37,751 nt of DNA from a virus: the IMG/VR virus record IMGVR_UViG_3300008339_010012, positions 1 through 37,751 of that record; one strand, given 5' to 3'. The notes beneath the pieces were generated by a model, which was given only the letters and a program-made list of their open reading frames with translations, was not told where the DNA came from and ran no database searches. This document shows positions 1 to 37,751 of this stretch, piece by piece; position 1 is the stretch's first letter; each line of letters begins with the position of its first letter. The translations under genes were made by a program, and so were the position numbers.

Positions 1-129
1 TATTTTTTATTTGATGGAGGCGAATATGAAGACGGCGACATTTGCATACCAGCGGTTAATGAGAATCCAAATTATTATTTTTATTCTGGAGATGGAGAAA
101 CTGCTTTAGTTCCAATCCAGAATTTTTAA
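1..129 (+). CDS. C-terminal end of an unknown rightward protein (partial)
   Basis: Frame 1 is open from the first base to a TAA at 127-129 and encodes 42 residues. They are rich in Tyr, Asn, Asp and Gly and end in the residues LVPIQNF. The start lies outside the window. It is convergent with the minus-strand block, whose last gene stops at 144, and no terminator hairpin is visible in the 14-nt gap. The composition would suit a structural protein, but the fragment is too short to assign. It could also be a chance open frame. Confidence 0.5.
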   Translation, partial: YFLFDGGEYEDGDICIPAVNENPNYYFYSGDGETALVPIQNF

Positions 130-143
130 AATATAGCATTGAA

Positions 144-386
144 CTAATTAAGAAAAGGTTTGAACACTATATAATCTGGCTGATTGTCTTTCTCTTTAAA
201 TTTATTTCTAAAGAGAATGACAGGCTGAGTTATTTTGACTCCGTTAAAGTCTTCAACGGTTATCTTACCAGATAAGTATTTACCTTTGCTTCCCTCTTTA
301 AGCCAGAGGCTCCCTATGTTGTGCTTTTGCCACTGATTGTGCGTTGTAGGTCGCTCTGAGGAGTTCGATGAAGTCTGATTTTGCAT
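144..386 (-). CDS. Small DUF736-like protein
   Basis: 80 residues. From about residue 22 the pattern is I-G-S-L-W, then KYLSGKI, a short beta hairpin, V-I-L-F-R-N-K and finally P-D-Y-I-V-F. This resembles small DUF736-like phage and bacterial proteins of unknown function, which look like a compact beta-barrel. The first 20 residues are Ser/Thr/Gln-rich and probably disordered. It is the last gene of the leftward block. Its start lies 89 nt inside the preceding gene, an unusually long overlap, but there is no later Met to choose. The family match is from memory of the motif pattern; the function is unknown. Confidence 0.6.
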   Translation of the reverse strand: MQNQTSSNSSERPTTHNQWQKHNIGSLWLKEGSKGKYLSGKITVEDFNGVKITQPVILFRNKFKEKDNQPDYIVFKPFLN

Positions 387-498
387 TGTGTGGAAGCTTA
401 CTATAATCTCTCTTAGCTCTTCTATAAACCCTTTTGCTAAAAGGGCTTTCGGACGGCATAATGATTTCGCGAAGTTTTTTAGTGATAATTTTTCTCAT
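298..498 (-). CDS. Small basic hypothetical protein
   Basis: 66 residues, strongly basic in the first half (many Lys and Arg), with a predicted helical core of the type YRRAKRDYSKL...KSDFIELLRATY. Its ATG overlaps the stop of the upstream GNAT gene by 4 nt, which supports it as a real, translationally coupled gene. Its 3' end overlaps the DUF736-like gene by 89 nt, so one of the two could have a different start. No function can be assigned. A small helical nucleic-acid-binding protein would fit the charge, but that is only a guess. Confidence 0.5.
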   Translation of the reverse strand: MRKIITKKLREIIMPSESPFSKRVYRRAKRDYSKLPHNAKSDFIELLRATYNAQSVAKAQHREPLA

Positions 499-953
499 AA
501 TTTTTTAATAAAAGTTTCTGAATCTTTTTGAAAACCCATTTTTTGATAAACCTTTTTAAGCCTTTCAGAAGTTGGGTAATTCTCGACACAAGATACGCTT
601 GCATATTTCATACCCTTTCTTTTAGCAAAAGATAAAGCGGTCTTGAAAAGAGAAAATGATTTTTTAGGATTATTGGAAAGCCAAAAATATTCAGTAAATA
701 TCTTTTCTCCAAAAGTTGGATGCATATATTCAAGAAACATAATTAAACCTCTTGCTTTACCATCCTCTAAATTAGCCCACACATGCATTGTATTGTTAAG
801 CAATGCAGTGTGACCCCAACTATCTATCATGGTTTGCTTAGATATTGATAAATATCTGTGACCATAGATTTTATTCTCTTCTCTATAATGAAGTTCCAAA
901 TCATTACAGATATTAGAGAACTCTTCTGGATTGACTATTTTTTTAATTGACAT
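495..953 (-). CDS. GNAT-family N-acetyltransferase-like protein
   Basis: About 152 residues from the Met at 953; an upstream Met at 977 would add eight residues and lengthen the overlap with the preceding gene. The C-terminal half shows the usual GNAT order: a strand ending in EYFWLSN, a helix (FKTALSFAKRKGMKYASVSC), and a terminal NYPTSERLKKVYQKMGF segment resembling motif B of GNAT folds, where acetyl-CoA-binding enzymes keep a Tyr on the last helix. Phages carry many such enzymes whose acceptor may be a host or virion protein, a sugar or a small molecule; the substrate cannot be read here. The neighbours are glycan-modifying genes, so sugar or protein acetylation is possible. Confidence 0.6.
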   Translation of the reverse strand: MSIKKIVNPEEFSNICNDLELHYREENKIYGHRYLSISKQTMIDSWGHTALLNNTMHVWANLEDGKARGLIMFLEYMHPTFGEKIFTEYFWLSNNPKKSFSLFKTALSFAKRKGMKYASVSCVENYPTSERLKKVYQKMGFQKDSETFIKKL

Positions 954-1678
954 GCAATTGTCAGAAGCTTTCTGCATTCCTTGACTGGCACATCAGAATA
1001 GTCGTTCCAATTAGCGGCTTCTTCATTTTTATAAGAGCCGTCTTTCCAGAAGACTCTCAACGCTTCTTTGAATTGTCCAAAGTCTGCGCATTTAAGAGAG
1101 TCTTTCGCGGTTCTGCGAAGAACTTCTTGTGGAGTGAGAGTTTGAACGATTTCGCCGCTTTCTTCGTAAGCGACTTTATTTTTTGACTTATCAATTTCAT
1201 CATCTCCAACAATATGAATATTGAGAAAATTACGAACGGCGCGAACAAATGCTCTATTCTCAGCAATAGGCTCCAAGAACTTAATTCCAAAACCAGAACA
1301 GTTATCTAGAGTCGCGTTAGCTGTGCTAGAAAATGTTACAGCTTGACCGCTTGTTTCATAATTAGGAATCCAATTAATTTGACAAACTGCGGTTGCATAA
1401 TTGTGGTCTAATGTTTTGAGAGTATAGTTTACAGAAGTGAATCCTCTTAAGCGAGCTAGCTCTTTAATTCCAGCTAGCTTCATCAAGAGTTGATTGTCAG
1501 CAAGACCCTCAACGCTTTCTGGCATTGGAAGTTTGCGAGAGTCGAACCATTCTCTATTTGGATAGAGATGCTCTGGTTTGATCATAGCCCTCCAATTAAC
1601 AGAGCCGTCTTCGTTGAATTTATATTCGACTCCTTCTAAGAGTCCAAATTCGTTTCTTTTGTAATTAGCATGATTCAT
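935..1678 (-). CDS. Possible Rad52/ERF-like annealing protein (uncertain)
   Basis: 247 residues from the Met at 1678, which gives a 14-nt overlap with the upstream gene; the Met at 1723 would lengthen the overlap to 59 nt. There are three visible parts. The N-terminal segment has FGLLEGVEYKFNEDGSVNW and an L-Y-P-N-R-EWF motif. The middle is beta-rich (ATAVCQINWIP, then SGQAVTFSSTANATLDN) and ends in the helix AENRAFVRAVRNFLNI. The C-terminal tail is charged. The strand arrangement followed by an A-E-x-R-A-x-x-R-A-x-R helix recalls single-strand annealing proteins of the Rad52/ERF type. This is pattern recall, not a firm match. The phage also has a RecA-like protein and SSB that it could cooperate with. 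Confidence 0.4.
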   Translation of the reverse strand: MNHANYKRNEFGLLEGVEYKFNEDGSVNWRAMIKPEHLYPNREWFDSRKLPMPESVEGLADNQLLMKLAGIKELARLRGFTSVNYTLKTLDHNYATAVCQINWIPNYETSGQAVTFSSTANATLDNCSGFGIKFLEPIAENRAFVRAVRNFLNIHIVGDDEIDKSKNKVAYEESGEIVQTLTPQEVLRRTAKDSLKCADFGQFKEALRVFWKDGSYKNEEAANWNDYSDVPVKECRKLLTIACQLKK

Positions 1679-2831
1679 AGATATAGTAGTGTTCCAAGTC
1701 TTTCCAGAACGCACTAGTATCAATCACATCAGATACTTTGTCAAGGAAAACTTTATCCTCATCAGCGTGCGCTTTTGATGAGTAACGTTTACCTGCTGAT
1801 AAAATATCTTTTCGAGTCAAAAATTTAAGATTTGGAGTGTTTCTAATACTCTCAACCGTTTCCTCACTAATTTGCTTCTCTAGAACAATTGGAGTATCAA
1901 AATATTTTAATCTAATCTTCGCTATGTCTTGAGTATTGCTGCTGACGCATTGTAATGGAATGCCCGTGTTCTTTACTTGATCAAGATACTCTTCAGAAAA
2001 GCTATCTTCAGAATTCACAAAAAGAACCAAGCTTTTAATATTATGCTTGAATGATTTAAGAAGATTGATATTAATTTCTCGTTCTGAATAAATATTAGAT
2101 TGATATTGATTGCACCATTGAGCGACAACGTTTTCGTCGAAATGATAATCTGCCCTAATATTAATAATTCTTTTCTTTAGTTCGTCAGATTCTCCAAAGA
2201 AATTTGGAACAACTTCTACAGTAGCTTTATTGTAATCTTCTCCAATGAAAAGAGTTTTAATAGACGAAGTATATGGTACATTTAAAAGCTCAAAAACATT
2301 TTTTACAATTTCTTCTGGCTTAATTGTATGAATTGATTTTGGACTCTCTTGGTATGAGAAGCAAGGTTTTTTGCCTTTAAGATCAGACTGCATTATTCTC
2401 ACCTTTTCATTACTGCTCCAATATGGATAAGCATTTTGAGCAAAGATGTGGCTATACAAGGCAACGATAGGGATATCGTAAGTGCTAGCTAAATGAATTG
2501 GAAAACTGTCGATTCCCAAATGTAAACTAGCGTTTTTAATAATAAACGCGCTCTGCTTTCTGCTAAAGCCAAGATACTGCTTATCTACATTACTCAAAGG
2601 AGGATCTTGATCTCCGCCGATTTGATAAATTTTGTAACCGTTATTGTTCAACGTTGCTTTCATCAAGTCTATGACTTCAGGAAAGAACTCGTAGTATTTA
2701 GAATCAATTTTATTGTCAACGTGAACCGTGATATACTTCTCATCAACAATAGGTATATAGTGTGGATTAAAGATTGGTTTGCCAATTTTTACCCCTAAAT
2801 TTTTAGCGTATTCTTCAACTAGATGTCCCAT
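1665..2831 (-). CDS. C-terminal half of a GT9-type glycosyltransferase plus extra domain
   Basis: 388 residues. Residues 1-200 match the C-terminal Rossmann half of heptosyltransferase-like GT9 enzymes: a start like HLVEEYAKNLGV, a strand ITVHV, an IYQIGG strand, and the donor-site motif LHLGIDSFPIHLAS (about 103-116), where GT9 enzymes have GxDSGPxHLA. Here Gly is replaced by Phe. The matching N-terminal half lies at the end of the preceding gene, 5 nt upstream and in another frame, so the two genes together form one GT-B enzyme. Residues 200-388 are an unrecognised alpha/beta region. In GT9 enzymes the two Rossmann halves bind the acceptor and the nucleotide-sugar donor respectively. Confidence 0.75.
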   Translation of the reverse strand: MGHLVEEYAKNLGVKIGKPIFNPHYIPIVDEKYITVHVDNKIDSKYYEFFPEVIDLMKATLNNNGYKIYQIGGDQDPPLSNVDKQYLGFSRKQSAFIIKNASLHLGIDSFPIHLASTYDIPIVALYSHIFAQNAYPYWSSNEKVRIMQSDLKGKKPCFSYQESPKSIHTIKPEEIVKNVFELLNVPYTSSIKTLFIGEDYNKATVEVVPNFFGESDELKKRIINIRADYHFDENVVAQWCNQYQSNIYSEREININLLKSFKHNIKSLVLFVNSEDSFSEEYLDQVKNTGIPLQCVSSNTQDIAKIRLKYFDTPIVLEKQISEETVESIRNTPNLKFLTRKDILSAGKRYSSKAHADEDKVFLDKVSDVIDTSAFWKDLEHYYIYESC

Positions 2832-2836
2832 AAATT

Positions 2837-4726
2837 TTAAACGAATTGAAATTGAGTCTTATCTTTTCCGTTATGCTGATATGTAAAATGCCTTTGTGTC
2901 GTGACAAAAGGTAAGAAAGCTAAATCAAAGTATCCTTTGTGAGATCCTTGGCCCTCTAAAAAAAATAGATTGTCAAAAACAGGTGAGTATGGAATCATTT
3001 TATGCACCGCTGGGTGATCATCAACCAATTCAAAAAATTGATGTTGAGTAACAAAATAAATATTATGCTCAGGATACAGTTCTTTTAGGTTATTCAATAA
3101 AGAATTAACCATTAAAATATCACCAGCAGATTGAGGTATCACAACCGCGATTCTTCGACCTTCATCGTCTTTATCCAAGACTTCAGAAATATCAATAATC
3201 TTCTGTTCCACTTTTGAGGCAACGCCGCGAAAATGATTGAGAACTTGTTCTCTGTTCAAGTCTGACTTGAGCCTATCGCACCAATGTAAACATCCTTGAC
3301 TATTATGGTCAATTTTCTCTCCCAAAATATTTTCATAAATATGAACAATCCAATCAGCATCTTTTTCAATAACTGGAACCTCATAGTGAGGATTCTTTTG
3401 TTTCTGAGAGAGATCCCAATTCTCTACTAAAGGAGCGTCATCAAAGATTTTTTGTAGTCTTTCACAGATAATTTCTACTGAGCAGTTATCAAGAACATAC
3501 TGTCGAGCTTTCTTACCCCATTCCTGACGTTTCTCAGGCTTCATATTGAATACCTTTGTCAATTGCTTGCTGATACTTAAAGGGTTCGTAGAAGCCTTAA
3601 TAAACTGAGTGCCTGGTTCTCTATATTCTGACCAGTTTAAATCTAATCCGCCACTCTCTTCGGTGCAGTAATCTTCACCACACGAATAGTTAGTAACTAA
3701 TGTAATTAATTCGGCCAATTTAGCTTCTTGAACTGGAATCTCTTGACCACCGCTAGTGAATGGATGACAGTAAACATCCATCAAGTTATAGATTTCGTTC
3801 AACTGTTTTTCGTTTACGCCGTTAACAATATTAGTAGTGCTCAGAGATTTTTCCGCCCCACAATGATTGCATTTTAATTCTTGGCCAGAGAATGGTCTAA
3901 TTTCATACTGTTTACAATTTTTACAGAAGTATGTTGTGAGCACATCTTCACTGTTGATATTTTTCTCTCTCAGCAAGCGTGGAATATCCCAACCCTCTCC
4001 CCAATGAGTATGAAGTAAAAGTTTAGCTTTGGCTTCTGGATTTTTTCTTTTAAATTCTACATATCCATCTAATAGATTTGGAACACTTTTGCGCAATTGA
4101 TTTCTGAACACAAATCCAATAATAAAATTATTAGATAGTCCAAATTTATTACGCAAATTTTTCTTTTCTAAATCTTCTAATTTATAGAATTGATTAGTAT
4201 CTAATGTTCCATGTAAAGTTTTAACATGATTGTAGCCTAGTTCTTGGAAAGCGCGTTCTGCGAAAGAGGCCCAAACATAATAGTTGTCGATCTTCGGCGC
4301 TGCGTCAACAGCGTCAGGAAGTAAAGGAAGTGAGTCTAGAGTGGTCCACACCATTGAGGTGATATGATTCCACCAAGGCTTGTCCCAAAAGCCGTTAAAG
4401 GCCCAAATGTCTTCGATGCCAAGATACACATCTGGCTTTAGTTCTTGAACAGCTTTATCAACTCCAAAAGCTCCGTAAGATGCTGCTCGTTCTGCTCCGC
4501 CATCTCCTTTGATTTGCGCCATTTTATTTTGATCAGCCATCGAGCCATAACATGCCCAAGGTTGATTCTTGCATTCGGAAGCGTCCCATGCTAATCCGTT
4601 AGCGAATTCAATCAATTCATACTTGCCAGTATTGTAAAGATACTTTAAAATATTTTTACTGTTTTTCCCGAAACCAGTAAATAGCCTAGAAAAGTTTGTA
4701 TGAATTAAGATTCGCTTTTTTCTCAT
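2837..4726 (-). CDS. Multidomain glycosyltransferase: GT4-like, zinc ribbon insert, DUF4214-like, GT9 N-half
   Basis: 629 residues. Residues 1-430 form a GT4-like GT-B enzyme: an N-terminal FxRLFTGFGKN loop, an IIGFVFRNQLRKSVP strand where the second Rossmann domain begins, and the donor-binding segment HPFTSGGQEIPVQEA (about 321-335). A Cys4 zinc ribbon is inserted (C268, C271, C286, C289). Residues 458-503 look like DUF4214 (I-Y-E-N-I-L-G...HWCDRLKSDL...VLNHF). From 524 the sequence begins a GT9 domain (AVVIPQSAGDILMVNSLLNNL, then HPAVHKMIPY), but the gene stops at 2837 before the second half, which is the next gene. It probably assembles two consecutive sugars of a glycan; the acceptor is unknown. 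Confidence 0.8.
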   Translation of the reverse strand: MRKKRILIHTNFSRLFTGFGKNSKNILKYLYNTGKYELIEFANGLAWDASECKNQPWACYGSMADQNKMAQIKGDGGAERAASYGAFGVDKAVQELKPDVYLGIEDIWAFNGFWDKPWWNHITSMVWTTLDSLPLLPDAVDAAPKIDNYYVWASFAERAFQELGYNHVKTLHGTLDTNQFYKLEDLEKKNLRNKFGLSNNFIIGFVFRNQLRKSVPNLLDGYVEFKRKNPEAKAKLLLHTHWGEGWDIPRLLREKNINSEDVLTTYFCKNCKQYEIRPFSGQELKCNHCGAEKSLSTTNIVNGVNEKQLNEIYNLMDVYCHPFTSGGQEIPVQEAKLAELITLVTNYSCGEDYCTEESGGLDLNWSEYREPGTQFIKASTNPLSISKQLTKVFNMKPEKRQEWGKKARQYVLDNCSVEIICERLQKIFDDAPLVENWDLSQKQKNPHYEVPVIEKDADWIVHIYENILGEKIDHNSQGCLHWCDRLKSDLNREQVLNHFRGVASKVEQKIIDISEVLDKDDEGRRIAVVIPQSAGDILMVNSLLNNLKELYPEHNIYFVTQHQFFELVDDHPAVHKMIPYSPVFDNLFFLEGQGSHKGYFDLAFLPFVTTQRHFTYQHNGKDKTQFQFV

Positions 4727-4727
4727 A

Positions 4728-5192
4728 TTACTCTGTTGGTTGTTGCGCGGACTTTGATTCGAAAATTTTAACTAAGCAATTCTCCAAAAATACCCTGAGA
4801 GTTTCAGCTTCTGAGAGTTCAACTCCCATGCCGAATTTTTGATTACCGTTACGGGAAATGCTAAATGAGAATGCATCAGTATTATCTTTCTTCTTGTATT
4901 TCGTCCAAGAGATTTGAGTCTTGTTTTCTTCGAATGAATGAAAAGCTTTCCATTCTCCGTAAACGCGAATAGCGTGAATGATTCCTCCGATTTCAATTTC
5001 ATTCAATTTAATAGCAATAGTCTTTTCTGGATTTTTGCGATTCTCAGAAAATGAGCCATTCTTTGTCTGGTCATTCCAAGAATATTGCTGAATGCCATTA
5101 ATATATAGGGTTGGTAGACCCTTTGTGGAAAGCTGAAAGGAAAAGGCGCAACCAGTGCTTTTGCTATTAGGTTTGTAGAAGGCTAAATTCAT
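4728..5192 (-). CDS. Possible PC4/Whirly-like ssDNA-binding protein (uncertain)
   Basis: 154 residues. The order is a beta-rich N-terminus (FSFQLSTKGLPTLYIN), a middle motif KLNEIEIGGIIHAIRVYGEWKAFHSF, a second sheet (FSFSISRNGNQKFGMGVEL) and a C-terminal helix (SEAETLRVFLENCLVKIF). A strand-strand-helix repeat ending in ELSEAE...FLE recalls small ssDNA-binding proteins of the PC4/Whirly fold, in which a helix packs on a curved sheet. I cannot confirm the family. It sits between the sulfotransferase and the giant glycosyltransferase and starts one nucleotide beyond the ATG of the latter. An alternative is an uncharacterised structural protein. Confidence 0.4.
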   Translation of the reverse strand: MNLAFYKPNSKSTGCAFSFQLSTKGLPTLYINGIQQYSWNDQTKNGSFSENRKNPEKTIAIKLNEIEIGGIIHAIRVYGEWKAFHSFEENKTQISWTKYKKKDNTDAFSFSISRNGNQKFGMGVELSEAETLRVFLENCLVKIFESKSAQQPTE

Positions 5193-5232
5193 ATATGATA
5201 GTAATTCTCGTCAAAAATAAATCTATATGTTT

Positions 5233-5907
5233 TTAACTAAAAGTGTATGCAAACAGCTTTATATCTTCTTGATATAGTTCGCCAACAAGATCAATCAATT
5301 CTTGAGAATACTGGTCTTTATATAAAGAATTTTTTCTTCCTTTTTTCCTCGCCCTATCATTGCACTTTATTAAATCTTGTTTTTGTACTCCCACCTTTTC
5401 TTGAACGACTTGCCAATCATTTGATAAATTTTCAAATCTTCCTATAAAATCAATACATATTTGACCATCAATTTTCATTAATAAATTCATTGGCATAAAA
5501 TGAATTCTATAAAGATCCTTGGGTAAACCAATGTTTATATTGTCAGACCAAGAGAGATGTTGTGGATAAAAATTTCTTTTATTTTTATAAAGTAAATTTA
5601 TAAAAATTTCAAAAGAAGGAGCTACACTCCACACTTCAGGACAATCTTCATACGCCGATAATATCCTCTCCCAAGGGTTTCTGACAAAGCACCATTTATA
5701 GTAGTCAAGAAAATTTTCAGTATTTCGAAAATCAAAGATGCTTTGATGACCAGATCCGCCATTCCAATAGACAGACTCTATTGAACTTCCAGCGGTTTTA
5801 GGTATATGTATAAATATTGAATTTAAATCTTTATTGATACTGCTCACAGTATTTTTTGAATTTTTCAGTTTTAATAGTGAAAGGCATTTTGTAAATTTCT
5901 TGATCAA
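5233..5907 (-). CDS. Carbohydrate-type sulfotransferase (PAPS-dependent)
   Basis: 224 residues. The signature is clear. FIHIPKTAGSS at 32-42 is the 5'-phosphosulfate-binding loop that grips PAPS. WCFVRNPWERILSAYED at 72-88 carries the Arg and Ser of the 3'-phosphate-binding element. This layout is typical of Golgi-type carbohydrate sulfotransferases (Sulfotransfer_2), which transfer sulfate to sugar hydroxyls, so the likely product is a sulfated glycan. PAPS must come from the host because no PAPS synthesis gene is visible. The start overlaps the upstream GT2 gene by 77 nt, and no later Met is available before the P-loop; a non-ATG start closer to residue 25 is possible. Confidence 0.85.
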   Translation of the reverse strand: MIKKFTKCLSLLKLKNSKNTVSSINKDLNSIFIHIPKTAGSSIESVYWNGGSGHQSIFDFRNTENFLDYYKWCFVRNPWERILSAYEDCPEVWSVAPSFEIFINLLYKNKRNFYPQHLSWSDNINIGLPKDLYRIHFMPMNLLMKIDGQICIDFIGRFENLSNDWQVVQEKVGVQKQDLIKCNDRARKKGRKNSLYKDQYSQELIDLVGELYQEDIKLFAYTFS

Positions 5908-6661
5908 TATCTAAATTGCTTTGAATTAATTCAATATGCTTTTTGTATATTTCTTGTGTATCACAAATTCCATCTAGAGGTCTTTTTGCAAAATCTTTAG
6001 TGTTTTCTTTATGGTATTGAAAATTATCTGGTCTGTCTATAGATCCACTTTGCTTATGCCCTGCAACCTCACCCTTATCCGACCAATTAAAGCAGTATGA
6101 AGGCACGATATTTTTTTCCATGTGAAACTTTTTTTCTTTTTGGAAAATATCCATCCAATAAAGATGCTCTCCGCCTCCTTGGTGAGGTAAAAATCCAACA
6201 GACTTTAATTTTTCTAAATCAACCAAAATACTAGCTTCCATATTATTGTAAGCTAATTCAATCTGTCCATTTGGCCTCCAATACATACTGATGAAAGGTT
6301 TCCAGGACCAGATCTCTGGATTTTCTAAAAATCCATCGACACACTGTCTAATGTGCCAAGGCAAAAAAACATCATCGTCATCCCAACAAATATAATGAGT
6401 TCCTTGGGCATGAGTTAAACTATCCCTTCTGATATCTCCAATATTTTTATAATCTTCTCCTGTTTGTAGGTCTGTATTATTATTTACGACCCTAATGTTT
6501 TTATCCAATAGATCTTCAGATAAAGTCATCGGATATTCAGTGTCAGTATTATAAATAATTAGTTCTTTTTCAACATCACAATCTTGATTTAGGAAAAATC
6601 TAATGGAGCGATTTACACATGTAAACCTTCTATAAGTGTTCATTATACAGGATATTTTCAT
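5831..6661 (-). CDS. GT-A glycosyltransferase, family 2-like
   Basis: 276 residues. It opens with ISCIMNTYRR, the first strand and nucleotide-binding loop of GT2 enzymes, and continues with an ELIIYNTD second strand. The metal-binding DxD element is the run W-D-D-D-D at 93-97, preceded by THYIC. A later GGGEHLYWMDIF segment (around 163-173) carries the acidic residue expected as catalytic base. These enzymes are cytoplasmic and use UDP- or GDP-sugars with a divalent metal. It overlaps the upstream GT gene by 4 nt (ATGA) and belongs to the same leftward operon as the sulfotransferase and the oxygenase. Confidence 0.85.
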   Translation of the reverse strand: MKISCIMNTYRRFTCVNRSIRFFLNQDCDVEKELIIYNTDTEYPMTLSEDLLDKNIRVVNNNTDLQTGEDYKNIGDIRRDSLTHAQGTHYICWDDDDVFLPWHIRQCVDGFLENPEIWSWKPFISMYWRPNGQIELAYNNMEASILVDLEKLKSVGFLPHQGGGEHLYWMDIFQKEKKFHMEKNIVPSYCFNWSDKGEVAGHKQSGSIDRPDNFQYHKENTKDFAKRPLDGICDTQEIYKKHIELIQSNLDIDQEIYKMPFTIKTEKFKKYCEQYQ

Positions 6662-7503
6662 AAGGATTCTTTTGCTTGTTTTAAAATTTCGAAGATTTTA
6701 TTTTCTGGTATTGATTTTTTAAAGTTTTCTATAATAGAAAGGATAAACGGATGACTCTCATCATTGTATAACTCTAGCCATCCTACAAAATAGTTATAAA
6801 TTCTATCATGTATTGATCTAGGATAAAAGATTCCATTAGGTCTTGCGAATCTATGGAACCATCCGAAACTTGGCAAGCAAAGACATTTTCTACCGTTTAT
6901 GCGGTACTTTTCTTGTATGTACATTTCTTCTCCACCAAAGCTTTTAAATTTTTCATTAAAGCCTAACCATTCAGAAGTTTTACAAGCAAAAAGACCTAAG
7001 CCCATCATTTTGATTTCAAAAGGCTCCGCCTTTAGATAGCTTTCTTTATCGCATTGCCAATAGCCGTAAAAATCATTTAACCAAACTTCTCTCATGTGTG
7101 TCGAAAGATTAACATGATCGTCATTCCATAATGGGCCTTGAATTAAATCTTTACTATCAGGATTTTCTTCAAAAAATTTTAACAGATCTCTGATTGCATT
7201 TTCTTTAAAGATAACGTGACAATCCATGCATATAGTATATTCACCTTTAGCATTTCGAAAAATCTCATTTCTAATTGATGTTCCTGTTTTATTCTCAAAA
7301 GGCATGTACCTACATTTAGATAGTTGAGCAAATTTACGAACCTCTTCTCCATGTTTACTTTTTGGATTATTATCTATAATTAAAATTTCAACTTTATCTC
7401 TTAAATCTTTTAAATGATATTCTATCAATGTTTGAACAGAGAAATACACTCCGTCAAAATCATCGTATGTGGCCATGCCAATAGTTAATAACTTTTCGCT
7501 CAT
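6658..7503 (-). CDS. GT-A glycosyltransferase resembling polypeptide GalNAc-transferases
   Basis: About 281 residues from the Met at 7503; the Met at 7533 lies inside the upstream gene and adds only hydrophobic residues. Counting from 7533, TIGMATYDDFD starts the fold and LIIDNN is the second strand. The metal site is M-D-C-H (D104, H106), a DxH rather than DxD motif. GGEEMYIQEKYRINGRK at 200-216 is followed by PSFGWFHRF. DxH plus W/F-G-G-E-x-x-E-x-x-x-R and a downstream G-H/F-x-F-R-like segment is the pattern of GT27 enzymes, which start O-glycans by adding GalNAc to Ser or Thr. The donor and acceptor are inferred only. Confidence 0.75.
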   Translation of the reverse strand: MSEKLLTIGMATYDDFDGVYFSVQTLIEYHLKDLRDKVEILIIDNNPKSKHGEEVRKFAQLSKCRYMPFENKTGTSIRNEIFRNAKGEYTICMDCHVIFKENAIRDLLKFFEENPDSKDLIQGPLWNDDHVNLSTHMREVWLNDFYGYWQCDKESYLKAEPFEIKMMGLGLFACKTSEWLGFNEKFKSFGGEEMYIQEKYRINGRKCLCLPSFGWFHRFARPNGIFYPRSIHDRIYNYFVGWLELYNDESHPFILSIIENFKKSIPENKIFEILKQAKESL

Positions 7504-7511
7504 TTTTAAAA

Positions 7512-8072
7512 TTATTCTAAAGTAAAATGACAATACATATTCGCATAGTAATTTCCGTTAAAAGGGGTTTCTCTACCATGAAGACATAATGCTGATTCAT
7601 AATAAACGCATTCTCCAGGTTCAATTATTACTTGATTTTTTTCTCCATAATGATCAATAATATCAAACAACCAAGGTTCACCATCTAAATCAACACTCAT
7701 ATTCACACTGATATGATGAGTCTCTTTTCTGTCGGTATGCATTTTTAATGTAGCGCCATGCTTGTAAAAACGTATCCCATACACAATGCCTTTTGGATTA
7801 ATTTTTGCTCCAGACCAATCTGAAAGAGCTTGGTACATTTCTTCAAGTACTAGCTTCCCAATTTCAGGAAACCTGTTTAACGATAAAAAATCAGTAGCAA
7901 ATTCATGACTCTCTGATTTTATCCAATCTTTTAAACCTGAATTTTTAGTATCAGAATACTCCAACTCTCTTTCGTGTTTATGATTCTTTAAAGCTTCTTG
8001 AATTAAAGACCATGAACGTTCAGGAATCTTGGCTTTTAAAAAACCTTTTTCTGTAAACTTTTGGATATTCAT
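7512..8072 (-). CDS. 2-oxoglutarate/Fe(II)-dependent oxygenase
   Basis: 186 residues. The double-stranded beta-helix core shows the iron triad H112-x-D114 (motif KMHTDRKETHHIS) and H165 (CLHGRETPF), with R167 two residues after the distal His placed to bind 2-oxoglutarate. YGIRFYKHGATL just before the triad is typical of prolyl/lysyl-hydroxylase-like members. Such enzymes hydroxylate Pro, Lys, Asn or small molecules using O2. Its ATG overlaps the upstream stop by 4 nt. With a GalNAc-T-like enzyme, GT2 and sulfotransferase directly downstream, it may create hydroxyl acceptors on a protein or modify a sugar; this is inference from context. Confidence 0.8.
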   Translation of the reverse strand: MNIQKFTEKGFLKAKIPERSWSLIQEALKNHKHERELEYSDTKNSGLKDWIKSESHEFATDFLSLNRFPEIGKLVLEEMYQALSDWSGAKINPKGIVYGIRFYKHGATLKMHTDRKETHHISVNMSVDLDGEPWLFDIIDHYGEKNQVIIEPGECVYYESALCLHGRETPFNGNYYANMYCHFTLE

Positions 8073-8461
8073 TTTGAATTATAGTCTACTTTTACGGCTT
8101 TATTTTCAAAACCTTTGCCCATTTCATCAAAATGTTTAGCGCCTTTTCTCTTTTTAGAATAATCATCTAGATAATTCTTTTTAACTGGATCAACTCCTCC
8201 AGCTTGAGCGGCTCTACGCGAACTCATTTCAGCACTGTAATCTAGCATATCTCCAACAGAACCCTTTTTAGATGCAGTCCTTTCAACAAATTTTTGAGAA
8301 CTGAATTCATCGGTTCTAGTGTCGATACTAGCATTAGGAGAGTAGTATACTCGATCCCATTTAAAACCTGTCGAGTCAATAAATTCATGAACATCATTCA
8401 TACCTTGAAAGATGTCAACCTGTTCTTCTGTTTCAGGATTACGATAAGTGTAAAGTGGCAT
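8069..8461 (-). CDS. FmdB-like small protein without its zinc cysteines
   Basis: 130 residues. The N-terminus has the FmdB layout: MPLYTYRNPETEEQVDIFQGM, then a short helix and KWDRVY. Normal FmdB proteins carry two CxxC pairs forming a zinc ribbon, but no Cys is present here. The rest is a charged, Lys-rich tail, probably disordered, ending in KVDYNSK. Similar cysteine-free versions occur in other phages, as I recall, with unknown function. It begins 14 nt downstream of the minus-strand terminator at 8475-8504, so it is either expressed by read-through or from a very short internal promoter. Confidence 0.65.
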   Translation of the reverse strand: MPLYTYRNPETEEQVDIFQGMNDVHEFIDSTGFKWDRVYYSPNASIDTRTDEFSSQKFVERTASKKGSVGDMLDYSAEMSSRRAAQAGGVDPVKKNYLDDYSKKRKGAKHFDEMGKGFENKAVKVDYNSK

Positions 8462-8474
8462 AACGATACTAAAG

Positions 8475-8504
8475 AAAAAGACGGGTTTTTCAACCCGTCT
8501 TTTT
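8475..8504 (-). terminator. Rho-independent terminator after the SSB/glycosyltransferase genes
   Basis: A 13-bp perfect stem (arms 8475-8487 and 8492-8504) with a 4-nt loop. The core is GACGGGTT paired with AACCCGTC, flanked by A and T runs that supply the U-tract on the minus strand. It lies 8 nt after the stop of the DUF551-like gene and separates the nucleotide/SSB genes from the glycan cassette. The A/T runs on both sides mean it could also work on the plus strand, although no plus-strand gene ends here. Confidence 0.85.
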
Positions 8505-8511
8505 TAAGAAT

Positions 8512-8766
8512 TTATTTTGGTAATTTCGGCAGAGAAATCCATCTTTTTAATGATTTATCATCTTCCATTTCCATTTCAAAATAAAAGTTATTTTTTCCAT
8601 TATCCATTGGACAGCATTGAAGCATCATAGTACACCAACTCTCTCCATACTCATCCCAAACAGCAAGGGATAACCAAGGCCAACCAAAATCCCCAAGAAT
8701 TTGAGTTCCGTCTCTCGGAGCTTTATCTGGATCAAACCAAGAGTCGGATGTTGAAAGTACTTTCAT
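8512..8766 (-). CDS. DUF551-like small protein
   Basis: 84 residues with the spacing of DUF551-type phage proteins: W-F-D-P-D-K-A-P-R-D-G-T-Q-I-L near the N-terminus, a central LAVWDEYGESW strand, and a terminal K-R-W-I-S-L-P-K-L-P. In that family the pattern W...P..G..vl...W...W....thWmplP is diagnostic; the function is unknown. It lies 2 nt downstream of the GT-B gene and is followed by a strong terminator, so it is the last gene of its transcription unit. Confidence 0.65.
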   Translation of the reverse strand: MKVLSTSDSWFDPDKAPRDGTQILGDFGWPWLSLAVWDEYGESWCTMMLQCCPMDNGKNNFYFEMEMEDDKSLKRWISLPKLPK

Positions 8767-8768
8767 AT

Positions 8769-9842
8769 TTACCTTACTTTGCTTAGGATCTGTTCAAGAG
8801 TCTTCTCGTATGTCAAGTCCTTGCCAAGAGCAAAACCTTTCTCATTAGAAGTTCCAACAAGCTTTTCGGCTTTTTCAAAAGCTTCAATCGCTTGATCTTC
8901 AGTCCAATCAAAGAATTCACCTTGATTGAATAACTGACCCTTAGAAAAGAATACCCCATCAACTGCTGGGATTGTTCCGCTAGGTTCAATCAAAACAGAA
9001 TTTTCTGAAGTCGCCCAATCTTTGTGAGACGTTGCGTTTAAAACAACAGACCACTTACCAAGACATGTTGCGTTAAAGCTGGGAAGGTTCCAGCCCTCTG
9101 CTCCCGAAAGTCCTGTCAAATCAATATCAATTGCGTTGATAAAGTCATTGACTTCCTCATTACTTTTTAAGTAAGGTAAGAAATTAATATTATTATATTG
9201 CTTTCCTTCCAATACATTGCCAAGAATGTTTTTCATCTGATCCTCTTTAAAGAAAGGATTAGTGACACAACAACTCAAAAGATACTTTGGATTATTGCCA
9301 TACTTCTTTAACCAAGTTTTAATGATTTTACCTGTATGTTTGCGGTGTTCGAATTTACCCATCAAACCAAAATGGATTCGATTCTGTAGATACTTCTTAC
9401 CTGTTAACTTAAAGTCTTCATCAAAACCTAGCGTGAAAAGTTCCGTATTATCGCAACCAGCTTCTCGAAACTTATTTAAAGAATACTGAGAAGAAAAGAA
9501 TGTTTTAGTCTGTAGACTAGTCAATGTCTTTTCAAAATCAGTAGGCTCAGAACACTCATAGAATGTAACGAGATGCTGATCGCGAGTCTTACGATTATCG
9601 CTTCCATTTAAGTGCCATAGCTTAATAGAAGGAATATCTTTCTTGAGAAATTTAAACCTTTGGTCAATGCTATTTTGCAACCAAGATGCGAATTCTGGAT
9701 TCAACTTAAATGCAGAAGCGTCGATATTATTCCCTGTCGGGAACAGTCCAACTTCATAACCTTTCTTCCACATTTCGCGGAGAAGATTAATTGCTACATT
9801 TCCAAACGATAGGGAGTTAACTGGAGCTTCTACTAAGAACAT
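8769..9842 (-). CDS. GT-B glycosyltransferase, group 1-like
   Basis: 357 residues. The N-terminal Rossmann half opens with VEAPVNSLSFGNVAINLLREM, the Gly/Asn loop and helix expected for the acceptor domain. The C-terminal half starts at HFGLMGKFEHRKHTGKIIKTWLKKY (about 157-181). The donor-site motif is LSGAEGWNLPSFNATCLGKW (about 264-283), equivalent to the E-G-x-x-x-x-x-x-E-A element of GT4 enzymes, but the second Glu is not obvious. It is probably a nucleotide-sugar-dependent transferase of unknown specificity. It sits between SSB and the DUF551-like gene, away from the other glycan genes. Confidence 0.8.
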   Translation of the reverse strand: MFLVEAPVNSLSFGNVAINLLREMWKKGYEVGLFPTGNNIDASAFKLNPEFASWLQNSIDQRFKFLKKDIPSIKLWHLNGSDNRKTRDQHLVTFYECSEPTDFEKTLTSLQTKTFFSSQYSLNKFREAGCDNTELFTLGFDEDFKLTGKKYLQNRIHFGLMGKFEHRKHTGKIIKTWLKKYGNNPKYLLSCCVTNPFFKEDQMKNILGNVLEGKQYNNINFLPYLKSNEEVNDFINAIDIDLTGLSGAEGWNLPSFNATCLGKWSVVLNATSHKDWATSENSVLIEPSGTIPAVDGVFFSKGQLFNQGEFFDWTEDQAIEAFEKAEKLVGTSNEKGFALGKDLTYEKTLEQILSKVR

Positions 9843-9845
9843 AAA

Positions 9846-10268
9846 TTAAAATGGAATATCGTCGTCAGCACCTACTGGGCTAGAATCTTGAGAGTTAGTT
9901 TTTGATGTCTTCTGCGGTGCTGGAGATTCTTGTTCTTCAGTTTCAGAACCTTCTTTATTTGTCTTTTCGAAACGAGGAAGGAAGTTGACTCGATCAGCAG
10001 TAATGAAAATCTTGCTAACCTTTACCTTGTCCTTGTTTTCATAGTTATCAACCTGCAAGCGACCATCTACAGCGATATTAGAACCCTTCTTGAGGACTCG
10101 TCCACAAGTCTCTCCTTGCTTATCCCATACATCTACATTGATATATAGAGTATCCCTATTTTTTTCATTATAGGCCATACGAAGAGATGTGATTGTCTTG
10201 CCAGTATTAGTTTGGCGAACTTCTGGATCAGCGACCAGATAACCTGCGAGGATTACTTTGTTAATCAT
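9846..10268 (-). CDS. ssb: Single-stranded DNA-binding protein
   Basis: 140 residues. An OB fold spans residues 1-105 (NKVILAGYLVADPEVRQT start, INVDVWDKQGETCGRVLKKGS middle, and a G-R-L-Q-V-D-N-Y strand), as in bacterial-type SSB. The tail is Glu/Gln/Ser-rich and ends in D-D-D-I-P-F, the conserved tip that binds host partners such as RecQ, primase and exonuclease. Keeping that tip suggests the phage protein can replace host SSB. The first codon overlaps the sigma-factor stop by 8 nt (ATGATTAA), so the two proteins are translationally coupled. Confidence 0.95.
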   Translation of the reverse strand: MINKVILAGYLVADPEVRQTNTGKTITSLRMAYNEKNRDTLYINVDVWDKQGETCGRVLKKGSNIAVDGRLQVDNYENKDKVKVSKIFITADRVNFLPRFEKTNKEGSETEEQESPAPQKTSKTNSQDSSPVGADDDIPF

Positions 10269-10827
10269 ATTTAAAATGTTTCTTTGTTTCTTTAATGAAT
10301 CTTTTGTGAATGTTAATACAACCTTGTATTGACAAGTTTAATACCTTAGCTATTTGTTTCCAAGGTGTCAACTTATATCTTGCTCCATCTTTATAACGCA
10401 TTTGAACTATTTTTCTTACGCGATGGTCTTCACTTTTTTCCGCTAAATCAAAAATCATTTTCAAAATTTCATCGTCGCAAAAATCTTTAATTTTATCCTT
10501 ATCAAATAAAGATTCAGACTGCGAACTAATATCGCAGTACTCGTACCTTTTGGATTGATTATAAATATTCAAACATTTCCATCTGATACTGTTACCAAGA
10601 TAGGTGCTAAATTTTATTTCTTTATTTGGATCAAATTCTAAAGCCGCTTGATAAATGGCATAATCTTTCTCATCAATAATATCGTTTTTATTTACATTAG
10701 CTTTTTCAGAGATTGTCTGATTAACTATTTGTAAATAAATTCCAGAGTGTCTGGATATTAATTCTTTTAAACAAGACTCATCCTTGTCTATTTTGATTTT
10801 TTCGATAAGGGATAAGTCGTCCGCCAT
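10261..10827 (-). CDS. Phage sigma-70-family RNA polymerase factor
   Basis: 188 residues. Region 2 is recognisable by a DIIDEKDYAIYQAALEFDP stretch followed by FSTYLGNSIRWKCLNIY (about 49-92), equivalent to the core-binding and -10-recognition helices. A variable linker follows. Region 4 is a helix-turn-helix at about 138-180, with MRYKDGARYKLTPWKQIAKVLNLSIQGCINIHKRFI. Short sigma factors of this kind redirect host RNA polymerase to phage middle or late promoters. It overlaps the dNMP kinase gene by 40 nt upstream and SSB by 8 nt downstream. The promoter it reads is unknown; no strong repeated motif was found. Confidence 0.8.
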   Translation of the reverse strand: MADDLSLIEKIKIDKDESCLKELISRHSGIYLQIVNQTISEKANVNKNDIIDEKDYAIYQAALEFDPNKEIKFSTYLGNSIRWKCLNIYNQSKRYEYCDISSQSESLFDKDKIKDFCDDEILKMIFDLAEKSEDHRVRKIVQMRYKDGARYKLTPWKQIAKVLNLSIQGCINIHKRFIKETKKHFKYD

Positions 10828-11390
10828 TTATTAATGTCCTCCATATTAAAGCACGCCTCAAAAAAGGCGAAACAATAATCGGTTAAATTTTCTTTATGAT
10901 CTTCTCCAAAAGTGTCCCATGTAAAACAGACAGACGCTTTCTTTTGCAATAAAGGGTCGTTCATACTCTCCTCGCTATTAGCTGGTAGAATGTATCCATC
11001 TCCATTAGCGCGAGTAATATGAATCAATAAACCACCTTGATCGAGAATCCACTGAGCCTCATTGTTATAACGAATATCGGAGACAATAGAAATCGTATCG
11101 TCTTTTAGATTTTCAGTTAATTTTTCAATCCAGCAGTTAGGATTTAATTCGCGGCGAAGATGAGTACCGTAGCTGACAAGAAATGGCCGAATGATTTTCT
11201 TTTCGTCGTCATCCTGCGTAAAAGAATTAATCCCAATATTTTTAAACAAAAAAGACTTGACTTCTTTTTTAAGTTCATCGGCCAAAGCATAGCGTTTAGC
11301 TTTGATTCCGCACTTTTTAAAGATTTCTACAAATCCATTTGCTAGAGTATCTTTGCCGCTTCTTGCGACTCCTGAAATTCCAATAATCAT
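10788..11390 (-). CDS. Deoxynucleoside monophosphate kinase
   Basis: 200 residues. It starts with a P-loop, GISGVARSGKDTLANGF (Walker A around 7-14), in the style of the T4 gp1/dNMP kinase family, which phosphorylates dNMPs to dNDPs. Further motifs are VSYGTHLRRELNPNCWIEKL, a lid-like Arg-rich helix, and SIVSDIRYNNEAQWI, a Walker-B-like strand. Host dNMP turnover products become dNDPs for RNR-derived dNTP pools. It lies 2 nt after the MazG-like gene and is followed by the sigma gene with a 40-nt overlap. The substrate range is not readable. Confidence 0.85.
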   Translation of the reverse strand: MIIGISGVARSGKDTLANGFVEIFKKCGIKAKRYALADELKKEVKSFLFKNIGINSFTQDDDEKKIIRPFLVSYGTHLRRELNPNCWIEKLTENLKDDTISIVSDIRYNNEAQWILDQGGLLIHITRANGDGYILPANSEESMNDPLLQKKASVCFTWDTFGEDHKENLTDYCFAFFEACFNMEDINKWRTTYPLSKKSK

Positions 11391-11392
11391 AA

Positions 11393-11728
11393 TTAAAATT
11401 GTTTATTGCCATGCTTGTATGCACGGGTTTTATTCATTTCGTTTTTTGCTACAATAGCTTCCGCTAATCTCCACCCACGCGCTTGAGCCATATCGATACA
11501 GCGAATAATCACATCAGCTAGTTCAGCTTCTGCTCCGCTAAATTCTGGAATTTTATCATCAGGAGGATTACCGTGTCGTAGAGCTTCTAAAGCCTCAGAA
11601 GCTTCAGAATGAATCAAGGCAATAAGTTCGCCGTTGTTCCTTTCTTCATCCCACCAACCTTTGCTGCAAGCAACATGATGCATCTCAAGGGCTAAATCGT
11701 TAAAACTGGATATAAATTGATCGTTCAT
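11393..11728 (-). CDS. MazG-like nucleoside triphosphate pyrophosphohydrolase
   Basis: 111 residues. The all-alpha fold shows the metal-binding signature in two helices: LIALIHSEASEALEALR (E-x-x-E pattern) and EAELADVIIRCIDMA (E-x-x-D pattern), with KGWW at the N-terminus. It hydrolyses NTPs or dNTPs to monophosphates and pyrophosphate. In phages it is often proposed to lower ppGpp or to tune dNTP pools. Its ATG shares one nucleotide with the stop of the upstream gene. It stands with the dNMP kinase, as expected for a nucleotide-metabolism cluster. Confidence 0.9.
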   Translation of the reverse strand: MNDQFISSFNDLALEMHHVACSKGWWDEERNNGELIALIHSEASEALEALRHGNPPDDKIPEFSGAEAELADVIIRCIDMAQARGWRLAEAIVAKNEMNKTRAYKHGNKQF

Positions 11729-12012
11729 TATTTATTAGATTGAATAAGTTCTTTAGCCATGTCATGAAATCCTGCGTCAGCTAAAACCGTAGGCGAATAG
11801 ATATACGAACAAGAATCGTCGTTTTTATTTATTTCTTGGCAAGAAATCATCATACCTATATTAAAATGATTATCTTTCTTACAAGCACGGTTGACTGCTT
11901 CGGAAACAGCCAAAGCTGCTGCCTCAGATTCGTCTTCTGCGTTGATTACAGTGAGCCAATCTGCACTTTGGCAGATGAACAGTTTTTTAAGGTTACTCTT
12001 TGAGATTATCAT
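11728..12012 (-). CDS. Hypothetical protein, first gene of the leftward operon
   Basis: 94 residues; not recognised. An N-terminal segment (KKLFICQSADWLTVINAEDE) precedes an Ala-rich helix (SEAAALAVSEAVNRAC), then a strand (FNIGMMISCQEI) and a C-terminal helix. The Trp and Ala-helix arrangement suggests a small alpha/beta fold. It is the first gene transcribed leftward from the control region, and its stop/start junction with the MazG-like gene (shared nucleotide) implies coupling. No function can be proposed. Confidence 0.6.
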   Translation of the reverse strand: MIISKSNLKKLFICQSADWLTVINAEDESEAAALAVSEAVNRACKKDNHFNIGMMISCQEINKNDDSCSYIYSPTVLADAGFHDMAKELIQSNK

Positions 12013-12228
12013 AAAAGGAAAAAGCTTCGAAGAAGCTATTTATGCGAAAGGAAATTTAAAGAAATTAGCATAAATTATTCTTAGCAATTTAGCGTTCGGA
12101 TTTCAATAACGTTAGGGGTACGAGGGGCAGAACCCACTTCTTGCTTAGATTTCCCAGGAAAATCAAAAATTGTTGTTTAGAAAAGAATTACTGATATAAA
12201 GGTTATTATCGTTGACATTGAAAAACAG
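12013..12228. promoter_or_regulatory. Divergent control region between the two gene blocks
   Basis: About 216 nt separate the leftward and rightward blocks, so promoters for both must lie here or in its edges. On the minus side there is a hairpin, AGCTTC-GAA-GAAGCT, within 12022-12037 just upstream of the first leftward ATG, and an A/T-rich leader without a Shine-Dalgarno. The rightward -35 candidate TTGACA lies at 12212-12217. In the middle (12081-12176) is a protein-like open stretch without an ATG, described separately. No clear minus-strand promoter was found. Confidence 0.6.
12081..12176 (-). other. Protein-like 31-codon open stretch without ATG (remnant or unusual start)
   Basis: On the minus strand an in-frame TAA (12177-12179) is followed by 31 codons that read like real protein (for example F-D-F-P-G-K-S-K-Q-E-V-G, then P-R-T-P-N-V-I-E-I-R) and end at TAA 12081-12083. 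There is no ATG, GTG or TTG in frame; the third codon, ATT, is the only conceivable start. It is GC-richer than the surrounding leader. It may be a decayed gene end or a rare ATT-started small protein just ahead of the leftward operon. It could also be chance. Confidence 0.3.
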
Positions 12229-12239
12229 ATGTGTAATAT
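12212..12239 (+). promoter_or_regulatory. Candidate promoter of the ribonucleotide reductase operon
   Basis: TTGACA at 12212-12217 is an exact match to the sigma-70 -35 consensus. After 16 nt comes TAATAT at 12234-12239 as a -10 (4 of 6 consensus positions). Transcription would start near 12246, just upstream of the ATG at 12250, which would leave almost no leader. This favours the ATG at 12250 over the one at 12229. An alternative -10, TATAGT at 12237, has a 19-nt spacer. Confidence 0.5.
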
Positions 12240-12249
12240 AGTCGCCCTT

Positions 12250-13236
12250 ATGAGTAAAAACCATTCCATCTTCGAAGAACAGATTTCTAGAAAACCTAAT
12301 AGGTATCCTTGGACAGAACAGTTTATTGAAGCCATGCACAATGGTTTCTGGACAGACAAGGAATTTAATTTTAAATCTGACGTTCAACAATTTAAAGTAT
12401 CGCTTACAGATCAAGAGAGAGAAATTATTGTTCGAACTCTATCAGCTATAGGACAAATTGAAGTTGCTGTTAAAACGTTTTGGGCTAAACTAGGAGAAAA
12501 TTTGCCACACCCATCTCTGCAAGATTTAGGTTATGTAATGGCAAATGTAGAAGTCATTCATAATTCTGCTTACGAACGTCTCTTAAAAGTATTGGAGTTA
12601 GAGGATATTTTCGAAGAGAATCTTAAATTAGACTTTATTCAAGGCCGTGTAAAATATTTGCGCAAATATACTCACAGATTCTATAAAGATTCTAAGAAAC
12701 AATATTTGTATGCTTTAATTCTTTTCACACTCTTTGTTGAAAATGCAAGTTTGTTTAGTCAGTTCTATGTTATTAATTGGTTCGCTCGTTTTAAAAACGT
12801 TTTAAAAGACACTGACCAACAGGTTAAATATACTCGTAATGAAGAGAATATCCATGGTCTTATCGGAATCAAAATTATCAACACAATTCGCGAGGAACAT
12901 CCTGAATTGTTTGACGAAGAATTGGAAGAAAGAATCGCTAACGAAGCTCAGGAAGCTTACAAGGCAGAAAGCAAAATCATTGATTGGATGATCAACGATA
13001 TGAATGAAGAAGGTTTATCTGATTTAGTTCTAAAAGAGTTCATCAAGAATCGTATTAACTCGTCCCTTGAACAAATTGGTTTCAAAAAGGCATTTGAGAT
13101 AGATTCGGAGATTATTAAAACTACCCGCTGGTTCGACGAAGAATTGCACGGTAATAATATGACTGATTTTTTCCACAGCCGCCCAACGGAGTATGCTAAG
13201 AAGAACAAGAGTTTTGACGAAGACGATTTATTTTAA
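12250..13236 (+). CDS. nrdB: Ribonucleotide reductase class I, beta (R2) subunit
   Basis: 328 residues from the Met at 12250 (the ATG at 12229 lies upstream of the likely transcription start). It houses the diiron/radical cofactor of class I RNR. Ligands on that numbering are E71 (motif IGQIEVAVKTFW), E101 and H104 (NVEVIHNSAY), E164 (LFVENASL), E199 and H202 (NEENIHG). Radical-bearing Tyr108 sits in HNSAY, four residues after H104, as in E. coli R2. The first ligand appears to be Glu where E. coli has Asp84. As I recall, the same IEVxVKxFWG pattern is typical of Bacteroidota NrdB. It is cotranscribed with nrdA, 13 nt downstream. Confidence 0.92.
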   Translation: MSKNHSIFEEQISRKPNRYPWTEQFIEAMHNGFWTDKEFNFKSDVQQFKVSLTDQEREIIVRTLSAIGQIEVAVKTFWAKLGENLPHPSLQDLGYVMANVEVIHNSAYERLLKVLELEDIFEENLKLDFIQGRVKYLRKYTHRFYKDSKKQYLYALILFTLFVENASLFSQFYVINWFARFKNVLKDTDQQVKYTRNEENIHGLIGIKIINTIREEHPELFDEELEERIANEAQEAYKAESKIIDWMINDMNEEGLSDLVLKEFIKNRINSSLEQIGFKKAFEIDSEIIKTTRWFDEELHGNNMTDFFHSRPTEYAKKNKSFDEDDLF

Positions 13237-13249
13237 TTAATTAAAACCT

Positions 13250-14902
13250 ATGAAACAAAAATATTACTGGCTCAATAAAGATAGTCGCAAATTCTTATCA
13301 AGAGGTTATCTTGATGAGGGTGAGACAGCGGAACAAAGAGTCAAAAATATTGCTAATACAGCAGAGAAATTTCTCAACATTCAAGGTTTTGCAGAAAAAT
13401 TTGAAGATTATATGTCGAGAGGTTGGTATAGCTTATCATCTCCGATTTGGAGTAATTTTGGAAGAGATAGAGGTCTTCCAATTTCTTGCTTCGGTTCATA
13501 TATCGCTGATCGTTTGGACGAGATTGCTGGCACTAAGATTGCTGAAGTTTCCATGATGACTAAGACTGGTGGCGGAACTTCAGCTTATTTTGGAGCTTTA
13601 AGAGGTCGTGGCGCTCCTATTGCCAGCGGTGGAGAAAGCACTGGAAGCGTTCACTTCATGGAGCTTTACGAGAAGCTTATGAATATTGTTTCTCAAGGCA
13701 ATGTGCGTAGAGGAAGCTTCGCAGCTTATCTTCCTATTGATCATCCTGATATTGAAGAGTTTTTATCTATTAGAGATTCTGGACACTTTATTCAAGAGAT
13801 GAGTATTGGTGTTTGCGTCAGCGATGATTTCATGAAAAAGATTATTGATGGCGATAAAGATGCTAGAAAAATCTGGGGCAAAGTGATCAAAAAAAGATTT
13901 GAAACAGGTTATCCCTACGTCTTCTTCTCTGACAACGCCAACAATCAAGCCCCTCAAGTCTATAAAGATAAGGGTTTAAAAATCAATAATTCAAACTTAT
14001 GTTCGGAGATTATGCTTTCGAACAGCGAAGACGAAAGCTTTGTGTGCGACTTATCTTCCATGAATCTACTCCATTACGAAGAGTGGAAAGATACTGACGC
14101 TGTTGAAGTTCTTGTTTATTTCTTGGACGCAGTAATGAGCGAGTTTATCAGCAAAACTGAAAACATGAAATTCATGGATGCTCCTAGAAATTTCGCAATC
14201 AATCAAAGAGCATTGGGGGTTGGAGTTTTAGGCTGGCACTCTATCCTGCAAGAGAAGATGATTCCGTTTGAGAGCTTTCAAGCAAAGATGCTTAACAATC
14301 AAATCTGGCATAGCATCCGTAGTCGTGCAGATAAAGCAAGCCAAGAGTTAGCTTCTATCTTTGGCGAACCGCCACTTCTTAAAGGATATGGTCGTCGCAA
14401 TACAACAACCTTAGCAGTTGCTCCAACAACTAGCTCTAGCTTTATCCTTGGTCAAGTATCGCCTTCTATCGAACCGCTAAACAGCAACTACTTTGTTAAG
14501 AATTTAGCAAAAGGAAAGTTCACTTACAAAAATCCACATCTAGAAAACCTTCTGGAAACAAAGGATAAAAATACAGATGAAATTTGGAACAATATTCTTT
14601 TAAAAGGAGGAAGCGTGCAACATCTTGATTTCTTATCAACAGAAGAGAAAGATGTGTTTAAGACATTTGGAGAAATCTCTCAAAAAGAAATTATCATTCA
14701 AGCCGCTGCTCGTCAAAGGTATATTGATCAAGGTCAGTCTTTAAATATTATGATTCCCCCAGACACTTCTCCAAAAGACGTTAATCAATTAATGATTTTT
14801 GCTTGGGAGAACGGAATCAAATCGTTATACTATCAAAGAAGCGCAAATCCTAGTCAAGAGCTAGCTAGAAATATTCTCGCATGTTCTAGCTGTGAAGCTT
14901 AA
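13250..14902 (+). CDS. nrdA: Ribonucleotide reductase class I, alpha (R1) subunit, short form
   Basis: 550 residues, shorter than E. coli NrdA (about 760) and without an N-terminal ATP-cone, so dATP overall-activity regulation is probably absent. Visible catalytic elements are C81 (LPISCFGSY; active-site redox Cys), NLCSE (Asn, thiyl-radical Cys, Glu), a later CDLSSMN (partner Cys), the radical-transfer pair YY in SLYYQRS, and a C-terminal CSSCEA pair reduced by thioredoxin or glutaredoxin. From memory the whole sequence tracks the Bacteroidota short NrdA closely, including GYGRRN and APTTSSSFILGQVSP. It converts NDPs to dNDPs with the beta subunit. No intein or intron interrupts it. Confidence 0.95.
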   Translation: MKQKYYWLNKDSRKFLSRGYLDEGETAEQRVKNIANTAEKFLNIQGFAEKFEDYMSRGWYSLSSPIWSNFGRDRGLPISCFGSYIADRLDEIAGTKIAEVSMMTKTGGGTSAYFGALRGRGAPIASGGESTGSVHFMELYEKLMNIVSQGNVRRGSFAAYLPIDHPDIEEFLSIRDSGHFIQEMSIGVCVSDDFMKKIIDGDKDARKIWGKVIKKRFETGYPYVFFSDNANNQAPQVYKDKGLKINNSNLCSEIMLSNSEDESFVCDLSSMNLLHYEEWKDTDAVEVLVYFLDAVMSEFISKTENMKFMDAPRNFAINQRALGVGVLGWHSILQEKMIPFESFQAKMLNNQIWHSIRSRADKASQELASIFGEPPLLKGYGRRNTTTLAVAPTTSSSFILGQVSPSIEPLNSNYFVKNLAKGKFTYKNPHLENLLETKDKNTDEIWNNILLKGGSVQHLDFLSTEEKDVFKTFGEISQKEIIIQAAARQRYIDQGQSLNIMIPPDTSPKDVNQLMIFAWENGIKSLYYQRSANPSQELARNILACSSCEA

Positions 14903-14945
14903 TAATTTTTAATATAAAGTTAATTTTTAAGTGTAAAAATATATT

Positions 14946-15989
14946 ATGGAAGTAGATTTCTCTCAACAAATTACAGAAGCCAAAAATCGTTCTGGCGCAA
15001 AGAGTTCCTCACAAACTCCAGCAAAACCAGACGAGCGTAAAAAGGGATCTAAAATTAATGAGCCAGGCTCTGCTGGGACCACTCCAGATTCCAAAGAGAG
15101 AGCAAAAGAAAATCTTGAAAAAGAAGATGAAAAAGAAATCGTAAAAGCTGAAATAACTTTTAACGATAGAATAATCACTTCATTAAAGAAAAAAGCTGAA
15201 GAGCATAATTCTAAACACAGTAAAAAAGTAAGTGTCTCTCAATTGAAGAAAGTATATCGTCGCGGTCTTGGAGCTTTTAGTTCAAGTCATCGCCCTGGAA
15301 AAAGCCGTCAACAATGGGCAATGGCGCGTGTTAATACATTTCTTAAAATGATGAGAGGCGATAAGGTTAAAGATTCTTATCGAGCCGCTGATGGAGATAT
15401 TGCTAGAGGTGCAGAAGCTTTCGATCATGATCAAAGTTATTGCGATTTTGAAGAAATTGAATGGCAGTTAGCTCACATTAATTTAATTGAAGCTGGAGTA
15501 TCAGAAGACGAGATGAATATATTCAACGAAGATGTTGACTATACCGAAGCCGAGAAAAAAACTTTAAATAAACCTTTTCGTTTACCTTCTGGCTCAAACA
15601 AGAAGTTTGGCGTTTATGTCAAGAATGATAAAGGTAATACTGTGATGGTTAAGTTTGGTGATCCTAATATGGAAATCAAGCGAGACGATCCTGAGCGCCG
15701 TAAGAATTTTCGCGCCCGTCATCAGTGCGATACAAATGTTGGCCCTAAATATAAAGCCCGTTATTGGTCTTGCCGCTTTTGGAGCAAAAGCCCTGTTTCA
15801 AAAATGACAGCAGAAGAATTAGATAAACTAGATCCAATCGAAGCATTCTACATTAAACAAGAAGAAAGACTAACCTCTTTAGAAGACGGTGGTTTTGATG
15901 AAAACGAAATCCCTACTCAAGAAGAAATATTAGCTCTTGACCCTCTCCTTGATAATGTTTATTATATTGAAGAAGAGATTGGGGTTTAA
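14946..15989 (+). CDS. Uncharacterised two-module phage protein, possibly structural
   Basis: 347 residues. A disordered Lys/Glu/Ser-rich leader (1-75) is followed by two conserved-looking blocks. Block 1 (about 95-140) contains VYRRGLGAFSSSHRPGKSRQ and AMARVNTFL. Block 2 (about 215-280) runs FGVYVKNDKGN...VKFGDPNMEIKRD, then RKNFRARHQCD and ARYWSCRFWS. I recall both blocks together or apart in uncharacterised proteins of large phages, sometimes attached to capsid or protease polyproteins. The C-terminus is acidic. It is the last gene before the terminator at 16012, downstream of RNR. No enzymatic residues are evident beyond two conserved Cys. Confidence 0.6.
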   Translation: MEVDFSQQITEAKNRSGAKSSSQTPAKPDERKKGSKINEPGSAGTTPDSKERAKENLEKEDEKEIVKAEITFNDRIITSLKKKAEEHNSKHSKKVSVSQLKKVYRRGLGAFSSSHRPGKSRQQWAMARVNTFLKMMRGDKVKDSYRAADGDIARGAEAFDHDQSYCDFEEIEWQLAHINLIEAGVSEDEMNIFNEDVDYTEAEKKTLNKPFRLPSGSNKKFGVYVKNDKGNTVMVKFGDPNMEIKRDDPERRKNFRARHQCDTNVGPKYKARYWSCRFWSKSPVSKMTAEELDKLDPIEAFYIKQEERLTSLEDGGFDENEIPTQEEILALDPLLDNVYYIEEEIGV

Positions 15990-16011
15990 TTTAAAAAATA
16001 ATATAGAAAAC

Positions 16012-16044
16012 AAACCCTACTGCGTACTATCGTGGTAGGGTTTT
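16012..16044 (+). terminator. Rho-independent terminator after the RNR operon
   Basis: A hairpin of 9 perfect pairs, AAACCCTAC with GTAGGGTTT, extended by TGCG/CGTG (two G-T wobbles) around a 6-nt loop TACTAT, followed by a T-run and TTTTATG. It sits 23 nt after the stop of the preceding gene and separates the RNR unit from the AT-rich sugar island. The loop side is unusually rich in GC for this region. Confidence 0.85.
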
Positions 16045-16088
16045 ATGTTTAGCACTTATAGTTCCACTTTTAACATAAAAATGAATTT

Positions 16089-16898
16089 ATGAAAATTCAT
16101 TTATTTGGATCAAGAGGAATGTTAGGTAGTTATATATTTTTTTATTTAAAAAATAAAATTGAAATTAATTGCGTATCTAAATCGCATTTTAATATTGCGA
16201 CTAACTCTCAAGAAAATCTTAATGAATTTTTGCATAAAATTGTTAAAGAAGGAGATATAATTATTAATGCAGCGGCAATAACTAAGCCAGAAAAATTCAA
16301 AAAAATAGAGTTATATAAAGTCAACGGTATATTCCCTAATTGGCTAGCCTCTTTCAAGAAAAATTTCGATTGTCAAATAATTAACATTAGTAGTGATGGA
16401 GTCTTCAAAGGAGATAAGGGGAGTTATTCTGAAAATGATCCTCCAGATTCTGAAAATGACTATGGAATAAGTAAATTCATTGGTGAAAATAATTTAAATA
16501 CTAATATTCGTACATCAATTATTGGTGAGGAAATTTACAATAAAAAAAACTTTTTAGAGTGGTTGATACTTAATAAAAATAAAGAAGTTAACGGATACAC
16601 AAACCATTTGTGGAATGGAGTAACTTGTCTTGAATTATGCAAATTAATTGAACATATCGTCATATATAATGAATTTTGGCTAGGAACTAAACACGTTTTT
16701 TCTCCACAAACACTTAATAAGCTTGAATTAATTAAATTAATCAATAGTATCTTTAAGTTAAATTTAACAGTAAATCCAAGTATAGATGAATTTGATTGCA
16801 ATAGAGAACTTAAAACAAAATTCAAACCATTAATTACGACTTCAATCCGTAATCAAATAGAGGAAATTAAAGCGTTCAACATTAAACAATATGATTAA
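16089..16898 (+). CDS. RmlD-like NAD(P)-dependent sugar reductase
   Basis: 269 residues. It starts with the glycine-rich cofactor motif GSRGMLGSY (7-15). The catalytic Tyr125-x-x-x-Lys129 lies in NDYGISKFIGE, preceded by a NISSDGVFKG strand as in dTDP-4-dehydrorhamnose reductases. Such enzymes reduce a 4-keto group of NDP-6-deoxysugars. Together with the GDP-mannose 4,6-dehydratase at 22029 it could finish a GDP-6-deoxyhexose, although the preferred nucleotide is not readable. It is the first gene of the AT-rich island, and its stop overlaps the next ATG by 8 nt. Confidence 0.8.
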   Translation: MKIHLFGSRGMLGSYIFFYLKNKIEINCVSKSHFNIATNSQENLNEFLHKIVKEGDIIINAAAITKPEKFKKIELYKVNGIFPNWLASFKKNFDCQIINISSDGVFKGDKGSYSENDPPDSENDYGISKFIGENNLNTNIRTSIIGEEIYNKKNFLEWLILNKNKEVNGYTNHLWNGVTCLELCKLIEHIVIYNEFWLGTKHVFSPQTLNKLELIKLINSIFKLNLTVNPSIDEFDCNRELKTKFKPLITTSIRNQIEEIKAFNIKQYD

Positions 16899-17703
16899 CA
16901 TAAAAAAATATAGATTACTAGTGGGACTATGTTCTTGGAACAATCCTAATCTTTTAAAGAAATGTATTTCTTCATTGATTTACTCAATGGATTTAAATAA
17001 AGACGGTATCGCTGTAGTTTTAAACGAATCTGATATTGAATCTATAAACTATTTACATAACTTAAAAATACCATTTGTCTCAGTTCCAGAAAATAGCGGC
17101 CCTCTTGGTATTGACTTTCTTTTGCCATTTGTTCAGCATTCTGAATTTTTCATGAACTCTAATGATGACATGTTGTTTCACCCTGGATTTGCTGATGATC
17201 TAATTTCTATCATTCAAAAATCTTATCCATGTACGGCCTCATGCAGATTAATTGAAAATTTCAATAGTAACAATGCAGTTGTAACTGTAGATGCAAGCTT
17301 GCCAAATATTGATGACGATTTTGTATATGATAAATTTATCATGAATTATAATTGCGGAAAATATAAGCATGATTACTATACAATTGGATGGATGCATCCT
17401 ATATGTATCTTATCTAAAGATTTTTTAGAAATTGGTGGCTACTCTGGCAATTGGGACTTAGACTTTTTATCAGGTTATGGCAGGGATGATATGTTTCCGT
17501 TTCTATTGAAAAAATTCAAAAATTATAATTTCATTTGCTCAAAGAATTCATTTGTTTATCACGGCTCTAGCGCAAGCATGAAGAGGCTTCCAGACAGTAT
17601 AAGACAGCAGCATAATATTGACAAATTTCATCAAAAAGCTGGAATATCACTAATGGAATTTAGACATTTGATGGAACTAAACAAACAAATTCGTGAATTA
17701 TGA
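16891..17703 (+). CDS. GT-A glycosyltransferase, GT2-like
   Basis: 270 residues. It opens with LLVGLCSWNNPNLLKKCISSL, the first strand and helix of a GT2 fold. The metal site is N-D-D-M in MNSNDDMLFHP (about 89-99). A later GGYSGNWDLDFLSGYGRDDMFPF segment holds the acidic residues expected near the acceptor. It is probably cytoplasmic and UDP- or GDP-sugar dependent. The 8-nt overlap (ATGATTAA) couples it to the reductase upstream, and it shares an ATGA junction with the epimerase-like gene downstream. Confidence 0.75.
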   Translation: MINIKKYRLLVGLCSWNNPNLLKKCISSLIYSMDLNKDGIAVVLNESDIESINYLHNLKIPFVSVPENSGPLGIDFLLPFVQHSEFFMNSNDDMLFHPGFADDLISIIQKSYPCTASCRLIENFNSNNAVVTVDASLPNIDDDFVYDKFIMNYNCGKYKHDYYTIGWMHPICILSKDFLEIGGYSGNWDLDFLSGYGRDDMFPFLLKKFKNYNFICSKNSFVYHGSSASMKRLPDSIRQQHNIDKFHQKAGISLMEFRHLMELNKQIREL

Positions 17704-18635
17704 TTAAGAATAAAAAAATTTTTATCACTGGAGGTGCAGGTTATTTAGGCTCCAATATCGTTAAGAAGTTGTATGACAATAATCAAATTACGATTTTTAG
17801 CAGAGATGAATCAAAGCACTATTTTTTAAAGAAAAAATTTCCGAATTTAAATTGTGTTATTGGAGATATTAGAAATTTACCATTATTAGATAAAGCTTCT
17901 AAAAATCATGACATAGGTATATTTGCAGCTAGCCTTAAACAAATTGAAGCTGTTGATCAAAATGTTGAAGAAGCTAATGAAATTATCATTAGAGGAGGAA
18001 TCAATAGTAGAAAAGTAGCTGAAAATAATTTAGAATCTGCTTGTTTCATTTCTAGTGATAAGTCTAGATCTTCAACAACGCTATATGGGGCTATGAAATT
18101 TGTTGCTGGTGAATCTTTTATAGTTAATGCGGAGCAAAGTAAATGCAAATTATCATCAGCTATTTATGGTAATGTTGTCAACTCTACTGGAAGTATTATC
18201 CCGTTAATATGGAATGCTATCAATAATAATTATGCATTAACACTCTATTCAGATAAGATGACAAGATTCATGATCACAATTGATGAGGCAATTGATATTA
18301 TCGAAAACGCTTTAAATTATAGTGGATACAATGTCATACCAAAAGCTAAAAGCTTTTTGATTAGAGATTTATTTGAAATTTACAGTGAAAAATTTGGCCT
18401 TAGATATACAACAAGTGTTCCTAGGATTTCTGAAAAAATACATGAAATAATGATCTCTTCTGAAGAGCTTCCTAGAGTTAAGGAGGAAGGAGATTATTTT
18501 CTCATGCACTATAAAAATATTTATAATAATGTTACATTTAATCAAAACGAATTCTCTAGTCGAGATTGTTTAACTTCAAAATGTCAGCTTAATTCTTTTT
18601 TAGAAAAAAATAATTACTATAAACCCCAGAATTAA
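17700..18635 (+). CDS. Extended SDR of the UDP-sugar 4,6-dehydratase type (PseB/CapD-like)
   Basis: 311 residues. ITGGAGYLGSN (9-19) binds NAD(P). In FISSDKSRSSTTLYGAMKFVAGE the D120-K121 pair and Y129-x-x-x-K133 have the spacing of inverting or retaining UDP-GlcNAc 4,6-dehydratases, where the Lys-Asp pair helps dehydration. The C-terminal half binds the sugar nucleotide and is more divergent, ending in a long unmatched tail. Alternatively it could be an epimerase. It would supply a second 4-keto-6-deoxysugar line in addition to the GDP-mannose route. It overlaps the GT gene by 4 nt. Confidence 0.7.
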   Translation: MIKNKKIFITGGAGYLGSNIVKKLYDNNQITIFSRDESKHYFLKKKFPNLNCVIGDIRNLPLLDKASKNHDIGIFAASLKQIEAVDQNVEEANEIIIRGGINSRKVAENNLESACFISSDKSRSSTTLYGAMKFVAGESFIVNAEQSKCKLSSAIYGNVVNSTGSIIPLIWNAINNNYALTLYSDKMTRFMITIDEAIDIIENALNYSGYNVIPKAKSFLIRDLFEIYSEKFGLRYTTSVPRISEKIHEIMISSEELPRVKEEGDYFLMHYKNIYNNVTFNQNEFSSRDCLTSKCQLNSFLEKNNYYKPQN

Positions 18636-18636
18636 A

Positions 18637-19824
18637 ATGAAAGAATATTTAGATTTCAAAAATTCAAGAATATCTGAAAAAATATCTAAGCCGTTTTTAC
18701 GAGCAGATTTACCTCTTGCTGGTCAGTTTTTGAAAGAAGAAGAAATCGGTACGGATTTTAGCTTTCCATTAACATTGTCTTTTTGCGAAGAATCTACATC
18801 TATACAAGTTAATGAATCAATTGATCCTAATATTTTATTTAAAAAATATTTATACAAAACTGGAACAATAAATACATTAGTGAATCATTTCTCTGATTGT
18901 GCAGAAATGATTATCGACAAACTTAAACATGAATCAATTTTAGATTTAGGCTGTAATGACTTTACATTCTTAAAGAATTTTTTAGGTAAATCAAAAACAA
19001 TTTTAGGAATAGATCCAAGTGATATATCTAAAAACAATCAAGTAGATGGTATTTCTTTGGAAAATGATTTTTTTAACCACAGTTTATCGGAAGATTTAAA
19101 AAATAAATATGGACAATTTGATGTGATTTTTAGTAGCAATAATTTTGCTCATATTGAAAACATAAAAGACTATACCGCTGGAATTTCAAACTTAATTAAA
19201 GATGGCGGAACATTTGTTTGCGAAGTACATTGGGCAGGAACATTAATTAAAAATGTTCAATTTCCATTTATTTATCATGAGCATCTATATTATCACACTC
19301 TAAAAGCTTTAAGTTATCTTTTAAATCAATACGGTTTATTTATTTATAGAGTTCAAGATATTAACATACATGGAGGTTCAATAAGAATTTTCGCATCTAA
19401 AACTTTAAATAAGCAAGATGAGTCTGTTGAATCTTTCTATAGTAAAGAAGACTCACTTGGTTTGTATAAGTTTCAAACATATTCAGAATTCTCAGATAAA
19501 ATACTTCAATTAAAAAAGAGCAGTAAAGAAATCTTAAATAAACTTAAAGATAAAAATAAAAAAATCTATGGTTATGGAGCTTCTGGGCAAGCTAATACTT
19601 TGATGAGTTTTTTCGATATTACTAAAGATGACTTATCTTTCATCATAGATGATTCTCCAGTAAAGCATAATTTGTATACGCCAAAAAATCACATACAAAT
19701 TAAAAATAAAGAATTTTTGAATCAGCATCCAGCAAGCGATATTTATATCCTCGCTTACACATTTGAAAAAGAAATTAGAGAAAAAAATAAAGACTTACTA
19801 GTTGATTGGCACTTTCCATTTTAA
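18637..19824 (+). CDS. NDP-sugar C-methyltransferase-like protein
   Basis: 395 residues with the three-part layout of TylC3/NovU-type sugar C-methyltransferases. The N-terminal region begins with LPLAGQFL and continues into an FKKYLYKTG motif. The SAM-binding core has motif I LDLGCND (102-108) and an FSSNNFAHIENI loop. The C-terminal domain has YGYGASGQANTLMSFF (311 on) and DDSPVKHNLYTPKNHIQI. These enzymes add a methyl branch to a keto-sugar nucleotide. The usual N-terminal zinc CxxC pairs are not conserved: only one Cys (C50) remains in that segment. It sits among the sugar genes and starts 1 nt after the previous stop. Confidence 0.8.
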   Translation: MKEYLDFKNSRISEKISKPFLRADLPLAGQFLKEEEIGTDFSFPLTLSFCEESTSIQVNESIDPNILFKKYLYKTGTINTLVNHFSDCAEMIIDKLKHESILDLGCNDFTFLKNFLGKSKTILGIDPSDISKNNQVDGISLENDFFNHSLSEDLKNKYGQFDVIFSSNNFAHIENIKDYTAGISNLIKDGGTFVCEVHWAGTLIKNVQFPFIYHEHLYYHTLKALSYLLNQYGLFIYRVQDINIHGGSIRIFASKTLNKQDESVESFYSKEDSLGLYKFQTYSEFSDKILQLKKSSKEILNKLKDKNKKIYGYGASGQANTLMSFFDITKDDLSFIIDDSPVKHNLYTPKNHIQIKNKEFLNQHPASDIYILAYTFEKEIREKNKDLLVDWHFPF

Positions 19825-19830
19825 TAAAAT

Positions 19831-20439
19831 ATGATAACATTTTTAATCACCGCTTGTAATGAAAAAACAGAATTGAAAGAAAATTTAAAATTCGTCAACG
19901 CCTTTAAACAAAAAGGAGATGAAGTTTTAATTCTTTTAGATGAGGAAAAATTAGATGATGAAATTTTTCAAATAGCAAAATCTAATTCTGATAGAGTTAT
20001 TTCAAAAATGCTCAATAAAGACTTTTCAGCATTTAAGAACTTTGGCTTAAATAATGCAAAAAACAATTATGTTTTACATTTAGATGCGGATGAAATAATC
20101 AACGCTTTAATTATACAAGTCATTAGAAATACAATTGCCAACAATAAGGGTATATCTGGAATTCATATTCCTCGCATCAATATTGTAAACAATTCTTCAA
20201 GCGATGACTTAGCTAAATTTAATTTCAAAATCAATGAAAATGGCTGGATTAATTGGCCAGACTATCAACCAAGATTTATTAATAAATCAAGTGGAATTCA
20301 TTTTGTCAATAAAGTTCATGAGACATTTAACGATCATTCTAAAACCGTATTCTTAGAATCGTCCGCACATTTTGCACTTTTACATATTAAAGATATCAAT
20401 AAACAAAAACAGCAAAATCAATTTTATGACACTATCTAA
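19831..20439 (+). CDS. GT2-like glycosyltransferase
   Basis: 202 residues, short for GT2, but the essentials are present: LITACNEKTELKENLKFV at the start, VLHLDADEI as the DxD site (about 87-95), and NWPDYQPRFINKSSGIHFVNKVHE (about 145-168), which is characteristic of WaaE/KdtX-type beta-glycosyltransferases involved in LPS core or protein glycans. The C-terminus is cut short relative to relatives, which often extend by another 50-100 residues. The next gene starts 14 nt before its stop. Confidence 0.8.
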   Translation: MITFLITACNEKTELKENLKFVNAFKQKGDEVLILLDEEKLDDEIFQIAKSNSDRVISKMLNKDFSAFKNFGLNNAKNNYVLHLDADEIINALIIQVIRNTIANNKGISGIHIPRINIVNNSSSDDLAKFNFKINENGWINWPDYQPRFINKSSGIHFVNKVHETFNDHSKTVFLESSAHFALLHIKDINKQKQQNQFYDTI

Positions 20440-21379
20440 GGATATTATTAACAATAGTTTTTTAAATTTAATTGATTCTAATTTAAATTTTGACGTTGAA
20501 AAAAATTTAGACACTGAAGAGCTTTTACCACAAGAACTGCATTTAAAGGTTTCTAATAAAAGTATAGAAATTAAAAGGGCGCACAATTTTCAAGACAATT
20601 TAAGAATAAAGTCTTTTTTTAATTTTTTAACCGAAGCTATTAAATTAATTAGCTCAGATTTAAATTTTGAAATAATTGTTAATTTATCAGAAGGTATTGA
20701 GCAAGAGTTAAATGTCAAAAGATTTTGCTATTCTCAAAAAAAAGGTTTCAAGAACATTATGATACCAGATGCTCATAATTTCCTTACATACGAAAAGGTA
20801 ATCTCACTTAACTCTATTGACATTCCATTTGCAAAAAAGACAAAGAAAGCTGTTTTTGCAGGTTCAGATACTGGAAGGATTATTAATGGATTTAGTCAGA
20901 GATCTTTGTTTTGCGAAAGATTTGCGAATGATGAAGAGGTATTTGCTAAACTAATTGGAACTATTAGAGATGAGGTTAAAAGTTCAATCACTAACTTTGA
21001 TAAAGTATTTACATCGAATTATATTTCAATACAAGAGCAATTAAAAAGTCAGGTCATTGTTAATATAGATGGAAACAGTACATCTTGGGAAAGACCTTTA
21101 TGGGCAATGGCTTCTAATTCTATATGCATCTACCTTGAGCCAATGCATGAACATGAATTTGAGTCTTGGTACTATCCCTTAATGCAGTTTTTATGTGTTA
21201 CTCCAAAAGTATCTATTGATAATTTTAAAATTTTTATTAATAATAATTTTGAAGATTCTTATTGGCAACTATTGAACTATAATCAAAAAATATTCTCCTT
21301 TACAGTTACCGACTTAAAAAATCAGTATTTATATATGGCTTACTTAATTTCCCATTACAATAAAAAATATAATGAATAA
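20426..21379 (+). CDS. GT90/CAP10-like glycosyltransferase
   Basis: 317 residues from the Met at 20426; the longer frame starts inside the previous gene. The core resembles GT90 (LpsA/CAP10/O-glucosyltransferase) proteins: KKAVFAGSDTGR with QRSLFCERFAN, then VIVNIDGNSTSWERPLWAMASNSI (the DG-N-S/T-x-x nucleotide-sugar site), followed by W-Y-Y-P-L-M-Q-F-L-C-V. In that family the enzyme transfers glucose, xylose or galactose onto proteins or LPS. The donor and acceptor cannot be told. It is coupled to its neighbours by overlaps of 14 and 8 nt. Confidence 0.75.
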   Translation: MTLSKDIINNSFLNLIDSNLNFDVEKNLDTEELLPQELHLKVSNKSIEIKRAHNFQDNLRIKSFFNFLTEAIKLISSDLNFEIIVNLSEGIEQELNVKRFCYSQKKGFKNIMIPDAHNFLTYEKVISLNSIDIPFAKKTKKAVFAGSDTGRIINGFSQRSLFCERFANDEEVFAKLIGTIRDEVKSSITNFDKVFTSNYISIQEQLKSQVIVNIDGNSTSWERPLWAMASNSICIYLEPMHEHEFESWYYPLMQFLCVTPKVSIDNFKIFINNNFEDSYWQLLNYNQKIFSFTVTDLKNQYLYMAYLISHYNKKYNE

Positions 21380-22007
21380 AATTCTCACAATACTATTATT
21401 GAGGCCAAATTCTCCCGAATGCTGGATTGAGAATGCTAATAAAATTAAAAATACGTTAACGCATCCTCAAAATGATATTCAATTCTTTTCTGAAGCAGCG
21501 TCTTCTTTAGGTGGGAAATACGCAAAAGAAGCTAATGCAAGAAATCAAGCTATAGATAAACTCTTAAAGCCTGAGCATACTCATGTTTTTTGGATTGATA
21601 CTGATGTTGTAGAATATCCACCAGACATTATAGAAAAATTATTATCACTAGATTCTGAAAACTGTATTTCTCCATATGTCTTTATTGAAGACAATAATTG
21701 GTGGGATTTTAAAAGATTTTATGATATTGATTCTTTTTTTGATTTGAATAATAAAAATTTTAATTATTCACCACCATATACCGATAATGATTCATTAGAA
21801 TTAAAAGAGGTAAAATCAATTGGAACTTGTATGCTAATTAATGCAGAGGTTTACAGATCTGGATGCATGTATGATTGCTTTGATCCTCGCGTCGAACACG
21901 TTTCATTTTTTGAACAAGCGAAATCAAAAGGTTATAAAGTATATGCTTGTCCAAAAATTGAAGTCAGGCACGCATTTTTACCTAAATATGGAATTCAATT
22001 TAGGTAA
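21372..22007 (+). CDS. GT-A glycosyltransferase, mannosyltransferase-like
   Basis: 211 residues. VFWIDTDVVEYPPDIIEKLL (about 72-91) gives a D-x-D metal site, and SIGTCMLINAEVYRSG is the acceptor-side segment that in Anp1/mannan-polymerase-like enzymes and related phage transferases follows the DxD. Its N-terminus, ILTILLLRPNSPECWI, is the first strand and loop. An 8-nt overlap (ATGAATAA) joins it to the GT90-like gene. It is the last gene of the strongly AT-rich island; the next gene is GC-richer. Confidence 0.7.
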   Translation: MNKILTILLLRPNSPECWIENANKIKNTLTHPQNDIQFFSEAASSLGGKYAKEANARNQAIDKLLKPEHTHVFWIDTDVVEYPPDIIEKLLSLDSENCISPYVFIEDNNWWDFKRFYDIDSFFDLNNKNFNYSPPYTDNDSLELKEVKSIGTCMLINAEVYRSGCMYDCFDPRVEHVSFFEQAKSKGYKVYACPKIEVRHAFLPKYGIQFR

Positions 22008-22028
22008 AATATTAAAATTTTTAAATAA

Positions 22029-23066
22029 ATGAAAACAATTATCATCACAGGAGTAACAGGTCAAGATGGTTCGCTGATGGCAGACTATCTATTAAAAAAC
22101 ACAGATTTTTTTGTGTATGGAGCGCATAGACGTTTAAGTGTTCCTAATCATGGCAACATCGAGCATCTTAAAAATAATTCAAGATTTTCTACAATTGACT
22201 TGGATATTACTGACCCCGAAAATATTAATCAGGTAATTCGCGAAATTAAACCTGATTACTTTATTAATTTTGCCGCTAATTCTTTTGTTGGCAATAGTTG
22301 GAAAATGCCAGTAAATCACATGCAAACAAATTGTATGGGAGTTCTTTTTTGTTTAGAGGCTATCCGTAACTACTCACCAGAAACTAGATTTTATAATGCT
22401 GGAAGTAGCGAACAATTTGGAGACGTAGTTTATTCTCCACAAGATATTAATCATCCGTTTCGTCCAAGATCACCTTACGGAGCCGCCAAATGCGCTGCGC
22501 ATCACCTTGTAAAAGTCTATCGCGACTCTTACAATCTTTACGCTGTTCAAGGCATCTTGTTTAATCATGAGGGTGTTCGTCGCGGGGAAGAGTTTGTAAC
22601 GCGCAAAATCACAAAGAACGTGGCAAGAATCTATAACGCTAAAGAGAACAACGAGTCATTTCTGCCCATGCAGCTTGGAAATGTAGATGCAAAACGCGAT
22701 TGGAGCGATGCTCAAGATTTTGTACACGGTGTATGGCTCATGTTAAATCAAAACTCCCCTAAAGACTATGTTTTATCCGCCAATGAAACTCATTCAGTCC
22801 GAGAGTTTGTGGAGCTAGCTTTTCAAGAAGCTTTTATTGATGGAGAATGGTCTGGGAATGGAGTTGACGAATTCTTTTTTGACAAAAAAACAAAACAAAA
22901 ACTTGTAGTTATTAATTCAGAATTCTATCGTCCAGCCGAAGTCGATTTGCTCTGGGGAGATTCAAATCCAGCAAGACAAGATCTTGGCTGGGTTCCAAAA
23001 ACGTCTTTTTCAAAACTAGTTCAAAAAATGGTTGCATCAGACCTTGATTGGCCTTATAATGATTAG
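22029..23066 (+). CDS. gmd: GDP-mannose 4,6-dehydratase
   Basis: 345 residues, the usual length. The cofactor loop is ITGVTGQDGSL (6-16). The catalytic Ser-Ser-Glu lies in NAGSSEQFG (123-131) and Tyr150/Lys154 in SPYGAAKC. HEGVRRGEEFVTRKI and LGNVDAKRDWSDAQDFVHGVW match the NADP- and GDP-contact segments of Gmd almost word for word. It converts GDP-mannose to GDP-4-keto-6-deoxymannose, the precursor of GDP-fucose, rhamnose and perosamine-type sugars. Its base composition (about 40% GC in the stretch checked) is clearly higher than in the preceding glycan genes (about 22-25%), suggesting a different origin. Confidence 0.95.
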   Translation: MKTIIITGVTGQDGSLMADYLLKNTDFFVYGAHRRLSVPNHGNIEHLKNNSRFSTIDLDITDPENINQVIREIKPDYFINFAANSFVGNSWKMPVNHMQTNCMGVLFCLEAIRNYSPETRFYNAGSSEQFGDVVYSPQDINHPFRPRSPYGAAKCAAHHLVKVYRDSYNLYAVQGILFNHEGVRRGEEFVTRKITKNVARIYNAKENNESFLPMQLGNVDAKRDWSDAQDFVHGVWLMLNQNSPKDYVLSANETHSVREFVELAFQEAFIDGEWSGNGVDEFFFDKKTKQKLVVINSEFYRPAEVDLLWGDSNPARQDLGWVPKTSFSKLVQKMVASDLDWPYND

Positions 23067-23428
23067 TGGCTAAATCGAAAGAACCAAACAAGAAACTAAT
23101 AGTTTCAAAATTTGTTGAAGTTCCCCTTAAATCAAGAAGGGAATTTTGGCAACGTGAATATGTATTGCTCAATCGTTTGATTGAGAGATATAGTATTGAA
23201 TTTTTAAGAGACACTTCCTTTTCTTTAAAGGGAGACTCTTTAGCTATTCTGTTTGCAGATAAAATTCTCAAAGACTTGGACAATAGATTCAAGATTTACA
23301 ACTCAGATGTGAAATTAAACGTCGATGAGATCGTACTTAAAGATGACCCCACTGTAGAAAAAAGAGAAGTGGCGAGAAAGATCAAAAACATTAAAGATTT
23401 TTTATATGAGAAAAACCAAAGAAACTAA
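23066..23428 (+). CDS. Hypothetical protein with GTG start
   Basis: 120 residues, not recognised. It is basic with a charged helical centre (SRREFWQREYVLLNRLIERYS) and ends in a Lys-rich tail. The start is GTG at 23066, sharing its G with the stop TAG of gmd, which argues for a coupled non-ATG start. The last 23 nt overlap the recA-like gene. A helper of recombination is conceivable from position alone. No domain match. Confidence 0.65.
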   Translation: MAKSKEPNKKLIVSKFVEVPLKSRREFWQREYVLLNRLIERYSIEFLRDTSFSLKGDSLAILFADKILKDLDNRFKIYNSDVKLNVDEIVLKDDPTVEKREVARKIKNIKDFLYEKNQRN

Positions 23429-24554
23429 AGAGCCAGAAGAGAACAAGAATACCTCAAGCGATGTATTGCAGAGCTTTCTAAAGCAAAATTCAGAAGATCA
23501 TTATAATTTTGAAGAGACAATTGACTATAAGGTTTCTAGCGGATCTCTTCAATTAGATACTCAGCTTGGTGGAGGATTTGGCCCAGGACTCCACAGATTC
23601 GTCGGAATGAATGAAGGCGGAAAAACTTCTGAAGCATTGGAAGTTATGAAGAATTTTTTACTAGAGGTTGAAGATTCAAAAGGTTTTTACATTAAAGCAG
23701 AGGGGCGTTTGTCTCCAGAAATGCAAAAACGTTCTGGTGTTAAATTTGTATTCACTCCTGAAGAATGGGTTGCTGGAACATGTTTTGTATTTGAAAGCAA
23801 TATCTATGAAACAGTAGTGGATGCGATGAGGAAACTCGTTACAAATAATACAGAGAAGATTAAATTTTGTTTTCTTCTTGATGCTGTTGATGGTCTGATC
23901 GCTAAAAACGATATGGACAAAACATTTGAAGAGAGCGCTAAAGTTGCTGGCGGAGCAGTAATCGCCGCTACATTTATGAAGAAACTCTCCATTGCTTTAA
24001 CCAAGAGAGGGCACATGGCTATTTTCATCTCTCAGGTTAGAGCAGATATTAAGCTCGACCCATATTCAAAAGCTCCTATTCGTCAAACATCTGCGACTGG
24101 AGGTAATGCTTTACTGCACTTCGCTAACTGGATTTTAGAATTTGAGCCTCGCTACAAGGGGGACATTATCCTTCAAAATCCTAACGATAAATCTATTGAT
24201 CTTCAAAAGAATCCTCCTGTTGGACATTGGGCTAAAGTCACTGTTAAGAAATCTCCAAACGAGAAAACTAATTTAACTATTCCATATCCTATTCGTTATG
24301 GAAGGAGTGGAGGAAAGTCTATTTGGATTGAAAAAGAAATTGTTGATCTTCTTCTAGCTTGGGAATTAGTGGTTAAGGGTGGAGCTTGGTATACTCCAAG
24401 TGAAGAGTTCTTATCCTTGCTTTCTGAAGCTGGTCTTCCTCCTCTTGAAAAAGTCCAAGGAGAAAATAATTTATTTAAAATCATCGAAGAAGACGAAAAA
24501 CTTCTGAAATTCCTTGTATCGTATTTCAAGAAGCTCGTTCAAAATGAAATTTAA
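23406..24554 (+). CDS. RecA-like recombinase
   Basis: 382 residues. Core motifs are in order: Walker A GMNEGGKT (67-74), the ATPase Glu99 in KAEGRLSPEMQK, Walker B FLLDAVDGL (156-164), and ISQVRADI (208-215), equivalent to the gamma-phosphate-sensing Gln loop, then TGGNALLHFANWILEFE (231 on), the Gly-Gly-Asn-Ala segment of the RecA DNA-binding loop region. The N-terminus is charged and disordered. It probably promotes strand exchange in recombination-dependent replication and repair, with SSB and the nearby nucleases. It is more RecA-like than UvsX-like. Confidence 0.85.
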   Translation: MRKTKETKEPEENKNTSSDVLQSFLKQNSEDHYNFEETIDYKVSSGSLQLDTQLGGGFGPGLHRFVGMNEGGKTSEALEVMKNFLLEVEDSKGFYIKAEGRLSPEMQKRSGVKFVFTPEEWVAGTCFVFESNIYETVVDAMRKLVTNNTEKIKFCFLLDAVDGLIAKNDMDKTFEESAKVAGGAVIAATFMKKLSIALTKRGHMAIFISQVRADIKLDPYSKAPIRQTSATGGNALLHFANWILEFEPRYKGDIILQNPNDKSIDLQKNPPVGHWAKVTVKKSPNEKTNLTIPYPIRYGRSGGKSIWIEKEIVDLLLAWELVVKGGAWYTPSEEFLSLLSEAGLPPLEKVQGENNLFKIIEEDEKLLKFLVSYFKKLVQNEI

Positions 24555-24951
24555 AAACCTATACGGTAAAGAAAAAAACTTAAAAAACGCTAAAGATTAC
24601 CTCATTAATTGGAACACTAAAACCCGTAGTAAGTTCCAAGATGAGGTAAAGCGCTTTTTAAAAACCTATTGGTCCGAAGATTTTGTATTTGAAGAGTTCC
24701 GTATTGTGGATACTCGCATGACTTTTGACTTTTTTAATGCAAACAAAAAAATAGCTATAGAAGTTCAGGGAAGGCAGCATACAAAATTTGTTCCATTCTT
24801 TCATAGTAGCAGGGCAAAATTTTTACAACAATTAAAAAGAGACACTAAAAAATTTGATTTCTGTGAAATAAATAATATCAAATTGATTGAAATTTATGAT
24901 GTGAAAGAATTAAATAAAGAATTTTTTGAATCTCAAGGAGTATACCTGTAA
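24544..24951 (+). CDS. PD-(D/E)XK / VSR-fold nuclease-like protein
   Basis: 135 residues from ATG 24544, which overlaps the recA-like stop by 11 nt (ATGAAATTTAA). The core is TFDFFNANKKIAIEVQGRQH (residues 60-79): D62, E73 and Q75 occupy the D...E-x-Q/K positions of restriction-type nucleases, with R/H following, and then KRDTKKFDFCEINNIKLIEI. The same layout is seen in VSR and DUF559 endonucleases. It could be a Holliday-junction resolvase or a repair nuclease acting with RecA, or a homing nuclease; I favour the former because it sits inside a tight operon. Confidence 0.7.
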   Translation: MKFKNLYGKEKNLKNAKDYLINWNTKTRSKFQDEVKRFLKTYWSEDFVFEEFRIVDTRMTFDFFNANKKIAIEVQGRQHTKFVPFFHSSRAKFLQQLKRDTKKFDFCEINNIKLIEIYDVKELNKEFFESQGVYL

Positions 24952-24959
24952 TATAAAGT

Positions 24960-25244
24960 ATGGCCATTAATGATCTGACTAAGCTCCCCAAATTTCACAT
25001 GCCAGCAAATTTAATTGACCAACTCTATGAGTTGAGTGGCAGTGCTGACAAATACAAAGGCGTTATCCTCGCTTATATTTCTGAAGACGGAAATCCGTTG
25101 GTATATGCTAAATATGATTCTCAAATTGTAGAGTTTGGAATGAGAAAAGTTTTAGAAAAATATTTAAACAATAGTGACGAGGAAGAGTTCATCACAAATA
25201 ATGATGATATGGGTGAAGAAGGACTTGACGAAGAAGATGATTGA
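24960..25244 (+). CDS. Small acidic hypothetical protein
   Basis: 94 residues. A folded N-terminal part (NDLTKLPKFHMPANLIDQLYELSG...GVILAYISEDGNPLVYAKY) is followed by a helix and a tail extremely rich in Asp and Glu (residues 73-94). Acidic tails of this kind occur in DNA mimics and in SSB-like or loader proteins, but no family is recognised. It lies between the nuclease and DnaB genes, so a helicase-loading role is possible but not demonstrated. Confidence 0.6.
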   Translation: MAINDLTKLPKFHMPANLIDQLYELSGSADKYKGVILAYISEDGNPLVYAKYDSQIVEFGMRKVLEKYLNNSDEEEFITNNDDMGEEGLDEEDD

Positions 25245-25248
25245 GAGT

Positions 25249-25258
25249 AGCGTATCAT
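25249..25258 (+). repeat. Decamer AGCGTATCAT, copy 1, before the DnaB gene
   Basis: The 10-mer lies 4 nt upstream of the DnaB start codon; a second copy lies at the start of the PHP gene at 28839. Both are followed within a few bases by AGCAT. TATCAT could act as a degenerate -10, but upstream -35 matches have unequal spacing (22 and 9 nt from TTGACG). Repeated 10-mers are expected by chance in 37 kb, so only the position is notable. Confidence 0.35.
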
Positions 25259-25262
25259 AAGC

Positions 25263-26777
25263 ATGATATACTCTTACGAACTGGAAAAACAACTACTGGC
25301 GGGTTTAATCAAGAACCCGCAAAACTATTTTGAAATCTCTGCGTTTATTAACGAGAAGGATTTCTATAGTGAAGACAACAGTATCAATAAAACCATTTTT
25401 ACTATCGTAAGGCAAGCTTTAGAGGCTCATGAAGATATTGATGATGTTATTATTGCTCAACGAGTTCAGTCTCTTGGGCTTTCATTTGATGATATTCTAA
25501 ATGTAGGAGAATATGTCAAGTCTCTTGGCATGAGAAAAGTAGCGGAAGGCGGCATTATCAAGACCGCTAAAGAATTGAAAAAATATACAATTCGACGCGA
25601 AATTTACGAGTCGTCACAAACTATCGCTCGTAAAATGAAAAACATGGCTCCAGAGAGCAGCTATGGAGAAATCATATCTGTCGCTGATAAAGAGTATAAC
25701 AGTCGCATTAATCAATATGAGGTTGGCAATGATACTCCAGAAAATATTTATGACGATATGGAAGCTATCATCGAAGATCGCGGTAATAATCCCGTGACTG
25801 AATTCGGCATGATGGGACCACATCCGAAAATCAATGACATGTATGGTTCGCTGCTCCGCCCAGGAAATATCACTGTTATCGTAGCTCGTTCTGGTGTCGG
25901 TAAGACTCAGTTCTGTATGGACTACAGCACCAAAGTAAGTTTAAAATATAATGTTCCAGTTCTTCATTTCGATAATGGAGAAATGAGCAAAGAAGAACTC
26001 ATAGCTCGCCAATGCTCCGCTCTTAGCGGCGTTCCAATGCATTTGATTGAAAGCGGACAGTGGCTACGAGCAGGTAAGGAAACAGTCGATAAGGTAAGGT
26101 CTGTATGGACTAAAGTTAAGAACCTTCAGTTTTACTATTACAATGTTGGCGGTTTAGATGTTGACTCTATGATCAATACTCTAAAGAGATTCTATTACTC
26201 TAAAGTTGGAAGAGGCAACAAGATGATTTTTAGCTTTGACTATATCAAAACTACATCAGATATGGGAGCCAATAAAACAGAATGGCAGACTGTTGGTGAG
26301 ATGGTTGATAAGTTTAAACGCTGTTTACAAAAAGATATTCTTTATGAAGGTGTTCCAATTATCCCAATGATTACTTCAGTGCAATCCAATCGCTCTGGTA
26401 TCACTAATAATCGCAACTCTCAAAATGTTATTGATGATGAGAGTATCGTTTCTCTTTCTGACCGAATCACTCAATTCTGTTCTCATATGTTTATTCTTAG
26501 AAATAAGACGACAGATGAAATTTTAAATGAAGGCGTAAGATTTGGAACTCATAAAATCATTAACGTTAAAGCCAGACATTTAGGAAAAGATGTCGCAGGA
26601 GCAGTTGAGGCAGTGCGAGTAGGAGATGTATTGAGAAAGAATTTCTGTAATTTGGAATTCAAGAATTTCTGCATCACCGAAAAAGGTGACTTGAGAGACA
26701 TTGTAGAATTTAACGATATTGGAGAGGATACAGAACATAATGGGCGCAACACAGCACCAGACTTTGATGAACTCTGA
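25263..26777 (+). CDS. DnaB-type replicative helicase
   Basis: 504 residues. The N-terminal DnaB domain covers about 1-150 (YSYELEKQLLAGLIKNPQNY start, linker helices after 100). In the RecA-like C-terminal domain the Walker A is ARSGVGKT (208-215), followed by VLHFDNGEMSKEELIARQCS with the catalytic Glu240, and by SFDYIKTTSDMG as Walker B. A QSNRSG motif after IPMITSV is the Gln-Arg sensor. It unwinds the fork 5' to 3' as a hexamer. Its gene overlaps the primase by 11 nt (ATGAACTCTGA), consistent with a helicase-primase complex. Confidence 0.9.
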   Translation: MIYSYELEKQLLAGLIKNPQNYFEISAFINEKDFYSEDNSINKTIFTIVRQALEAHEDIDDVIIAQRVQSLGLSFDDILNVGEYVKSLGMRKVAEGGIIKTAKELKKYTIRREIYESSQTIARKMKNMAPESSYGEIISVADKEYNSRINQYEVGNDTPENIYDDMEAIIEDRGNNPVTEFGMMGPHPKINDMYGSLLRPGNITVIVARSGVGKTQFCMDYSTKVSLKYNVPVLHFDNGEMSKEELIARQCSALSGVPMHLIESGQWLRAGKETVDKVRSVWTKVKNLQFYYYNVGGLDVDSMINTLKRFYYSKVGRGNKMIFSFDYIKTTSDMGANKTEWQTVGEMVDKFKRCLQKDILYEGVPIIPMITSVQSNRSGITNNRNSQNVIDDESIVSLSDRITQFCSHMFILRNKTTDEILNEGVRFGTHKIINVKARHLGKDVAGAVEAVRVGDVLRKNFCNLEFKNFCITEKGDLRDIVEFNDIGEDTEHNGRNTAPDFDEL

Positions 26778-27810
26778 AGATATAAAATCCGCTCTTGAGC
26801 AGATTGGTTATCGGTTAAAAGATTTCGGTAATCATTGGAGAACAGCAGCAATTTACCGTGGAGGAGATAACCAAACCTCTTTAAAAGTGTATAAGAATAC
26901 AGGTGTATGGCAAGACTATGTATCTGGTTCAGATTCGATGCCGTTTCAAAAGTTAATTGAATTAACTTTAAAAACCAAAGATCCTAAAATAATCAAACAA
27001 TATATTCGCGACTCAAGTGAGCCAACCGAATACGTTAAGAAAGAAACATTAGAAATGGAAAAAGTTTACCCAGAAGAATGTCTGCAAAGACTCTTCCCCA
27101 ATTATTCTCTTTATCTCAAAAGGAATATTTCAGAAGAAACATTGAAAAAATATAAATGCGGATTAGCTAGCAATGGCCAAATGTATCAACGCATGGTTTT
27201 TCCAATCTTTAATTCTGATGGTCAGATCATTGGATTTAGCGGTAGAAAGATTAATGAGAACAATGATTTCGCAAAATGGAAACACATAGGAGTCAAGAGT
27301 CAATGGGTATACCCAGCATTCGTTCCTCAAGAAATGACTGTCGATCAGTCTATTGAAGAGAAGAAGGAAGTTATTCTAGTTGAGAGTATTGGCGATAGCC
27401 TCGCTCTAACTGAAGAGGGATACTCTAACAACCTTGTTACTTTTGGACTAGACTGCTCTCCAGCACTTATAAATTATCTGTGCTCTAAAGACCTGAGCAA
27501 AATCATCATCGCCACAAATAATGACAATGATAAACAAAAGAATCATGGTAAAATTGCCGCCATGAAAAACTACATGAAACTATCTCAGTTTTTTGACTTT
27601 GATCAGTTATTTATTCAGTTGCCTTGGGCTAATGATTTTGGAGATATGAGGCAAAAAGAAATGTCGTTTAAAGACTGGTATCAAGCTCCTGCTACTAGTC
27701 AGGAAGCAAAATTAAATGTTTACAAAGAATTCTGTCTAGAGAACCGTACTGCTTTTAACGATAAAAGACTGCAAAAATTTTTAAAGAAAATAGATAACTT
27801 TGGAATCTAA
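26767..27810 (+). CDS. DnaG-type TOPRIM primase lacking the zinc-ribbon cysteines
   Basis: 347 residues from ATG 26767, an 11-nt overlap with dnaB; an ATG at 26740 and a TTG at 26719 are possible but less consistent with neighbouring junctions. The N-terminus (to about 75) has the CHC2 fold outline (WRTAAIYRGGDNQTSLKVYKNTGVWQDYVSG) without the Cys/His zinc ligands. The RNA polymerase basic region contains YKCGLA, QRMVFPIFNSDGQIIGFSGRKI. TOPRIM residues are Glu in VILVESIGDSLAL and the NDND acidic cluster in IIIATNNDNDKQ. It synthesises primers for the split polymerase alpha. Confidence 0.85.
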   Translation: MNSEDIKSALEQIGYRLKDFGNHWRTAAIYRGGDNQTSLKVYKNTGVWQDYVSGSDSMPFQKLIELTLKTKDPKIIKQYIRDSSEPTEYVKKETLEMEKVYPEECLQRLFPNYSLYLKRNISEETLKKYKCGLASNGQMYQRMVFPIFNSDGQIIGFSGRKINENNDFAKWKHIGVKSQWVYPAFVPQEMTVDQSIEEKKEVILVESIGDSLALTEEGYSNNLVTFGLDCSPALINYLCSKDLSKIIIATNNDNDKQKNHGKIAAMKNYMKLSQFFDFDQLFIQLPWANDFGDMRQKEMSFKDWYQAPATSQEAKLNVYKEFCLENRTAFNDKRLQKFLKKIDNFGI

Positions 27811-28831
27811 GAACAAAACAACCCTCTCTGCCAGTCGTATCAAAACAGCACAGTCGTGTAGCTGGTTATACTGGTGCAAATACCATCTGAAGCTCCCAGA
27901 CAAGAGTAATGATGGCGCTCGCAGAGGAAGCATTTGCCATTTAGTTTTTGAATGTCTTGGAGAGGATCGACACAAAAAGCATTTTAGTCTTGTCATTAAA
28001 AAGAGAGACATTTTTGCTAGCAAATCTATAGAAAGACTTGTTAGGAAACATGCAAAGAAAGAAGGTATCGGTGACGAAGCAAATATAAAAATGATTTGCG
28101 AAATGACTCTTGCTGGATTGCAGCATGATTTTTACGGACTAGATCGCGGCAAGCCTACTGAAGCATTGAGCGAGCAAGACTTCGACATGAATATTGAAGA
28201 AGGAAATGTTAGCTATAAAATCAAAGGCTTTATTGATAAACTCTTCTTATATAAGAAGAAAGGTTTGGCTATCATTCGCGATTTTAAAAGTAGTAAAGAA
28301 GTTTTTAAAGGCAAAGAGTTAGAAAACAATTTGCAAGACTTAATGTACGCTTTGGCAGTCAAGAAAAAATATCCAGAATACGCCCAAACTCAATCTGAGT
28401 TTTTGTTTCTGAAGTTTCTGCCAGAAGAGAAAGGTGTTATCAGGATGCCTATCTTGACTGATGAAGAGTTATATGGATTTGAATTAGAGTTGACCGAAAT
28501 TCAAAAATACCTAGATAACTTTGATTTAAAAACAGCCATGTCTAATTTTGCAGCTAGACAAGATTACCCGAAAGACAATTCTTTCGGCGGACCTTTGCAA
28601 TGTGGAAGAGCAACATCTAAAGGTCAATTAAAAAAAGATGGCAGCATAATGTATCACTGCTCATATAAGTTTGAATTTTATTATTATAAAATCAACGACT
28701 TACAAGGTAATATGGTAACATCTTGTTTCCTTGAAGCTTATGATGAATTCGTGAAAAAATATCCAGAAGATAAATTCTTGTATGAAATGATTCATTACAA
28801 AGGTTGTCCTGCTTTCAACAAAAGAGCTTGA
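27800..28831 (+). CDS. RecB/Cas4-like PD-(D/E)XK exonuclease
   Basis: 343 residues from a TTG start overlapping the primase stop by 11 nt (TTGGAATCTAA); no Met exists until residue 97. His47 in RRGSICHLVFE, Asp146 in IKGFIDKL, Asp161 and Lys163 in IRDFKSSKE, and Gln179 with Tyr183 in NLQDLMYALAV follow the RecB/Cas4 nuclease order. Cysteines at 20 and 26 near the N-terminus, and 268, 287, 309 and 336 toward the C-terminus, could bind an iron-sulfur cluster like Cas4/AddB, though spacing differs. It probably processes DNA ends for recombination or primer removal. Confidence 0.8.
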   Translation: MESKNKTTLSASRIKTAQSCSWLYWCKYHLKLPDKSNDGARRGSICHLVFECLGEDRHKKHFSLVIKKRDIFASKSIERLVRKHAKKEGIGDEANIKMICEMTLAGLQHDFYGLDRGKPTEALSEQDFDMNIEEGNVSYKIKGFIDKLFLYKKKGLAIIRDFKSSKEVFKGKELENNLQDLMYALAVKKKYPEYAQTQSEFLFLKFLPEEKGVIRMPILTDEELYGFELELTEIQKYLDNFDLKTAMSNFAARQDYPKDNSFGGPLQCGRATSKGQLKKDGSIMYHCSYKFEFYYYKINDLQGNMVTSCFLEAYDEFVKKYPEDKFLYEMIHYKGCPAFNKRA

Positions 28832-28838
28832 CGCGACA

Positions 28839-28848
28839 AGCGTATCAT
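28839..28848 (+). repeat. Decamer AGCGTATCAT, copy 2, at the PHP gene start
   Basis: Second copy of the decamer at 25249. It overlaps the first in-frame ATG (28847) of the PHP gene. A small hairpin, GCTTG-ACGCGA-CAAGC, ends just before it (28826-28841). These are the only two copies I found, and both are at starts of replication genes after a gap between genes. Confidence 0.35.
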
Positions 28849-29620
28849 GTTAGCATATAACATGATTCCCATCTTCAAATCAACATATAGTATCGGGAAG
28901 TCGATACTAACATTAGACGATCCTTCTAAAGTAAAAGAAGGAGGTTCTGATAGCATTCTCTCTATAGCCAAAGAAGAGAATTTAAACCAAATTGTTTTGG
29001 TAGAAGATTCTATGATCGGCTTCTTGAATGCACATACAAGATGCAAGGAAGCAGGGGTTCAATTAATTTTCGGTTTACGCATTGGATGCGTGAACCAGAG
29101 AACTCCAGAATTCTTAGAGTCAAACGATACACTGCACAAGATAGTTCTGATGGGAAAGAACGATGCTGGTATCAAAGCTCTAACTAAAATTTATTCTATC
29201 GCGAATAAGGAATCGAAAGGTTTAGTAGATTGTGATCTACTCAAACAATATTGGACAGATGATTTAAAACTCTGCATTCCATTTTACGATTCATTTATTT
29301 ACATGAATAATTTTATCGGTAGAAAGTGTGTCCCTAATTTTGGATTCACAAAACCGACAATCTTTATCGAAGATAACGATCTCCCTTTCGATCAATTCAT
29401 TCTTGAGAAAGCGTCTAAATACGCTCAGGAAAATGATCTACATATCGAAAAAGTAAAATCTATCTATTACAAAAATAAAGAAGATTTTTCAGCTTGGCAA
29501 ACTTATAAATGCCTATGCAATCGTACCTTTGGTAAAGAACGCTCTTTGTCTAATCCAAACTTAGAGCATTGTGGAAGCGACTCGTTTTGCTGGGAATCTT
29601 ATAAACAATATGAAGGATAA
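28847..29620 (+). CDS. Separate PHP domain of DNA polymerase III alpha (probably inactive)
   Basis: 257 residues from ATG 28847; ATG 28862 is also plausible. The sequence matches the N-terminal PHP domain of DnaE: IPIFKSTYSIGKSILTL for HxHTxYSxLDG, QIVLVEDSMIGFLNAHTRCKEAGVQLIFGL for AITDHG...FYxAAKxAGIKPIIG, and LMGKNDAGIKALTKIYSIA for the neighbouring helix. The metal-binding His pair becomes Phe/Lys and D-H becomes E-D, so phosphatase or proofreading activity by PHP is unlikely. It ends just before the polymerase palm and is followed by the exonuclease gene. It probably supports the polymerase structurally. Confidence 0.8.
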   Translation: MLAYNMIPIFKSTYSIGKSILTLDDPSKVKEGGSDSILSIAKEENLNQIVLVEDSMIGFLNAHTRCKEAGVQLIFGLRIGCVNQRTPEFLESNDTLHKIVLMGKNDAGIKALTKIYSIANKESKGLVDCDLLKQYWTDDLKLCIPFYDSFIYMNNFIGRKCVPNFGFTKPTIFIEDNDLPFDQFILEKASKYAQENDLHIEKVKSIYYKNKEDFSAWQTYKCLCNRTFGKERSLSNPNLEHCGSDSFCWESYKQYEG

Positions 29621-30245
29621 TTTACTACGATTTAATTTCGGTCAAAAATACCTTGTCTTAGATACTGAGACAGAAGGTTTGAATCTTTGTCATACTCGAC
29701 CTTGGCAAATTGCTTGGATCGAAGCTGTTGGCAAAAAGATCGTTAGCCGCCAAGAGAGATACATCTGGTGGGACGATTTAAAGGTAAGTGAGGAAGCTGC
29801 GCGAATCACTGGATTTAACTATGAGAAATATCGCTCTCTAGCAAAGAGTCCAAAAGAAATCTTGAAAGAGTTTTTGCCGCTTCTTAAAGACAAGAATACA
29901 AAAATCATTGGACAGAACATTCTTGGGTTTGATGTTTACATGATTAATTCATGGATGAAACATGCTGGTTTAGAAACAGACTATTCTTATGTAAAGAATA
30001 TTCTCGACACAAAGGCTATCGCCATGTCTATCGCTAAGGGCGTTAAAACAGTAGACACAAACGATTTAATCTCTTGGCAGTATAGATGGTTAAATTATAG
30101 AGAGAAGGGAATCAAAACAAGCCAAGCTCACTTGCTTAAAACATACGATATTCCGCATGATCCATCAAAACTTCATGATGCTCTTTATGATATTGAAATG
30201 ACCTTTCAAATTTTCCAGAAACAGATTTATGACATCGAAATTTAA
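29610..30245 (+). CDS. DnaQ-like 3'-5' proofreading exonuclease
   Basis: 211 residues from ATG 29610, an 11-nt overlap (ATGAAGGATAA) with the PHP gene. DEDDh motifs are complete: Exo I D18 and E20 (LVLDTETEGL), Exo II D108 (GQNILGFDVYMINSW), Exo III H189 and D194 (KLHDALYDIEMTF). It should remove mismatched nucleotides from 3' ends. Placed between the PHP and polymerase parts of DnaE, it recalls PolC, where an exonuclease lies inside PHP, except that here it is a free gene. Its stop overlaps the polymerase start by 17 nt. Confidence 0.9.
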   Translation: MKDNLLRFNFGQKYLVLDTETEGLNLCHTRPWQIAWIEAVGKKIVSRQERYIWWDDLKVSEEAARITGFNYEKYRSLAKSPKEILKEFLPLLKDKNTKIIGQNILGFDVYMINSWMKHAGLETDYSYVKNILDTKAIAMSIAKGVKTVDTNDLISWQYRWLNYREKGIKTSQAHLLKTYDIPHDPSKLHDALYDIEMTFQIFQKQIYDIEI

Positions 30246-32802
30246 TATGTTAAACGAATTCCAAAAATACGAAAGCCCAACACTTCCTGGAGTTAAACTC
30301 CCACAAATCATTATTGAACAAAAATATTATGATACTTTAGGGATTCCGAATACCTCAAGCAATTACCAATTCTTGCGCAAGCTCTGTCATAAAGGAGTTC
30401 TTGATAAAGGTATCAATAAAAAAGAAAACGCTCAAATTTATTACGATAGAGTTAAAACTGAGCTAGAGCTTTTTGAAGAATTGGGGTTCATTGATTATGT
30501 TTTGCTTAACTGGGACATTTTAAATTTCTGTCATGAAAACAATATTCCAACAGGACCAGGGCGTGGAAGTGCTGCTGGTTCTCTTGTTCTTTATCTCATT
30601 CAAGTAACGAAGGTTGACCCAATCGAATACGATCTTTATTTTGAGCGTTTCGTTTCTAAGAGTCGAGCTAAAAAGATTGTTGTTGGAGATGAGGTTTATC
30701 TTGACGGCTCCCTATTAGCAGATGTGGATAACGATATTGCTTATGAACGCCGACACGAAGTATTGTCGTTCATTGAGAAGAAATATTCTGGCAAGACTTG
30801 TAAAATTTTAACATTAAATACTCTCAGCAGTAAACTCTGTATTAAAGAATGTGGTAAGCTGGTTGGCGAAATGCCAGAGTCTACCGTTAATGAAATTAGC
30901 GATTTGATTCCGAAGAAATTTGGGAAGGTTGCTTCTTTAAAACAAGCGGTAGAAGAGAGCGAAAAGTTTAAAGAGTTCGCTGTTCAAAATCAGAGAGTAT
31001 TTAAGATCGCCCAGAAACTAGAAGGCTTAATCAAGAACACTGGTGTTCATCCTTCTGGCATTGCTATCAGCCACTACTCTCTAGAGGATATAATGCCCCT
31101 TCAGACGACTTCTGAAGGTGATCTAGTGTCGGGATATGATATGAACGATGTGGCGAGCTTATGCGTCAAATTCGATATTCTAGGACTCAGAACACTATCT
31201 GTAATTCAAGACGTTTGTTCGCAGATTGATTTGGATATTTTATCTGTTGATTTAAAGGGTAAAGATATTTACGACAACCTTCAACACATCATTACTCCTC
31301 AAGGTCTTTTCCAGATTGAAGCTGATACTAACTTCCATGTTTGCCAAAAGGTTAAACCTAAAAATTTAGAACAGCTTTCCGCTGTGGTTGCTATCGCAAG
31401 ACCTGGAGCTTTAGATTTCCTTAGTCGTTATACCAGATATGTAGAGACGGGAGAGTTTCAAAGCGTTCATCCATTGTTTGACGAGATTCTTCAATACACT
31501 GGAGGCATTCCACTCTATCAAGAACAGCTTATGAAGATGGCTGTAAAGGTTGGATTCACTCTTGATGAGTCAGAACAGCTTCGTCGTATCGTTGGCAAAA
31601 AGAAAGTTGACCAAATGGGAGCTTGGCAGCAGAAGATTAAAGACAAGATCGAAGAAAACGAACTTGATCCTATTGTGGGAGATGTGCTTTGGAAAGTAGC
31701 CGAAGACTCTGCGAACTATTCCTTTAACAAATCACATTCGATCTCTTACGCTATTCTCGCTGCTTGGACTGTTTATCTTAAATTCAAATATCCTCAGAAT
31801 TTCTTTTTGAGCCTTTTGAAGATGACTCAGTTTGAGCCAGACTCTTATGAAGAAATTAATAAAATCAGTCAAGAGTTGGCTCTTTTCAATATCAAACTTC
31901 TTCCGCCAGATCTGATCAAATCAAAAATCGACTTTTCTATTGAAGGAAAAAATATCAGATTCGGATTAAACAGTATCAAGGGTATTTCAGACAATACCAT
32001 GAAAGGCTTAATGGAATTTAGCAAAACAGAGTTGTCCAATAAATACGATGTATTCCAAGTCGCGAAACAAGTAGGGTTAAACATTGGCAATCTCTCCGCT
32101 TTGATTCAAGCTGGAGTATTGAATAGCTTTTCAGAAGATAGATGCAGATTGGTTCTTGAAGCTCAAACTTTCAACATCCTCACCGACAGAGAAAAAAGAC
32201 TATTCGCTTCTCTTGGAGAGAAGTATAAATACGATATTCTGAATACTATTCATGATTCGGTAAAACAAAAATCAATTGGTGACGATTCAAAAGCCATCAT
32301 GAGTGAAAAACGCTTCTCCACTTTTAAAGAGAAGTATGCGGGATACAGAGAAATCTACGATAAAAATATCAAGCATCCGAAATTCGCCAATTGGTTTTTT
32401 GAAACTAAATTACTTGGTTACTCTTATTCTCAGAATATCAGAGATATTTTTAAAGAAGACAGTGCCTCCAGATATGTTGACTGCTTAACGTTCAACGCTC
32501 TTGACATTAACGAGAACGTGCGTATGGTAGGAGTAGTGAAAGATTGCTACAGAAAGAAGAGTCAAAATGGAAACAAATACGCGAGAATTGAACTATCTGA
32601 TGAAAGCGGAAAGATCAAAGCTATGCTACTTGATTCCAACAACAAAATGCGCCTAACTGAGTATCTTGAAAACGGTAATAAACTTCCCAAAGAAGAAAGT
32701 ATCGTAATCATCACTGGCAAAAAAGGAGATGGAGTTCTTTTCATTGATAAAATGTCTATTTTAGATGAAAAGATTTATATGAAACTATCAGAAATTAAAT
32801 AA
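30229..32802 (+). CDS. DNA polymerase III alpha, polymerase portion without PHP
   Basis: 857 residues from ATG 30229; ATG 30247 lies just after the exonuclease stop and is an alternative. GPGRGSAAGSL (109-119) binds the incoming dNTP. D165 and D167 (ADVDND) and D316 (CVKFDILGLRTL) match the palm aspartates D401, D403 and D555 of E. coli DnaE. The thumb/fingers contain YQEQLMKMAV and RRIVGKKK. The NKSHSISYA segment and a C-terminal OB fold (VRMVGVVKD...GKIKAMLLDS) follow. About 10 extra residues sit before the first palm Asp. No clamp-binding motif is obvious. The N-terminal PHP is encoded separately upstream. Confidence 0.93.
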   Translation: MTSKFNMLNEFQKYESPTLPGVKLPQIIIEQKYYDTLGIPNTSSNYQFLRKLCHKGVLDKGINKKENAQIYYDRVKTELELFEELGFIDYVLLNWDILNFCHENNIPTGPGRGSAAGSLVLYLIQVTKVDPIEYDLYFERFVSKSRAKKIVVGDEVYLDGSLLADVDNDIAYERRHEVLSFIEKKYSGKTCKILTLNTLSSKLCIKECGKLVGEMPESTVNEISDLIPKKFGKVASLKQAVEESEKFKEFAVQNQRVFKIAQKLEGLIKNTGVHPSGIAISHYSLEDIMPLQTTSEGDLVSGYDMNDVASLCVKFDILGLRTLSVIQDVCSQIDLDILSVDLKGKDIYDNLQHIITPQGLFQIEADTNFHVCQKVKPKNLEQLSAVVAIARPGALDFLSRYTRYVETGEFQSVHPLFDEILQYTGGIPLYQEQLMKMAVKVGFTLDESEQLRRIVGKKKVDQMGAWQQKIKDKIEENELDPIVGDVLWKVAEDSANYSFNKSHSISYAILAAWTVYLKFKYPQNFFLSLLKMTQFEPDSYEEINKISQELALFNIKLLPPDLIKSKIDFSIEGKNIRFGLNSIKGISDNTMKGLMEFSKTELSNKYDVFQVAKQVGLNIGNLSALIQAGVLNSFSEDRCRLVLEAQTFNILTDREKRLFASLGEKYKYDILNTIHDSVKQKSIGDDSKAIMSEKRFSTFKEKYAGYREIYDKNIKHPKFANWFFETKLLGYSYSQNIRDIFKEDSASRYVDCLTFNALDINENVRMVGVVKDCYRKKSQNGNKYARIELSDESGKIKAMLLDSNNKMRLTEYLENGNKLPKEESIVIITGKKGDGVLFIDKMSILDEKIYMKLSEIK

Positions 32803-32814
32803 GAGTGTAAAAAG

Positions 32815-35223
32815 ATGAGGATGAAAAATTTCAACTTGACTCCACGGGTCAAAAAAGTTTTAGAAAACGCACAACTAGACGCTGAACAAGCGAAGCATGA
32901 GCGTGTAAACTGCGCCCACTTATTCAAAGCTTTATTTAAAATTAATTATCCCTTATTTGATTCTATTTTTAAACCATATAAAATAGACTACATTAATCTT
33001 TCTCAAAACATTATTCCTTTTGTGGAGGAGAATCATCCAGAATTCTTTAAGAAAAAGAATAGAGAAAAGCTATGGCATAACGAAGTCCAAGAAATTGTGA
33101 AATTCGCCAATCAAATTAGCGAAGAACTAAATCAAGAGTATATTGGGATAGAGCATTTCTTATATGCTTTGTTAACAACATCTCCCACAATCAGAGGATA
33201 TTTAGATTACAAAAAAGTACCCTATGAAAATATCGCAGAGAGTTTGATTTCTCACTTAAAGCCTCAACCCAAAGAAGATGTGGAAGTTGAAGAAAGAGAA
33301 ATGTCTGAATCAATAGAAACAAAAGAAGAGAATAAAACTAGGTATATTGAAAAATATTGCACGAATTTAAACGCTCTTGCAATGACTGATCGCGTTAATA
33401 ACGTCTTTGGTAGAGATAAAGAGATTGAAGCTCTTATAGAAACTGTCTTGAGAAAAACAAAAAATAATGTTATTCTTATAGGAGATCCTGGAGTTGGTAA
33501 AACGGCGATTGTAGAAGGCTTGGCATCAAAGATAGTCAATGAACAAGTAACTTATTTGCTTGGAGGCAGAATCGTCGTTTCGCTAAACGTAGCTTCAATG
33601 GTTGCAGGAACAAAATATCGTGGACAATTTGAACAACGATTCCAAGGATTATTAGACGAACTTAAAAAAGATAAGCGTTATATTTTATTCATTGATGAAA
33701 TTCATACAGTGATTGGCGCTGGAAGCGGAGAGGGATCGTTAGACGTAGCCAACATGATCAAGCCGTCTTTAGCAAGAGGAGAAATCTGCTGTATTGGAGC
33801 GACAACTCATGCTGAGTATAAGAAATACTTTGAGAAAGATGGAGCACTAAAACGCCGCTTTGAAGCTATTAACATTGATGAGCCTACTAAAGAACAGACT
33901 AAACAAATCATGATGAGTTCTAAAAAGGGCTTCGAAGAGTTTCATGAAGTTTCTTTCTCAGAGGAAATGATTAATAATCTGATTTATCTCTGCGATAAAT
34001 ACATGCCTTACCGCAAATTTCCAGATAAAGCTTTTGATATTCTTGATACGATTAGTTCAAGAGTTAAAATCAAAAACTTTAAAATGCCGCAATCTTTAGT
34101 TTCTTTGGAGAAGAAGATCAAAAGAGATTTAGAAAAAATGGACAGCCAAGCTGTTCGTGATAGATGCGAAGATATGATTGCCTCATATAGCGAGAAGCTT
34201 TTTGAATGGTCTAAGAAAGAAAAGAAAGCTGTTGCTATAACACTAGACGATCTAATAACTGTCTTTGCGGATAAGTTAAAAATTAATAAGAATAAAATAG
34301 TAATCGCGCAAAACTCTGAAGATGAAGAGATTTCTAAAGTCATGAAAGAAAATGTCTTTGGCCAAGATGAGGCTATGGAAAAACTTTCAGATATTTTAAT
34401 CTGTGCAAGGGCTGGTCTTAAAGATAAGAAAAAGCCATTAGCTAAATTTTTGTTTATCGGACCAACTGGAGTTGGCAAAACTTGGACCGCCAAGTTACTT
34501 GCTGAAAAGTTCTTTGGTAATGAAAAGCTACTGCTTAAACTTGATATGAGCGAATATCAAGAAGCTAGCTCTATTAATAAACTGATTGGCTCCGCTATTG
34601 GATACATTGGATGTGAAGAAGGAGGCGTATTAACTGAGTTCGTTCGCAACCACCCAAACTGTGTTGTTTTATTCGATGAAATCGAAAAAGCCAATAGAGA
34701 AATAAATAGCATTCTTTTACAGATCATGGATGACGGTTACGTTACCGATAGTCTTGGTCGCCGCATTGATTTCACTAATACGATTATTATTCTCACTGGT
34801 AATATTGGACAAGAGGAATCGGCAATGAAACCTTCTATGGGATTCAATTCTGTGGTCGAAAAACAAGAAGATGTTTATAAAAAAGCAGTGGAGAAATTCT
34901 TTAAACCAGAATTCTTAGGCAGACTTGACGAAGTTATTCCTTTTAAGAAAATTTCTAACAAAGAGTTTCATAAAATCTTGGAAACAATGATCGGTAAAAC
35001 AAAAGCCCTACTTTTAGAGCAAGGGCGCACGATTGAAATTGAAGAAGGTATCTTTGACCTATTGCTTAAAATCATTGAGAAAGAAGGAAGTAACGCTAGA
35101 GCGATTCAAAAAATCTATCGCAAAAATTTTGAAATCAATTTAGCCAAATTCCTTTGTCAAGATAAGTCTCCGATTATTTCTGCAAAAATAAATCAAAGCG
35201 AAGTAATTTTTCAAGCAGCTTAA
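32815..35223 (+). CDS. ClpC/ClpA-like AAA+ unfoldase with ClpP-binding-type loop
   Basis: 802 residues. An N-terminal Clp_N double repeat (about 5-150) binds substrates or adaptors. The first AAA+ module has Walker A GDPGVGKT (223-230) and Walker B D294-E295; a short middle segment of ClpC size, not the long coiled coil of ClpB, follows. The second module has GPTGVGKT (549-556) and VVLFDEIEKA. Between helix and arginine-finger region, at 675-677, is M-G-F, at the position of the V-G-F or I-G-L/F loop that docks ClpC, ClpA or ClpX on ClpP. It could use host ClpP for protein degradation. Start at 32815 or 32821. Confidence 0.85.
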   Translation: MRMKNFNLTPRVKKVLENAQLDAEQAKHERVNCAHLFKALFKINYPLFDSIFKPYKIDYINLSQNIIPFVEENHPEFFKKKNREKLWHNEVQEIVKFANQISEELNQEYIGIEHFLYALLTTSPTIRGYLDYKKVPYENIAESLISHLKPQPKEDVEVEEREMSESIETKEENKTRYIEKYCTNLNALAMTDRVNNVFGRDKEIEALIETVLRKTKNNVILIGDPGVGKTAIVEGLASKIVNEQVTYLLGGRIVVSLNVASMVAGTKYRGQFEQRFQGLLDELKKDKRYILFIDEIHTVIGAGSGEGSLDVANMIKPSLARGEICCIGATTHAEYKKYFEKDGALKRRFEAINIDEPTKEQTKQIMMSSKKGFEEFHEVSFSEEMINNLIYLCDKYMPYRKFPDKAFDILDTISSRVKIKNFKMPQSLVSLEKKIKRDLEKMDSQAVRDRCEDMIASYSEKLFEWSKKEKKAVAITLDDLITVFADKLKINKNKIVIAQNSEDEEISKVMKENVFGQDEAMEKLSDILICARAGLKDKKKPLAKFLFIGPTGVGKTWTAKLLAEKFFGNEKLLLKLDMSEYQEASSINKLIGSAIGYIGCEEGGVLTEFVRNHPNCVVLFDEIEKANREINSILLQIMDDGYVTDSLGRRIDFTNTIIILTGNIGQEESAMKPSMGFNSVVEKQEDVYKKAVEKFFKPEFLGRLDEVIPFKKISNKEFHKILETMIGKTKALLLEQGRTIEIEEGIFDLLLKIIEKEGSNARAIQKIYRKNFEINLAKFLCQDKSPIISAKINQSEVIFQAA

Positions 35224-35238
35224 CGTACTATTCAAGTA

Positions 35239-35463
35239 ATGAATACTTCTAATAATACCCGTCAAAATCAGATTGTTAATGCTATGCGCTCCAGCCGTGG
35301 ACGTTTCTTTGGCTTGACTACCACACAAGGCGCATCTGTTAATGGTCGCTTTGTGAGCGAAAGTGCAAAATATATTAATGTTTATGACCGTCATAACAAC
35401 GAGCATCGCAAGATTGCTAAGTCTAGTTTGGCGAGTCTGCGTCTTGGATCTACAGTGATCTAG
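35239..35463 (+). CDS. Small basic hypothetical protein
   Basis: 74 residues, pI clearly basic, with a compact core GRFFGLTTTQGASVNGRFVSES, YINVYDRHNNEHRKIAKSSL and a final LRLG. I recall similar small proteins in other large phages with no known function. Several beta strands are suggested, possibly an SH3-like fold. It lies 15 nt after the Clp stop and is followed by the terminator at 35490, so it is the last gene of the replication operon. Confidence 0.6.
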   Translation: MNTSNNTRQNQIVNAMRSSRGRFFGLTTTQGASVNGRFVSESAKYINVYDRHNNEHRKIAKSSLASLRLGSTVI

Positions 35464-35489
35464 TAGTTAAAAAACAGTCTCAGCTAATC

Positions 35490-35521
35490 AATAAACCCGT
35501 CGAATTAGACGGGTTTATTTT
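35490..35521 (+). terminator. Rho-independent terminator ending the replication operon
   Basis: A perfect 12-bp stem, AATAAACCCGTC with GACGGGTTTATT (35490-35501 and 35508-35519), and a 6-nt loop, with a T-run after it. The GC core is the same sequence as in the minus-strand terminator at 8475-8504. It separates the replication operon from the genes at 35532 and 36597. Confidence 0.88.
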
Positions 35522-35531
35522 TATTATATGT

Positions 35532-36590
35532 ATGGCAAGAATCACAAACCTTTTTAGAGATAGGCTATATGTATTTAGCTCTGCTCCAGAAATTTATGAA
35601 AATGAACAAATAATTATTTCTAACATCTTCGAAAAAGAAGGTTTAGAAAAGCCTAACGCATTGAGATTTTTAAACGCTAATGTTAATAATGATTTGTTTT
35701 TAATTACCAATAGTGATGGACAATTTTGCGTAAAGCTGTCTCTAGACAAGAACAACTCTAAACTAAAAAAAGAGTTTGACATCTTGAAAAACAATATTAA
35801 TAGAAAAATAACTTCGTTCCCAGTAGCATATGGAGTCTTGGAAAATATGGACTGTATTGAATACAGTATTGTGGGATATTTGCCGATGCCTAATTTATAT
35901 GATTTTGGACTTTCTCCAATTTTAGAATCCGAAAACTCTATTCCTTATTTTATTGAAAACTTAGCGCGTTTTGATAAGGCTAATGTTAAAGAAACAATCA
36001 ATGATCACTTCGATAAATATTTAAATTTTGATATTTTAAAAATTCCAGAAGTAGATGTAAAATGGATTGAGAATCACGCTCAAATCAGAGACATTGTTAA
36101 AGATCAAATCTTATATTTGCAAAAGATTATTAAAGAAAAATTATTAATTGCCGATCTTTTTGCTGATGATTTTTGCCATGGAGAGTTGAACTACTCAACT
36201 ATTTTACCCCTTGGAGAACAATTGCACGCTATTAATTTTGAGAATTCATATCGTGGAGATAAACTATTTGAACTATACTGTTTGAGATACGAGCTTTTCT
36301 ATACAGAAAAAGTAGAGCAAGAATTCATTAATAAAATTTCAGAAATTAATGGAGAGCCTTATTCTTTCGAAAAAATGAAAAAGACTAAAGAGCTTGCTTC
36401 TTATTTTAGTCTATTAAAAATCATGGTAGATTACTTAACTGAAGTATATATTCTTAAAGGCTCCCGTGAAAATAAAATCATTCATTGCGCTTTTAAACTT
36501 AGTAAAAATTACGATTCCTTTTATCAGCTTCCTGATTTCGATAAAAAACTCAAACCCTTAGCTGAATTTTTTGTAGAAAGTGTAATTTAA
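35532..36590 (+). CDS. APH-fold kinase-like protein with altered catalytic residues
   Basis: 352 residues. The fold outline of aminoglycoside/choline kinases is visible: LFLITNSDGQFCVKLS with the ATP-binding Lys68, a Glu81 helix, VAYGVLENMDCIEYSIVGYLP as hinge, and a catalytic segment FCHGELNYSTIL (215-225) followed by INFENSYRGDKLFELYCLRYE. Relatives have HGDxxxxN and D-F/W-E. Here the catalytic Asp is Glu218, the metal Asn is Thr223, and the metal Asp is Asn235. It may be inactive or act atypically. It lies between the terminator and a tail-fibre-like gene, starting 11 nt after the hairpin. Confidence 0.6.
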   Translation: MARITNLFRDRLYVFSSAPEIYENEQIIISNIFEKEGLEKPNALRFLNANVNNDLFLITNSDGQFCVKLSLDKNNSKLKKEFDILKNNINRKITSFPVAYGVLENMDCIEYSIVGYLPMPNLYDFGLSPILESENSIPYFIENLARFDKANVKETINDHFDKYLNFDILKIPEVDVKWIENHAQIRDIVKDQILYLQKIIKEKLLIADLFADDFCHGELNYSTILPLGEQLHAINFENSYRGDKLFELYCLRYELFYTEKVEQEFINKISEINGEPYSFEKMKKTKELASYFSLLKIMVDYLTEVYILKGSRENKIIHCAFKLSKNYDSFYQLPDFDKKLKPLAEFFVESVI

Positions 36591-36596
36591 TTGTGT

Positions 36597-37751
36597 ATGT
36601 CATCAATTTTTGTTTTAGATCAAACAGCAAACGTAATCGACCAAACTATCAACACTGCTTATAGTGGTTTAGTGTTAGCTGGGACAGGATTAGTTCGAAC
36701 TAGTGGGGATCAGAATATTTCTGGCAAAAAGACGTTCCATGGAGCAGTGGATTTTACTGGTTCTCCAATTAATTTAACTGGTGTATCTAGTTTTATTCCT
36801 TTTTCTAACTTATCTACAGACATTGGATCAGCGAGTAAAATATTTAAAGCAGGTTTCTTTTCTGGGCTTACTGGTTTCACTGGTTATTTTCAAAATTTAA
36901 CAGTAGAAAATTTAACCACATCATTACCTGTATCACTAATTGGAGTGACGGGAAGCAATATGACATTAAATGGAACTACTAATATTGCCACAGGTAACGT
37001 GTCAGGAAATTTAGGAGTCACTGGGAACTTATTGGTCAGAGGATCAACTATATTATCTGGCGATGTCTCGTTTTTAGGGGCGCTATTAGCAACTGGTAAT
37101 AAGACATTTTCTGGAATTTTAAATCAATCAGGAGATATTAGCGTATATGGAAAAAATTTCATATCTGGAGATTCTAGCCTCACTGGTAATGTCAACATTA
37201 CAGGAAATTTATTTCTTCAAGGCAATCAAAATATTACTGGAAACTTAACTCATACTGGTAGACATTTCGTTAACTCTAATAATAATGAAATCACTTTTAC
37301 TGGCAGCGGACCAAATCACGCATTAAGAATATCTGCACCTACATATTTAACTGGGGCAATGTATCATGCTGGGGGAGATTTATTTAGAAATGGAAATAGT
37401 AACTCTACTGGAGACATCTCAAATAAAGGAAATATCTCAAATACAGGTAATATTTCAAATGTAGGTGATTTTTCAAACATTGGAAACTTTAATCTTTGGG
37501 GTAATGCAATCATCAATACTGGGAGTTCAGTTATTTTTAATGCTCATCCTAGATTTAATTCTGGAATTTCTTGTAGCGGAAATTTAATTACTCCAAGTAT
37601 TAGAATTAACCCTAATTTAGTTTCCACACCTAGTGGTGGAGCAATTGAATATAGTAGGGGTCAGTTTTTTGCAACAAATGAGTTAACTGGAAATCCAACT
37701 AGAGCTTTAATTAATCAAACTTATTCTTATATTGCTCCAGATAATTTTGTG
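36597..37751 (+). CDS. Tail-fibre-like protein, N-terminal part (runs off the window)
   Basis: 385 codons are open from ATG 36597 to the end of the window. The N-terminus carries the tail-fibre type segment SGDQNISGKKTF. The rest is built of short Gly/Asn/Thr/Ser repeats of the form TGN-x-x-x-x-G spaced about 6-15 residues (LGVTGNLLV, SGDSSLTGNVNITGNL), typical of triple beta-helical or beta-solenoid fibres that bind host surfaces. A strict 18-bp tandem lies at 37413-37484. It probably forms a host-recognition fibre and is a possible target of the glycan genes. Confidence 0.7.
   Translation, partial: MSSIFVLDQTANVIDQTINTAYSGLVLAGTGLVRTSGDQNISGKKTFHGAVDFTGSPINLTGVSSFIPFSNLSTDIGSASKIFKAGFFSGLTGFTGYFQNLTVENLTTSLPVSLIGVTGSNMTLNGTTNIATGNVSGNLGVTGNLLVRGSTILSGDVSFLGALLATGNKTFSGILNQSGDISVYGKNFISGDSSLTGNVNITGNLFLQGNQNITGNLTHTGRHFVNSNNNEITFTGSGPNHALRISAPTYLTGAMYHAGGDLFRNGNSNSTGDISNKGNISNTGNISNVGDFSNIGNFNLWGNAIINTGSSVIFNAHPRFNSGISCSGNLITPSIRINPNLVSTPSGGAIEYSRGQFFATNELTGNPTRALINQTYSYIAPDNFV
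37413..37484 (+). repeat. Four 18-bp tandem repeats in the fibre gene
   Basis: The repeats encode D-I-S-N-K-G, N-I-S-N-T-G, N-I-S-N-V-G and D-F-S-N-I-G: four in-frame hexapeptide units of the form [DN]-[IF]-S-N-x-G. Copies share codons (AT/TC/AAT runs), so recombination between them could change fibre length. Hexapeptide repeats of this kind usually form left-handed beta-helix or solenoid turns. Confidence 0.7.

Follow-up and report, generated by a model that had tools for sequence, protein, structure and literature searches.

A split DnaE in an uncultured phage clade, with PHP, exonuclease and polymerase chains that probably reassemble into a proofreading replicase

C-family polymerases and split phage enzymes

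Bacterial replicative polymerases are said to conserve the PHP domain strictly, and the role of the inactive PHP is unsettled (PMC3666897; PMC12926913). Loss of the PHP metal ligands accompanies a separate exonuclease, and the PHP stabilises the polymerase (PMC3666897). Residues 1-270 of E. coli Pol III, on their own, are well behaved and bind the exonuclease (PMC3642679).

The locus we describe here has the same PHP-to-OB order and the same catalytic aspartates as the single-chain DnaE (the E. coli and Taq Pol III alpha, and the phage DnaE of PHROG 405). In the single-chain enzyme, however, the PHP is fused to the polymerase, as it is in 9/9 of the isolated-phage DnaEs we scanned, whereas here PHP and polymerase (Pol) are split, an exonuclease gene lies between them, and the C-terminal domain is absent. 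PolC also brings together a PHP, a DEDDh exonuclease and a C-family polymerase, but it does so in one chain, with the exonuclease inserted within the PHP and the OB fold N-terminal. In Pbunavirus (PB1-like) phages, dnaQ overlaps dnaE by 4 nt and the PHP metal site is degenerate, but the PHP is fused to Pol and dnaQ precedes the whole dnaE.

Split inteins are classically found in DnaE. The cyanobacterial split-intein DnaE comes in two pieces, but those pieces are spliced and the cut is inside the Pol core, while in our case there is no intein at the PHP/Pol cut. The Aeromonas phage 43A/43B PolB and the Aeh1 NrdA are single enzymes made from two genes with no splicing, and the split chains of phage gp43 (T4-type) and NrdA reassemble (PMC2988022). 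They differ from our case in that the polymerase is of another family and the cuts, in single phages, are tied to mobile elements; our cut falls on a domain border, is conserved throughout a diverse clade, and has a functional partner gene sitting at it. Phages are already known to split genes whose products reassemble, but the PHP/Pol split of a C-family polymerase is not something we found reported: the literature we searched, with partial coverage, describes no C-family polymerase whose PHP is in trans.

One DnaE on two genes

The window is the whole stretch of virus DNA analyzed, 37,751 nucleotides long (IMG/VR record IMGVR_UViG_3300008339_010012). Positions 28847-32802, + strand, hold three consecutive overlapping genes, for a DnaE-type PHP, a DEDDh exonuclease and a DnaE polymerase core. 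An earlier note, made from the sequence of the window, had proposed just this; the ORFs are found exactly at its coordinates, the Pfam matches agree, and its overlaps of 11 and 17 nt are reproduced.

28847..29620, + strand: PHP subunit gene, 257 aa; DnaE-type PHP domain complete, metal site lost
29610..29620, + strand: PHP/exonuclease overlap of 11 nt; the exonuclease start precedes the PHP stop
29610..30245, + strand: DEDDh proofreading exonuclease gene, 211 aa; core alone, without a C-terminal tail
30229..30245, + strand: exonuclease/Pol overlap of 17 nt, from the ORF coordinates
30229..32802, + strand: DnaE polymerase core gene, 857 aa; palm, thumb, fingers, HhH and OB
30727..30735, + strand: palm DxD codons, catalytic D167 and D169, invariant in 69/69 relatives
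31174..31176, + strand: codon of the third catalytic aspartate, D316 (KFDILGLRT), invariant in 69/69 relatives

The PHP gene matches the Pfam family PHP (PF02811, 7e-7, exceeding the cut-off), and the exonuclease gene matches RNase_T (PF00929, 2e-12). The Pol gene matches DNA_pol3_alpha (PF07733, 3e-61), DNA_pol3_finger (PF17657, 1e-29) and HHH_6 (PF14579, 2e-15), while its OB region scores 26.4 bits, slightly below the cut-off of 27. The PHP may start at the second ATG (28862), because that is where most relatives start. The exonuclease ORF also has a possible GTG start at 29571, and relatives use the ATG at 29610. The polymerase core described in the earlier note is there, but it does not start just before GPGRGSAAGSL: 108 residues precede that motif, and from about residue 13 the chain is homologous to DnaE downstream of the PHP.

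The comparison with solved structures indicates where the cut lies. The PHP model (pLDDT 89) aligns over the whole length of the domain, residues 3-257, with residues 5-259 of Taq DnaE (Z 22.9), and with residues 3-248 of E. coli DnaE (Z 22.5). The Pol model aligns at residues 13-844 with residues 283-1121 of Taq DnaE (Z 35), and its Z-scores against DnaE structures range from 35 to 38. Its residues ~745-848 align with OB folds (Z ~12) and with the OB region of Taq, placing the OB fold C-terminal to the fingers. The C-terminal tau-binding domain is lacking: the alignment stops at 1121-1122 of the 1220 Taq residues, with about 10 more residues before the end of the chain. A DnaE-type polymerase carries an N-terminal PHP in the same chain; here the gene set does include a complete PHP domain, but as a separate ORF in another frame. 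As in the split phage enzymes, two genes align to consecutive parts of what is elsewhere one chain. In these models, PHP and Pol together make up one DnaE divided at the domain border, from which a short linker and the C-terminal domain are missing. The earlier note had maintained that the two parts of one DnaE are split between chains and that the exonuclease gene lies where they part, and this holds.

A large clade with the same gene order

We find 186 distinct relatives, counted by their polymerases and down to 40% identity, on uncultured-virus contigs from many metagenomes. Clustering at 85% identity leaves ~90 groups, and in the tree the clade makes up one side of a branch with support 100/100. 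All three genes are present in 175/186 relatives, the remainder being cut by contig ends. The order PHP-exonuclease-Pol is conserved in every relative that is long enough, the PHP is present wherever the sequence suffices, and there is no fused PHP-Pol gene among the clade loci examined. Since the gene order is identical in every long-enough relative, chance and assembly error are excluded. The earlier note had called for such a check of related phages, and neither outcome that it thought damaging is what we see: the frames were not separated by error, and rather than being an unrelated insert elsewhere, the exonuclease sits in the same place in all relatives.

The spacing is much less conserved than the order. 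PHP and exonuclease overlap in 108/172 relatives, and exonuclease and Pol in 120/180 (by 4 nt in 91 of these), but the spacing goes from -26 to >1000 nt, with whole genes inserted in places, and up to ~1.8 kb of other genes can separate the PHP from the exonuclease. In ~28% of relatives, neighboring genes of the set are separated by other sequence or genes, and co-translation is thus dispensable. Some relatives have an intein inside Pol. In one relative (L290), Pol carries 160 extra N-terminal residues that are neither PHP nor exonuclease and have no Pfam match.

The group is large, and the collections searched contain no cultured member of it. A tblastn search with the PHP against 50,697 phage records gave no match; Pol matched 1,343 of those records, the best at ~28-32% identity, and queries from two divergent subclades found nothing better there than the Pol of the window. 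A scan from the divergent relative L164 returned only 2 loci. Matches at 54-67% identity to genome contigs sit in contigs binned into unrelated MAGs, which we read as stray viral contigs.

On 18 contigs of 97-205 kb there is one DnaE each, and no PolA or PolB was found; the three-gene polymerase is the sole DNA polymerase recognized on them. The DnaN N- and C-terminal domains are absent in 16 large contigs, while positive controls matched; the T4-type clamp family did not match in any control, so this clamp negative covers the DnaN domains. A weak "clamp loader" match in all large contigs is RuvB-like where examined. Matches to a clamp-binding motif (by regular expression) fall in the conserved finger region or are poorly conserved.

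A proposed assembly and its alternatives

We consider it likely that the three chains of this split DnaE reassemble non-covalently into a proofreading replicase in which the PHP is a structural subunit. Between the two arrangements offered by the earlier note, a broken-up PolC and a novel assembly of three subunits, we infer the latter as the best explanation. The separation of PHP from Pol, with the exonuclease gene in the middle, would most simply go back to a single event in the clade's ancestor. As in Taq and E. coli DnaE, the PHP chain would dock on Pol at its palm/thumb side; it would act as a structural and exonuclease-positioning subunit, with the exonuclease providing all the proofreading. 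Where genes overlap, coupled translation could produce the subunits together. If the enzyme is active, its palm would work without a covalently linked PHP, as suggested by the conservation and by the lack of another recognized polymerase.

The PHP is not a metal-dependent nuclease of the known kind. The ligand set of an active PHP nuclease is HHDHEHCDH, which several fused phage DnaEs retain in full; here 0/7 alignable ligand positions are kept, the residues being K11, K18, D54, R78, K98, S205 and Y207 (two further positions are not alignable). Still, dN/dS for the PHP is ~0.05 against relative L002, with a median of 0.07 in close pairs: the fold is kept under strong purifying selection despite the loss of the ligands. 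The PHP might instead have left the polymerase for another role, for example using a basic pocket to bind DNA, a nucleotide or a protein of the host, with Pol working PHP-free. The former metal site is indeed replaced by near-invariant K11, K18, R78, K98 and D54, and the PHP gene can stand at a distance from the exonuclease gene. But the full-length alignment to a polymerase PHP far beats stand-alone PHP enzymes (the best has a Z of only 12.6), the chain ends where a polymerase PHP ends, it is always ahead of exonuclease and Pol, and it is never lost where sequence suffices, so we regard this alternative as unlikely. A speculative variant, to which we give as little credence, keeps the PHP in the enzyme: the former metal pocket might be a conserved basic site (K11, K18, R78, K98, with E53/D54) binding DNA, pyrophosphate or nucleotide, and a dissociable PHP might switch between synthesis and editing. 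If true, this would be a form of control impossible for a single-chain DnaE.

The exonuclease keeps its DEDDh residues (D18/E20/D108/H189/D194) in 66/66 sequences. Its place in the complex would follow from its gene position and from the fact that inactive PHPs generally go together with DnaQ-type exonucleases. It could instead be an independent enzyme of the same operon (e.g. for recombination or end processing), with PHP and Pol alone making up the polymerase. In agreement with that, exactly 23 residues go from the catalytic His to the C-terminal end in 66/66 sequences, matches to solved structures cover the core alone (residue 203 corresponds to epsilon 176), and both the epsilon-type PHP-binding tail and a conserved clamp-binding motif after the core are lacking. 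Yet it sits at the PHP/Pol border without exception, a polymerase with an inactive PHP would be left with no recognized proofreader, the PHROG nearest to the exonuclease is "DNA polymerase exonuclease subunit" (1e-22), and the Pbunavirus DnaQ gene likewise overlaps a DnaE with a degenerate PHP; we find an independent exonuclease quite improbable. In the proposed three-chain assembly, the exonuclease, which lacks both the PHP-wrapping tail and the clamp-binding motif, would have to be held otherwise than E. coli epsilon.

Protein trans-splicing or programmed frameshifting is very unlikely to join the chains. The genes do overlap out of frame, and DnaE inteins are familiar, within this clade as well; but the PHP end and the Pol start come within ~15 residues of homologous sequence, which leaves no room for intein halves, and there is no conserved frameshift site, because the spacing varies freely, with whole genes inserted. 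An exonuclease gene between PHP and Pol recalls PolC, but a PolC broken into pieces is refuted by domain order and is barely credible: against solved structures, the Pol profile matches Taq DnaE at 2e-109 and PolC at 2e-5, the OB fold is C-terminal, and the PHP match on PolC spans 336..785, across the site of the inserted PolC exonuclease, while here the exonuclease follows a complete PHP. With the split shared by 186 distinct relatives from many metagenomes and none fused, an error splitting one DnaE gene has a negligible chance of being the explanation.

Evolution has cut the PHP off cleanly and kept it for long, in relatives down to 40% identity. This natural split of an enzyme otherwise fused to its PHP offers a direct test of what the PHP is for: PHP, exonuclease and Pol are separable, and can be mixed, omitted or mutated, therefore the structural-scaffold hypothesis is directly testable. 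For this large group of phages, the finding also names the probable replicase and gives, in the three-gene set, a marker by which to find them.

The DnaE genes of the window

This virus has three consecutive genes in three different frames, with overlaps of 11 nt and 17 nt. An ORF reading of the window, a 37.7-kb virus record, reproduces exactly the coordinates of an earlier note, which described them as a DnaE split into PHP and Pol genes with a proofreading gene between:

28847-29620, PHP gene, 257 aa
29610-30245, exonuclease gene, 211 aa counted from ATG
30229-32802, Pol gene, 857 aa

Pfam identifies PHP in the first ORF (7e-7), RNase_T in the second (2e-12) and DnaE core domains in the third, the strongest at 3e-61. 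On the 5′ side the neighbours encode a helicase of DnaB type, a primase-like protein and a PD-(D/E)XK nuclease, and 3′ of Pol comes a ClpA/B-type ATPase gene.

Do PHP and Pol together amount to one polymerase? In AlphaFold models built on 20-sequence alignments, PHP (pLDDT 89) matches with residues 3-257 Taq DnaE 5-259 (Z 22.9, 235 aligned, 2.9 Å) and E. coli DnaE 3-248 (Z 22.5), while the top non-polymerase PHP enzyme reaches a Z of only 12.6. Profile-profile comparison with fused DnaEs equates PHP 5-257 with E. coli 1-248 (P 9e-14). Residues 13-844 of the Pol model (pLDDT 78) follow Taq 283-1121 (Z 35), and the two chains thus equal one DnaE. As modeled, the break falls in the linker that joins PHP to the palm, with about 23 linker residues and the C-terminal domain missing.

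Elsewhere in the window we observe:

1665-4726, minus strand, glycosyltransferase-like genes
16089-23066, phage nucleotide-sugar and polysaccharide cassette (RmlD-like, polysaccharide biosynthesis 2, C-methyltransferase and GDP-mannose 4,6-dehydratase genes)
32815-35223, directly 3′ of Pol, ClpA/B-type chaperone gene with two ATPases (product PHROG 4871 'ATP-dependent protease', 2e-209)

Many large relatives also have an 800-residue AAA+ ORF a few kb from Pol.

Conservation of the split

We searched IMG/VR for loci related to Pol and to PHP, and profile-searched every six-frame ORF of these loci for PHP, exonuclease and Pol. Once identical copies are removed, the split clade of uncultured-virus contigs has 186 distinct polymerases, which fall into 142 clusters at 95% and 36 at 70% and have a lowest pairwise identity of 40%; all three genes are present on the DNA of 175 of these loci. 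The order PHP, exonuclease, Pol on one strand holds in all clade loci with enough sequence, the exceptions being at contig ends, and none of the six-frame ORFs matches two of the three profiles. This shared order excludes an artefact. In a tree of 36 split-clade representatives with 14 single-chain DnaEs, a branch supported at 100/100 has the whole split group on one side; the fused rows are on long branches.

Genes overlap at 108 of 172 PHP/exonuclease junctions and 120 of 180 exonuclease/Pol junctions, most commonly by the 4 nt typical of coupled translation (91 at the latter junction). Other relatives have unrelated genes in between, including IMPDH/GMP-reductase, LAGLIDADG endonuclease and mannose-6-phosphate isomerase. 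Could PHP and Pol be rejoined by trans-splicing or a conserved frameshift? Intein sequence is absent at the PHP/Pol break, and the spacing between genes varies freely; the first argues against trans-splicing, the second against a conserved frameshift.

Several relatives carry between PHP and exonuclease an IMP dehydrogenase/GMP reductase-like gene, which could bear on phage nucleotide metabolism:

L059 6389-7363 (Pfam run)
L061 1263-2312 (similarity to L059)
L071 6107-7060 (similarity to L059)
L168 4359-5342 (similarity to L059)

In another relative (L290 216-725), Pol has about 160 additional N-terminal residues without a Pfam match, to which a free protein between PHP and exonuclease (L136 6702-7211) is weakly similar (BLASTP 23% over 77 aa, E 0.003).

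Five relatives have Pol itself broken, at ANYSFNK/SHSIS, by what looks like a split intein:

L085 7356-11276
L108 7365-10255
L153 7369-11247
L157 7384-10588
L166 5995-8979

The last ~95 residues of the N-half match an intein splicing domain (L166, 2.5e-4), and the first ~38 of the C-half end in ...VTSN or ITSN. The break is about four residues from the cyanobacterial DnaE split intein site. An endonuclease-like gene separates the halves in L085, with a NUMOD3 motif, and in L153; the gap in L166 is 13 nt.

Clade members L160-L169 (genome contigs) are in MAGs labelled Saprospiraceae, Flavobacteriaceae, Verrucomicrobiales, Halobacteriovorax, Woesebacteria and Lokiarchaeota. They are probably viral and mis-binned, so these labels are no guide to host.

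Active sites and a proposed complex

Each of 69 Pol sequences has D167, D169 and D316, and each of 66 exonuclease sequences has D18, E20, D108, H189 and D194. Of the PHP ligand set HHDHEHCDH, the seven of nine positions that can be aligned are K11, K18, D54, R78, K98, S205 and Y207, the first five each 90-98% conserved as such; at these seven, the metal ligands are lost. The mapping is valid, since several fused phage DnaEs carry the full set in the same alignment. Despite the metal loss, PHP dN/dS (0.05 against the relative L002; median 0.07 in close pairs) indicates purifying selection, with 0.04 for exonuclease and Pol.

The exonuclease, which matches profiles of the PolC-type exonuclease domain, DnaQ and E. 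coli epsilon, is a core-only DEDDh enzyme. Its catalytic His is followed by exactly 23 residues in 66 of 66 relatives, and therefore it lacks the PHP-wrapping tail and QTSMAF clamp motif of epsilon (PMC3642679). If PHP or Pol holds it, another surface must serve.

In each of 18 contigs of 97-205 kb, which may be incomplete, we find a single DnaE and neither PolA nor PolB; where PHP is matched there, it is one ORF next to the polymerase. A search of 16 large contigs gave no DnaN-type clamp. A ~300-aa protein of large clade contigs (L331, L332) matching 'clamp loader' PHROG 168 is instead a RuvB-like AAA+ protein with a C-terminal winged helix.

The best supported mechanism is that the three chains would associate, as we infer, into a non-covalent proofreading polymerase in which PHP may be a structural subunit positioning the exonuclease. 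E. coli Pol III 1-270, a boundary close to the cut in the split clade, is well behaved alone and able to bind the exonuclease (PMC3642679). Mutations in PHP make Pol III less stable, and metal-ligand loss in PHP accompanies a separate exonuclease (PMC3666897).

Relation to known replicases

The earlier suggestion of a broken-up PolC does not hold. PolC has its PHP interrupted by its own exonuclease (PHP match spanning 336..785) and an N-terminal OB domain (PMC3919608), whereas here PHP is uninterrupted and Pol is DnaE-like, its profile giving E-values some 100 orders of magnitude lower with DnaE than with PolC. The clade shares the core of single-chain DnaE but not the single chain: PHP is fused in 9 of 9 DnaEs from isolated phages (of Brevibacillus, Streptomyces, Pseudomonas, Moorella, Mycobacterium, Chryseobacterium, Gordonia, Bacillus and Lactococcus). 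No phage record closer than about 28-32% is in the collection searched.

The nearest gene order is that of Pbunavirus, where the DnaQ gene overlaps the DnaE gene and PHP is degenerate too. In Pseudomonas phage vB_PaeM_CEB_DP1 (L178 2676-6337), the overlap is 4 nt and most metal ligands are gone from the fused PHP, whereas several other phage DnaEs retain all of them; this fits the idea that a phage has either a DnaQ-type exonuclease or an active PHP, one in place of the other.

The gene fission is real and conserved: a C-family replicase is divided at the border of its PHP, and the proofreader gene stands between the two parts. The arrangement belongs with split phage enzymes such as gp43 and NrdA, which function as separate chains (PMC2988022). 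Its interest is that the PHP question becomes a mix-and-match experiment.
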